Of a DNA stretch of 64,000 bases, positions 1 through 64,000 are shown one piece after another. Numbering within the stretch: position 1 is the first letter of the stretch; each line of letters opens with the position of its first letter. The notes under the pieces were generated by a model. It was not told where the DNA came from. It searched no databases and saw only the letters and a program-made list of their open reading frames with translations. A program made the translations under genes and the position numbers. Origin of the DNA: Planctomycetia bacterium (GTDB taxonomy: Bacteria > Planctomycetota > Planctomycetia > Pirellulales > PNKZ01); assembly GCA_021413845.1 (NCBI GenBank), contig JAIOPP010000004.1, forward strand, positions 1 to 64,000. The letters run 5' to 3'.

Positions 1-2
1 TG

Positions 3-275
3 CCCGGCGTTAATGCCGTGTTCGTCGGCCCGAACGATCTCACGACCAACATGGGGATTCCTAACGAGTACGATCACCCCGAACTCATCGCCATGCTTCA
101 ACGAATCATCGATGTAGCGAGCCGTTCCCATATCGCCGCAGGGTGTTGGTTCGGGAAACGGGAACAAGCCGAACGAACGATTAAACAGGGAGCCCGTTTG
201 GTCGTCTATGCGAACGATGGCGCACTATTGGCCGAAGCCATGCAGCAGGCTTTCACGCAGCTTCGCAAGCGTTAG
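3..275 (+). CDS. HpcH/HpaI-family aldolase, C-terminal part (5' end outside window)
   Basis: The frame is open from the first bases of the window to a stop at 275, giving about 90 C-terminal residues. The segment VFVGPNDLTTNMG matches the conserved late 'GPxDLs' stretch of HpcH/HpaI aldolases (class II, metal-dependent pyruvate aldolases cleaving 4-hydroxy-2-oxo acids). It is followed by the helix-rich end with the 'G.r.vvyanD' pattern seen before the C-terminal helix. The GTG at 18 is an internal Val codon, not a start. The catalytic Arg/His and metal ligands lie upstream and cannot be checked, so substrate is unknown. The next gene starts about 100 bp downstream on the same strand, with no obvious functional link. 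Confidence 0.75.
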   Translation, partial: PGVNAVFVGPNDLTTNMGIPNEYDHPELIAMLQRIIDVASRSHIAAGCWFGKREQAERTIKQGARLVVYANDGALLAEAMQQAFTQLRKR

Positions 276-372
276 CGTGCAAACGACCCCCGGGGCTGCA
301 GACCGATAACGGCAACTTGCCTTGCGATCGATTCGTGGGAAGAGCCTTCTTGAATTATTCGGAAGCTGGAAT

Positions 373-1911
373 ATGAAGCAGCATCAGGCAGTTCTATTCG
401 CCCTCTCGCTGGCCGTCGCTTATTGCCCGGCGCCTCCGCTCGTCGCACAACAAGAAACCGTCTTCGACGTCGGCTCGCGGAGCCAATTGTTCGTCGATCA
501 ATACTTGGTTCAAGAGACGTCGCGGATCGCCTTCACGCCGCATGCGGCGCGCAAACATCCAGGCAATCCGATCCTAAAGGCCGATCAACTTTGGGAAGGT
601 TGGTATGTCACCGCGTTTTGCGGCACCATCTTGTTCGATGAAGAAGAACGGCGGTTCAAGATGTGGTACGGCATCGCCGGCGATAAAGACTTCTTTCCCC
701 ATGGCGGCATCTGCTACGCCGTCAGCCCCGACGGTCTCAAGTGGGAGAAGCCGACCATCGGCACGGTTTCGTCGGCTAACGGTAGGCCGCATAACTGCGT
801 CGCGCCATTCTTGCTCCCAAGCGTGTTCAAAGATGCGGCCGATTCCGAGCCGAACCGCCGGTACAAGATGATCTGTTTCGACGTCGACCGCGGCTACCTC
901 GCATTCTTGTCTCCCGACGGACTCAAATGGACGGAGCAGAGTTCGAAGCCGATCGTGCCGATTTCCTACGTCGACGACGTCGTCTCGGCGTTTCGCGATC
1001 ACCGCACCGGTCGCTTCATAGCCTTGCCGAAGATGATGTCGCCCGTGTTAGGGCGTTCGCGGCGCACGATCTATCTCAGCAGTAGTCTCGACTTCCGCGA
1101 CTGGACGAAGCTCGAACCCGCCTTCGTCGCCGATCGCCGCGATGATCTCGGCTCGTTGCCCCGCATCGAGCGATCTCGGTCGCTACTGCATCATCCCGAC
1201 AACCTGAACGTGGTGCGGTCCGAGTTTTACGGGGCCGGCGCGTATTCGGCCGAGAGCTGCGTCATCGGGTTTCCCTGGGTCTTCACGATCAACGCCAACA
1301 CGCGAGGCAATCAGGAAGGTCCGATCGAACCGCAGCTAGCGGTGTCCCGCGATTTGCAGCATTGGCAGCGACCGTTTCGCACACCGATTCTTCCCTTCGG
1401 CAAGCCGGGTGAATGGGATAGCGGCATGATCCTGACCGCTTCCCAAGCGATCGACGTCGGCGATGAAGTTCGACTCTATTACGGCGGCACTAACTACACG
1501 CATGGGGCACCCGTCCTCTATGGTGACAAACCCGAAGAACGTGGCACGAAATATACAGGCGCGATCGGTTTGGCGACCTGGAGGCGGGATCGCTTCGTTT
1601 CGGCTGACGGACCGGTCGAAGGAGGCACGCTCACGACCGTCCCGATCCGTTTCAGCGGCAAGCGATTGGAACTCAACGGCGTGACGTATACCGACGGAGA
1701 AATCCGCGTCGAACTGCTCGACGCGGCGGGTAAGCCACTCGCCGGATTCGGACTTTCCGAACCGATCACGGGAGACCATCTTCGGCACGAAGTTCGATTC
1801 CCCGGCGGCGTGCAGGTCTCGTCGCTGGCGGGGCGGGCAATCAGCCTCCGCTTCCATTTGCGATCCGCCGAGTTATACGCATTCGCGTTTCGTGACCCGC
1901 CGCAGAAATGA
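373..1911 (+). CDS. Secreted GH32/GH43-like five-bladed propeller protein
   Basis: A 512-residue protein if started at the ATG at 373. I prefer this over the in-frame start at 322 because the protein then begins with a classic signal peptide (MKQHQAVLFALSLAVAY...LVAQQ). The mature part carries FDEEERRFKMWYG, SPDGLKWEKPTIG, SPDGLKWTEQSS and EGPIEPQLAVSRDLQHWQRP. These repeated 'SxDGxxW' blades are typical of five-bladed beta-propeller glycoside hydrolases (GH32/43/68 clan) and their planctomycete relatives. A C-terminal beta domain (about residues 420-512) resembles an accessory sandwich. I cannot identify the catalytic acid triad with certainty, so hydrolase activity is an inference. It is probably exported and acts on carbohydrate outside the cytoplasm. 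It stands alone, with about 200 bp to the convergent gene downstream. Confidence 0.7.
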   Translation: MKQHQAVLFALSLAVAYCPAPPLVAQQETVFDVGSRSQLFVDQYLVQETSRIAFTPHAARKHPGNPILKADQLWEGWYVTAFCGTILFDEEERRFKMWYGIAGDKDFFPHGGICYAVSPDGLKWEKPTIGTVSSANGRPHNCVAPFLLPSVFKDAADSEPNRRYKMICFDVDRGYLAFLSPDGLKWTEQSSKPIVPISYVDDVVSAFRDHRTGRFIALPKMMSPVLGRSRRTIYLSSSLDFRDWTKLEPAFVADRRDDLGSLPRIERSRSLLHHPDNLNVVRSEFYGAGAYSAESCVIGFPWVFTINANTRGNQEGPIEPQLAVSRDLQHWQRPFRTPILPFGKPGEWDSGMILTASQAIDVGDEVRLYYGGTNYTHGAPVLYGDKPEERGTKYTGAIGLATWRRDRFVSADGPVEGGTLTTVPIRFSGKRLELNGVTYTDGEIRVELLDAAGKPLAGFGLSEPITGDHLRHEVRFPGGVQVSSLAGRAISLRFHLRSAELYAFAFRDPPQK

Positions 1912-2119
1912 TATTTCTCAAGTCCTCACCGCTTGATTATTTGCTGCCGTTCGGTGCTGACACTACGTCTGCATTGGGCCGCCGGTGGGGCGACGTCGCG
2001 AGCGAAAGGGGATCGTCGACATCGAGCTCGCTGAAACGCCGGTCCGATGGATGTCAGATTGACCGAGCGCCGCTGGGACTTGCGATCCCCTAGGCGACGC
2101 CCAAGCGTTGTGTACGGAT

Positions 2120-3397
2120 TTACGCGAACACGCCGTCGATCACAGTTCCTTCGGGAACGAGGATGACCGGTCTGCCCGTGCGCGTGTGGTATTCCTTGCG
2201 GTGGTTTATCCCGAGCGCATGGTAGATGGTGGCCGTCAGGTCGTCCGGCTTGATGTTCGTGCCGTCGCTTGGGCCGTGTCCCTGCTTATCCGTTGCGCCG
2301 ACTAGATTCGCTGTTCGCACTCCGGCGCCGGCCATAAGCGCCCAATTCGCACGAGGCCAATGATCGCGACCGGCGTTTTTATTGATCGTGGGCGTGCGCC
2401 CGAACTCTCCCATCACGACCACAAGCGTCCGTTCGAGCAGCCCTTTCTGTTCGAGTGCGTGCATCAAGCCGGAAAGTCCGTTGTCGAGCGGCGGGCAAAG
2501 GTCGTTACGCATTGCCTTGAAGATCGCGAGGTGGGAGTCCCAGCGCGGCAAGACGACGGTCACGAAGCGCACGCCATGCTCGACGAGGCGCGATGCTAAG
2601 AGCATGCTTTGGCTGCCGTCGTCGGAGCCGAAGAGCTTGACGATATTCGGCGATTCTTTCGAAATATCGAATGCTTTCTGCGCGCGTTGGGCAACGATCA
2701 TCTCCTGTGCCTGCCGGCCGAAACGATCGAGCCCTTCGAGCAGGGCGCTGTTCGAGTCGACTTCCCGAAACGTCCGATCGAGATCGGCCAAAAGCGCTTC
2801 GCGCTGTTGAATTTTTTCGATCTTCAAACCTGCGGGCAGCGTGAGGCCGCGCACCTCGAACGGCTTACCGGCCTTCGGCACCGCCGTGGTCTTGAAGGCC
2901 GCATGAGCGACGCCGAGGTAGCCCGGGTTCATATCCGTCGTCGGTACGGCGACGAAACTCGGCAGGTCGGGGGCACTCGGCTTTTCCAAGCCTGCGATAC
3001 AACCCATCGCCGGATGCACGAGGGCCGGCGTCGGCCGATTGCCGGTATAGACGTATTCGCAGGCCTTCGGATGGTCGCCGGTCGAGTGGCTGATCCCGCG
3101 AATCAAAGTAAACCGGTCGAGAATCTTGGCGACCTTCGGCAGCAGTTCGCATACCGGTACGCTCGACATCGCGCTGGAGATCGGCTTCAGCTCCCCTCGC
3201 TCTTCGCTGGGATCGTCGGGCTTCATATCGAGCGTGTCGAGATGCGAAGCACCTCCTTGCAGCATGACGAAGATCACGCTGTCGGCTTTCGGCTTCAACT
3301 CGCCGGCGGCGGCGAAACGGAGATAGTCGGTGAGCGATAAGCCCGTCGTGCCGAGTATTCCGAGCCGGAGCAGTTCGCGTCGCGTCGGTGAGTGCAT
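2120..3397 (-). CDS. DUF1501 protein (Tat-exported, alkaline-phosphatase-like fold)
   Basis: A 425-residue protein beginning MHSPTRRELLRLG, a twin-arginine-type leader (R6-R7) followed by a short hydrophobic segment. It has the DUF1501 signature LQGGASHLDTLDMKP (about residues 46-60) and the late signature [19 protein letters not shown] followed by LMAGAGVRTANLVGATDKQG. DUF1501 proteins are related to the sulfatase/alkaline phosphatase fold, but their reaction is not established. GAGG sits a few bases upstream of the ATG and supports this start. The gene follows the DUF1549/DUF1553 gene on the same strand with a 44-bp gap. This is the standard planctomycete pairing, so the two are probably co-transcribed and act together outside the cytoplasm. 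Confidence 0.9.
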   Translation of the reverse strand: MHSPTRRELLRLGILGTTGLSLTDYLRFAAAGELKPKADSVIFVMLQGGASHLDTLDMKPDDPSEERGELKPISSAMSSVPVCELLPKVAKILDRFTLIRGISHSTGDHPKACEYVYTGNRPTPALVHPAMGCIAGLEKPSAPDLPSFVAVPTTDMNPGYLGVAHAAFKTTAVPKAGKPFEVRGLTLPAGLKIEKIQQREALLADLDRTFREVDSNSALLEGLDRFGRQAQEMIVAQRAQKAFDISKESPNIVKLFGSDDGSQSMLLASRLVEHGVRFVTVVLPRWDSHLAIFKAMRNDLCPPLDNGLSGLMHALEQKGLLERTLVVVMGEFGRTPTINKNAGRDHWPRANWALMAGAGVRTANLVGATDKQGHGPSDGTNIKPDDLTATIYHALGINHRKEYHTRTGRPVILVPEGTVIDGVFA

Positions 3398-3441
3398 GGT
3401 TTACCTCGTCTCTTTCGGCGGCGCTCGGGTACCGCAACTGC

Positions 3442-5967
3442 TTAATGGTTCGTGATGAATTCTTGCGTGTTGAGCAGTGCCCACAACACGTCGTTCAGCC
3501 CTTCGAGCGGAGTCGCCGCGGCGCGAATATGCGCGAGCGCGCGGGTCCGTTCATGGGTTCGCGGTTCGCGATTCAGGGTCCGCAGATAGGCTTCGCGTAT
3601 GAGTACCTCCGGCGGCCTGGTAGCCGATGGGGCTGCGGTCGCGGCGGGCGCTTTCGCGAGGCTTTTAAGCCAGCCGTCGTTCCGGTTCAGAGCGGTTAGC
3701 GTGTCGGCGTCGTTGCGGAGGAAAATCGACTGCAAGAGCGACGGCTCGGCCTCGCGCTCGCAGTCGCAGTTGACGAGCCGTAGCGGCTTGCCGAATACGG
3801 CCAGCGAGTATTCCGTGCGGGACAGGTCGGCCGTCGGTTGCATGCCGATCCGGCGATTGCGGACGTCGCTGCCCACCGCGTCTAAGCGTTTCTGATCACC
3901 CGTCGCTTGTAGTAATGCGTCGACCGCGACCTCGGCGGGCAACCGCCGCACGAGGAAATGGCTGAAGTTTCGCTCGTCTTCTCGGTTGGTGGCGTTCGTT
4001 TCACGCGAAAGTTGATAGGTGCGGCTGCCGGCGATCGTCCGATGGAGCCGTTTCATGTCGAAGCCGCTCGCGATGAAGTCGCGCGCGAGCTCGTCGAGCA
4101 ATTCCTTGTTGCTCGGCGGATTGGCGAGGTTCAGGTCATCGGGCGGGTCCACGATTCCGCGACCGAAATACATCGCCCAGACTCGATTGACCCAAGCGCG
4201 GGCGAAGTACGGATTGTTTTTGTCTCGCAGCCAAGTCATCAGGGGCACGCGCGGATCGTCCGTGGCTTCGCGATCGATTTTCCGGTTGCCGAGCACGGCG
4301 TCCTTAAGTTCAGGACCTCCGAGAATCTTCGGCGTGAGATGCGCGAACTCCTTCGGTTTGTTCGTCGGGCGGCCCGTGCCCGGCGCATCGGCCTGAGGCG
4401 CGATATAGACCTCGCCCCATGGTGCGCGCTCGCCGGCTTCGGACACCTTTTTGTATTTACCGCGGCGCTCGGCAGCCGTCGTCCCCTTCACGATGCCGAG
4501 TTCTTCGATGAGTTTCTTTTGCGCCGCTTCGTTCGCCGGTGAAATGCCCGAGCGGATTCGCTCGAAGCAACCGGTGAACTGTTGAAAGTCTTGCTGGGTC
4601 CACACGTCGAACGGATGTTTGTGGCACTGCGCGCAATCGAGACGGACGCCCAGGAAGCTGTAGGCGAATCCTAGCGCTTTTTCCTCGGGCATGCCGAGGT
4701 TAGCGCGATACCAGTACCAAGGCATCTGCGGCTCGGCCGTGAAATCCTGCGGTTCTTTCGTACGGACGTAGCCGCTCATGCGAAGCGAAAACTCTTCGTA
4801 CGACTCGCCGGGGCGCCGGCTCACGGCGAGGACCAAGCCTTCGACGATCTGATCGTAGGGGACGTTTTCGCGAACTTTGCGCTCCATCCAGGCTTGCCAT
4901 TGATCGCCTGCCACGCGGGCAAACTCCGTGGCGCCGAGTTGCAGCGGAGCATTAAGTCCCGTGATGTCGCAGAGCTTTCCGGCCCATAGCACCGCATATG
5001 CGGGCCGCTCGAGCAGTTCGTCGATTTTGCGAGCCCGCTTATCCGACGAATTATCTGCCGAGAACGAGCGTACTTCGTCGGGGACCGGCAGCGTGCCTGT
5101 GATGTCGAGGCTCACGCGGCGGAGGAAGGTCGCATCGTCGATGACTGGTGACGGGACGATGCCGAGCTTCCGGAGTTTGGCGACGACGAGCTCGTCGACG
5201 CGCGTCGGCGTCGGAACGCTGGGGTAGCGCTCGCCCGACTGCTCGCTTACCGGCAACGTAATGGCTACGGATACGACGTCGCGATCGTAGCAACAAATGA
5301 TGCAGGTAGCGCCGCTTCCGGAAGCCTTGATCTCTCCGTTCGGCGTTACTTTAGCGACCACCTCATCGTTGGTGGAGAAGCGGGTGAGGCAGGTGACGTC
5401 TTCGACCGTGCCGTCGGACCAATGGGCGAGTGCTCTCAGCTTGGCCCTTTGATCGAGATTTTCGAAGTTCAGTTCGCGGGGCGTGACCTCAAGGCGAATG
5501 AGGTTGCTTGCCGCACGGCTATTTTGCGGCGCGCCGGCTTTGATCCAGGCGCGAAGAACTCGGTCTTCCCAGCCGCCGATTTCGAACCGCTTGCCGCCGC
5601 CATGGTCGTCGTCGCTGGTCGGCTTAAGGAGAATTTGACTCTTGCTCGGTTCCGCCGTGTTGACTCGGGCCGGATCCCCGGCCAGTAGGGCCTTGTGATC
5701 GAGATCGAAATCGTAGCCGAACATGGAGAGGCGAAAGCCGCCGCGCCCTTGAAACGAACCATGACAACTTCGACCGTTGCAGCCGAGTCGACCGAGAAGG
5801 GGAACGACATGCCGCTGGAAGTTCGGTGTTTCGGCATCGGACGCCGCCGCCGAGGCGAATCGCTCGCTCAGAGAACCTACCGGCGCACGCGGCTCGGCAG
5901 CGTCGAGCGTGGCAGTAAGGTATGGGCCGAACGATAGCGCAAACAGGAAAACCGACGAACGAATCAT
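3442..5967 (-). CDS. DUF1549/DUF1553 protein with cytochrome-like N-terminal domain
   Basis: I place the start at the ATG at 5967 (841 residues), where the signal peptide MIRSSVFLFALSFGPYLTA begins and a CCTCC-containing leader replaces any clear SD. The open frame extends 40 codons further without a signal. Order of parts: a planctomycete cytochrome-like segment with LGCNGRSCHGSFQG (a C-x4-C-H variant, not CxxCH), then a Big2-like Ig domain (about residues 160-245). DUF1549 follows with LRRVSLDITGTLP, then a true CAQCHKHPFD heme or metal motif, then DUF1553 with ARAWVNRVWAMYFGRGI and a late RLPAEVAVDALL region. The family is exported and typical of Planctomycetes/Verrucomicrobia; its biochemical role is unproven. 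It is upstream partner of the DUF1501 gene ending at 2120 and divergent from the DUF1501 tandem beginning near 6174. Confidence 0.9.
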   Translation of the reverse strand: MIRSSVFLFALSFGPYLTATLDAAEPRAPVGSLSERFASAAASDAETPNFQRHVVPLLGRLGCNGRSCHGSFQGRGGFRLSMFGYDFDLDHKALLAGDPARVNTAEPSKSQILLKPTSDDDHGGGKRFEIGGWEDRVLRAWIKAGAPQNSRAASNLIRLEVTPRELNFENLDQRAKLRALAHWSDGTVEDVTCLTRFSTNDEVVAKVTPNGEIKASGSGATCIICCYDRDVVSVAITLPVSEQSGERYPSVPTPTRVDELVVAKLRKLGIVPSPVIDDATFLRRVSLDITGTLPVPDEVRSFSADNSSDKRARKIDELLERPAYAVLWAGKLCDITGLNAPLQLGATEFARVAGDQWQAWMERKVRENVPYDQIVEGLVLAVSRRPGESYEEFSLRMSGYVRTKEPQDFTAEPQMPWYWYRANLGMPEEKALGFAYSFLGVRLDCAQCHKHPFDVWTQQDFQQFTGCFERIRSGISPANEAAQKKLIEELGIVKGTTAAERRGKYKKVSEAGERAPWGEVYIAPQADAPGTGRPTNKPKEFAHLTPKILGGPELKDAVLGNRKIDREATDDPRVPLMTWLRDKNNPYFARAWVNRVWAMYFGRGIVDPPDDLNLANPPSNKELLDELARDFIASGFDMKRLHRTIAGSRTYQLSRETNATNREDERNFSHFLVRRLPAEVAVDALLQATGDQKRLDAVGSDVRNRRIGMQPTADLSRTEYSLAVFGKPLRLVNCDCEREAEPSLLQSIFLRNDADTLTALNRNDGWLKSLAKAPAATAAPSATRPPEVLIREAYLRTLNREPRTHERTRALAHIRAAATPLEGLNDVLWALLNTQEFITNH

Positions 5968-6173
5968 GTATATGAACCCATGAATCGGAGGAGGCGTGAA
6001 GGACGGATGCGGGGCTTCATTGTACCAAGCAACTGCATGGATGCCCTGTCGCCGTACTATATAGAATGTCCCCCTCGCCGCCGGCAACGGCGAAGATAAG
6101 AGGTCGATATCTGCCCAGACATTGATTGAGTCGAACTCATCACGTCGATATAGTCTGGGTACCTTCCTCGCAC

Positions 6174-7667
6174 ATGCCTGCCTTGTCTTTTTCCTTCCAG
6201 TTCGAGCGCCTCATGGTCCGCCGTGATCTTGCTCCCGCGCTATCGCATCCGACGCTTTCCCGTCGTGCCGTCGTTCAGGCCGGCGCGATCGGGCTCCTTG
6301 GTTTCGGCATGAACCACGTCGCGGCGTTGCAAGCCGAAGCCGCGCTGAAGACCTCGCCGAAGGCACGCAACTGCATCTTCTTGTTCCTCTCCGGCGGCCT
6401 ATCGCAAATCGATAGCTTCGACATGAAGCCGGCCACGTCGGAAGTGATTCGGGGTCCGTTTATGCCGATCGCGACCGCCGTGCCGGGCCTCGAAATCTGC
6501 GAACATTTGCCGCTGCTCGCGGCGCGCAGTCGGCTGTGGTCGCTTTGCCGCTCGCTGACCCATCCGTCGAACGAACACTTCGACGGCACGACGCTGATGC
6601 TCACCGGCCGGTCGTCGTTTCCGGCCGGCACCGATCGGATGAAACCGAGTACGAACGATTCGCCCTCGATCGCTGCGGTCGCCAACGCTGTGCTGCCGGC
6701 ACGCTCGAACCTCCCAGCGGCGATGATCTTGCCGGAACGATTGATCGAGCCTCGTTTCATGCGCGCGCCGCCGGGCCAAGGGGCCGGCATGATGGGAGCG
6801 ACGCGCGAGCCGTGGTTCGTCGACGCGGCTCCTTTTCGGGGGGACTTGCTCGGCGCCTATCCCGGTTACGAGTTCACCGACCTCGACAAGCCGTTCGCGA
6901 AAAAAGACTATCCGTTTCAGGCCCCCAATCTCTCGCTCCCCGAGGGATTGGCGAGCGACCGATTTCGCGATCGTCTCGCACTATTGAAGACCCTCGTCGC
7001 GCAACGCGCCGTGCTCGAAGGAGCCGCCGAGAGTCTGGAGTTCGATCGTTTCCGCGCCGACGCCGTTTCGCTGCTGGCCGATAAGTCGACGCAGCGCGCC
7101 TTCGACGTACACGCCGCCGATCCGGCCGTGCAAGATCGCTACGGCCGCAATTCGTTCGGGAGGTCGTGTTTAATGGCCCGGCAGCTGGTCGAAGCCGGCG
7201 TCGGGCTCGTGCAAGTCAATCTCGGCAGCATGTCGACTTGGGACACGCACGGCAACGCCGCCGAACACTTGCGCGACAAGCTCTTCCCGCCGACCGATCG
7301 TGCGGTCGCCGCCTTGCTCGACGACTTGAACGAGCGCGGCCTGTTGGACTCGACGTTGGTCGTCATGGCGAGCGAGTTCGGGCGGACTCCGTACACGTCG
7401 AGCGGACCGTCGTATAAGTCGCCGGGACGCAACCACTGGGGCGGCGTGCAATCGATTTTGCTCGCCGGGGGCGGCATCCAAGGAGGGCGTGTCGTCGGTG
7501 CCTCCGACAAGCAAGGTGCCTATCCCGATCACACGCCGCAACGGCCGGAGAACTTCGCCGCGACGATCTATCAAGCGCTCGGCATCCCGCAAACCACGGC
7601 CTGGCACGATGGCTCCGGCCGGCCGCACTTCGTCTATCACGACGAACCGATCCCGGGCCTTTTTTAA
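6174..7667 (+). CDS. DUF1501 protein (first of a plus-strand tandem)
   Basis: A DUF1501 protein of about 497 residues from the ATG at 6174. The frame is open from a TTG at 6126, and a second ATG at 6213 (MVRRDLAPALSHPTLSRRAV) is equally plausible because the Tat-like SRRAVVQAGAIGLLGFG leader lies just after it. Signatures: FLSGGLSQIDSFDMKP near the N-terminus, then ASEFGRTPYTSSGP with PGRNHWGGVQSILLAGGG and GASDKQGAYPDHTPQRPEN near the C-terminus. It is longer than the other DUF1501 proteins here because of an insertion around MLTGRSSFPAGTDRMKPS. No DUF1549 partner lies on this strand. The next DUF1501 gene starts 35 bp after its stop, indicating an operon. The upstream region is shared with the divergent DUF1549/DUF1553 gene. 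Confidence 0.88.
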   Translation: MPALSFSFQFERLMVRRDLAPALSHPTLSRRAVVQAGAIGLLGFGMNHVAALQAEAALKTSPKARNCIFLFLSGGLSQIDSFDMKPATSEVIRGPFMPIATAVPGLEICEHLPLLAARSRLWSLCRSLTHPSNEHFDGTTLMLTGRSSFPAGTDRMKPSTNDSPSIAAVANAVLPARSNLPAAMILPERLIEPRFMRAPPGQGAGMMGATREPWFVDAAPFRGDLLGAYPGYEFTDLDKPFAKKDYPFQAPNLSLPEGLASDRFRDRLALLKTLVAQRAVLEGAAESLEFDRFRADAVSLLADKSTQRAFDVHAADPAVQDRYGRNSFGRSCLMARQLVEAGVGLVQVNLGSMSTWDTHGNAAEHLRDKLFPPTDRAVAALLDDLNERGLLDSTLVVMASEFGRTPYTSSGPSYKSPGRNHWGGVQSILLAGGGIQGGRVVGASDKQGAYPDHTPQRPENFAATIYQALGIPQTTAWHDGSGRPHFVYHDEPIPGLF

Positions 7668-7702
7668 GACGCGTACTATCCAAACACGGTTCAGGCGAAA
7701 CG

Positions 7703-9037
7703 ATGTTGAGCGTCGGCACTACTTCTTCGAGCGATCGACGAACGTTTCTTCGTGCCGGCGGCCTCGGAGTCGCGGGGCTCGGCGGGCTGTCGCTATCGGG
7801 GTTGCTTCGCCGTCAAGCCGAAGCAAAGAGTTCTGCACGATCGAAGTCGCTAATCTACATCGTGCTCAGCGGCGGGCCGAGCCACATCGATATGTACGAC
7901 ATGAAGCCCGGCGCACCGGCCGAGTTTCGCGGGCCGTTCAGCCCGGTCGCCACAAGCCTGCCGGGTTGCGAGATTTGCGAGTTCATGCCCCTGCAGGCGA
8001 AGCTGATGAATCGCATTGCGTTGGTGCGCGGCATTCGCTCCGTCGAGAACGACCATTTTCTCAGCGAGGTTTATACCGGCCTGCCGCGCACCGCCGGGGC
8101 GCGGCCTTCGTTCGGGTCGTTGATCAGTCGTTTGCTCCCCAACTCCGGCGCACTGCCGAGTTACGTCAACGTCAACGAAAAGCCTGGCACGAACGAGAAC
8201 GATTACGAGTGGCCGCACTACGCCGGACCCGAACATGCGCCGTTTCGGCCGAGCCACGAGTCGCTCGCTGATCTGACGCCCGCCAAGTCGCTTGATCGTC
8301 TGCGCGACCGCCGCGAACTACTAACCGCATTCGACGCGCTGAAGCGCCAAGTCGATCAGGTGCAGTCGTATCGAGCACTCGATCGTTATCAAGCGAAGGC
8401 CTTTGAGATCGTTACTTCGGCGGCTGTGCGGGATGCGTTCGACCTCTCGAAGGAACCGCCGAAGGTCGTCGAGCGCTATGGTAAGGGGGGACAGTATACC
8501 CATCAAACCTATAAAGACTTGCGCTATCCGTGGGACGCGAAGCCGTTTATCCTGGCGCGGCGGTTGGTCGAGGCCGGCGTGCGCATCGTCACCGTCGCGG
8601 TCGGCAACTGGGATCATCACAGCGGTGCCAACTCCGACATTTTCGTCTCGCTTCGCACGGTGCTGCCGGCTCTCGATCGTTCGCTCTACGCGCTGTTCGA
8701 AGATCTCCGCGAGCGTGGGCTCGAGCAAGACGTCGGCGTAGTCGTGCTCGGCGAGTTCGGACGGACGCCGAAGATCACCTACCCCGGACCGGGCCGGGAG
8801 CATTGGGCCGAAGCGGGGTGCGCGCTCTTTTACGGCGGAAGTTGGAAGACCGGTCAAGTTCTCGGCGCGACCGATGCCCGAGCCGAGCGCTCGCTCGACG
8901 GCCGCATCGGATTCCAGAACGTCATGGCTTCCATCTACCGGTTGTTCGGCATCGACCCGACGACCGCCATCGCCGACTTCAACGGTCGCCCGCAATATCT
9001 GCTCGACCACAACTACCCGATCGCGGGGCTTATCTAG
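7703..9037 (+). CDS. DUF1501 protein (second of a plus-strand tandem)
   Basis: A 444-residue protein with a Tat-like leader (RR at residues 12-13, DRRTFLRAGGLGVAGLGG). The signature LSGGPSHIDMYDMKP is at about residues 55-69, and LGEFGRTPKITYPGPGREHW at about 348-367. It ends in a typical GRPQYLLDHNYPIAGLI tail. DUF1501 members share the alkaline phosphatase-like fold; their substrates are unknown. It starts 35 bp after the preceding DUF1501 gene and must be co-transcribed with it. The two are not close copies: the middle sections differ strongly, so this is an old duplication or separate recruitment. It converges on the diheme propeller gene, with 190 bp between stops. Confidence 0.9.
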   Translation: MLSVGTTSSSDRRTFLRAGGLGVAGLGGLSLSGLLRRQAEAKSSARSKSLIYIVLSGGPSHIDMYDMKPGAPAEFRGPFSPVATSLPGCEICEFMPLQAKLMNRIALVRGIRSVENDHFLSEVYTGLPRTAGARPSFGSLISRLLPNSGALPSYVNVNEKPGTNENDYEWPHYAGPEHAPFRPSHESLADLTPAKSLDRLRDRRELLTAFDALKRQVDQVQSYRALDRYQAKAFEIVTSAAVRDAFDLSKEPPKVVERYGKGGQYTHQTYKDLRYPWDAKPFILARRLVEAGVRIVTVAVGNWDHHSGANSDIFVSLRTVLPALDRSLYALFEDLRERGLEQDVGVVVLGEFGRTPKITYPGPGREHWAEAGCALFYGGSWKTGQVLGATDARAERSLDGRIGFQNVMASIYRLFGIDPTTAIADFNGRPQYLLDHNYPIAGLI

Positions 9038-9227
9038 TTACCATCGAAGTAATCGCGTAAATTTTTTCGACGATGACACCGGCCGCTTCGGCGGCGAGGG
9101 TTCCGCGGCGTATTGTCGTCGAGATCACCGTGTACTCGACCCGGCTAGGCGGTCGGCCACCCCGCGGAGAACTCGCGTGCCTGTGCGAACCTAAAAGCGG
9201 CCCTCGAGCCGCGAGAATGCGTAAAAG

Positions 9228-12200
9228 CTATTCGACTGAAAACGATCGCACGATGTGTGTTTCGTTTCCCTGCCGATCTCTAATCGACACTGTCAGTCTC
9301 CCTCGCGGCAGCTTGCGCAATGGTTCTTTGAGCATCAATTCCCACACGCAGGCACTCGACTCCCGGAAAAGCGACGCGAGGTTTTCGCCCGGTTTCGTTC
9401 CGGCCAGTGGAAAGTCGGCGATGACTTGAAAGCTCTTAGCAGCTAGGCCGGTGCCGCAGTCGACTGCGCCGATCAGGATTCGGTCGCCTGCAGAGTTATT
9501 TCCAGGCTGCGGCCAGGCGATCGTCAGCGTCGGCCGCAGGTCATCAAGTCCCCAACCGAGCCCGGCGAGGTGTGGTTGCGCGACATCGTAGTCTAGATCG
9601 ATGGGGCAGCCGAGATCGATCCAGCGTAGAATCGTTCGTCGATCCTCATCCGTGAGCGGCTTGACCTTTCCGCTTGCGACGGCCTCGGGAGGGGGCATGA
9701 TGCTGCCCGTGAAGTCGATGTCGAGTCTGGCGCGATTCTTACCAATATCGACCGTCTCACCGTGATGCACCAAATCGCTTGAGCCAGGCTTGAACTCCGA
9801 GGGATGATCGTCGTTGGAGAACCCATCCAGTCGACGGCCGAAGATCTTCCAAACCAATAAGCTGCGCCGTGCTTGAAGCATACGCACGTAACGAGAAGCC
9901 TGCGGATAACCGAACGAATCATAGCCGACCGGCTTGTGGCCGAAGCGGGCCTTGTGATCCAAGGCCAAGCGGTAATACGTGCCGGGAAACTTTCCCTGAT
10001 TCTCTTGCGCAATCTCCGTGTCGTCATCGTCCAACGCCAGACTTCCCGCGGGAGCTTCGCTGTTCTTGGTGTGGCAAGCGACGCAGCTCCGTTCGAAGAT
10101 CGGCCGAATGTCGCGAAGATACTCCACCGAAAGTGGGCCGGAACGGTAGTGCAGCCCGGTCTCGTTTGCGCTATCCCAGCGCTGCTTCGACTCATCCTTG
10201 GTTTTGCTTGTGAGTAGCGGCGTCTGTTTCGCTAGATCGAATACTTCGTATTCATCGCGCGCGGCGAACGTATCTCGGAACTGCGTCGGCTTTTGGCTAT
10301 GAGCATGGCAGCCGCCGCAATCGTGGCGAATTTCACCGGGCCGAAGCTGGTGCCACGTTTGCGCCATGTTGAGCAACAAGCCATCTTTGTCGAGCGTCTG
10401 AAACGTGAACGGCACGTCGGCAGGAATGCTCGCCAAGAAACTGGTATCGGGATTGCCGTCGGGATCGACCGGTTGTCCGTCGTCGGTCGTCTCGCCCGAA
10501 ACACGCTGAGGGAACTTTCGCACCGGGATTTCGCCGAGAATGCGCAATCTTTCCATCGCATGACTATGAAACAGCCGGTTCGATTTATTGCCTCGATGGC
10601 GATCGGTCGTCGGTTCCATAGCCAGGATGCGGATCGCGTGGATGTCGGCGTTTTGGTACAGTCCGACGTCGCCTCCTTGATTGTGCCAATTGAGCGGCAT
10701 GCCGTTGCCGTGGCTTGTGAACGGATCGAGCCCGCGCCAAGGATCTTTGCCGCCGACGAACTCGGCGGTGACCTTTCCCGACGGCACGGCGCCGTTGGGA
10801 TACGACTCCCGTTTGTACATACTTGAGGAACCGACGAGGCCTAGGGGCGTTCCCGCTGGAAGCAACTTCGAGCGACTGCCGTCGTTTGCAATGGTCTTAA
10901 GGCGCTTGGGTTCCTTCGTACCGTAGATCCGCTCATACGGCACCACGGCCCGCGGCCAGCTTTCATTGTATCGCGGATCGTTTTTAATGAGCCGCATTCG
11001 GCCAGGTTCGTCGACGATTTGACCATCCTTGATCAGATAGATGCCGCCGTCGAGTTGCGGCAGGTGCTTATATTGATGGTTCGCCGGGCCCGGCGACCAG
11101 ACCGTCAGCAAATGGTTATCGGGCGCGCCGGAAGGATGCGTGACCTTTCCGACGGCCGGCGACTTCTTGTCAGTGAGGATCGACGGATCGGCCGGCCCTT
11201 CGCCGTTAAGCGCAAACGGCGTGAGCGACACCGCCCCGATCGGCATAAACGGGATGCGATAATTTTTCCCCTTACCGTTGTCGAAGCGGCCGAACCTCCA
11301 GGGCGCATTGCGCGGATCGCGCATGTTCGCAGGACCGAAAGCGGCAGCCTCGCTCGGCGGTTGCAAGGGGAGCTTGATGTACGCGCCGAAGCCGCTGTTG
11401 TTCTGGTTGTAGTACTCTTCGATGACGATCGAACCGTCGCTCAACTGCGATTGAAAGTGAAAGCCGTTGGAGGCTCCGCCCGGATCGAACGCACTGACCA
11501 GCGGTCCCCAGTTCGTTCCGTCCGGATGAATCGTCCAGACACCCCACGAAATGCTGCTGCGGATCCCTTGGGATTCGAGCGTGCTGAAGATAATCCGGCC
11601 GTCGGTAAGAACCACCGGATGAAGCGCGCCGGCGATGTTCAGATGGCCGATCTTCTCGATATTGCGCGGGTAGGAATCGTTCGCGTCGACATCGCTGTCG
11701 GCATCATCCATCACGAAAAGTTGCAGGGCGACGGCAGGGTAGCCCTTCGAGGGACGAAACCCGTCGCGATTGCTGGTGAAGACGATTCGACCGCCCGGCA
11801 GCGGATACGGTCCCATGTTGAACACGCCGTAGTCGTAATGCGTCTTGCCTTGCGACGGCGTGCGGTAGTCGCTCGACCAGTCGGCAGCACCGGTATTGGG
11901 AGTGAATTGCTGATTGGTGAGGCGGACGATCTTCCGCGAAGAGAGATTGATCTTGAAGATGTCGGCCCCTTGCTTGGAAGGAGACCATTGGTTGCCGTTC
12001 TTTAGATCGTATAGATGTACGAAGTACACCGATTTGCCGTCGAACGAAACGACTGGATCGGTGATCGAGCCATCGCCCCCTGCAACGAGTAGTTCCTCGG
12101 TCCCGTCGGGATGCAGTAACATCAAGTCGGCACCTGGCTCCATCGTCACCGGTTGCGAGAAGTCGGTATAGAATCGCTTGTGGATCTCGTCACCTTCACG

Positions 12201-12389
12201 CCGTGCTCGCACGTAGACGATGTCGTAGTCGTAGCGGACGATTCGATCTTCGGCGATCGGCTGAGGAACGACGTCGATCGGATCGACGAACAATGGCTCG
12301 CGCTCTTGGGCGTGGACTCTCCCAACTGCCGCCAACACTGCCAGAAAGACTAAGCCCACCACTGAGTACGCCGCGCTTCGTCGCACCAT
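9228..12389 (-). CDS. Secreted diheme c-type propeller protein, hydrazine synthase alpha-like
   Basis: A 1053-residue protein with signal peptide (VVGLVFLAVLAAVGRVHAQ). The N-terminal two thirds contain TolB/PD40-type propeller strands such as PGGRIVFTSNRDGFRPS and PVVSFDGKSVYFVHLYDL. An early segment (IVRYDYDIVYVRARREGDE onward) recalls the alpha subunit of hydrazine synthase and its many planctomycete relatives. C-terminal heme motifs are CGGCHAHS (about residue 691) and RPIFERSCVACHTK (about residue 769). They are followed by GSIMPPPEAVASGKVKPLTD and RTILRWIDLGCPIDLDYD, as in planctomycete C-type cytochrome domains. It is exported, so heme attachment would occur in the periplasm. No beta/gamma hydrazine synthase subunits or other anammox genes are visible, so hydrazine synthesis is not implied. 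The family assignment is from recognition only. Confidence 0.7.
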   Translation of the reverse strand: MVRRSAAYSVVGLVFLAVLAAVGRVHAQEREPLFVDPIDVVPQPIAEDRIVRYDYDIVYVRARREGDEIHKRFYTDFSQPVTMEPGADLMLLHPDGTEELLVAGGDGSITDPVVSFDGKSVYFVHLYDLKNGNQWSPSKQGADIFKINLSSRKIVRLTNQQFTPNTGAADWSSDYRTPSQGKTHYDYGVFNMGPYPLPGGRIVFTSNRDGFRPSKGYPAVALQLFVMDDADSDVDANDSYPRNIEKIGHLNIAGALHPVVLTDGRIIFSTLESQGIRSSISWGVWTIHPDGTNWGPLVSAFDPGGASNGFHFQSQLSDGSIVIEEYYNQNNSGFGAYIKLPLQPPSEAAAFGPANMRDPRNAPWRFGRFDNGKGKNYRIPFMPIGAVSLTPFALNGEGPADPSILTDKKSPAVGKVTHPSGAPDNHLLTVWSPGPANHQYKHLPQLDGGIYLIKDGQIVDEPGRMRLIKNDPRYNESWPRAVVPYERIYGTKEPKRLKTIANDGSRSKLLPAGTPLGLVGSSSMYKRESYPNGAVPSGKVTAEFVGGKDPWRGLDPFTSHGNGMPLNWHNQGGDVGLYQNADIHAIRILAMEPTTDRHRGNKSNRLFHSHAMERLRILGEIPVRKFPQRVSGETTDDGQPVDPDGNPDTSFLASIPADVPFTFQTLDKDGLLLNMAQTWHQLRPGEIRHDCGGCHAHSQKPTQFRDTFAARDEYEVFDLAKQTPLLTSKTKDESKQRWDSANETGLHYRSGPLSVEYLRDIRPIFERSCVACHTKNSEAPAGSLALDDDDTEIAQENQGKFPGTYYRLALDHKARFGHKPVGYDSFGYPQASRYVRMLQARRSLLVWKIFGRRLDGFSNDDHPSEFKPGSSDLVHHGETVDIGKNRARLDIDFTGSIMPPPEAVASGKVKPLTDEDRRTILRWIDLGCPIDLDYDVAQPHLAGLGWGLDDLRPTLTIAWPQPGNNSAGDRILIGAVDCGTGLAAKSFQVIADFPLAGTKPGENLASLFRESSACVWELMLKEPLRKLPRGRLTVSIRDRQGNETHIVRSFSVE

Positions 12390-13301
12390 GAATCGGTCTC
12401 CGCCTCAAGCCGATAGGAACGCCACGCATCGGCGCTGCATTCTAAGGTCGGCCGCCGCGACAAATCAACAAAAGGGTCGAACTCCGTTTCAAAACAAGGC
12501 GGCCACCGGCGAGGTTGAACTCGGGCTTTCACGCGATCGCAGTCCAGCATGTGCCGATTGCAATCATACTTATCTTCATCTCGTTCAATGCCATAGGAAG
12601 TAACTCCTTTTTGCGAAGGTTCTCCGTCGCGTCGTTCGCGGCGCCACCGCGCTGACGACGCCCCTGATCACCCGTCCGAACTAATCATTCCCACGGCCTC
12701 CGCCCACGTCCGACGCTGATCGTTGCACGTTTTTGCGGGAATCGGCCGCGCCGGTCGCCCTTGCTCTCGTCTCAGCAGATGTCTCGGCCGCCGACGAACC
12801 CACGAGCCGGGAGTGCTTAGAAGCTGGTCCACAACCGTTTGAGAGTGATGAGGATGAACTCCCCACCCCGTTCGCCCCATTCATGGAGAAGGCGTAGTTC
12901 TGTTAACTCCCATACAAGACGCGAGCGGTTCTTCTGACGTTGCAGCGGACAACGTCTTGAATTGCGGCGTCGGCCCGGGACGCGCAATTGCTTCCTCGGT
13001 GCGGAAGACGAGGCGATCGTGATAGAGTGTGCCGGGGTTCAAGCTCGCCGACTGCCGCGCCGACGATGTGGTCATGCTCAGATGCCGCCTTTAGCCAAGC
13101 CGTTCGTGCAGCACCTTTCGGTTCGGTCGCTTAGTGCCGGGTATTACCCTATGAGCATTGGTCGGAGGCGGGGACGTTCATCGGATCAGTCTTACATATT
13201 CCCTTTCGTCAGGCGAAATCCTAGACGCATGCCGCTGCGTATAATTCCCAGCGGCACGTCGTCCTCACTCACCATCCGATTGTTTTTCCGCCGGATTCGC
13301 A
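12390..13301. other. 912-bp intergenic region without a supportable gene
   Basis: Short frames on both strands are interrupted and show no recognisable family. A stretch near 12800-12895 reads on the plus strand as an acidic tail ending in a stop (PFESDEDELPTPFAPFMEKA) but has no plausible start. A TATAAT hexamer at 13240-13245 lies 57 bp before the flavin monooxygenase start and could be its -10 box, but no good -35 hexamer is at the right distance. The region may hold eroded coding sequence. Confidence 0.4.
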
Positions 13302-14303
13302 ATGCCTCGACTTTCCATTCTCGATCTCGCATTTGTTCCCGACGGCTCGACACCGGCCGATGCGCTGCACCGCTCCTTGGATCTTGCGCAGCATGCCGAA
13401 CGCTGGGGCTATCATCGTTTCTGGTTAGCCGAACATCACAACATGATCGGCATCGCCAGCGCTGCAACGGCCGTCGTCATCGGCTACGTCGCCGGCGGCA
13501 CGAAGACGATCCGCGTCGGCTCGGGCGGGATCATGTTGCCGAACCACGCGCCGCTCGTCGTCGCCGAGCAGTTCGGTACGCTCGAGTCACTCTATCCCGG
13601 CCGGATCGATCTCGGGCTCGGGCGAGCGCCGGGGACCGATCAGCGAACCTTGCGCGCGCTGCGTCGTGGTCCTGAGAGCGCCGAGAACTTCCCGCAAGAC
13701 GTGGCGGAACTGCGATCTTATTTCGAGCCGGCGGTCGAAGGCCAAGTCGTGCAAGCGGTGCCCGGCGCCGGTTTGAAGGTGCCGCTGTGGATGCTTGGCT
13801 CCAGCCTCTTCGGCGCGCAACTGGCCGCTCTGACGGGCCTGCCCTACGCTTTCGCGTCGCACTTCGCGCCGGCGGCACTCCTGCCAGCCGCCGACGTTTA
13901 TCGTCGTGAATTTCAACCTTCGGCGCAATGCGCGAAGTCGTATTTTGCGGCAGGGATCAACGCGTTCGTCGCCGACACCGATGCCGAAGCGCAGCGGCTT
14001 TTCACCTCGGCCCAAAAACAGTTCACCAACCTCGTGCGCGGCACGCGCGGTCGCCTGCCGCCGCCGCTCGACGACATCGACGCGTATTGGACGCCGGTCG
14101 AAAAAGCGCAAGCCTCGGCGATGCTCACCTGCTCCTTCGTCGGCTCCCCCGAGACGGTCCGCGAGGCTCTGCGTCGCTTCCTCGAACGAACGGGCGTCGA
14201 CGAGGTGATCGTCGCCTCGGCGATCTACGATCACGCGCACCGCCTGCGCTCGTATGAGTTACTTGCCGAAGCGTTTCCGGTGAACGCGCAGTTGAGTTAC
14301 TGA
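13302..14303 (+). CDS. LLM-class flavin-dependent oxidoreductase (luciferase-like monooxygenase)
   Basis: A 333-residue TIM-barrel monooxygenase of the bacterial luciferase family, full length for the family. N-terminal strand [19 protein letters not shown] is followed by [17 protein letters not shown], the canonical 'G..R.W.AEHH' motif. Then come [25 protein letters not shown] and [17 protein letters not shown], which shape the flavin phosphate site. The late motif [18 protein letters not shown] and [16 protein letters not shown] are also typical. The closest well-known type is the YhbW/MsnO8-like subgroup, which uses FMNH2 and oxygen; the substrate cannot be read from sequence. It is cytoplasmic with no signal peptide. 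It is monocistronic and converges with a small hypothetical gene 60 bp downstream. Confidence 0.9.
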
Positions 14304-14363
14304 CAGGCCGTAGCGAGACGAGACTTCGCTATGGCGTTATCGCTCCGCCTTCGCGAAGAGCGG

Positions 14364-14654
14364 TTACTGCACTTCCTTGGCTACCTTTAGAATCTGCAGC
14401 ACGGCAATTGCCTTGTCGAGTCCTCCGACGGAGTTGACGAATGCGGCCGCTTTACGGACGTCACCGACGCCGAAGCTGCCGTCTTGTTGCGGCTCGGCCT
14501 TGGCCTTTTTCTCCCGCTTCGGAGTTGCCGGTTGTTCCTCGCGCATCGAACTGCCCGTTGCTTCTTCGATCGACGAGTCTTCGGCCGGATCTTCAATGAT
14601 TGCGATCCCCGCCGTCCCGCTCGACTTCCGTCCGTTCATGTTTCGCTTCGCCAT
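14364..14654 (-). CDS. Small hypothetical protein, low-complexity N-terminus and helical C-terminus
   Basis: A 96-residue protein with a good Shine-Dalgarno (GGAG) about 7 bases before the ATG, which is the main reason to accept it. The first 60 residues are charged and low in complexity (acidic EDPAEDSSIEEA, then basic PKREKKAKAEP). The C-terminus, GDVRKAAAFVNSVGGLDKA followed by IAVLQILKVAKE, is predicted to form a compact helical hairpin. Short proteins ending in an 'A..FVN.vGGld.A...L..L' helix pattern occur in Planctomycetes as far as I recall, but I cannot name a function. It converges with the monooxygenase gene, and the 120 bp upstream contain no other gene. Confidence 0.65.
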   Translation of the reverse strand: MAKRNMNGRKSSGTAGIAIIEDPAEDSSIEEATGSSMREEQPATPKREKKAKAEPQQDGSFGVGDVRKAAAFVNSVGGLDKAIAVLQILKVAKEVQ

Positions 14655-14775
14655 TTCCTACTCCTTCGGTTTCGATCTACCTAAGACGGTTCTTCCATCA
14701 GCAAGTCGCTGCTTAGAGCGACATTGTACCGTTACTTTCGGCGAACTCCGTTATTTCCGCATCGGTTGCATGCCC

Positions 14776-15195
14776 TCAACGAAGCCAAGGTGATAAAAGC
14801 GCCCGCCGGCTGTAATCGTAGAATAAGTCCGTATCGCGACCCGCATCCCAAATTGCTGAGAACCGGACGCGATGTAGTCCGCAGAGCGTCAGCGCAAACC
14901 GCGTGGCTTCGCGAAGACCATCGTCGAACCTATCAGTCGACCGGGCTGATTCATCGCGGAGGGGTTGGGTCGGCGCCGCGCACACCTCGTCGGCTTCGAC
15001 GATCAGGCCTTTGATTTCCTGCCGGATTCGATACCAATCCCCGTTGTGGAAGCCGGCCTTCGCCGGGATCTCAATCGACTGGTCTTCGTGTTCGGCCCGC
15101 ACTCCCGCGTCGAAGGTCGAAAGCCAAGTGAAGCCGGTCTTCGGAAACCATGTTGCTCCACAACAGACGACCGGTAGACTGACGTCCGAGTTCAT
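14776..15195 (-). CDS. Hypothetical protein of unknown function
   Basis: A 139-residue frame from the ATG at 15195. I prefer this over the upstream in-frame ATG at 15252 because AGGA lies about 11 bases before it. The translation looks like a real globular protein (SLPVVCCGATWFPKTGFTWL, then NGDWYRIRQEIKGLIVEADE) and third codon positions are GC-rich like neighbouring genes. No signal peptide, membrane segment or recognisable domain is visible. There are five Cys residues, two adjacent. It could be a stand-alone hypothetical gene or the surviving part of a longer one, since the DNA upstream (15.2-15.85 kb) looks eroded. Confidence 0.45.
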   Translation of the reverse strand: MNSDVSLPVVCCGATWFPKTGFTWLSTFDAGVRAEHEDQSIEIPAKAGFHNGDWYRIRQEIKGLIVEADEVCAAPTQPLRDESARSTDRFDDGLREATRFALTLCGLHRVRFSAIWDAGRDTDLFYDYSRRALLSPWLR

Positions 15196-15853
15196 GTCGT
15201 CAACATTCCTGTCCCAGCACGTCAGCGAAAATCTCGACATGTGATACCGCAAATACGTGCTTTTGGTTCTGTGTTCGGTTGCCTTCCTCTCCGGAAAACT
15301 GCTTTTCGCTGATGACGCTAAAGACCGAGCAAAGGCGGACGAACTGAAAAGGTCCAGGGAAGCCGGCTCTTTTCTTTCGGAGAGCTAGGCAGTGAATCGA
15401 TCGCAAACGAATGCAAGTCCTGGCCGGTCGAGGTGCAGGGTCACGAATGGAAAGCGACGCTCGATGGAGGCCGATACCGACGCAAGCTTGCAATCTCGAT
15501 CTTCACAAACGCCTCGAATTGCTAACTGTTTGCAGACTTCGACCAACCAAACATTCGGCCGCGATCCACCGCCGAGAAAGTCGGCTTCGTCCGAAATCGG
15601 ATTTGTCGACACTCTCATTGGCGACGATACTCAGGCCAAGTAACAAACTGCGTACGACACGTCGCTCGGCAACGACAATGATGGGCCGCGTTCCGGCAAC
15701 CGCAATGGACGCCGCGAAAGCGTCGTCCGACACACCAACCAGGATCGACCCATGAGTCGCACAACGAGATCCGCTCACTTTGTTTGGAAATCCAATCCGC
15801 CGATTACTCGGCAGTCAAAGTTCCATGACGCGGCCGTCGCGTGCGAATCTAGA
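15196..15853. other. 658-bp region of short overlapping frames, probably decayed coding DNA
   Basis: No complete gene is supportable. On the plus strand a frame with possible GTG start at 15257 encodes a signal-peptide-like stretch (LLVLCSVAFLSGKLLFA) and stops at 15388. A neighbouring plus frame reads ANECKSWPVEVQGHEWKATL and then meets a stop near 15530. On the minus strand two overlapping frames at 15385-15778 also give protein-like sequence. Frames that are plausible but broken on both strands suggest decay or an unrecognised small gene. Confidence 0.35.
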
Positions 15854-18220
15854 ATGCGAATTCTTTTCAGCAAGGCGACTAGCTGGTTCGTTACGGTTGG
15901 ACTGTGGTTATGGATGGCCGATGTCGCACTGACGGCTGAGACGCTCACCTGGAAGTCAGGGGCGGTGGGAGATTGGAACGATGCGACACATTGGAACGAA
16001 GGTAAGCCGCCACGCGACGGCGACAACTTGTTCATCAGCGGGGCCGGCTCCCGTGCTCTGCTGAATAAGAGTTCGCCGACCTTGGGTCACGTCGTCATTG
16101 ACGAGTCGTTGATCGTAAGCGGCTGGGAAACGACTTTGCGAGCTGACTTCATCGAGGTGCGGCGCGGCGGAAGCATCTCTATGCCGGAGCCGTTTCAGAA
16201 CAGAGACCACGCACATCGGATTCAACTCGAATGTTTGGGTCGGCTGATCGTGGCGGCGGGAGCAAAGATCAACGCCGATGCGCTTGGCTTCGCGGGGGGC
16301 GTCGGCACGGCGGCTGAGAACGACGCGAAGTCCGCGGGTTTCGGTCCGGGAGCCGGCGGCTTTCCAAAATTCTTCGGCGCAAGCGCCGGCGGGAGTTATG
16401 GAGGTCGCGGCGGCACTCCGTCGGCGATGAAAGTTTACGGCTCTCTCGATGAACCGACCCAATCAGGCAGCGGCGGCGGTGGGGGCAAGGGTAGCGGTGG
16501 CGCGGGAGGCGGTGCGATTCGTATCGCGGCCGGAGAAATGACCGTCGATGGTGTAATATCCGCGAATGGCGGCGACGTCACGACGCGAACTTGGAGCGGC
16601 GGCGGCTCGGGAGGGAGCGTGTGGCTGAAATGTCGTTCGATCTCCGGAAACGGGCGAATCGAAGCGAACGGCGGTTGGGGATCCGTGTACGCCGGCGGTG
16701 GTGGTGGCGGGCGCGTGGCGATCGAGGCGAAGAACGCCGGAATTGAATCACAAGTCACGTTCGTAGCGCTCGGCGGCGCGAATGGACGCTGCGGGTACGG
16801 CGTGGAGGAACCAGCCAACTTCGGAGAGCCTGGTACGTTGTGGTTCTCGGGGCCGGTTATTCCCGGACGTGTATCGCCGAATTCGGGCATCGTGGTTCAC
16901 GGCGCGCAGTCGGGCGAAAGCAAAACGGTTCGATTGCAAACGGTTGCTTATTGGATGCCTTGGAAAACCAACTCGCCCATCGTCGACGTCACGAAGACGC
17001 TGTACCACGAGCACCCACGTCCCCGAGCGGCGGCGCGAACCGCGCGTGAGTACGTCGGTCCCAATCTTGAACTGTGTGAGATGCAGAGTCTCGAAGTGCT
17101 AGACGATGTGGGTGAGAGTATCCAGTCGCGTTGGTCGTCCGACAATGGTCGGACTTGGTCCGAACCGGTCGCTACGCAGGCGTCGAACAACGTCGAATAT
17201 GCCGGAGTGAAAGTTTGGGAAGGGGGCTTGGCAACCAATTACGACCCCACGTCGAAGCGGCTGGTGCAGATCTGGCTACGACAAATTCAGCAGGGGCAAC
17301 TGTATCACAACTTCTCGTACTCACGGACGTCGCGCGACCTCGGTCGAACGTGGTCGTCACCGACGCAAATGAGATACGAAGAAGGGCCGGATTTCGATCC
17401 GCGGAAGCCGCTCAACGAAGCTTTTCTCAATCACAACGAAGCCTATTACGGGAGCAACATTCTCATCCATTCGAGCGGCGTGCTCCTGCACTGCCTAGCC
17501 CACACGAACGCGGTGAACGACCCGAAGAACGATTCGCGTCCTTGGCGGATGGGCTCGCGCTTAATGATCGGTCGCTGGCAGGCGGATCGCCGAGAATACG
17601 CTTGGACTCCGGGCGCCGCCGTAGAAATCTCACCCGACCGATCGGCGCGGGGATTGATGGAGCCGGACGTGGCCGAGTTGAAAGATAACCGGATCTTGGT
17701 TGTCTGGCGCGGCTCGGATCGAGGCTGGGACGGTTCCAAGTCGAAAGAGCCGGGCAGGAAATGGTTCAGTCTGTCGACCGATGGCGGAATGACACTTAGC
17801 GCACCTAAGCCATGGCATTACGACGACGGTACGCCGTTCTATTCATCCTCGTCGTTTCACCGCTTCATCCGCCTCGGCTCGAACGGTAAATTGTATTGGC
17901 TCGGAAACATCAACGTCGGCGTTCCCAACGGCAACTCGCCGCGGTACCCGCTGCTGATTGCCGAGGTCGACGAGACCACCGTGACGCTGAAGAAGCAAAC
18001 CATCAGCGTCGTCGACGACCGTGATCCGAATAAAAACAGCCTCGATTTCCAACTTTCGAACTTCTCGCTGTTCGAGAACCGTGAAACATACGAACTGGAA
18101 CTGTTCCTCACCGCCTACGGCCAAGTCCCGGGACAAGCCGAGTGGGCCACCGCCGACTCATTCTGCTATCGCCTGAAGCTGAAGAGTACGGCGCAACCCG
18201 TAACCCTTCCTTGCGAATAG
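15854..18220 (+). CDS. Secreted Gly-rich and sialidase-like (Asp-box) protein
   Basis: A 788-residue protein from the ATG at 15854, chosen because it begins a signal peptide (MRILFSKATSWFVTVGLWLW...ALTAE). The open frame 34 codons upstream has no signal. The mature N-terminus (LTWKSGAVGDWNDATHWNEG) is the beta-strand opening seen in autotransporter-like and PEP-CTERM proteins. It runs into a Gly-rich beta-solenoid-like region with a poly-Gly stretch (SGSGGGGGKGSGGAGGGA). The C-terminal half is a sialidase-type propeller with Asp boxes SSDNGRTWS and SRDLGRTWS and a degenerate STDGGMTLS. The complete sialidase catalytic set (Arg triad, Tyr/Glu) is not evident, so exo-sialidase activity is uncertain. 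The following Tat-leader gene starts 32 bp after the stop and is probably co-transcribed. Confidence 0.75.
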   Translation: MRILFSKATSWFVTVGLWLWMADVALTAETLTWKSGAVGDWNDATHWNEGKPPRDGDNLFISGAGSRALLNKSSPTLGHVVIDESLIVSGWETTLRADFIEVRRGGSISMPEPFQNRDHAHRIQLECLGRLIVAAGAKINADALGFAGGVGTAAENDAKSAGFGPGAGGFPKFFGASAGGSYGGRGGTPSAMKVYGSLDEPTQSGSGGGGGKGSGGAGGGAIRIAAGEMTVDGVISANGGDVTTRTWSGGGSGGSVWLKCRSISGNGRIEANGGWGSVYAGGGGGGRVAIEAKNAGIESQVTFVALGGANGRCGYGVEEPANFGEPGTLWFSGPVIPGRVSPNSGIVVHGAQSGESKTVRLQTVAYWMPWKTNSPIVDVTKTLYHEHPRPRAAARTAREYVGPNLELCEMQSLEVLDDVGESIQSRWSSDNGRTWSEPVATQASNNVEYAGVKVWEGGLATNYDPTSKRLVQIWLRQIQQGQLYHNFSYSRTSRDLGRTWSSPTQMRYEEGPDFDPRKPLNEAFLNHNEAYYGSNILIHSSGVLLHCLAHTNAVNDPKNDSRPWRMGSRLMIGRWQADRREYAWTPGAAVEISPDRSARGLMEPDVAELKDNRILVVWRGSDRGWDGSKSKEPGRKWFSLSTDGGMTLSAPKPWHYDDGTPFYSSSSFHRFIRLGSNGKLYWLGNINVGVPNGNSPRYPLLIAEVDETTVTLKKQTISVVDDRDPNKNSLDFQLSNFSLFENRETYELELFLTAYGQVPGQAEWATADSFCYRLKLKSTAQPVTLPCE

Positions 18221-18252
18221 ATGATCTGATCACATCCCGACATCGAGCTCCC

Positions 18253-19164
18253 ATGAAACACCCAACGACATCTACGGATCGCCGTGATTTTCTGACCCGC
18301 GCCGGAGTGGGACTCACGGCTGCCGCGACGAGCCTCACGACCTTTGCACAGGACAAATCGCCGACCGAAGCCGCGGCCGGCGTTTCGATCACCGACTTTG
18401 AACGCTCCTGTCTGCGATTCCGTATCGACACGACGAAGAAACCTCCCAAGACCGTCTCGCGTAAGCTGCCGATGACGCTGAACAACGTCCGGTTCAGCCT
18501 CGATGCCCGCGTCGTGATCACGCACAAGGCCTCAGGTCGCGTGCATGACTATGTGTTGAGTTCGTCCTGCAAGAGCGAACAGGTTTGGGTGAAACGCGAT
18601 GTCTGGCACCAACCCAATGCCGACATGTGCATGCTAGCCGGCAAGGATGAGTTCCTGGTGCAAAAACTCTGGGACAAAGCGGACAAGGGGATCATGTTGT
18701 ACCCGGCTTCACTCGGCATGCAGCCCGAACGGCAAATCGGTGATCCGAAGGAGGCCTTCGACCGGTTTTCCATCAACCTCGTGCAGCGGTCCGGTCGCGT
18801 GTTGGGCGACGTGGATGCGATCCTTGCCGCGCTCGAGTCGGATGTACCGGTCGTGTCGCAAACGGAGTACGAATCAGCCGGCCATGAAGTGCTGCTGGAG
18901 TATCCCGTCCGCTGCGTAAACTTCAGCGAAAGAGAGCGTTACTATCAGGTCGATACGGGGCCGATCCTGGTGCCCGACTTCGAGCGTGAATACCAATCGA
19001 TGCTGGAAGGTTGCCAACTAGCCTACATCGCGCACAACAGTCCCGAGTGGGCGGAGGCGATCGTCAGCGTGCCGACGCCGCTCACGGACGACATCAAAGT
19101 TCATCACTACTCGCAAAGCGTCCGCATCGAGGGAACCCGCAATCGGTTGATCGCAGTGACGTGA
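18253..19164 (+). CDS. Tat-leader protein of unknown function
   Basis: A 303-residue protein from the ATG at 18253, where the twin-arginine leader begins (STDRRDFLTRAGVGLTAAAT). The open frame extends upstream into the preceding gene but has no signal there. The rest has no family I recognise. It contains mixed alpha/beta sequence with conserved-looking Trp, Cys and Tyr residues (CKSEQVWVKRDVWHQPNADM, SERERYYQVDTGPILVPDFE). It lies 32 bp after the sialidase-like gene on the same strand, suggesting a shared transcript and a role in the same exported process. It converges with the PQQ-like propeller gene, with 62 bp between stops. Confidence 0.7.
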   Translation: MKHPTTSTDRRDFLTRAGVGLTAAATSLTTFAQDKSPTEAAAGVSITDFERSCLRFRIDTTKKPPKTVSRKLPMTLNNVRFSLDARVVITHKASGRVHDYVLSSSCKSEQVWVKRDVWHQPNADMCMLAGKDEFLVQKLWDKADKGIMLYPASLGMQPERQIGDPKEAFDRFSINLVQRSGRVLGDVDAILAALESDVPVVSQTEYESAGHEVLLEYPVRCVNFSERERYYQVDTGPILVPDFEREYQSMLEGCQLAYIAHNSPEWAEAIVSVPTPLTDDIKVHHYSQSVRIEGTRNRLIAVT

Positions 19165-19226
19165 GTTGCTTGCATAACGAAACCGACGTAGCCCGATTGC
19201 TCGAGCGGCGCCGGAATGCTCCGGTA

Positions 19227-20528
19227 CTACCTCATCTTGATGTCGTAGCAGAGAAGAGTTTCTTGGTCGCGGATGAAGAGCTTCCCGTCGACGATCACCG
19301 GATGCGGCCAGCTTTTTCCTTTGACCGAGGCCAGTTTGAACTGACTGACCAGTTCGTACTTCTCCGGATCGGCTTTAATCAGGGCCATTTCGCCGTCTTC
19401 ATAGCGGAAGTAGAGGTGCCCGTCGGCATACAAGGCTGCGGCCGAACCGATTCCCGCACCGCGACTGCGCTCCCACTTCCGTTCGCCGGTCATCATCTCG
19501 ATACACATCGGGAAACCGTTGTTGTGCCCGTGGCCGCAGTAGATGTATTTGCCGATGCGGATCATCCCGCCGTGGTGGTTCTCGAGCTCGCTCGCCTTGA
19601 GAAAGTAGACCTCATCTGCCTTGACGCCCGCGCCCTCTTTCGCGAGCTTCAAGAGCGCCGCGCCGGTCCCGTAGCCCGACGAGCAGAAGACGTGGTCGCC
19701 ATCGACGATCGGGGTCGGAATGTTCGCCGTGCCGTTGGCGACCCGGTTGTAGGTCCAGAGGACCCGTCCGTCGTCGGCCGCCACGCTGATCAAGCCCCGG
19801 CCGGTTAGTTGTACGTATTGCTTCACTCCCGCGCCGTTGCTGATGACGATCGAGGAGTAGCCCGCGCCGTCTTTGCCTTTGTCCCCGCCCCAATCGCTCG
19901 GCGCCGCCGACTTCCAGACGAGCGTGCCGGTCTTCTTATCGAGCGCCGCGATCTGAGCATCCGGAGCGCCGGGCGTGCAGATCAGTCGATCGCCGTCGAC
20001 CAGCGGCGACTCGCTGTAGCCCCAGCCCGACATCATCTTCCCGCCGAAATCGGCGGCGAGGCTCTTCTTCCATACAAGCGCGCCGGTCGCCGCATCGCAA
20101 CAGATCAAGTCACCGTCGCGACCGAGGGCGAAGACGAGGTTTCCGTCAACCGTCGGTGTGCAGTTCGGATTGCCGCCGCCGACGTCGGTCTGCCAAAGCG
20201 GCTTGCCGTCGGCCTCGGATACCGCGATCAGCTTCGCGGCATTGCCGACTTGGCCGAGCGTGAAGATGCGTCCACCCGAAACCGCAAGGCTCGCCATTCC
20301 CTTCCCTAGGTTCTCGACTTGCCAGAGGAGCGGCGGCCCCTCTTCCGGCCACTTGGCGAGCAGGCCGGTCGCGCTCGACACGCCGTCCCGATTCGGACCG
20401 CGCCACTGCGGCCAGCTCTGCGCTGAGACCGAGCCGGCAGCGACGTTCGTCGCGGAGTCGGCAGCCCAAACTTGCAGGCTGAGCAGGAGCGAGGCGACCG
20501 ACGTGACGACGAAGAGGGTGGCGCGCAT
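19227..20528 (-). CDS. PQQ-like beta-propeller protein, secreted
   Basis: A 433-residue protein from the ATG at 20528, supported by AGGAG about 10 bases upstream and by the signal peptide MRATLFVVTSVASLLLSLQV ending at AWA-like ADS. The open frame 31 codons upstream lacks a signal. The mature start SWPQWRGPNRDGVS is the hallmark of planctomycete PQQ-like (BamB-related) propeller proteins. Blade motifs follow: LIAVSEADGKPLWQTDVGGG, LICCDAATGALVWKKSL, IAALDKKTGTLVWKSAAPSD and LISVAADDGRVLWTYNR. Such proteins often act as periplasmic scaffolds, and PQQ binding is not required. No dehydrogenase active-site residues were identified. Confidence 0.88.
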   Translation of the reverse strand: MRATLFVVTSVASLLLSLQVWAADSATNVAAGSVSAQSWPQWRGPNRDGVSSATGLLAKWPEEGPPLLWQVENLGKGMASLAVSGGRIFTLGQVGNAAKLIAVSEADGKPLWQTDVGGGNPNCTPTVDGNLVFALGRDGDLICCDAATGALVWKKSLAADFGGKMMSGWGYSESPLVDGDRLICTPGAPDAQIAALDKKTGTLVWKSAAPSDWGGDKGKDGAGYSSIVISNGAGVKQYVQLTGRGLISVAADDGRVLWTYNRVANGTANIPTPIVDGDHVFCSSGYGTGAALLKLAKEGAGVKADEVYFLKASELENHHGGMIRIGKYIYCGHGHNNGFPMCIEMMTGERKWERSRGAGIGSAAALYADGHLYFRYEDGEMALIKADPEKYELVSQFKLASVKGKSWPHPVIVDGKLFIRDQETLLCYDIKMR

Positions 20529-20939
20529 GGCACGGAACTCCTGAGTAAGAGTGGGGCGTGAGTCGAACGGCAACGGCAGGCGTCGTCCGGCTCCAACGTC
20601 GAACGCCGCGCATTCTAACAATTGCGCCCGGAGCCGAACACGCGAGTTGCCGCAGAGCGGGTGACCAGACGGTCAGCGAGCCTTATGCAACTTGCTAATG
20701 ATCCCAAGCTCGGTGAAAGCAATCGCGGGACTTTTGACCGGCGGCCGAAACAAGCTCGGGCGGCCACGGCTCCGTAATCTTTCGGTGCCTGCGTCAGATG
20801 ACTAAGATTCTTCCAGTTCAAAGAAGATCCTATGCTCGAACTGAATGTCATATTCGCCAAGAAGGTCGGCGAACTACGGCTCGTATGGGGCTACCGTCAA
20901 CCTGGAGCTCGTACTCGGCTCGTCTCTCGTCGGCGAACT

Positions 20940-21250
20940 CGCGACTAACTCAGCTATTGGCCGTCACGACGTACCAGGATGGCCCACTTCAGGTACTACT
21001 TTCGCTACGTCACCGGACTAGCGGAGCGAATGATGTCGTCGAGTCCGGTATTCGGAGCGCCATACATCGGGCCGTTGAGTACCACTTCAACGAGTTATTT
21101 GCCGGCAACAAGCTGCCGTCATCGGAGGTACTCCTCGGTGAATATGCGCGACACTGGCGGGAGACCGATTCAGCAACGGTTCGATTCGGTAAAGGCGAAA
21201 AATTCGATGGCCTTGGCGAATTCGCGGGACGCGTGATCGTAGCGCTCCAA
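20940..21250 (+). pseudogene. Frameshifted remnant of RecB/Cas4-like PD-(D/E)XK exonuclease
   Basis: Two plus-strand frames must be joined to read the similarity. The frame from 20979 gives HFRYYFRYVTGLAERMMSSS then PVFG. At about 21053 the match continues in the neighbouring frame as SAIHRAVEYHFNELFAGNKL, then LLGEYARHW and ATVRFGKGEKFDGLGEFAGR. This corresponds to the N-terminal part of RecB-family/PD-(D/E)XK (PDDEXK_1) proteins, where 'Y..CPl.Y.f.Y..gL' is followed by 'vfGsaiH.alE'. The Cys-Pro element before it is also degraded (TYQDGPLQ). The downstream nuclease core with the catalytic D...ExK is absent, so the gene is broken at both frame and length. The assignment is from recognition of motif order. 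Confidence 0.65.
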
Positions 21251-21365
21251 ACAAGTTCGCTCACGCCCAGAGGCGGTTACTCGTCCGTGCCTCATCTACT
21301 TAAATCGAACAGAGATCAACTAAGGGGTATCGAATTCGGCGATCTCTTATGTCTATAGTCGGTCC

Positions 21366-22490
21366 TTACTTAATGGGAGGCAAGGCTTTCTGAATGACCG
21401 GCCCCGATCGCGGAACGACGCCGTGGTAGTCTTCGCCCAGTAAGGCGGCGACAGTTGCTGCGATCTGACTCTGGGTCACGCGGTCGCAGTTCGTTCGTTC
21501 TCCCAAGTCGGGCGTGTCCGGACCGAGAAACGCCATCCACATGTCTTCGGCACCTTGAATCTTCTGGCCGTGATTCTTCCAGTCCGTCAGACCCGTGCCT
21601 CGACCGTGATCCGTCGTAATGATGAACGTGGTCTTGTCGCGATACTGTTCCATCGACTGCATCGTTTCCCAAAGCCGCTGAATATAGCGATCGGCCGCGT
21701 TGGCTGAAGTCAGCAGATGATCGTAGCGACCGGCATGTCCCCAATGGTCCGTTTCGAGAAACCCCACGAACAGCACTCTGGGTTGGTATCGCAGCAGATG
21801 CTCGCGAACTGCCTGATACAGAATTGAATCGACGACTTCCGCGGCGTTGATTCGGGTCGTGTCGGCGATCAGGTCGTTGAGAAGTTGCTGCCTCGGGTTA
21901 GGATCGGACTCAGGAAGATTCTCCCAGCCGCCCATTACGGGAAAGGCGCAGCGCTCCCGGTTGAATATGTACGGCGTCACGTCCCAAGCACTGTAGGCGG
22001 CCACTTTGCCGCCGAACCCGGGCTTGCGGTGAAGCCATTCCAAGACCGTGATGTTTTGGTTCGGCTTCTTGGCGTTGCTATCGATCAGTGGATCGGCGTA
22101 GCCGGTCAGAATCTCGTTGTAGCCGGGGTAGGAGAACTTCATCGTGTTTGTGATCTGCGATGAACTTCCTTTCGTCAGGTTGCCGTAGAGTTGCCCTTCG
22201 CGAGCGATCTTGCTCCAGAAGAACGGGAGCAAAGCCGAGCGGCGATCTTCCGGCGTCTCGCGCCAGAATTTCTCTTCGATGGCCTTTACGTCTGCGACGC
22301 CGCCATGTTGTTTGTTGATCAGCGCCTTCTCCGCGCCGGTGAAGACTTCCTGCCAACGAAGACCGTCGATGGTAATGAGGACGATGTTCCGCGTCTTTAG
22401 GTCCGCTGCGCCGACGTCGGTTGCAGCGAAAAGCAACAGAGCACAGAGAACGCCACACACTCTTATGATTCGATGTTTGACATCCGACAC
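21366..22490 (-). CDS. Alkaline-phosphatase-superfamily phosphodiesterase/sulfatase-like protein, secreted
   Basis: A 374-residue protein with a signal peptide (RIIRVCGVLCALLLFAATDVGA). Metal-binding pattern of the alkaline phosphatase superfamily: NIVLITIDGLRWQEVFTGAE (first Asp, with Thr as the likely nucleophile in VFTG), LFVGFLETDHWGHAGRYDH (Asp-His...His) and FIITTDHGRG (Asp-His). It is closest in style to type I phosphodiesterase/nucleotide pyrophosphatase-like and predicted phosphoglyceromutase-like members. Substrate is unknown. AGGGAGA about 10 bases before the ATG supports the start. It stands alone, in the same direction as the ClC gene upstream, with 183 bp between. Confidence 0.82.
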   Translation of the reverse strand: MSDVKHRIIRVCGVLCALLLFAATDVGAADLKTRNIVLITIDGLRWQEVFTGAEKALINKQHGGVADVKAIEEKFWRETPEDRRSALLPFFWSKIAREGQLYGNLTKGSSSQITNTMKFSYPGYNEILTGYADPLIDSNAKKPNQNITVLEWLHRKPGFGGKVAAYSAWDVTPYIFNRERCAFPVMGGWENLPESDPNPRQQLLNDLIADTTRINAAEVVDSILYQAVREHLLRYQPRVLFVGFLETDHWGHAGRYDHLLTSANAADRYIQRLWETMQSMEQYRDKTTFIITTDHGRGTGLTDWKNHGQKIQGAEDMWMAFLGPDTPDLGERTNCDRVTQSQIAATVAALLGEDYHGVVPRSGPVIQKALPPIK

Positions 22491-22673
22491 GCTATGTCTC
22501 CCTGCAGGCGTTCGAGCGTTTTGCGATATACGTTTAAGTCAGGTCAATGTACCCGCCCACTATTGCGAACGCGACGGATAAGACCGCAATGTCTTGTGCG
22601 TTGCCTGGCCGATCGGCACGCGGTAGGTGCCGGGCATCACTCGCAGTAAGTGTTCACTCTGCGCGCGATGCCG

Positions 22674-24479
22674 CTAATGCCTGATCGCGACCGCTTTCTT
22701 CGGCACCCAATGATCGCGAGGATGGATCGACTGGCCGTCGCGCAGCCGGCGTTCGTACACCGAGAGAATGTCGCTCCTTGTGACGATTCCGACGATATGT
22801 TTCGGGTTCTTCCGATCCACGACCGGCAGCCGGCCGATGTCGTGGCGGACCATATGATCCGCGGCGTCGCGAGCCGTCGAAGTGTCGTACACGTAGACCG
22901 GCGGACGGCGAATGAGGACGCGAATCGCCGTCGATCCGCTTTCTTCGGCGCCGAGCAAATTGCGCCGCGTGAGCACTCCCAGCAAGATGCCCTGCTCGTC
23001 GATGACGGGATAGCCCTGATGCCGACTGCCTTGCGGATCGGAATCGAGCCAGAGTCTCACTTCGGCCAACGTTCGATCGGCCGGCAGCGTGACGACCTCG
23101 GACGTCGCGATTTCGCCGACGTGGACCTGATCGAGATAGTCGGCCGTATATTCGACCGGTGCCCGAATTCCACGTCGTGCGATCTTCTCCGTCATGATCG
23201 AATTCACGGATAACAGCGACGCGAACAAATATGACATACTGCAGCCGCCTAAGATCGGAAGTAGCCCGAGCGGTTGAAGCGTCGTCTCGAAGGCGAAGAC
23301 CGCCGAAGCCAAGAGCGCTCGCGACGCTCCGGCGAAGAGGGACGCCATGCCGACCAAATCCGCGACGCGTGGATCGATGCCGGCGGCCGGAAGGGCCCAT
23401 GCCGCCATCTGACCGACGGCGAAACCGAGCCCTGCGCCGAGCGTGAACAACGGCGCGAGCGTCCCGCCGGAAGTGCCGCTACCCAGTGAGATCGACCAAC
23501 TGACGAACTTCATCGCGACCAAGAAGAGCGCCGACCCGACGACGAACTTACCGGCCAACGCGTCGGTGACGTTATCGTATCCGACGCCGAGCGTGCGCGG
23601 CGCGTAATAGCCGGCCCCGCCGATCGCCAACGCGCCAACCAGCGGCCACCACATCCAATGGATCGGCAGGTGTTCGAAGGCGTCTTCGATGCCGTACGTG
23701 ACCCGAATTACGGCCGCTGCGACGATCCCCATCAGCCCGCCGACGAGCACGTAGGTCAGCAGTGCGATCGCCGTCGGCGTGCCGATATTCGGCATCGGAA
23801 AGACCGGCTCGGGAACTTCGATCAATAGTCGCAAGCCGCTGGCCGTCACGGAGGCGAGCACGACCGGAATCAGGGAACGGGGACGAAACTCGAATAACAA
23901 CAACTCGATCGCCAACAGCACGGCTGAGACCGGAGTGCCGAACGTGGCCGCCATGCCCGCCGCCAAGAGAGTCTTGCGCTCACCGGCGGTTGTGTGCGTC
24001 AGTTGCCCGAGCAGCGAGCCGATCGCACTGCCGGTGGCGATGATCGGTCCTTCCGAACCGAACGGCCCGCCGGTGCCGATCGAGATGGCCGCCGACAGCG
24101 GCTTCAACTAAGTCATTCGCGCTGGGATGCGGCTTTCATTCGTCAGCACTTGCTCCATCGCTTCGGGGATGCCGTGTCCTCGAATCGCCGGCGAGCCGAA
24201 GCGGGCCATGAGCCCGACGATGAACGCTCCGATCAAAGGAGGCAATAAGACCCACGCACCGAGATCGTTCCCGGCCGGAGAAGTACTCTCGAGCGAAAGG
24301 CGATGGTAAAACGAGTGGTTGGTGATGAGTGCGATGAGCTGCGTGAGCACTTGCGCGGCGGCTGCGACTGCGAAGCCGAGTCCGACGGTCCAACAACAAA
24401 GCTCCAACATCCTCAGATCGATGAGGGGTCGACTCGGTGGAGCGAAACCAACTTCTTCGACAGTATCTGCAATCGACAT
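22674..24479 (-). pseudogene. ClC-family chloride channel with C-terminal CBS pair, interrupted by an amber codon
   Basis: The protein starts at the ATG at 24479, with AGGAG 6-10 bases upstream. It reads for 123 residues with two membrane segments and the motif GHGIPEAMEQVL. It stops at TAG (24108-24110), then continues in the same frame at TTG 24107 for 477 residues: LKPLSAAISIGTGGPFGSEG, containing the gating-Glu motif, then SGGTLAPLFTLGAGLG. Two CBS domains follow (IATSEVVTLPADRTLAEVRL and VYVYDTSTARDAADHMVRHD). Joined, the length and motif order are complete for a ClC channel or antiporter with regulatory CBS domains. Only one codon is wrong, which fits a recent nonsense mutation, a sequencing error or suppression. 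As written, the first product is too short to function, and the second lacks helices carrying the first selectivity motif. Confidence 0.85.
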
Positions 24480-24862
24480 CCGGATACTCCTGCAATCACC
24501 GCCACGACTGAGTGGGATCGATCGACTCGAAGTCTACGTTGGATTGAATTCTGCGACTTTTACATTTCGGCAAGCGTGGTCCGTTAAGCGCGCGAAGTGC
24601 GACAAATTGACACCTTAATCGGAGGCAGTCGAGTGCCGGCCTGTGGCGCTTTCCGTACGCTTCTCGCCGTAACAATGGCCTGGACGTTTGCTTCCGCCGA
24701 GCTTCCGGATCTCGCTTCCGGCAGGAACGCGTCATGAGCCGAGATCTACGAAGTCCAGTCATGTGAAGACGATTATCGCGCAGCGGACGAGGGTGCGCGC
24801 TAGGTCGAGAGCTTGCGGACAAAGATTGAACTTATCAAGGTCGGCGGTTGGCTCAAAGTCTT
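24480..24862. other. Intergenic stretch without recognisable gene
   Basis: The 383 bp between the ClC gene start and the IstB remnant hold only short frames with Arg/Ser/Pro-rich translations. I see no recognisable protein. The part nearest 24862 may include the former end of the IS21-type element, but no terminal inverted repeat was identified by eye. Confidence 0.4.
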
Positions 24863-25126
24863 TTACGCATCCGCCGGGTGGCTTTGCCGCCGTCGCGCAT
24901 CGCGGAGGCGGTAGCTTTCGCCCTTGGCTTCCCGGATGTGGCAGCGGTGCGTGAGCAAATTCAGCGCCGCGCCGGTCGGCCGTTCGCTGCCGAGCACCTC
25001 GGTCCAGAGTTCGAACGGCAAGTTCGTCGTGACGATCAAGCTCAGCCGCGGAGCAGCCACCGGTATCGAGGGCAGCCGCACGACGATGAATCCGCGCTGG
25101 TAAAGCGGATGCTGGAACGATTTTGA
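24863..25126 (-). pseudogene. istB: IS21-family helper ATPase IstB, C-terminal remnant
   Basis: The minus-strand frame gives LSLIVTTNLPFELWTEVLGS, then ERPTGAALNLLTHRCHIREA and KGESYRLRDARRRQ before its stop at 24863. This is the end of IstB, the AAA+ helper ATPase of IS21-family transposition ('ivTtNlpf..W...fgs.rltgallDrltH..hi....gesyRl'). The Asp expected before R in 'LxDRLTH' is replaced, and one residue appears missing (ALNLLTH). The Walker A and B part is gone: similarity fades upstream of 25080, and the DNA abuts an IS3-type remnant at about 25126. It cannot be functional. Confidence 0.75.
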
Positions 25127-25821
25127 GAATGGGCCGCGGTTCGACTATCGCCGGATTGCGGCTTTGTTACGCGGGGAGAGTAGGAACGCGAGCCCCGGTC
25201 GGATTTATCGACTGTGACGCGGAAGGAAGGAGAGAAACTGCCGCAGCGGACGCGATTATGCCGAGCTTCCGGGACGAGTGACAACGCTTGTGATCGTCGT
25301 CGGGCCGAGCATCGCGACGACGTTTGGAGCTGGGGCTTCGTGCTCGATCGGACGACGAGCGGCCGGACGTTGAAGTGGCTCTTGATCCTCGTGGAGCACA
25401 CGCGCGAGTGCTTGGCTTTGAAGGTCGATCGCGGGATCACCAGCGAAGACGTGATCGACGCGTTGCAGAACTGTTCGCGGCGCGGGGCATGCCGCAACGA
25501 ATCCGTAGCGACAACGGCTCGGAGTTCGTCTCCCACACGATCGGAAGCCGGCTCACGCAAGTCGACATGGGGACGCTGACGCGCGCCGGGGAGTCCGTGG
25601 TAGAACGGCTACGCCGAGAGCTTCCGCAGTCGCCTGCGCGACGAGTTCTTGGCGTCGAAGAGTTTGGAGAATTTGCCGGCGGCTCGCAAGCGGTCGGCGG
25701 CGTGCAAAGACGATTACAACCATCACCGGCCTCACGGCTCTCGCTGGGGTCTGTGACCCCGGCCGAGTTCGCGGCCCGCTGTACCGCTTCCGCTCCGGCT
25801 GGACGCGGCCCAGCGGAATAA
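25127..25821 (+). pseudogene. IS3-family transposase OrfB remnant (several frameshifts and stops)
   Basis: Similarity runs through all three plus frames. FDYRRIAALLRGESRNASPG then RIYRL ends at TGA where Trp is usual (HTH_21 region). DDVWSWGFVLDRTTSGRTLK then CLALKVDRGITSEDVIDAL is the first rve part, with Gly where the first catalytic Asp of 'W.mDF' is expected. After a shift, AELFAARGMPQRIRSDNGSE follows, with the second catalytic Asp. A further frame gives SPW, a TAG in place of the usual Glu, then NGYAESFRSRLRDEFLAS and DDYNHHRPHGS. The product would be an IS3-type DDE integrase, but it is dead by at least two stops, two frame changes and a lost catalytic residue. It ends near SVTPAEFAARCTASAP. 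Confidence 0.8.
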
Positions 25822-26089
25822 CCGAAGCTTGATATCACCTGGCGCGGTAAATCCGAGCTGTTTTCGATATAGGTCATCAAACTATGACTGACAACGGGAT
25901 TCGTTTAAGGGGGCAAGGCCACGGCGTCATATCGCGCGTAGTCACGAGTTCCCAACCAAGCAATGCCGGAAAGCAACGCGATTGCGACCGCCGGGAACGG
26001 AACGCGACGCGACCGGCTCGAACGCGGTGGTTGATAGAAGTGCAATTATGGTGCGCGCCGGGGGACTGCAATTCGTGAAGAGATCGCGA

Positions 26090-27448
26090 TTAGATCAATT
26101 CGCGGATCGGCTTTGCCTCGCCGGCCACCAAGTATTGCGGCCGGCCGTGAAGATCGTTGATCGTCGTCGTGTTCACGTCGATCCCGAGGTTGTGGTAGAG
26201 GGTCGCGAAAACTTCGCCGAACGAAACCGGTCTACTCGCCGCCTCTCCGCCGAGGCGATCGGTCGAGCCGATGACTTGCCCGGTTCGCATTCCGCCGCCG
26301 GCAAGCATCGCACACGAAACATTCGGCCAGTGATCTCGGCCTCCTTTGGAGTTGATGGTCGGCGTGCGACCGAACTCTCCCCAGACGACGACCGACGTAT
26401 CGCAGTCGAGCCCGCGCTCGCGCAGGTCTTCGAGCAGCGCACTGAGCCCTTGATCGAGCATCGGCATGTGGTGCCGTGAGTTTTCGAAGTTCGTTCCGTA
26501 GGGCATGCCGTGCCAATCCCACCGTCCGTAGGCCAAGGTCACGACACGCGCGCCCGCTTCGATCAAGCGGCGAGCCGATAGAAAGTATTCGTTGCAAAGC
26601 GGTCCGGCATCGCCGTAGCCGGCCGGTTCGCGCGAGCCGTAGCCGTAGCGGTCGCGCGTGCGTCGGTCTTCGCGCGACAGATCGAGCGCTTCGGCCAGCT
26701 TGCTCGACGTGAGAATGCCGAAAGCCTGGCGTTGGAAATCGTCGAGGCCCGACATTACCCCCGCGGCATCGGCATCGCGACGATAGCCGTCGAAGCGCTG
26801 GAGCAACTCTCGCCGATCACCGAGCCGATCGACCGTCACGCCGTTGAGCACCATGTCGGAAAGTCCGTCCCCTTCCGTGCGGAACGGCGAGTGGCCGACG
26901 CCGAGAAACCCCGGGCGTCCGGGATCGGCCCAACTCGTGTGTTTCATCGGAGGGACTAAGCTGACGAACGGCGGAACCGCCGGATCGACGGGCCCTCGCA
27001 GCTTCGAGATCGTCGAACCGAACGACGGCCAATTTCCTTGCGGTTGCTGAGCGCTCTTTTGTCCGGTCATGCATTGAAACGCCGCATGCCGCCCTTCGCT
27101 GCCGACGATCGAACGAACGATCGCCAACCGATCGGTCATGCGCGCGAGTTGCGGCAAGAGCTCGCAGATTTCGATGCCCGGCACGTTGGTCGCGATCGGC
27201 TTAAACTCGCCGCGAATTTCGATCGGAGCGTCCGGCTTGAGATCGACGAAGTCTTGGTGCGGTGGGCCGCCCGACAGAAAGACCATGATCACGGACTTCG
27301 TCGACGACCGCTTGCCCGAAGCCGCATCGGCGCGCAATAGCTGCGGCAACGCCAGCCCACCCATCGCAAGGCCGCCGACGCGCAGAAAGTCGCGCCGCTG
27401 CAGACCGTCGCAGAATCCGCCACGTGATTTTTTCGGAGAGTGGTGCAT
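26090..27448 (-). CDS. DUF1501 protein (second of a minus-strand tandem)
   Basis: A 452-residue protein from the ATG at 27448, chosen because GAGGAAA lies about 10 bases upstream. An in-frame start 21 bases earlier has no such signal. Tat-like leader: RR at residues 18-19 ([20 protein letters not shown]). Signatures: [20 protein letters not shown] at about residues 56-75 and [20 protein letters not shown] followed by [20 protein letters not shown]. It is closely related to the adjacent DUF1501 protein upstream: shared [16 protein letters not shown] and [15 protein letters not shown] segments indicate tandem duplication. The two genes are 57 bp apart and co-directional. No DUF1549/DUF1553 partner accompanies them in this window. 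Confidence 0.9.
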
Positions 27449-27505
27449 GTTCGGTTTCCTCACGGCCATCCGTGGTTTACGCGAAATTCATAATTCGTTA
27501 CGAGC

Positions 27506-28870
27506 TTAAATCAATTCACGCAAAGGCTCGGGATTTCCTTCGACGAGAAATTGCGGCCTGCCTTGCAAATCGGCGATGGTTGTCGTCTTTACGTCGATGC
27601 CGAGATTGTGATACAGCGTGGCGAACACTTCGCCGAACGTCACCGGGCGATCGACCGCTTCGCCTCCCAAGCGATCGGTAGCACCGATGACTTGGCCGGT
27701 TTTCATTCCACCGCCGGCCATAAGCGCGCAGGCGACCCGGGGCCAATGATCGCGGCCGACTTGCTTGCTGATGATCGGCGTACGTCCGAACTCCCCCCAG
27801 GCGATCACGGTCACATCGTCGGCCAAGCCCCGCTCGTGAAGGTCGTCGACCAAAGCGGAAACGGCTTGGTCGAACGGCGGAAAGTCTTCGGCTTCGCGAT
27901 TGAAGATCGTGTCGTAGCTGCCGCCGTGCCAGTCCCATTTGCTGTAATTGACCGTCACGACGCGACAGCCCGCCTCTACCAAGCGCCGGGCCATGAGCAG
28001 GCTTTGCGGCACGCGCGGTGCGCCGTTGCCATCCATAAACTTCGTCGTATCGCCGGTGCCGTAACGCGCGACGATGCGCGGATCTTCTTTGGTGAGATCG
28101 AGCGCGTCGACCAATCGCGACGACGTCAGCACATCAATCGCTTGACTCGTAAACGCATCCATTCCGATCATCTTGCCGCCGGCATCGACGTCGCGACGAA
28201 TCCGATCGAGGCTCGCCAGCAACGACCGTCGATCGTCGAGCCGATCGGAGGTGATTCCTTTGAGGATCATGTCGTCGCGACTTGCCGCCAATGGTTTCAG
28301 CGGCGATTGCGCAACTCCCAAGAACCCCGGGCCGGGCTCATTATAAGGACCATGCGTCGTGTCGTAGCAAAGGCTCAGAAACGGCGGCACGCCGCGCGTT
28401 TGTCGGCCTTGTTGATGCGCGACGATCGAACCGAACTGCGGCCAGCCCCCGGCCGGAGCTCCCCGACCGGGCTTCCGGCCGGTGAAGCATTGATGCGCAT
28501 CGTGTCCGCTTTGCGCATCGACGATCGACCGAATCGGGACGAGCTTATCCATCCGCGCGGCCATCTTCGGAAACAACTCGCAGATCTCGATACCGGGCAC
28601 ATTCGTCGCAATCGGCCGATGAGGTCCGGCGATCTCGCGCGGGGCGTTCGGCTTAAGATCGAACATATCTTGGTGCGGCGGTCCGCCGACCAGATAGATC
28701 ATGATCACCGCTTTGCGCGAGTTGCGAACGCCCGCCGAGGCTTCGGCCGCGAAGAGGTTCGCCAGCGACAATCCGCCGAGCCCGAGACCGCCGATCTTGA
28801 GGAAGTCGCGGCGCAAGACCCCATCGCACAGCGCACTGCGACGGTTCGCGGCATGGCGCAAAGTCAGCAT
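27506..28870 (-). CDS. DUF1501 protein (first of a minus-strand tandem)
   Basis: A 454-residue protein with a Tat-like leader (RR at residues 20-21, VLRRDFLKIGGLGLGGLSL). Signatures: IYLVGGPPHQDMFDLKPNAP near the N-terminus, then [40 protein letters not shown] and [20 protein letters not shown] near the C-terminus. It is the upstream member of a pair with the gene ending at 26090, and the late halves of the two are very similar. The exported alkaline-phosphatase-like fold is established for the family; the reaction is not. Its start is 218 bp from the stop of the giant repeat gene on the same strand, with a strong terminator between them. Confidence 0.9.
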   Translation of the reverse strand: MLTLRHAANRRSALCDGVLRRDFLKIGGLGLGGLSLANLFAAEASAGVRNSRKAVIMIYLVGGPPHQDMFDLKPNAPREIAGPHRPIATNVPGIEICELFPKMAARMDKLVPIRSIVDAQSGHDAHQCFTGRKPGRGAPAGGWPQFGSIVAHQQGRQTRGVPPFLSLCYDTTHGPYNEPGPGFLGVAQSPLKPLAASRDDMILKGITSDRLDDRRSLLASLDRIRRDVDAGGKMIGMDAFTSQAIDVLTSSRLVDALDLTKEDPRIVARYGTGDTTKFMDGNGAPRVPQSLLMARRLVEAGCRVVTVNYSKWDWHGGSYDTIFNREAEDFPPFDQAVSALVDDLHERGLADDVTVIAWGEFGRTPIISKQVGRDHWPRVACALMAGGGMKTGQVIGATDRLGGEAVDRPVTFGEVFATLYHNLGIDVKTTTIADLQGRPQFLVEGNPEPLRELI

Positions 28871-29011
28871 CGTGTGGTTACTCCGAAGACTCCGCTCGGG
28901 AAGCAGAGGTTGGAAGGGCAGGGGGAGTGCGATGGTGGGAATTAGATCGAAGCGTTCCGATATGTTACGTGGTTTGCCGAATGATTGCTAGCGAGAGTTT
29001 TCACGAGGTAC

Positions 29012-29057
29012 GAAAACGGCCGCACGACCGGCTCATTAAGGAGCGGTCGTGCGGCCG
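29012..29057 (-). terminator. Hairpin terminator after the giant gene
   Basis: A 13-bp perfect inverted repeat (29017-29029 with 29045-29057, CGGCCGCACGACC and its complement) is extended by a 4-bp inner stem around an ATTAAG loop, with one bulged G. Read on the minus strand, the stem is followed at once by TTTT. It begins 31 bases after the stop codon of the giant gene. This is a classic intrinsic terminator that would stop the very long transcript before the DUF1501 pair. Confidence 0.85.
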
Positions 29058-29088
29058 AAACGTGGTTTAGTTGTTTTCGGAAGGTTGG

Positions 29089-32000
29089 TTAGGCTGTTTC
29101 GGTTTCTGCTTCTTTTTTGGCGGCTGCTTGGCGGCGTTTTTTCCAGCGGAGGCCGAAGCCGATACCGGCGATGCCCATGAAGAGCAAGCTGCCCGGTTCC
29201 GGAACCGCGGAGTAATTGAGATAGAGATTGCTGTCGACCAGCGAAATGCGGAACGAGCCGGTCAGGTCGGTCGGGGTGAGCCGAGCCGTGTTGATGTTGA
29301 AGTAATTGTTGATGTCCCCATCGATTGTTTCGTTGTAAGCGTGGCCGTTGAGGGTCACTGCACCCGCATTCGCGAAGAGCCAATGCAGCGATTGAGTCCC
29401 CGTGTTGAGGGACCCCGGATCGAAGTAAGGAGCCTCTCCTTCGTGCGTCGCGTCCATCATCGAGATGAGGTTGAAGTTGATGCGATTGGCCGCATCGACT
29501 CCGGTCGCCTGTAGATCAAGTATGCCGGTGCCGCCGGGGAGTAGATTCGAGACGTACAGGAGATCCCATTCGGTGCCGGAAGGATTGAGGGCGAGGTGAT
29601 CCGCAGGATCCACGGAGTTGAGCCCGCGAATAAACTGGAAGTTGAACCCGCTCCCCGCCTGGAAGACGGCCGAGCCCGCGACGACGTACCCGAGGCCTTC
29701 GTTGCTCGGGGCTTCCGCATGCGGTCCGTCCAGCCCACCCGGCGAGAACACGCCGCCGCCTTGCACGGTCATGGTCGTCGTCGATCCTTGAACGATGAGC
29801 GTGGCCGTGGTCGCCGGCGACACGGGGGCGATCGTATAGGACTTGGCCGTGGTGAGCGCACCGTTGTAGGCGACGAGCGTACCGGCGTTGACGGTCACGT
29901 CCGGAGTAAACGTGTTGCCGGCGTTAGCCAAGATCGTGGTGCCGGTTCCCGCTTGGACGAAGTGTCCGCCGGTCGAACCGCCGGCGGCGCTGTTCGCGAT
30001 CGTATTGCCGAGAACATACGTGCCGGACTGATTCATCTTCAGCGTTCCGGCGTCGGCGATGGTGATGGCGCTGAGGTTGCTGGTGTAGTTGACGGAGTCG
30101 CTGCCGCCGAGCGTTCCGCTACCGGTGATCTCTAAGACCCCGGCGGCGATGTCGGTGTTGACGGAGTAGGTGTTCTGACCGCTCAACGTCAGCGTGCCGA
30201 GACCGTCCTTCACCAGGCTGAAGGAAGAGCCCCCTTGCATCTGCAACGAGGCGGAGATGACGGTATGTCCGGAGCCTTCGATGGTGAGGTTGCGGGACGA
30301 ACCGGTGACTTTCGTGCCGGCGATGGTCAGCAACTTGGTGCTGTCGTTGTGCCAAGTTTGGCTAAGTCCGAGCGCGAGGTCGGTGCCGATCGTGACGTCG
30401 CCGGTACCGGCGGCGACGTCGATGGCGCGAGCGACGGTGATGCCGGTATTCAACAGACCGTTCAATTGCAAGACGATCGGCGAGCTGTTCGGAGACGTAC
30501 CCGGTTGGATTCCGATCGGGTTGTTCAGGCCGGTGCTGCCGTCGAAGTTCAAGCTGTTGATCTCGAAGCTGTTGTCCAGCGTCGTTAACAAGTTGGCGGC
30601 GTTCGGCGCCAACAACGAGCCGAAGAAGACGTTGGTGCGAGCTCCCGGAACTTGAAGCGTGTTCTCGGTTCCGGCGACGGTCGTGGTGAAGTTGGAGAGG
30701 CTCGTCCCTTCGCGGAAGCTATTCCACGACTTCGGCTTATCGGCGATTCCGCCTCGCCAGTAGGCGACCGTCGGAGCGGAGATCTTGTAGTAGGTCAAAT
30801 CGAGGGAATTCGAAGTTTGCTTCAACGCATACTGGTTCCCTTCGATCGAGGTCGGGCTGCCCGGTGCAAATCCGAACGCCGCGGCGGGGTCGGAAGCGCT
30901 GTCGAGTACGAAGAAGTTGATCAAGTGGAGGACATCCACATCGTCGTTGATGCCCGTCTTAACGGAGCGATGGATTTGATTGGCCAACGGATTGAGCGTG
31001 ACATAGGCGCCGCTCGCGTTGAGCCGGAGTTTGCCCGTCACCTGGATGAGATCGACTGCGCCGCTGGAGCCGCTGGAACCGAGATCGAAGAAGAGGTTCG
31101 TCTTGAGGCCGAAAGGATCGACGTCGCCGAGGGTCAAGTTGGTGGTTGCGGTCGAGGAATCGAGGATCGTCAAGGTGCCGATCGTCCCGCTCCGGTAGTC
31201 GCTGAGGTTCCGGAGGTCGATGTTGCCGCCGCCGGCAACGGTCACGTTGGTGTTGATGGCGCCGTTGGAGGCGACCAACGTCGTGCCGATGGTGCCGACG
31301 CCGGACAGCGTTCCGCCGGCGTTGACTTGGACTTGCGTGCCGTTGACCCCGCCGACGGTCCCGCGGATGGAACCTTGGACGCCGTTGACTCCGTTGACGC
31401 CGACGATGAGCGCGCCTTCGTTGACCGTCGTGCTACCGCTATAAGTGCTGGCTCCACCCAAGGTGAACGAGCCGGTGCCGTTCTTGATCAAGAAGAGTTT
31501 GTTGAACAACGGATTGAGGGCCACGGTGGCCGGAGTCGCGGTATCGGTGAGGACGCCGTTGAAGACGCTCGGCTCGGTATTGTTGAGGGTTAATGTGGAA
31601 GGGTTCGTGGCGTTGGAGTTGGTGATGAAACCACCACCGGCGACCGTTCCGTCGGAGAGCCCGGCTAGGGTTTGGTTGGCTCCGTTCAAGTCGTAGCCGG
31701 CTCCGACGTTGATCTTCAACGGGCTATCGGCCGCGATCGGGTTTTCGCCGAACGGCACCGCTCGGACGAGCCCTTCCTTGATCCAGACGCCGGCCCCGTT
31801 CCACGAATCCTGGCTGCCGATGATCAACGTTCCGGCCCCGTCCTTGATGAGGAAGTCGACCCCTGCGGCGGCCGAAGTCTTGATGGTGCCCAACATGCTC
31901 AAGGTCACCGAAGGATCGGTCACGGTGATGGTGCGCGACGCGGCGCCGAAGTTGACGGAGTTGTCGAAGGCGATGTTGGCGTTGGCGTTCGTCCCCCCGA

Positions 32001-35000
32001 TCGTGAGATTACCGTTGAGGGTCACGGCCGTTTTGATCAAGGTCGGGTAAGGGTTCGCCGGCGTGGCGACGAAGCTCGAGAGCGAAGTCAAGCCGGCGTT
32101 GAGAATGTCCGGATCCAAGTAGGTCGCTCCGGTCGGCAACTGGGTTCCGGCCGGCAGAACCGAACCGGTCGGAGCCATCGAGCCGGCGGCGACGACGGTC
32201 CCGGCCCCGATCACCGTTCCGGCCGTGACGACCGCATTGGCGGCGATTTGCGTCCCCGCCGCGAGCACGGTATTGGCGTTGAAGATCGTCCCGGCGGGGA
32301 CCGTCGTGCCGGCCTTGATCACGGTTCCGGCCGGAACCACGGTGTTGGCGGCGACGACCGTTCCGGCGCCCAAAAGCGTGTTCGCTTGGACGACCGTATC
32401 GGCCGCGACTTCGGTCCCTATTCCGAGCAGCGTACCGGCGACGACCACCGAACCCCCGGCGACCGTAGTGTTCATCGACAGCACGGAATTGGCCGCGACG
32501 ACGGTTCCGTCGGCGACGACCGTACCGGCGCCGAGTTGGGAGCCGGCGACGACGACCGACCCGGCCGGAATCGTACCGCCCATCGGAATCACGGTCCCTC
32601 CCACGAGGGTCGTGGCTTGGATGGCGGTCGCGTCTTGTTGGATCGTCGTATCCTTCGTGACGGTCGTCGTGTGTCCGAGCGTATTATCGCCGCCGGCGAG
32701 GGTCGTGGCCCGAGCGACGGTCGCTTCGTAGGTCAAGGTCGTTTGCGGCACGAGAATCGTTAATTGGGCGACGAACGTATCGCTCCCGAGCACGGTGTTC
32801 TGCGCGAGCGTCGTCGCTTGGTTGACGAACGTGTCGGTGGCCAGAGCCGTGTTCTGGGCCAACGTCGTCGAAACTGCGAGCGTCGAGTCGTAGAAGAGTC
32901 TCGTCGAGGCGGCGAGCGTGACCTGGGCGAACGTCGTGTTCTTAAGAAGCGTCATGGCGGTCGCGATCGTCGTATTACCTTGGAAGGTCGTGTTGTTGAC
33001 GAGCGTCATGTTGTTGAGGATCGTCGCGGGAGCGGAGAGCGAGCTGTTCTGAGTGAGGGTGACTCCGCCGACGCCGACGATCTTCGTCGCGTCCCGTTTG
33101 CCGATCGTGAACGCTCCCGCGCCGAACGGGTTGATCAGCGGGTTGGCGTTGCCGAAGAGCACGGTTCCTTCGCGGAGATTGAAGCCGTTGGTGTTGGCCG
33201 TGAAATACGGAGTCGCGCTGCCGCTGGCGGCGGCCGTCAGCAGCAAGCCGCCGGAGCCGGACTTCGTAATCGGAGAAGTCGAGTTGTTGTTCGGGGTGCT
33301 GAGGAAGCCGGTGATGTTGAGGCCGATCGGCGAGACGCCCGTGACGTTGATCGTCGGCGTACCTGAATTCACAATTCTGAGGTTGCCGGTGATGGTCGGC
33401 GTGAAGGCGAAGTTGTCGTTGTTCGAGACGATCGCCGTAGCCGGGACGGTCAAGGTCAGCGTGCCGCCGGTGCTCACGTTCGGGGCGCGATTACCGCCGG
33501 TGTTGTTGAACGTCAGGCTCTTCAAGCTGTAGATCTGACCGGCTCCGGTCGGCGCAACCAACGTCAGCAGCGCGCCGCCGTTGAGGATGACGTCCGTCGC
33601 GGCGTTGATCTGTTGTTGCACCGAGGTGTTCTGCGTCACAGTGGCGTTGTTGATCGTCAACGTACCGGCGGGGATCACTCGACCCGCATCCGGGAAGATG
33701 AGCGTGTTGCCTTGGAACGCCGCGAGGGTCAACGTCCCTTCGTTCACGATCGTGTTGCCGGTGTAGGTGTTCTGAGCCGTGATGATGAGCGTGCCGGGGC
33801 CGGCCTTCACCAAGCGGGTCTTCGCCCCGAGGGTGTTGTCCTTGATCGCAGCTTCGATCGTCGTCGTCACGGCGGCGGCGCTTTGATAGGCCACCAAATC
33901 ATAGACGCCCGTCGTCGCCGCACCGCCGGTCGTCAGAATCCCGCGCGTCAGCGTGGTGGTGTTCACGCCGACCGACGAAGCGGTCGTCGTGGTGAGGAGG
34001 CCGCCCGCGGTGAGGTTCAGGGTCGTCGCCGTCGCCGTCGTACCGGTAAACGTGATCGGCGTGCCGGCGGTGTACTTCAGCGAGCCCGCGTTCGTATACG
34101 CCGAGACGGCGAACGTGGCGGCGGTGAGGTTCACGGTCGACGAATTCTTCGCCAATTGCGATACGATCGTGGTGCTCGTATCGATTCCGCTGATCAAAGG
34201 CAAGTCGTAGAGCGGCATGCCTTGCGTTCCCAACGCGCCGATTCCCTGAGCGATCGCATAGCCGGCGTAGTCGATGCCGTTGACGATGATGTTCGGGCTC
34301 AGTCTCGTCAAATCCAACGTCGACGTCAGCGTGGAATTGAGTTGCGTGACATAGAGTCCGGCTTGGTTGAAGCCGGGCTGGCCGAGCACGACCCCGGAGC
34401 CGGTCACGGCGACGTTGAGCGTCGCCCCGTTCGGGAACGCCAGGTTGCCGATCGTCACGCGGGTCGTCGTTCCTTGATTCGGCAAGCCGTTCAAAGTGAT
34501 CGTGTTGGCGCCGGTCATCGCGAGGTTGTTGATCACGATCGCGGCGTCCATCGAACCGCCCGCAGTCAACGTCAAGGCTGCTCCATCCATCGTCACCGGC
34601 GCCCCGGCGGCGATGCGCGTCAGGTTCGCGCTGGTCGGGTTGAGGCCCGATTGATCGGTCGTCAACGTGCCGTAGTACAGCTTGATGGCGCTCGACTGGG
34701 CGACCGAGCCGGAATCGCGGAGAGTCAAGCCGCCCCCGCGGACGATCGTTTCTCCCTGATAGGTATTCGTGCCCGTTAACGTCGTCGTCGCGTTCCCCGA
34801 GCGCGTGAACGACAGGCTGTTCCCCAAGATCACGCCCCCGAAGGTGCTGTTCGCCGTAGCGACGGAGGTCAGCACCACGTTCCCGGCGACCGAGCTGCGA
34901 ATCGTGCCTCCCATGTTCGGCAGCGGATTGATCGACGACAAGGTGCCGATCGCTTGACTCTTCCCCATGAGATCGACGAAGGTCGTCGCCGCCGGGCCGT

Positions 35001-38000
35001 TGATAGTCAAGGCGGAGATGCTGATCAAGCCGGTGTTCAACGGGATCACGGCCAGCGTGTTATCGCGGCCCGAGTTCAAGTTCAGCGTACCACCGTTCAC
35101 CGTCGTCGTGCCGCTGTAGAGAGCGCGACGATTCAAGTTCAAGATTCCCTCGTCGGCCTTGACCAAGCCACCGCTGGCTCCCAGGCCGAAGAACGCGTTG
35201 ACGTTCAACGTGGAATTCTTCAGGACGTGCAGGAACGGCACCGTTCCGGAGTTGGTGGTAAAGGAGCCGACGTCGATACTCGCCGTGGTTCCTTGCAGCA
35301 CCAAGACCGCCGCCGAGCCGCCGAGCGTCTGCGTCAGTAGGCTGCCGGTACGGAGGAAGCCGCCGTAGCCCGGATCGGTCAGGCTGGACAACAGACCGAG
35401 CGAGATCGGCGCAGTCGGGGTGGAGACACCGCCGATCGTCAACGTGCTGACGGTGGCGTTCCCCTGGAGCTTCGACCCGGAATTATCGTCGTTGGTGAAA
35501 ATTCCACCGTTGATCGAAGCGGTCCAAGCCGTCGTCTGGGTGCTCAACTCGCTATTGCCGGGCTGCAAACCCGGGGCCGCCAAGTAGGTCATCGGACGGA
35601 TGTTGCCGGTGCCGTCCTTGACGAGGAAGCCGGTCCCCGGCCCGCTCGTGGAAGCATCGACGAGGACCTCCGGACGAATCGTGACGGAGGACAAGTTGAG
35701 GTTCGTGGACGTCGCCAACGAAGTCATCGTCACGACGGAATTCACGGAACTCGCCGCACCGCCGCTCACGCCGGCGATGACCATCGTGCCGGTGTTGTTC
35801 AGAGTGACCGTTGCGATCGCCAACGTGGTATTGCCGGAGAGCTCGATCCGGTTACCGCCGTTCTGCGAGGTGAAGTTCACGACGTTTTCGGTGACGGGCG
35901 TCGAGCTCCCGACGATCTTCAACGTTCCCCCTTGCAGGAACAGAGTTCCCGCCGCACCGATGCCGAGCCGATCTCCCTTGGCTTGGCTCGTGTTATCGAG
36001 CTTCAGCGTGCCGCCGGCGTTGACGACGAAGGATTCGACGAAGGCCGGCGTCACGACGCTCGTAAACCAAGAGGCGTCGTCTTGGAACGTGAGCCCGCCG
36101 CCGTTGACCGTGATCGTCCCGGCCCCGACCGTCGTCGTTTGCGCTTTCGTCAACTTCATCTCACCGGCCCCCACCTTCTGCAGCGAGATGCCGCCGAGGC
36201 CGGCCAAGAGGGCGAGGTTCGCGTTGGGCGCGCTGAAGCGGTTGAAGAAGCCGGCGAACGTCGTCGACGTGCCGTCGAAGCCGACCGTCAGCGTAGTGGC
36301 GGCGGCCGAGTTGTGCACGGTGCTGTTCGCGTCGCCGGCGAGCGAGCCGATCGTCGTGGCCGAGCCCGCCAAGTCGAGCCGCGTATTGGCTCCCAACGAC
36401 AAGGCCGACAAGCGGGAACCGCCGTTGGCGACCCCGATCCGCAAGCCGCCGGTATTGTCGCCGAGCGTCAAGTTGCCGGAGAAACCGGCTTGGGCGGTCA
36501 GGCCGAGCAGGCCCCCGCCGGTCTTCGTGAGGTTGGCGCTGCCGATGGCCCCTTGCAGGTTCAACACCGCTTGCAACGGCAATGGATCGACGGCCCCGTT
36601 GACGTTGATCGAGTCGACGCGCACGGTCTTCGTACCCGAACCTAAATCGATCCGCCCGGCGATCAAGGCCGTAAACGGCGCGTTGGTCGAGGTCGTGACG
36701 ATTCCCCCGGTGCCGATCGTCAACGTCCCGGCCGAGCCGGCGGTCAGAATGCCGGCCGTGTAGGTATTGATCGTCGAAGCGCTGCCGCCGTTGTTGTTCA
36801 ACACGACCCCGGCGACGGCATTGTCGCCGAAGAGCGTCACGGTCGCGTTGCCGTTCACGGTCACGATGTTGTTGTGACCGATCGCGTCCGCGCCGTAGAA
36901 GTTCACGTTTGCTCCGCTGACGACCAAGCCGCGCGTCGGATCGGTCGCGTTCGGAATGCTGCTCCCCGCGGTGACCCGCAACGTCCCTTGGCTGACGTAC
37001 GTGCCGCCGCTGTAGGTGTTGTCGGTGCCGGTCAGCATCATGATGCCGGTTCCGGACTTCGTGAACGCGGTCTTGCCGCCGGAGGTGTTATCCTTGATCG
37101 ACGAGTTGATGATCATATTCGCGACGAACGAATAATTGCCGGTGTTATTCGTGGCGAGAGCCTTGTTGCTGATCTTCAGCTGCGTTCCGTTGGTGACCTC
37201 GGTCACGGTGGTCCCCACCTGAATACCCGTGCCCGTCACGATCATGCCGACGAAGACATTCGCCGTGGTCGTCAACGTGAGGACGTTGCTGCCGACTTCG
37301 GTGGCCGCCGCACCCGCCGCGACGATCACCGGCGCCCCCGTCCCGACCGCCGTATACACGCCGCCGCCGACGCCGCCGATATTCGTCGCCGTAGCGTTGT
37401 TGCTCAATTTCACCTGCGTCCCGTTCGTCACCTCGATGATCGTGCTCCCCGTCGGGATGCCGAATCCGGTCACGGTCATGCCGAGCGTAAGTCCCGTCGT
37501 GGAGGCCAACGTGAGGACGTTGGAACCGCTCACCGTGGCGCTCGGCGCGGAGGCGTTAGCCTGAGCGGTCGTCGTCGCCGTGTTGTAAGCGACTAATTCG
37601 ACCAAGCCGGTACCGCCCGTCGTGAGCACGCCCCGATTGTTGCTCGTCCCGACGCCGGTCAACCCGATGATCGTGGGATTCGTAGCGCTCCCGGCCCGCA
37701 GCAAACCGCCCTGTTCCAAATTCAAAATCGAGTTCGGCGCGGCGAACGCGATGTCGTTCTGGAAACTACCGGCAATCCGCAACATCCCCGTCGTCGTCGT
37801 ACCGGCCGGCAACGTCGTGATCGTGTTGAGGCCGACTAAGAGATTGGTCACGTTGCCGGTGGCGAAAGCAGCCTCATAGCCTTTAAAGCCGACGGTGCTG
37901 AGAGCACCCACACCTTGAGCGGCGTTGTATCCGGCGTAATCGTTGCCGTTGAGGACGGCCCAAGCTCCTAAAGTTTGCGTTGCCGCGTCCATAACTAAAG

Positions 38001-41000
38001 GAGTGCTGAAAAAGAGCCGCGGCTGCTGTCCGGCCAAGGCAAGAGTACCGGGAGTAAAGTTCACCGTGGCACCCGCATTACGAGTCAAGCTCGCAAAGGT
38101 GAGATCGGTCATGTAGTAACTACCGAGCCCTCCGCCGGCGTTGACGGTAATCGTGCTCGCACTCTCTGCCAACGTCACTGCACCCAATATTTCCGTGCTG
38201 TAAGTGCTCGGGCGACCGTTCAAGGTAATCGTACCGCCGGCAAGGGAAATCGGCGCCACATCGTTCACACGATTCGAATTGTTGATGAAGAGGTTGACAC
38301 TGCTGCCATTGTTCTGAATCAATAGCGCGCCGTAGTTGATCGTGAGGGCCGAGGTATTGGAGATCGTACCGTTGTCTTGCAGAGTGATCTGGCCGCCATA
38401 GATGGCAGTCGGCCCGGTGTAAGTGTTGTTATTCATGAATATTAAGGTATTAACATTCACACGCGAGAAAGCGACGTTGCCTGTAATATTCCCCGCCCAG
38501 TAGTAGTTCGCACCATTGGTAATGATACCGCCGCCGGGAACGGACGACGTGATCGTGCCGCCGCCGGTGACCGCGCCGTTATTGCTGCTATAGAAATTAC
38601 CGGCGTATTGATAACTCCCGTTCAGGTCGAGCGTGGCACCCGCATTCACCGTCAACACTTGGTTGGGCAACAGGGTGTTATTGCCGAAGGCGAACTTCGT
38701 CGTCCCGCCGTTGAGCGTCGTCGCACCGGTATAAAGCTGCTGCGCGGTCAAGACCAGCGTACCGCCGAGATTCTTCTCCAACCCTCCGGTACCGGTAATC
38801 GAACCGGTTACGTTGAGCGTCGTAAATCCGCCGACGTGGAATAACCCTTCGTTAGCTCCGAAGGCGATCCGAGGGACGCTCAACGTATTGGTAACGGGAG
38901 TACCGCTGGTGCCGCCGGCGACCAGGAATGCCCCGCTGGAGACCGTCAGAATATTAGCGATGTTGTCGCCGGAAGAATTGATATTCAATCCTGAGCCGGT
39001 GATATTCACCGCGTTGACGGTTCTCGGAGCGTCGAGAGTCGCCGCGTAACCGGCCGTCACTTTGATATTGTCGGTCCCGGCAACGGCCACGCCGTTGATG
39101 GTCGTCGCGCTCGTCGGATTGTAACCCGTAAACGCCGTGATACCGGAGCCGCCGTAGGTGGCGAAGTCGACCGAGAGATCGGTCGTGCCGGTGGCGTTCG
39201 TGAGCGTCACGACGGCGCGAGGAATGATCGAGTTGACTAATGTCGGTGTCGTGACGCCGAAAGTGACTAAGTTTTGAGTCGCCCCAGCTACGCCCATGGC
39301 GATATTCGATTTGAAGTTGACGGCCGAGCCGGGATTGATCGCCAGCGACCCGTAAACCAACTGCGTGATACCGCCGTGATTCTCGAGGTAGATCGTCGAT
39401 TGGCCGTTATAGGTATTCGCGATCGGCAAGCCGATCGTGAGGATGGCCGCCGCAACCGCCGTCCCTTCGGTCGTACCGGCCGCAGCGCCGATCAGATTGA
39501 GAGTAGCGCCGTGGAGGTTAAGAGGCTTATTACTACCGAGCCGATTAGGAACGTTCGAACTCAAATTAAAGTTATCCAACGTCAGCGTGGCACCGCTGTA
39601 AACCGTAATACCGGCCGTGTTTTGCAGTTGGCCGCTGCCGCTGAGTGTGTTGACGCCGCCGAAGAAGCCCGTAATGCCTGTGTAGGTACTAACGCCCGTT
39701 AAAGTTAGAGCCCCCGGACCGAAGTTATAAAACTGAGATCCGGTTATACCAGCAGGGCCGTTGATGATGGGACTACTAATCAAAGTAGCGCCCGAACCGG
39801 CGAAGCCGACCCATTGATTGTTAATGGTGGCGAGCTGGACCGGTTGGCCGCTGAAGGTCAACGTCTGACCTGGAGCCAGATTGTTCGTGAGAACTCGATT
39901 GCTAGCATTGCCTTGCAGGCTATAGGAGATGCCGGTGGCTGTGTTACCGGTGAACTCGATGGACTGACTACCGGTGATGATGCCGTAGCTATTATCGAGA
40001 CGCAGACCTTGGGTAATCGCATTACCACCGACCATGTTGACCGTGGACTCGATGCTACCGCCGCTGAATGCAATGAGGCTGTTGGCACCCAACGGGCTGA
40101 GGCTTCCCGAACGGCTGAGAATGACGCGCCCCTGGCTGATCGTCGTCGAAGTATGGACTGTCGAAGCCGCCGGAGTTCCACCGAAGGTAACCGTACCGGA
40201 AGTATTGATAGTCAACGCGATTTGCCCTCCGATACCTGTGAAGGCACCGTTCAAGGTCGTATTTCCGGTTCCGACGACCGAAAACGGGCGTGCAACGGCA
40301 TCGAAACTGTAGAAGTTGTTGTTGATCGTCAACCCCGTGCCCGCAGTAATCATGTTGGCGAGCGTCCATGGATTCGACTGCAATCCATAGAGGAGTCCGT
40401 TAAGCGTAATCGGGCCTGCTCCCGAAAACGTACCGGTTGAATTGGGGTTGATCCCTACCGGCTGCGACAAGGTCAGGCCGGCAGAATTCGTGGAGTAGAT
40501 ACCGGAGTTAGAGATAATCAGACCGCCGATGACCACGGGGCCGGCCAAAATCGTAGCGTTGCCGTTGGCAATGGAGAAAGTCGTCGGACTCAGAATAGTA
40601 CCGATAGACCAGCCGTAACCGGCACCCGACGCGGCGAAGAGCATACCGGACACCAAGCCGGTGGTTGTGCCCGAAGTCAGGGTAATGATATTCGCGGCCG
40701 ACGCGGCAGCGACGAGCCCCGTCGGGCCGACCGCACCTAAGGCGGTTGGACCACCGATGCCCAGGAAGCCGGCATCGACGCGCACACCACCGGTGAAGGT
40801 GTTGTTGCCCGTCAACTCCCAATTGCCCCAATCCGACTTATAGACACGCAGCGCTCCTCCGTTGTCGGCCAGTACGGAAGTGATCCGGTTGGAATCCGTA
40901 TTGAGCCCGTAAAGGTTTATTTGTTTGGAACCGGCTGTGAGATTGGACATGTTCGTAAAGACGAGTGCGCCGCTTCCGTTGGATTCGATCGTGGCACCCG

Positions 41001-44000
41001 TGGGATTGACCAACCGCGTGACGACTTCACCGGTACCGACGTAAGTCAGATATCCGCCGCTCAGAGTTAGAGTGCCGGAGGGATCTCCGAAAGCGCTGGT
41101 AGCCCCGCCACTACCGATCGATGTCACGATGGTGTCACCGGCACTGATGTTCGTATTCCCGGAGTAGGTATTAGCACCTGTCAGGTAAAGTACGCCGCCG
41201 CCTGTCCTGGTGAGGCCGCTACCAAGTCCGCCGCTGATGACGCCGGACACGGTTGCATAGTCGGTGAAGGTCGTTCCGTTATCGTCGACTTGAATCGTGC
41301 GAACGCCACCGCCGAGATTGATGTTGTTGGTGAATTCGACGTCGGACAAAGCGGTAGCGGAACTAAGGATGAGAGTTCCGGTACCGTTGCCGATTCCGCC
41401 TTGACCCCAGAATTGCGTTCCGCCTGGGAGCGTCACGGTGAGCTTGGAGCTGCTGGCGGAGAAACCACCACCGGCGTTGAAACCCCACTGAACTTGACCA
41501 GCCCCCGAGCCGATAGGGCGACTGAACGTGCCGTAAGTTTCTATGACGCCGCCGGCAAGCACGAGGTTGCTGTTGGCGGAAAGAGTCGAAGTGGTGCCGT
41601 TCGTTACACGGAGCGAGCCGCCGATCACGGTGGTGACACCGGAGTAGTTATTATTCGGATTACCGAGAATCCACAGGCCCGCGCCGGACTTCGTCACGTT
41701 GAGCGGGGAACCGTCGATGGTGTTGTTGACCAATCTGATGTCGATCTCGTTGTCGCCGGTCGAGTTGCCGGTAAGGATCAGCGTCTTCGAGCCGGTGTTC
41801 GCGAAGCCGATATTGCCCGTATTGCTCAAGACGAGCGCGGCATTATTTTGGGCAAGAGTGCCCAGTACGTTGTTGCCGAAGTTTCCGGAGGAATCGATAG
41901 CCCCGCTGCCACCCAAGCTGAAGAGCCGGTCGATCGAGATCGTCGGGGTCTGCGTGGCTTGGTAGACCAACGTGTTGGCACCCGTATATTGCAAGGTTCC
42001 CGTCGTGCTGCCCGTGCCGAGCACGATGCTCCCTGCGTTGTTCGCCACATTCCCCATGCCGATCGAGCTCGGAACGCCGATGTTCGCGAGCGAAGTCACG
42101 GCAAGTACGCCTTGGAGGACGGTGGTCACGCCGGTGTAGGTGTTGACCCCGGTCAGGTATTGGGTTCCGGTGCCGTTCTTCAGAACGTTCAGCACGCCGC
42201 TGCCGTTTTGCAGGGCTCCGGAGAAGACACCGTTGCCCGTGGTGACGTTGAAGTAACCGATGGCGAGCGTCGACGACACGCCGGCACCGTTCGTGATGAT
42301 TCCGGCACCGTTCAGTGCGCCGATCGTGGTTCGACCGCTCGGGCCCGCGCCGTTGAGATCGAGCGTAGCGCCTTGGCGAATCGTGGTGATGTTCGCTGCC
42401 GTGGTGATCGAGCCGAGCGAAGCGGCAGGGCCGGAGAGACGCAAGACCCCTTCGTTGATCGTCGTGTTACCGGTGTAGGTATTAGCACCGCTGACGATGA
42501 GCATGCCGGTTCCGGCCTTCGTCAACGAACCACCGAAGCTTCCGATCGGAGCGCTGATCGTCAGGGCGTTATTAGCATTCGTACTGCCGTTGACGATGAT
42601 CACCGTCTCACCCGGGTTGGTTGCGATGCTCGTTCCGGCACCCACACCGACGTTGCTGTTCAACGTAAACTGCGTCAGGCTTTGAATCGAAGCGACGGTC
42701 GCTCCTGCCGGAATGTTGGGGTTACCGTAGATCGGCATCCCGACGTAGAAGCTCAACGTCGAGCCCGAGGTTAGATTAACCAAGGCAGTATTCGCCACGG
42801 TCGTAGCAAGCACGAGCGGTGCGGCACCGATCGTGTTTTGCGGGCCGCTGGCCGAGATCAAGGCACCTGTATTGGTGTTGTCGAACAACAAGCCGCCGGC
42901 ACCGAGGGTGATCGGGCCGTTGAGGCGAAGTTCCTGATTAGCGACGGTCGGTGCGAACTTCAGCGTGTTGATCCCGGTCACGGCAGCGCCCGTGGTGAAA
43001 CTCGACGTAAGCAAGAAGTTCGCATTCGAGATCGCGGGTCCGACCAAGTTCGTATAGGCCGGAGCATTCGCACTCCCCAACGCCACGACTTGATTGCTCG
43101 TGTTGAGCGTCGCCCAGTCGGTGCCGTTGACGGTGGCATAAGCCCGTCCGCCGCCGACGACATCGCTCAAAAGGCCGTTGAAGGTCGCCAGCGAGCTACC
43201 GGTGCGGAAGCCGATCGTCCCCGTGCCTGGGACGAAATTCAGCGTGGCGCCCAAGGTACGATTGCCGAGGTAGCCGAAGGTCAAGTTCGTCGGCGTGGCT
43301 CCGTTCGTGATCTGTACCGTTCCCGCACCGGCCGAGGCCGTGAGGATACCGGCGAGTTCCGTGCTACCGCCGGCAAGCCCGACGTAGTTGAAAGTCCCTC
43401 CTGCGTAACCGTTACCGCGGATGGTATCGGCGGCAAAGACAAGATTGGAGCTATCGTTCAGCGCATCCAAGCCGGTTAGAGTAGGCTTCATCATGACGGT
43501 CCCACCGGCGATGGTCAGAGGACCGGCGAAATTACCGATGGCGACAGGGGTCTGCGTGCCGACGGCGGCGTTATTCGCCAACACAGCCACGTTCGTCGTA
43601 TTCGCAATCGTAATCGTGCCCGCCGACGTGATCTGGCTGATATACCAACCGGCATTCGCCGCGAGACCGGCACCGCTAATACTCTGACCAGGCACGAGGT
43701 TCGCGGTGCTGGCGACGGTGAGGACGTTGCCCGTGTTAGCCGTCACGCTGAGCGCTGCCGTCGCACCGGTGACGGTGCCGATATTGAGGGTACCGAGAGT
43801 AATGGCTGCGGCTTGGCTAATCGAAAACTGATTAGGTGCCAGGATCTGGGATATGACCGTGCCCGGCAAAATGCCCGTGCCGGAAACGGTTTGTCCCACG
43901 ACGAGCCCGGCAGTTCCGGTAGCGCTGGTCGTCGTTACGATTTGGCTCGAAGCACTTGCGTTGACCCCCAGCGCACTATTGGCCGTTCCGATGGTCGTAG

Positions 44001-47000
44001 CGGCCGTGCTTGGCCCCGTGATCTGCCAAGTGCCGCCGTCGACCTTAGTAACGCCGGTGAGATCCGACGCGTTCGTGATGAACCCTTGGATGTCGTTGAT
44101 GCCGGTATTGCTGCCGCCGATAACGAATGTTTTCGCACCGGTACCGTTCGCTGCGATATTCTGCGGCAATACCAACGCACCGGAACCGTTATTGGTGAGA
44201 ATGGCATTTCCGACATTCAAGAGCAGCACCTTATTGGTCCAGGTCTCGCCGGTACCGGTGTAGTTCAACGTACCGCCGTTAAAGACGACGCGCCCGGCAC
44301 TGTTGGCATTCAGGGCTGCGACGCTGGAGATGTTCAAGGTGCCTGCCGTCATGACGGTCGAGCCTGTGTAGGTCGAGCCTGTGTAGCCCGGAGTAGTTCC
44401 GGTCATCGTGAGCGTGCCTGTGCCGGCTTTCGCAAAGGCGTGATCGGCTCCCGACGCAAGGACACCGCCCGTGATGACCGTATCACCGGTCGCAGCGAGG
44501 GTATATGTCGTCGCCGTAGTGAAGATTTTGTTCCAGATATTCCCGTTGAACGTCGACGTTCCGTTCGTGCTGATATTGAAACCATCGTTACTGCCGTCGG
44601 GGGAAGAGCCGGTGTATGTAGCAAAGCTAAAGCCGATACCGTTACGTCCGGAAAGCGTCGGAGCACGGGAGATGGTCTGTATGTAGGAACCAAACGTAAC
44701 GACTTGACCTTGACCTAGGGGGACCGAACTTCCGAGGGCGCGATCTACGAACAACGTGGTATTTCCATGCGCCGAATTGTAGTTTCGGTTGATGAATCCC
44801 GTAGGGTTATCGGTGCGGATTTCCCAAATACCGCCGTTTCCTCCGATGGTAGCTGCTTCGGCACCCAATTGTGCATTGTCGGAGATTCGAATCGTACCGG
44901 AATCGACCCGCCAAACGCCGACGAAGGTGTTATTCATACCGGTGATGAGCAGCGTGTTGTTAAAGCCGATACTGCGATTGCTTTTATAAACTCCGGCAGT
45001 CCCGATAGTACCCCCGATTACTTGACCGGCCAGAACGACATTGCCGGGCCCACCCGTAATATAGAAGGAATTACCGGCGTTGACGTTGAGAACGCTGCTT
45101 GCGGCAAAAGTCATCGTGCCTGCGGCGGAACCGAGGCGGACTTCGGCTGAGTTGGAGTTAGCCGTGATGACTCCCGTGTAGCTATTGTTGCCGATATTCG
45201 TAAGCACGTGACCACCGTTGGTCAGGTTGCCGGTGCCCGACAAACCGAGATTCTTATCGAACGTCATGCCGACGGCACCGAGTCCACCCTGCACGATCAA
45301 ATTACCACCGGCAAGCGAAAGAGCGTTGGTGCCGAAGACGGAGACGAGCGAAGTGTTACCCAACTGCCCGATGTCGGTGATAGCCAAAGTTCCGCTGACG
45401 ATGTTGGTCTGACCGGAATAGTTGTTGTTGGCGTTGGTGATGTTGAAGAATCCGCCACCCGCGAAGTTAAGACTACCGGTACCGGAAATCTGGCCGCCGA
45501 AGGTTGTTGTGACGCCGGTGTTGGAATTGTTGTAGATGTTGCTCGGGCCGCCGATGTTCAACGAGGCCCCATTTCCGAGGACGACGTTTCCTCCGGACGT
45601 GCCGCCACCGGTCAACGTCTTAACCGTCTGGCTGAAGCCGTTGAGATTAAGTGTCGCACCTGCAACGTTGGCGAGAATGATGTCCGAAGCACCGCTTAAA
45701 GCGTTCACGGATCCCATTTGCAGCGTCCCCGCGTTGATGCGTGTCGCTCCGGTATATGTGTTCGCGGCAAACGGGAAAGTCGTAGCGATACTCGAACCGG
45801 CCGTGACTCCCAAACTGGAAGAGAGCGTAATCTGCGTAGGGCTATCTACGCTGAGGATTTGCGTACCGGCCGGGATATTGGCATTACCCGTGATGGTTTG
45901 ACCGGCGTAAAGACCGGCGGTGCTCGCTAGCGTGACGATCGCACTTCCTAGCGTGGTCGTTGCCGACAGTGAAGCCGAAGGCGAAAGAACGACGGTACCC
46001 GTGCCGTCCTTGACGACGTTACCGGTTCCCGTGGCGAGAAGGCTGCTGATCGTAAAGATGCCGGTTCCGTTCTGGTGGATATAAAGATCCGCATTCGGTG
46101 CGCCGATTCTGCCGCCCGTCAGCGTCGCGTTTTGATCCCCTACGAATTGCAAGGCACCGCTGGTGATGGTGAGCACGTTGGTAGCGAGGCCCAAGTCGGT
46201 AATTTGTCCGGCATTGCCCGTAGCGTCGATGGTAAGCGAATTGACGCTACGATTAGTGACTGCGGTCCAGAGAGTGCCGGAAGTTCCCAGAGTCGTGTAA
46301 TCGGTATTCGCACTGTTCGAGTTGGTAGCCAACGTAGTCGCGGTCGTGCTATCGAAGCGCACGATGTCGCCCCCAACCCAACGAGCCAAGCCGGTGACGT
46401 TGCCCTCTTTGACGAGAGCGTAGCCGAGAATGTTGTTGGTGCCCGTGGCACTGCTCGGCGCGGAAGCAGACTTAACTCTCGACCCTGCAGTAACCGAACT
46501 GTAGTCGATCAACAACGTCGAGCCGGCGTTGCGGGTCCAGGTGTTGCCGATCGTTAAATTCGTAGCACTACCTCCATCGTGGATGGAGATCGTTCCGATC
46601 GAGCCGGCCGTGATCGCGAGGCTAGCCAAGGTTTGGCTGCCGCCGGCGTTTAACGAATTCGTCACGTCGAAGATACCGCCGCTGAGCGTCAAGGCCGAGG
46701 CCGGATTCAGCAAGCCGCCAGCCAGATCCAACACCAGCGTGCCGCCGTTGACGATCGTGCTCGTGCTATTGGCAACCGAACTTTTCACGGTCAACGTCCC
46801 CGCGTTCACCGTCGTAGCTCCGGTGTAGGTGCTCGCGCCGGTCATCAACGTCCAAGCACCCGCGCCGGTCTTGACGATGCCGCCGGTGGTGTTGTTTACC
46901 GGGCTCGCCAAAAAGCCTGTGCCCGCTCCACCGAGAGTAAGAGCGAAGGTATCGCCGGTGATGGCTCCGGCGTTGGTGATGTTGAACGTGCTGCCGTTGT

Positions 47001-50000
47001 CGACCGAGATCGTGGCCGCGGAGCCGAGAATGATCTGAGCGGCATAGGTATTGGCAGTTCCTCCAATGCCGACTAAGGCACCGGTCTGTCCGGCGGCGGC
47101 GCCCGTTCCATTAAGCGTAAGCACTTCGGAGGCGATGTTTCGGCCGCCGGAGAGAACCAAAGATCCGCCGCTATTTACGACCGTGCCCGTGGCAAGGGAT
47201 CCGGAGGTTCCCAAGGCGCTATCGATAAGCACGCGCACCGTACCGCCGTTGATCGTCGTGATACCGTTGTAGTTATTGAGGACGGTCAGATCGAGAGTCC
47301 CCGGGTCGATCTTCGTCAGCGCGCCCGCACCATTGATTCCATTCGTCGTGATCGTCGTATTACCTGAGCCGCCGAGCGTCAGGACGAACGAGCCGATATT
47401 GACGTTCTTCAAAGTGAACGTGCCGAATTCCGAAGTGATCTTCGAGTCCGAGCCGAGCGTGATGGCTCCGTCGTAGCTGTTGCTGCCGAGACTGCGCAAC
47501 GCACCGATGTTGCTGGCGCCGGTATTGTTGATGACCAACGCTTCCGTGATCGTTAGTGGATTAGGAACCAGAGTGCCGCTGACATTCAGCATCGTAGCGC
47601 CGTCGATTTCCAACGAACCACCGATACCGACGACCGTGCCGAATGCGGTCGTGCCGAGGGCGCTGTTGTTTTGGATGCGAATGGCACCGGCGGTAACCAC
47701 CGTCGTGCCGGTGTAGGTATTCGCGGCGGAGAGGATGGCCGTTCCGGTACCATCTTTGACGATGGAATTGTTGGAACCGTTGATCACTCCGGCTCCCACG
47801 ATTCCTTGAAGCTGCATCGGCCCCGCACCACCCAGCAGCAAGTCGGTTCCGGTCGTGCTGTTGATACCTCCGGTGATCGTGAAAAACCCGGCGGTGGAGT
47901 TGATACGCGCACCCGTTAAGCCGCCCGCGAGCGTGATATTGCCGCCGTAAGAATTCGGGCCTGCGGTGTTCAGCAAAGCGCCTCCGTTGCCCGCACCGAG
48001 TCCGGTAATGATAAGCGCTTCGGCGCCGATCATGACCGCTCCCTGAATATTGCTATTGTTATTGAGTTCGAGGGTAGAACTAGCGTAAACCGTGGTTCCG
48101 TTGAGCGTCGAACCGAGCGAATTGGAGTTATGTAGTGAAGTAACATTCGTATTCGTATTAATTATCGTCGGCCCCTCATAAGTGTTACCACCGCTAAGAT
48201 TGAGCAGATTCGCGCCGGTCTTGATGAGGGCTCCGCTGCCGCTGCCGCTGATGATACTTGGAACACTAAACACTTGGTTCGCGGCATCAAGAGCTCCGCC
48301 CGCGGGGCCCAACGTAATCCCACGATTCGGGTTGAGAATCACGGCATTCGTAGCAATGCTCAGGCCGCCGCCGTTGAGCAAGATGTTGTCGCTCACGACC
48401 GTACCCGGAGCGGCACCGAGGCTCGCATCGTTGCCGTTGGCACCGTAAATCTGAATGTAGCCGCTTAAGAGCTGAATGGCCTTCGAGCCGGTCAGAGATA
48501 GTGAGCCCGCGTTCAAGCCCGTGATAGCCAAAACACTGCCGGCCGCTCCCGCCTTGATCAGCTGGTTATCCGTGCCGGCGGTGGTGATGATACCTGCAAA
48601 AGTCTGAGTAGTACCATCCAGGACGATGTTGCGGCTCACACCAGTGCCGGAACTGTAGAGAATCGGAGCAGCGAATGTAGTCGCAGCGCTTGCGGAGGTG
48701 CCTAAGGTGATCGTCTTGGCATTGTTGCCCAGAGCAACCGGAACGTTGATCACCAAGTTTGCTAAGGTGTTGGTGAACGACGTGTTATTTCCGCTGATGG
48801 AAATGTTACCGATGCCGATAGCCGTGCCGGAGTTGAAGTTCAAGCCGCCTTGTTGAAGGTCGATGCTGGTCTGTCCGGCCGTGCCGAAGTTGTTCGCTCC
48901 CGTCAACGTCAGCACGCCGATGCCCGTTTTCACGAGACTACCTGTTCCCGTGATGGCGCCGACGAAGGCGGCGGGGCTGGTGCCGTCGGTTCCGATGGTG
49001 AGGGTGCTGGCTCCCAGGTTCAAGGACGAGCCGGTGACGCCGGTGAGCGATCCGAGCGTAATGTTGTTGCCGTTCAGGTCGAGCACGGCACCGGTAATGG
49101 AAAGGTTCATGGCCGAGTACAGGCCGAAGGCCTGCGCCGATCCGGCTTTGAGCGTAGTAGCGGTGCTGATGTTGGTCGAGCCGGTGTAGGTGTTGGTGCC
49201 CGAGAGGATCAGGGTACTGGCAGCACCCGCTGCCTGTGCCACGGTCAGGCCGGTGGGGCCGCCGCCGGAGTTGCTGATCTTGCCGCTGAGTTCCACCGTC
49301 ATCGCTGCGGGGATGGTGAAGGTTCGCGTGGCGACCGCGGCCGTGGTGTTGAGATCGAAACTGTTTCCCAAGACGACGCTGGTACTGTTGGTGAGGAGCG
49401 TCACGCCGCCGCCGGTCGCCGGGTTGGTGAACGCGAAGCCGATGCTCGCGTCCGGAGCTACCAAGGCAGTCCCGGCGGTACCCAAGGTCAAGGTCGGGGC
49501 CGACCCGGACAACGAGACCGTCGTGGCGGCGGCTCCCGTATTCAAGAAGAACGCACCGGTCGGAATCGTTAAGTTGCCGAAGATACTGGCGTTGCCGCCG
49601 CGGAGTTCCAACGTGCTGCCGCTGACGAGCGTTATCGCTCCCAAAATCGCATTGACGCCGTTCAGGTCGAGCTTGCCGGTGCCGTTGATTGCGATCGTGC
49701 TGCTCGGGAAGTTCGTGCCGTTGAGGAAGGCGTTCGACAACTGGTTCACGCCGGAGCCCGCTGCGAACTGGATGATACCACCGGTGTTGATCGTGACGGT
49801 GCCCGAAGGAATCGTCGACGTCGTCGTGCCGGTCTTGCCGAGGATCAGCGTCGTGGTCGAGCTGGCGTTGGCGTTACCCACGACGGTCGGGCCGGTGAAG
49901 TTGTTCGTCTGAGTTCCGGAGAAGGTTAACGAGCTGTTGCCCGTTAAGCCGGCGACGGTCAAGCCCAAGCTGGCCGGCGTATTGGAATTGAGAATGCCCG

Positions 50001-53000
50001 AGAAGTTCGAAGTGCTGCCGCCCGCCGGAGCGAACGTCAACGTCGTCACCGTGGCGCTGGTGTTGGTCACCAAGCCGCCGCCGCTCAGGCCGGCGAGCGT
50101 TTCGCCGATGCCGGCGAGATCCAAGATGCCGGTCGCGTTGACCGTCACGAGAACTCCGGTGGGAAGCGGATCGGTGCCGGTCGCGAATTGCACGACCTGG
50201 GTCCCGGTTCCATTGGTTGGTGCGCCGATGGTGAGGTTGCCGCCGATCGCATTGACCGCTCCGGTCTTGCCGAGGACCAACTTGCCTCCCAACACCGTCG
50301 TCATTCCGGTGAAGGTGTTGGCACCGCCGCCGGAGATCGTCATCGTGCCGAAGCCGGACTTCGTCAAGTTGCCGGTGGCGCCGCTGATCACGCCGGCGAA
50401 CGTCGTCGAGCTGTCGTCGGCACCGGTGATGAGAGTACCGCTGCCGAGCGTCACTGTCGGATTGGTGGTTCCGGCCGTGGCGGACAACGAGCCGATGGTC
50501 TCAGTCGTATTATTGAGATCGAAGATGACCCCGGCGACGTCCGCCAGGAGAACCGGCGAATCGTCGGAGATCGCGGCCCCGCCGGCAATCCGCAAGGTGC
50601 CGCCGTTGATCGTCGTCGCCCCGGTATAGGTGTTCGCGCCGGTGAGCAGCAAGACGTTTCCGGCGACCCCCGTCGCTTTGGTCAGGCCGATGCCGTAGCC
50701 TTGGATGCTCCCGTTAATCGTCAGGACGTCCCCGGCGTTGGCGAGCGTGATCGTCAGAGCCGAAGGCATGATGATCGACGAGGCCGTGATGGCGTTGAGG
50801 TTCGAAGCTGCTCCGACGGTCGTCGTGATGGCTCCGCCGGTGAGGACCAACCGGCCGCCGGTGCCGCTGCCGTCGAGGTTGATCGTCCCGCCGTTGAGCG
50901 TGATCGTGCCGGTGGTGTAGAGGGTGCTGCCGACGGCTCCGCCGCCGTTGGTCACCGAGCCCCCGAGCGCGGCGTTGGTGCCGATGTTGAGGGCCGCGAT
51001 CGTCTCGGATTTTCCGTTGAGGTTGAAGAGGCCGGACGAATTCACCGTCACCGCCGCGGTGTTGATGATCTGCTCGTTCTGATCCAAGCGGACCTTGTCG
51101 GCGCCGGCGCCGCCCGTGTTGTCGCCGATGACCAACGGTCCGGTGATGGCGACGCCGCCGTTGGCCGCGTTCATCACGCCGCCGGTCTTCGCCAAGACCA
51201 GCGTTCCGGCGTTGACCGTCGTGGTCCCCATGTTGGCCGCCGTCGGGAAGTTGTTCGCGAGGATGTCGCCGCTGAAGCGCACGACGCCGGTGTTCACGGT
51301 ATCGGCGGCGATGCCGATGTTGATGCCCGTCAGAGCCACGGTGCCCGTCAATTGCGCTTGCACGTCGAGATCGAACCCGCTCGACGTCGTCCCCGGCGCG
51401 ATGACGAACGTGCGAACGCCGCCGGTGCTCCCCGTGCCCGCAAGATCGAATTGACCGCCGATCACGGCGGTTGCGGCGCTGGCCAGGGTTTGAATGCGCA
51501 CATCGGCATTGGCCGCCACGGCGATGATCCGTGCGTTTCCGGTCAGGTTCGTCCCTTGCAAGGTCAGGACGTAATCGGCGGCGGCGGCGGCGCTCGGCGT
51601 GAGCGTCAGGAAGGTCGACAGCGGAGCGTTGATCGTACCCGCGCTGTAGTAGAGGCCGCGGAGCGTTTGGGCGAAGTTGTTGAAGTTCACCGTTCCGCCG
51701 TTGACGTACAAGTTGGCGTTGGAACCGATGCCGCCGGCGATGTCGAGGTTCAGGGTGCCGACGTTCGAGCCGCTGTTGGCCGCCACGACGAGATTGCCCA
51801 GAGCCGCGATATTGACTCCCGCCGCATTCGACCCGACGACGCCGATGATCGGCGTGGCGTTGGCGATCGCGAGGCTCAAGGTTCCTTCCGTCACCGTCGT
51901 GCTGCCGGTGTAGGTCGAAGCGGTCAAGATCCGCATCGTCCCCAAGCCCCGCTTGTCGATACTGGTGACGGCGCCGGTACTGGTGAGCACCGTGCCGGTG
52001 TTGATCAGGAAGTCGATCGGCGCCGGACCGTTCTCGACGGTGATCGTCCGGGTCAACGCCGTCCCCGAGCTGTTGAGGTTGATCGTCGAGCCGGCCGTGC
52101 CGGTGATGATCGACTGATAAGCGCCCAAGGTCGTGGTACCGGACGTCAGCGCGGTCGGAGCCAGAGCCGTAGTCGGCGCCTTGATGTAGATGCCGCCCGT
52201 GAGAGTGGTGTTGCTACTGAAGGCGAGCGAGGCCGCGGCGTTGTTGAGGCTGATCGTACCGCCGGTCATGGTCAAGGCGTTCGTCCCCGTGCCGGCCAAG
52301 GTGAGCGCGAACCCACCGGTGACGACGACGTTGTTCACGCCCGAGCCGTTGATGGCGTTGACGGTCACGCTCCTGACGGTTTCCGCGGCGCCGATGGTGA
52401 GATTTCCATAGGTATTGGTCGCGTTGACCACGGCCGTTCCGAGACCGTTGATCGTGACGTCGGTGGCATCGTTGATCACGTTCGCGGTCGTCGTGTTCAC
52501 CGTACCGCCGTTGATGATCAAGCCGCCGGCGCCGGTCCCGAGGGCATCGGTCCCCGCCGTGGCGCTCAACGTCAGCGTCCCGGCGTTCACGTAAGTGGCG
52601 CCGGCGTACGTGTTGCTGACGGTACCGTTCAAAGTCAGGCCCCCCGGGCCGCTCTTGACGAGCGAAACGCCGGCGCCGGTGATGCGCGAGCTGATCGTCA
52701 AAGCAGCGGCCGGAGCGATGCTATGCACGAACAGTTCGCTCACACCCGAAGTCAGATCGCCGCCGCTGATGACGTTGGCGGTCGCTTGCGAGATGAGGCC
52801 GCCGGTGCCGAGCGTCAACGTCTGCCCGGCGGTGATCCCGACCGTGCTGGTGCCGCCGTTGATGTTCAAGGAGTTGACCGAAATCGTGTTGACTCCGGCG
52901 ACGCCGGCCGTGAGCCGCACGTTCTTATCCGCAACAAAGGCGTTGGTGCTGATCGTTCCGCCCGGGTCGAACCCGGCAGTGGCGAGCGAGCCGATGCCGG

Positions 53001-56000
53001 TCGCCGTGGTCGGCGTAGCGACGTAGGCCGCGAAATCGACGACGCCGGCGCTCGTCGGCTGGGCCGTGGCCCAACCGCCGATGATGCCGTTCGTCGTGCC
53101 CGGAGCCGTGGTGGTCACGAGGATTTGCGGATTCGCACCGACCAGGCCCAACGTACCGTTGGCATTGGCGGGAGCGAAGTTGATCGTGGCTCCGGCCGCC
53201 CGGCTGGTGTCGATGCTCGCCAAGTTCAACGTCGCGGCCACGGTGGTGTTCGCGGTCCCCCGACCGACGGTGATCGCGTTGGCGCCGCTCGCCCCGAACG
53301 TGATCGCCCCGAAGCTCTGCGTCAGAGCGACTCCGGCGGCGTTTTGCGACAGAACGCTCACCGTACCGCCGCGGAGATCGACGGGCAGGCCGGTGGTGAA
53401 TCCCGCGCCGCCGCCGATGCGGTTGTCGATGTTCGCCAACGTATTGTCGACGAGCAACACGCCGTTCTGATTGAGCGTGATCTGCGGCGTCCCGGCGGTC
53501 TGCCAAGAGCCGGTGCCGACTCCCGTGGTCTGACCGAACGTCGCCCGCGCGTTGGTGATCGTCAGCGTGCCGCTGAAGTCGCTCGCCGTGGCACCCGTCA
53601 AGTTCAGGATCGGCGTCGTGGTCGACATGCTGCTGACCAGCAAGTTGCCGCTGCCGGTGAGCTTGCCGGCGATGGTGATGTCGCGGTTCGTGGTCGAAAG
53701 AACTCCGGCGACGTCGCCGAGGAAGACCGTCGAGGTCGAGCCGGATTGGAGCGTCACGGTTTTGCCGCCGGCGTACGTCGGCACTACGCCCGCCGTCGCC
53801 CCGGCCAACGTCCCGCCGTTGAGCGTGATGTCGTTGGCGTAAACCGTGGCGACGTTGCCGCTGGTCAAGACGCCGCCGGCGTTGATCGTGGCCGTACTGC
53901 CGGCCGCACCGAGCGCGTTGGGGGCGGTGACCGTGCTCCCCAGTTGCAGCACGCCGCCGTTGACGGCCCAATTGGCGAGCACGTCCGAGGTGTTCGCGGC
54001 GAGGATCACTTTCCCCTGGCCGCCGATGTTGATCGTCGTATTGGCGCCGCCGCCGGTAAGTCCGCCGGTGGTCGTGCCGGCCAAAGGACCGAAGGCGGGG
54101 CTGCCGATCGTGAGGATGTCGCCGGTGGTGAAGGCGGTCGAACCGGCGAAGCTGGTGCCGGTTTGAATGTTGACGCTCTTGCCGGCCGTGACGCCGATCG
54201 GGTTGACGAGCCCGGTGAAGCCGGCGGCGGCTCCGACGCCGCGGAGCGTCGCACCGTCGTCGTTGAGGACGATGGTGCCGCTGGTCATCGCGACGCCGTT
54301 GATTTCCAAGGTGCCGGCGGCGTTGATCGTCGTGGCGCTGGTTCCCAAGGCGATGACGTTGGCCGTGCGGAGGATGCCGCCGTCGACCGTGATCGCGCCG
54401 GTCGTGCCGCTCGCGGCGCTGAGGTTCAAGATCCCCGTGCCGGACTTCTTGAAGCCGAAGCTCCCGCCGAGCTCGTTGATTTGCGCGAGTTGCAGGAAGG
54501 CGTTCGTGCCGACGTTGAATTCGGAGTTGCCGGTCAAGGTCGTGAGGCCGGTGAAGGAGAGGCCCGCCCCCGTGGCAAAGCCGCCGATTTGCGTCGTCGT
54601 GACGCTCAGGGTGTTCAAGCCCGACGTGTTGCCGCCGAGCGACAACGTCGCCAAGCTGTGGAGGATGGCCGGGGCCGAGTTAATCGGCTGCGCGCCGACC
54701 GCGGCATAGCCGGTGATGCCGGTCAGCGGATCGACGTTGATCGTCGAACTCTTCGAGACGAGCGTGTTCTTGGCGTAGGCGACCGTTGCGTTGCCGCGGA
54801 GATCTAAGGTGCCCCCGGCGAGCGTCAAGGCCCCCGGCGCCACGCTGTTGCCGAACGCCCCGACGACGGTCCCGCGCAAAATCCCGTCCTTCACCGTCAC
54901 CGTGCCGGTCTGCGTGTTCGCGAGCGACAACAGCATCAAGCCGGCGCCGTCCTTGGTGAACGAGCCGTTCGTAACGGCCATCGCCACGGTCCCGAATTCC
55001 AGGCTCGCGCCCGTGCCGACGTTGAAGGTCGTATTCGTATCGGGCGTCAACGTCACGATGCCGGTGAAGCGCAGGCCGTAGCCGTTGGCGCTGGTGATCT
55101 TCAGGGTCTGGTTTCCGACCCCCATGTTCAGCGCGGCGAGAGATAGAATATTGCCGCTCGCTCCGCCGTCGACCTGGTCGACGTTGATCGTCGCCGTCGC
55201 GTTCGACTCGACGATGTTGATCGCGTTCCCCGTGCCGCCGCCGAAGAATTGCGTCGTATTCGCCAACAGGTTCAACGTGGTACCGTTCGCCAGCCAAATC
55301 GGCGCGGCCGCCCCCGTCGCGGCGCTCAAGGTCTTCGCCGTCAGCGAGCCGGCGTTGACGAAGATGTTCGCCGTGAGTGTGTTCGCTCCGGTGAGGGTAA
55401 AGTCTCCGGCGCCGACTTTCATGAGCCCGGCGGCCGTCCCCAACGGAGCGCCGCTGATGATACCGGCGAACGTCTTTGAGGAATTCAAGCCGACCCCGCT
55501 GCCGAACGTCAACGTCCCGTTGGTCCCCAAGGCGATCTGACCCACGCCGCTCAAGGAAGCGACGGTCTGATTCCAGTTGGCCAAGTTAAATGCGCTGGCC
55601 GTGGGGCTGTTGACGATCAAGTCCGTGGTGGTCGGCAAGACGTTATTGAAGCCCAGCGTGATTCCGCCGTGCGTCAAGGTCGTGCCGCCGGTGTAGGAGG
55701 TGGGGTTGACCAAGGTCTGGATTGCGGTCCCGACCTTCACCAGGCTTCCCGAGCCGGTGATCGTCCCCGTGTACGTGGCGGCGAGATTATTGGCGCCGAT
55801 CGTCAGCGTGGCGCTACCGACGCCGAGATTGATCACGCCGTTCACCGTCGGCACGCCGGCGATGAGCGGAGCGGTCGGTGCGCCCGGGATCGCGATCTGC
55901 GTACCGTAAATCGCGGTCGTGGTCGAGGCCAGCGAACCGATCGTGTCGCTGACGCCGTTCATGTTCACCACGCCCGACTGGTTGAGCGTGAGCCCCGCGT

Positions 56001-59000
56001 AGTCGTTGATCTGATCGTTGCCTGCGGTCGCGAGGTAAGTAATGCCCGCCGCCGGACCGCCGCCGTTCAAACCGACCACGATCGATGCCACGGCCCCGAC
56101 ACCGGCGGCGCCGCCGACGCCGATCGCGTTGACTCCGCTTCCCGTCTTGCCGAGCACGACGGTTCCGGCGTTGATCGTCGTCACGCCGGCGTAGTAGTTG
56201 TTCGTCGTGCCGTCGAACGTGAGCTTCGAGGTCGCCGGCGTAGCGCTCGTGCTGCCGTAGGTCAGAGTTCCCGTGCCGATATTGATGGCGCCGGAGAGGG
56301 TCAAGTCGCCCGCCCCGATGACGTTCACGCTCGCCGCGAGGACCGAGTGCATGATTTCTCCGGTCAGCGTGAGCTTGTCGCCGGCGGTCGACGACTTGAT
56401 CGTCGAGGTCGCGGCGAGGTTGACCAAGCCCGCGAAGGAGTTGTTGCCGCTGATGCTGTTCAACGCTCCGGGGAGCGCCAGATCGGCCGCGTCGGTGACG
56501 TTCACGCCGGTCCCCGACAAGCTCAGGACGGTATTGGCGTTATAGCTGAAGCCCCCCTTCACGCCGAGGGTCGTCACGGCGTTGACTTGAACCAACCGCA
56601 GGACCGAGTTATCCCCCAAGGCCGAGGCGCTGTTCGCGATCAGCCGGCCGCCGGTGTTGACCGTGAGCGTGATCGGGCCGCCGAAGCTGTTGGCCCCGCT
56701 GAGCTCCAACGTTCCGAGACCCGACTTCGTGATCGCGAGGCCGGTCCCCGAAATGGCGGCCGAGATGGTGAGATCCGCCAGTTCGTTGTTCGTCCCCGTC
56801 GACACGGAATCATTGACGGTGAAAATCCGGTTGGCACCGCTCGAAACGCGCGTGAGGCCCGCGCCGTTGACGTCCGTGCCGTAGAGGTCGTAGGCGAGGG
56901 CCAATTTCCCCGCGATGGTCGCGCCGTTCAGATCGTTGAAGGCGCCGTAGGTCACGTCGCCGCCGAGGTTGAGCACCCCTGCGCCCGTGTCGATCGAGAT
57001 CGCCGAGCCGTAAGCTCCGCCGGCGAAGGTCGTCGCCCCCAAGGTCAGCGCCCCGGTCAACGTCAGGCTGCCTGCGCCGGGGCCGGCGGCGCCGAAGGTG
57101 GTATCCGCGGTATTCACGATGCTACCGGCGAGGAGGTTCAAGGCCCCGACCGTATTGTTGTAGCGATGAATATCGAAGACGGCCGAGCCGTTGTTGATCG
57201 TCAGCGCGGCCCGCGCGATTTGACCGTTCGACGGGGTGCTCGAGTAAAGCGAGTTGCTCGCCCCCATGACGATCGTCCCTTCGTTCAGGAACAAACCGCC
57301 CGTGAAGACGTTCCCTCCCGAGATGACCATCGTCCCCGCTCCGGACTTGTTCACCGGCATGGCGCCGGAGATCGCGGCGCTGAGGTTCAACGTGCTCATG
57401 GCGTTGGTGACCCAGAAGGAGAGAGGGGTCGCCGTGGCGGCGCTGGTGATCGAACCCGACCCGGCGGTATTGACCGGGATCGTGGAGGTCCGTTGGATCG
57501 AGAAGGTGCTGTTGTTCGCGCCGTTGAAGATGATGTTGCCGCTCGTGACCGTCAGCACGCCGGCGCCCGACTCCGAGCCGCCGATGTCGATCGTCTTCCC
57601 CGTGTCCGGGTTGTCGATCGTCAAGGAGCCGATGGTACGGGCGAAGCCCGACATCGCCTGGCTGTCCATGCCGGCCACGAACTTCACGTTGTTCGTGGGG
57701 AAGATCAGCGTGGACTGGGTGAAGAGCGGCGTGGTCTGATCGACGGACAAGTTAAGCGGGGTCGCTTCGGCCAGCGTCAAAGCGCGCGCACCGAGAATCT
57801 GATCGTAGAAGGCCATGCTGTTGTTATTGACGATCACCCCCGGCAAGACGGCATTGATCACCGCTCCGGCGAAGAGAACGCGCGGCGCATCCCCCGCCGT
57901 ACCCAACGTTCCGGTCCCGCTGCTCGTGATATTCACCGTGCCGCCGGTTCGGACCAAGTCGCCGGTGAAGGCCAGGATCGTCGAAGAACCGGCCCCCGTC
58001 CCGTTCGTCACGTTGATCGTCGAAGAACCGGAGTTCAGGGTCGGCAGGCCGACTTGCTCCAGCACGGCGACGCCGTTCTTGCCGACCAACGACAAACCGC
58101 CGCCGCCGAAGCCGATCGTGGCGCTGTTGAGAACCCGATCCGCCACGTTCGTGCCGGAGTTATCCAAGCGCAGCGTGCCGCCGGAGTTGAGGTTGTAAGC
58201 CGGAGTGCCCAAGCGCGCGGCGCCGCTGAGCGCGAGAATTCCTTGGTTGACGTTGATCGTGCCGTTGAAGCTGTTGGAACCGCCGGTGATCTCCACCTTC
58301 CCGCTCCCCGCCTTATTGAGATTAAACGCTCCCTGGATGAATCCGGCCCAAACGGTGTCCAAAGAACCGTTGACCGTCAGCGCGGCCCCTGTGGCAGCCG
58401 CCCCGTTCAGCGTGCCGCCGAGATCGACCTGCAACGACTTGAGCATCTGCGCCCCGGACGAAATCACCAAGCTACCGCCGTTATTTACCGTTACGTCCGT
58501 CGAGCGCGACAACGCATGGATGCCGTTGACGATCAACAACCCTTGGCTCACCGTCGTCGGGCCGGAATAGGAACTGCTGAAAGTCGCATTGGTTAACGTG
58601 AGAACGCCGATGCCGGTCTTCGTCAGGCCGCCGGTTCCGACGATCGCTCCGACGTAGGCCGCGGACGAAGTATTGTCCGTGCCGACCGTCAACGTCTTAC
58701 TCCCGAGGTTGACGATGCCCGCGAGAAGCGGAGCGGCCGCCAAGCCCCCCGCCAACGAGCCGATGATTTGATCCCCGGCGCTGATGTCGAGCGTCGGCCG
58801 CACCGTACCCGTAACCGTATTCCCGAGCACGACGGGGGAATTGGCCGCCAAGGAGTTCACGGCCCCGAGCTTCAACGTACCGGCCGTGATCGTCGTGATG
58901 CCGGTGTACGTGCTGATCGGGCCCGAGAGCAACAACGTACCGGCCCCGGTCTTGGTGAGCCCTAGCGTGTTGCCGGTGATCGACCCTTTGATTTCCATAT

Positions 59001-62000
59001 CCTGCGGCGCGCCGAACAGGCCCGGATTCACCGTGAACGTGGTCGTCGCTTGCGCGAGGTTGAGCGTGCCGTTGATCGTCGCCCAGTTCCCGACTCCGCC
59101 GCTGGTCGCCGTAACCGCACCGCTGATGAACGTGCCGCCGCTCGCCGGCCCGAGCGAGCCTCCGGTCATGTTCAAGGTCGTCAGGTACAGCGAACCGGTC
59201 GTGCCCGTGATGCTGCCGCTCACGTTGCTGCCGGTCGCACTGCCCGGGATCACTTGCGAGAGAATGGACACGGCGCCGATGTTCTCGGAGAACCCTTGCA
59301 GGTTCAACGTCCCGCCCGCATTGACGATCACCGCCGAACCGTTGTTGATCTGCTCGTCGGCATCTAGTCGTACGATCGCCGAGCCCGACCCATCCGTCGC
59401 CCCGACGAGCAACGTCCCGGTGCCGAGCGCCACGCCGCCGGTGGCGCCGAACACGCCGGTCTTCGCCAACGCCAACGTTCCGGCGTTGACCATAATCGCA
59501 CCGGTGTTGACGTTCTGCGTCACGAGGCCGCCGCTCAAACGCATCGTTCCCGTCCCGCTCTTGATCAAAATCCCCGCCCCGCTCAGCGACGCCGTGACGT
59601 CGAGATCCACGCCTGCCGCACCATTGGCGACGATGAAATTGCGCGGGCCCGACAACACCAAGCCACCGTCGATAGTCACCATGTTGTCGCCGCTCGTCGC
59701 GACGTTATTGATCACCACCGCCGCACCCAAGCTGAGATTCCCCCTGAGCGTCAACTGGGAGCTCGTCCCATCGAGCTGCAAGACCGTGGCGTTGTTCACC
59801 GGGTTCTGCAGCGTCAACGCCGCCGACAGCGGGGCGTTGATGAGGCCGCCGCTGTAGACCAACTTACCGAAAGTTTGCGCGAAGTTGTTGAACTCCAACG
59901 TCCCGCCCGAGACCGTCACGGTGCTCGGAGCCAACGTCGGGATCGCTACCGTCGTCGGCAAAAAGTTGGCGGCATTGGCGAGTTCGAACTGGGCCGTACC
60001 GGTACCCGTCACCGTCAACCCTCCCAGGCCGAGAGAGTTGGCGACGTTGAAGCTCAACGTCCCTTGATTGACCGTCGTCAAGCCCGTGTAGGTGCTCGCC
60101 ACGCCGATCCGCATAAAGCCCGCCCCGGTCTTCGTGATCCCGGTCTGCGCGCCGCTGGCGGTCAAGGCCCCGTTGAAGAGCAGGTCGACTAAGGCCGGGC
60201 CGTTGTCCACGTCGATCGTGCGGGTCAAGCCCGTCGCCGTGGAATTGAGATCCACCGTCCCGCTGACGATCGTCTGGTAAGGCCCGGCCGTCGTGGCGGC
60301 GGTCGGGAGCAGCGCCGCGGCCGGAGCGAGGAACTTGATGTTGCTGGCCGCAGTACTGCTGAAGCGGAGCGGGGAAGCGATCGTGCCGCCGGTCACCGTC
60401 AAGCCGAAGCCGTTGCCGTTGGCTCCACCCAAAATCAAAGTGCCCGCATTCACGACCCCGACAGCCGCAGCCGTAGAATTGAGCGTCAGGCTGTTGATCG
60501 TTTCGTTCACACCCGCCGTGTTCACCAACGCCAACGGATTCGTCGCGAATCCGTTCAGGTCGTTCAGCGTCACGTCCGCCAAGTCGTTGATCTGCTCGGC
60601 GTTCGAGAGGACCACGTTCCCCGCTTGCACGATCAAGGAAGAGCCCGAGACCGCCGCCACGCCCGGAGCCCGCGCCAACGTCAGCGAACCTTGGTTCAAG
60701 TACGTCGCACCCGTGTACGTGTTCTTGAGGCTGCCGCCGATCGCCGTCGAGTTGAAAGCCAACGTACTGGCACCGGCCTTGATCAGCGAAACTCCGCTCC
60801 CCGTGATCTGCGAGTTAATGATGCCGGCCGACTGCGCGTGGATGAACAATTCGCTCCCCGCCGAAGTGAGCGTACCGCCGTTGATCGTTCCCGTTCCGGA
60901 GAAGAGCAAGCCTCCGGTCGTCAACGTGATCGAGTCCGTCGCCGTCCGTTGCTGGATCGTGACCCCCCCCACCTTCAGGACGTTCATCACCTTCGCACCC
61001 GTGATGGTATCCGTCGGCGCCGCGGAGACGAACATGTTATCGGCGCTGGTCGGCGTAGCCGTGATCAGAGTTGCGACATAACTCGTCGCGATGATCCCGT
61101 TCGTCGCGTTGTATGCGGCGAAGTCGACGCCGCCGACGGTCGCCCAACCTCCCAGCACGCCGTTCGTCGCGGTCAAGTCCGGCGCGCCGCCGCTGAACAG
61201 AACCCGAGGGCTCGCGTTATTCGTGGCTCCCAAAGTACCGCCCGAACCCACGAAGTTGATCACCGCGCCGTTGGAGCGCGTCAGGTTGACGTTAGTACCG
61301 GTACCGGTATTGATGATCAAGTCGGCATTGGTGACTTGCGTCGCCGCTCGGTTCACCGTGAGCGTCGTATCGCTGCCGGCCAGCACCAACGCGCCGATGT
61401 TCTGCGTTGCGGAACCGGCGACGGTAGCGGCGATTGTCGTCAGCGTGATCGAACCGCCGGTCGAAGTGATGGTATTGTTGCCGCTCAAGCGATCCGTGAA
61501 GTTGGTCGTCGAACCGGTGTTGTCGAGGAACAACACACCGTTTTGGTTCAACGTAATCGCGCCGGCGCCAAGATATTTGCCGGCGCCTGCGCCCGCTCCG
61601 CCGCCGACGTTCACCGTGGCGTTGGTGATCGTCAACGTCCCGGAGTTGTCGTTCGTCGCGCTTTGCAGGAGCAACAACGATCCCGCGGCCGGGGCCAACG
61701 TCGTCGATGCCGCCAGCCCGCTCACGACCAAGTTCCCGCTGCCGGTAAGATTGGCGGTCGAATTCAAGGTAATCCCGCGGGCCGTCGCTAAGCCGTTCCC
61801 GTCTCCTAACGCGATCATCGAGGTAGTGCCGCCGGTCAACGTCATCGTCGAGTTGAAGGTCGTCGTCCCACCGCCGATCGAGCCCGCCACGGCACCGCCG
61901 CTCAAGGTGACGGGATTGGCGATGATCGTAGTGACCGCGCCGGCCGCCAGGATGCCGCCCCCGCTGGAGGTGCCGTTCACCGTGATCTTGTTGCTAGTCG

Positions 62001-64000: not shown

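Follow-up and report, generated by a model that had tools for sequence, protein, structure and literature searches.

A block of six-residue repeats in the window (the whole stretch of DNA that was analysed, 64,000 nucleotides) is probably a non-catalytic solenoid of the hexapeptide-repeat (LbH) type with ∼17 coils, specific to this lineage, that sits inside one PATR module of a PEP-CTERM giant and serves as a rod or spacer. Hexapeptide and PATR repeats are both known families, but we found no described protein that combines them: a limited literature search returned nothing relevant on PATR repeats or adhesins combined with hexapeptide repeats. If confirmed, the block would be a long non-enzymatic hexapeptide solenoid that has arisen within another solenoid in a short evolutionary time, for which two homologous sites without the block are available for comparison, and it would offer a concrete object for testing junctions between solenoids of different handedness.

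Position and composition of the array

The array has 52 clear hexads, and a degenerate one after them, ATYLDP, extends to position 32110 (Table 1). Its periodicity is strong, as the period-6 power of V, I and L in 300-residue windows of the translation is 46–49 in the array versus at most 4.5 elsewhere in the giant. Both observations bear out an earlier note on this DNA, made from the letters and translated frames, which had placed a hexapeptide array of about 52 repeats at 32113–33063 between strand repeats; scored PATR repeats indeed lie on both sides.

Table 1. Features of the giant open frame and of the hexad array within it.
Feature	Coordinates	Strand	Detail
Giant open frame of PATR strand repeats with PEP-CTERM end	29089..63999	minus	≥11,903 codons, counting ∼800 bases past the window end; contig lacks the N-terminus
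PEP-CTERM sorting tail (AVPEPGSLL, hydrophobic stretch, basic cluster)	29089..29208	minus	PF07589, 25.8 bits, cut-off 20.7
Nearest scored PATR repeat, C side of array	31402..31491	minus	40.2 bits
C-side flank, same PATR-type module resumed	31900..32109	minus	Joined flanks compared with G003
C-terminal half, 27 hexads of T-V-V-x-A-G type plus degenerate ATYLDP	32110..32613	minus	Hexapep 49.6 bits; core period p = 0.0015 (see text)
Array of 52 clear hexads	32128..33063	minus	VTLTQN (33063) to TQLPTG (32128), 936 bp
N-terminal half, 25 hexads of T-T-L-x-x-N/D type, two one-residue register shifts	32614..33063	minus	LbH_EIF2B sub-threshold; core period p = 0.0025 (see text)
N-side flank, PATR-type module	33070..33399	minus	With the C-side flank, matches one contiguous module in G003
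Nearest scored PATR repeat, N side of array	33724..33813	minus	42.9 bits

The composition gradient along the array that had been pointed out is real, with mostly T-T-L-x-x-N/D hexads in the N-terminal half and T-V-V-x-A-G hexads in the C-terminal half. The two register shifts, TTFAQ- and TTLAGG+D, delimit a stretch of the N-terminal half. The hexad rule first read from the array, [LIV]-[GAED]-x-x-[STAV]-x, is sustained along it: the hydrophobic core position is L, I, V, M or F in 50 of 53 hexads (29% by composition) and the i+4 position is S, T, A or V in 48 of 52 (54% by composition), but the second position is G, A, E or D in only 24 of 52. G, N or D is also frequent at i+3, most of all in the C-terminal half. 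Third codon positions have a GC fraction of 0.82 across the array, close to the 0.81 of the frame as a whole, so in this respect the array resembles the remainder of the gene.

Family assignment and coil period

The C-terminal half matches the Pfam Hexapep model at 49.6 bits (E 2.4e-13, cut-off 27) and also matches LbH_EIF2B. Hexapep did not match the array when it was reversed or, in one control, when all its residues were shuffled. An exchange of the first and fourth columns, which breaks the rule, lowered the score to 12.7 bits, and reordering whole hexads left 47.0 bits; swapping the i-1 and i columns, both of which are mostly V, L, I or T, left 29.3 bits. Among seven other hexad arrays, two match Hexapep and five do not, so six-residue repeats do not all score. 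By sequence, the nearest solved proteins are LbH proteins, led by a gamma-carbonic anhydrase (E 9e-8) and followed by DapD-type and LpxD enzymes.

The N-terminal half has no Hexapep match and scores 20.6 bits against LbH_EIF2B (E 4.5e-4), below threshold. A profile derived from the C-terminal half scores it at 15.1 bits, with shuffles at no more than 7.2 bits (292 of 300 scored) and other windows of the giant at no more than 9.0; its reversed sequence scores -0.3 bits. The hexapeptide-repeat assignment made earlier is therefore strong by profile search for the C-terminal half and weak for the N-terminal half, which on its own stays below the cut-off yet has the same three-hexad core period.

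This period, which the earlier note had overlooked, lies in the core column, where the residue recurs every third hexad: in within-half shuffles the N-terminal half gives p = 0.0025 and the C-terminal half p = 0.0015, per-half values to be read with the six columns and several lags that were examined, and the two halves combined give 2/20,000. Listed by phase, the core residues are LLLLLLLLA, LFFLVVVV and IILLLLLI in the N-terminal half, and LVVVVVFVA, ILLLLILIL and IVVVVVIVL in the C-terminal half. Core-column periods of two, four and five hexads showed nothing, and third codon positions, taken as a synonymous-site check, showed no rise at 18 residues. The known LbH unit is a triangular 18-residue coil with a rise of 0.47 nm (PMC12081914). 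The three-hexad core period is, indirectly, what a three-sided prism of 18-residue coils would produce, and it reaches into the N-terminal half; we infer that this half folds within the same prism as the C-terminal half. The ∼17 coils of the earlier reading agree with a core column whose period is exactly three hexads in each half; at the published rise, such a solenoid would be ∼8 nm long.

The block thus resembles the LbH family (PF00132; LpxA, LpxD, GlmU, gamma-carbonic anhydrase) in its hexad rule, in G, N or D at i+3, in its three-hexad coil and in the significant profile and sequence matches of its C-terminal half. Unlike the LbH enzymes, it has no catalytic domain, His set or long loops and sits in a giant, probably extracellular protein; its ∼17 coils would also make it longer than those enzymes are known to be. 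No catalytic or metal-binding His set or enzyme domain was found in the block, and enzyme models score far below their cut-offs. The 317 residues include a single His and 15 charged residues but lack Cys, which makes catalysis unlikely.

DNA-level repeat signal

On the array, TRF reports fragments only, with scores of 55–57, which places the repeat at the level of the protein rather than of the DNA. Repeat identity at lags of 18–108 bp is just 0.8–2.2 standard deviations above that of codon-resampled copies, with a slight excess in the N-terminal half (z about 2 at 18 and 36 bp), and second codon positions remain alike between repeats as third positions come near background. We had considered recent growth by slippage, since expansion by slippage or unequal exchange was the origin first suggested for the array, and rejected it: the identity of the repeats at the DNA level is near what the amino acids alone explain, and recent slippage is therefore unsupported.

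Handedness and alternative folds

The AlphaFold2 single-sequence model of the C-terminal half has a mean pLDDT of 72.5, a pTM of 0.63 and a regular pattern of two-residue strands. The 50 PDB matches listed for it do not include an LbH enzyme, and right-handed helices (TibA, Ag43, pectate lyase) make up most of the top ones, with TM-scores of 0.2–0.45. A viral library gave as its best match a Pandoravirus protein named 'LpxD incomplete domain' (TM 0.54, 35% identity, E 1.5e-3). Proteins with this name, or named 'trimeric LpxA-like motif', are among the closest predicted structures in that library and, going by their names, are hexapeptide arrays outside complete enzymes; they differ from the block in being viral and outside PATR giants, and the comparison is one of predicted models only. 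A 457-residue model that includes the flanks has a mean pLDDT of 47.6 and an uninformative fold search, and the N-terminal half was modelled at a pLDDT of about 25–30.

AlphaFold2 is known to yield confident but unrealistic beta-solenoids from perfect repeats (PMC11795689). Since the models also lack an LbH match in the PDB, the left-handedness of the block rests on the hexad rule, by which its coils would be left-handed. For the left-handed fold and the switch of handedness that were proposed at the outset, the evidence is thus divided, with an LbH-type rule in their favor and mostly right-handed structural neighbors, at low TM-scores, against them. A left-handed prism of ∼17 coils standing in line inside a right-handed PATR solenoid, with two changes of handedness and a left-handed segment that had arisen within a genus, is accordingly a tentative picture, to which we give somewhat less than even weight.

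Alternatively, the PATR-type helix could run on through the hexads as a regular solenoid, right-handed and three-sided, without any switch. The PATR repeats that flank the block are related to right-handed passenger domains, and the Foldseek neighbors of both AlphaFold2 models are mostly right-handed helices. We nevertheless consider this unlikely, as the TM-scores in the PDB list do not exceed 0.45, the C-terminal half matches Hexapep and LbH_EIF2B, PATR does not match the array at E ≤ 1, and neither half matches bactofilin at E ≤ 10.

More improbable still is a flexible or disordered low-complexity linker, in which the hexads would be the relic of ancient repeat growth instead of a fold. Such a linker would fit the low-complexity composition and the failure of the N-terminal half to give a confident model, but it sits poorly with a hydrophobic core kept at 50 of 53 positions, with the three-hexad period of that core, and with a pattern that is held at second codon positions when third positions come close to background. 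A solenoid that binds ice or carbohydrates through a flat Thr face, as the earlier note had imagined, is very improbable: the block is Thr-rich and its outward i-1 positions are Thr in 18 of the 25 N-terminal hexads, but the other Thr column, at i-2, points inward by the rule, i-1 is mostly Val in the C-terminal half, and this outward column has no three-hexad face specificity (p 0.59 and 0.15 for the two halves), which leaves such a face unsupported.

Origin of the block

Another genome of the same genus, G003, encodes an 8,905-aa giant that is collinear with this one on both sides of the block: residues 9110–10310 on the N side align with residues 7059–8200 and the C-side chunk aligns with residues 8215–8475, so that ∼15 residues take the place of the block. 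On the N-terminal side of the block, 1,200 residues share 47% identity with this relative over nearly their whole length, and the joined flanks align across the site with the block absent (phmmer). In a multiple alignment with a 7,330-aa giant of G003, the flanks likewise align across the site without the block. Collinearity is patchier over longer ranges (phmmer --max on chunks), and the N-side flank found no ortholog in G001 or G002 at E ≤ 1e-10.

Since two G003 giants align through both flanks without the block, this lineage most likely gained it by insertion or local expansion, a simpler course than a loss in G003, for a site seen in one other genome. The block would then have entered one PATR module, or grown there in place, after the split from the G003 relative. 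Outside the block, the whole giant is like the PATR (TIGR02601) strand-repeat PEP-CTERM proteins, and giants of G003, G002 and G005 have the same architecture; the relatives' giants that were examined differ in that none has a six-residue block, their period-6 power being at most 8.7 in every 120-residue window versus 32.2 in this block. Contig C11 of G003 (L265–L268) carries a pair of adjacent PATR/PEP-CTERM giants, of 12,608 and 8,905 codons, on the same strand.

Similar arrays in other genomes

We searched for homologous arrays in 57 relatives (E ≤ 0.001), in 392 sampled genomes from the phylum (E ≤ 1e-6) and in 397 genomes of the order (E ≤ 1e-4); in the two large samples 5–9 candidates per genome were scored, and most matches in the 397 genomes were judged by frame length alone. 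The matches that were read were ordinary hexapeptide enzymes, simple tandem repeats, unrelated frames (some of them probably antisense) and one protein of G557. A protein query against the genome-contig collection gave no match, and in hexad pattern scans of genome and viral contigs a PATR-like motif, defined by a crude regular expression, occurred in none of the matched frames listed.

The G557 protein (L310, same order, 3,303 aa) is large and probably secreted and resembles the block in its short hexads, GTVLKAGTILKAGTVIPKNTTF, but these are few and PATR was not seen in the stretch read. Hexad runs of the TTVAAGTAVTAG type in phage proteins are very similar to the hexads of the block, but the two that were tested (L176 and L246) have no Hexapep match. 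Short runs, TTVAAGTAVTAGTSVTA, occur on phage contigs L176, L188, L208, L224, L230 and others, apparently in tail proteins.

The giant protein and its genomic setting

The open minus-strand frame that contains the array covers 11,636 codons from 29089 within the window and 11,903 codons to the contig end at 64802, with PATR repeats all along it (37 Pfam matches at E ≤ 1e-3). Its PEP-CTERM tail was recognized by profile, and the hydrophobic stretch and basic cluster were read off the sequence. No autotransporter C-terminal beta-barrel was found at E ≤ 0.01 (40000–63999) or E ≤ 0.001 (29089–39999). By its C-terminus, which is PEP-CTERM, the giant is not a type V autotransporter, and this corrects the earlier description of the frame as an autotransporter giant.

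The genome has two exosortase genes (PF09721 matches of 114.9 and 113.7 bits), one of which scores as XrtU, and the next two genes downstream of the giant encode DUF1501 proteins. PEP-CTERM proteins are associated with exopolysaccharide-producing bacteria of surfaces, soils and sediments (PMC1569441). The giant is probably handled by an exosortase and located at the cell surface or in the extracellular matrix, and within it the block would most likely be a rod or spacer that is stiff and neutral. For both location and role, this is our best-supported guess.

The N-terminus of the giant may lie on contig C163, where a candidate of 3,307 codons begins at an ATG. The ends of contigs C4 (L003 4794–4802) and C163 (L297 1–9) have nine bases in common, a short overlap, and joined in frame they would give the PATR motif ..FTKAGAGTIRLSGTNTF... 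An exosortase gene with an XrtU C-terminal domain (L297 14174–16012, minus strand) lies a few kb upstream of the candidate N-terminus on the same strand. Elsewhere in the genome, a 918-aa frame with a PATR repeat (L299 1857–4610, plus strand) matches part of the NCBIfam autotransporter serine peptidase model over residues 462–740, at 112 bits and far below the cut-off, and is possibly a true autotransporter. Within the giant, repeated units of ∼70 residues of type VTLASTAGLYAGQTITGNANIPAGTQILSV, which by eye are unlike PATR, recur on the minus strand at about 45980, 43900, 42800, 37600 and 37300.
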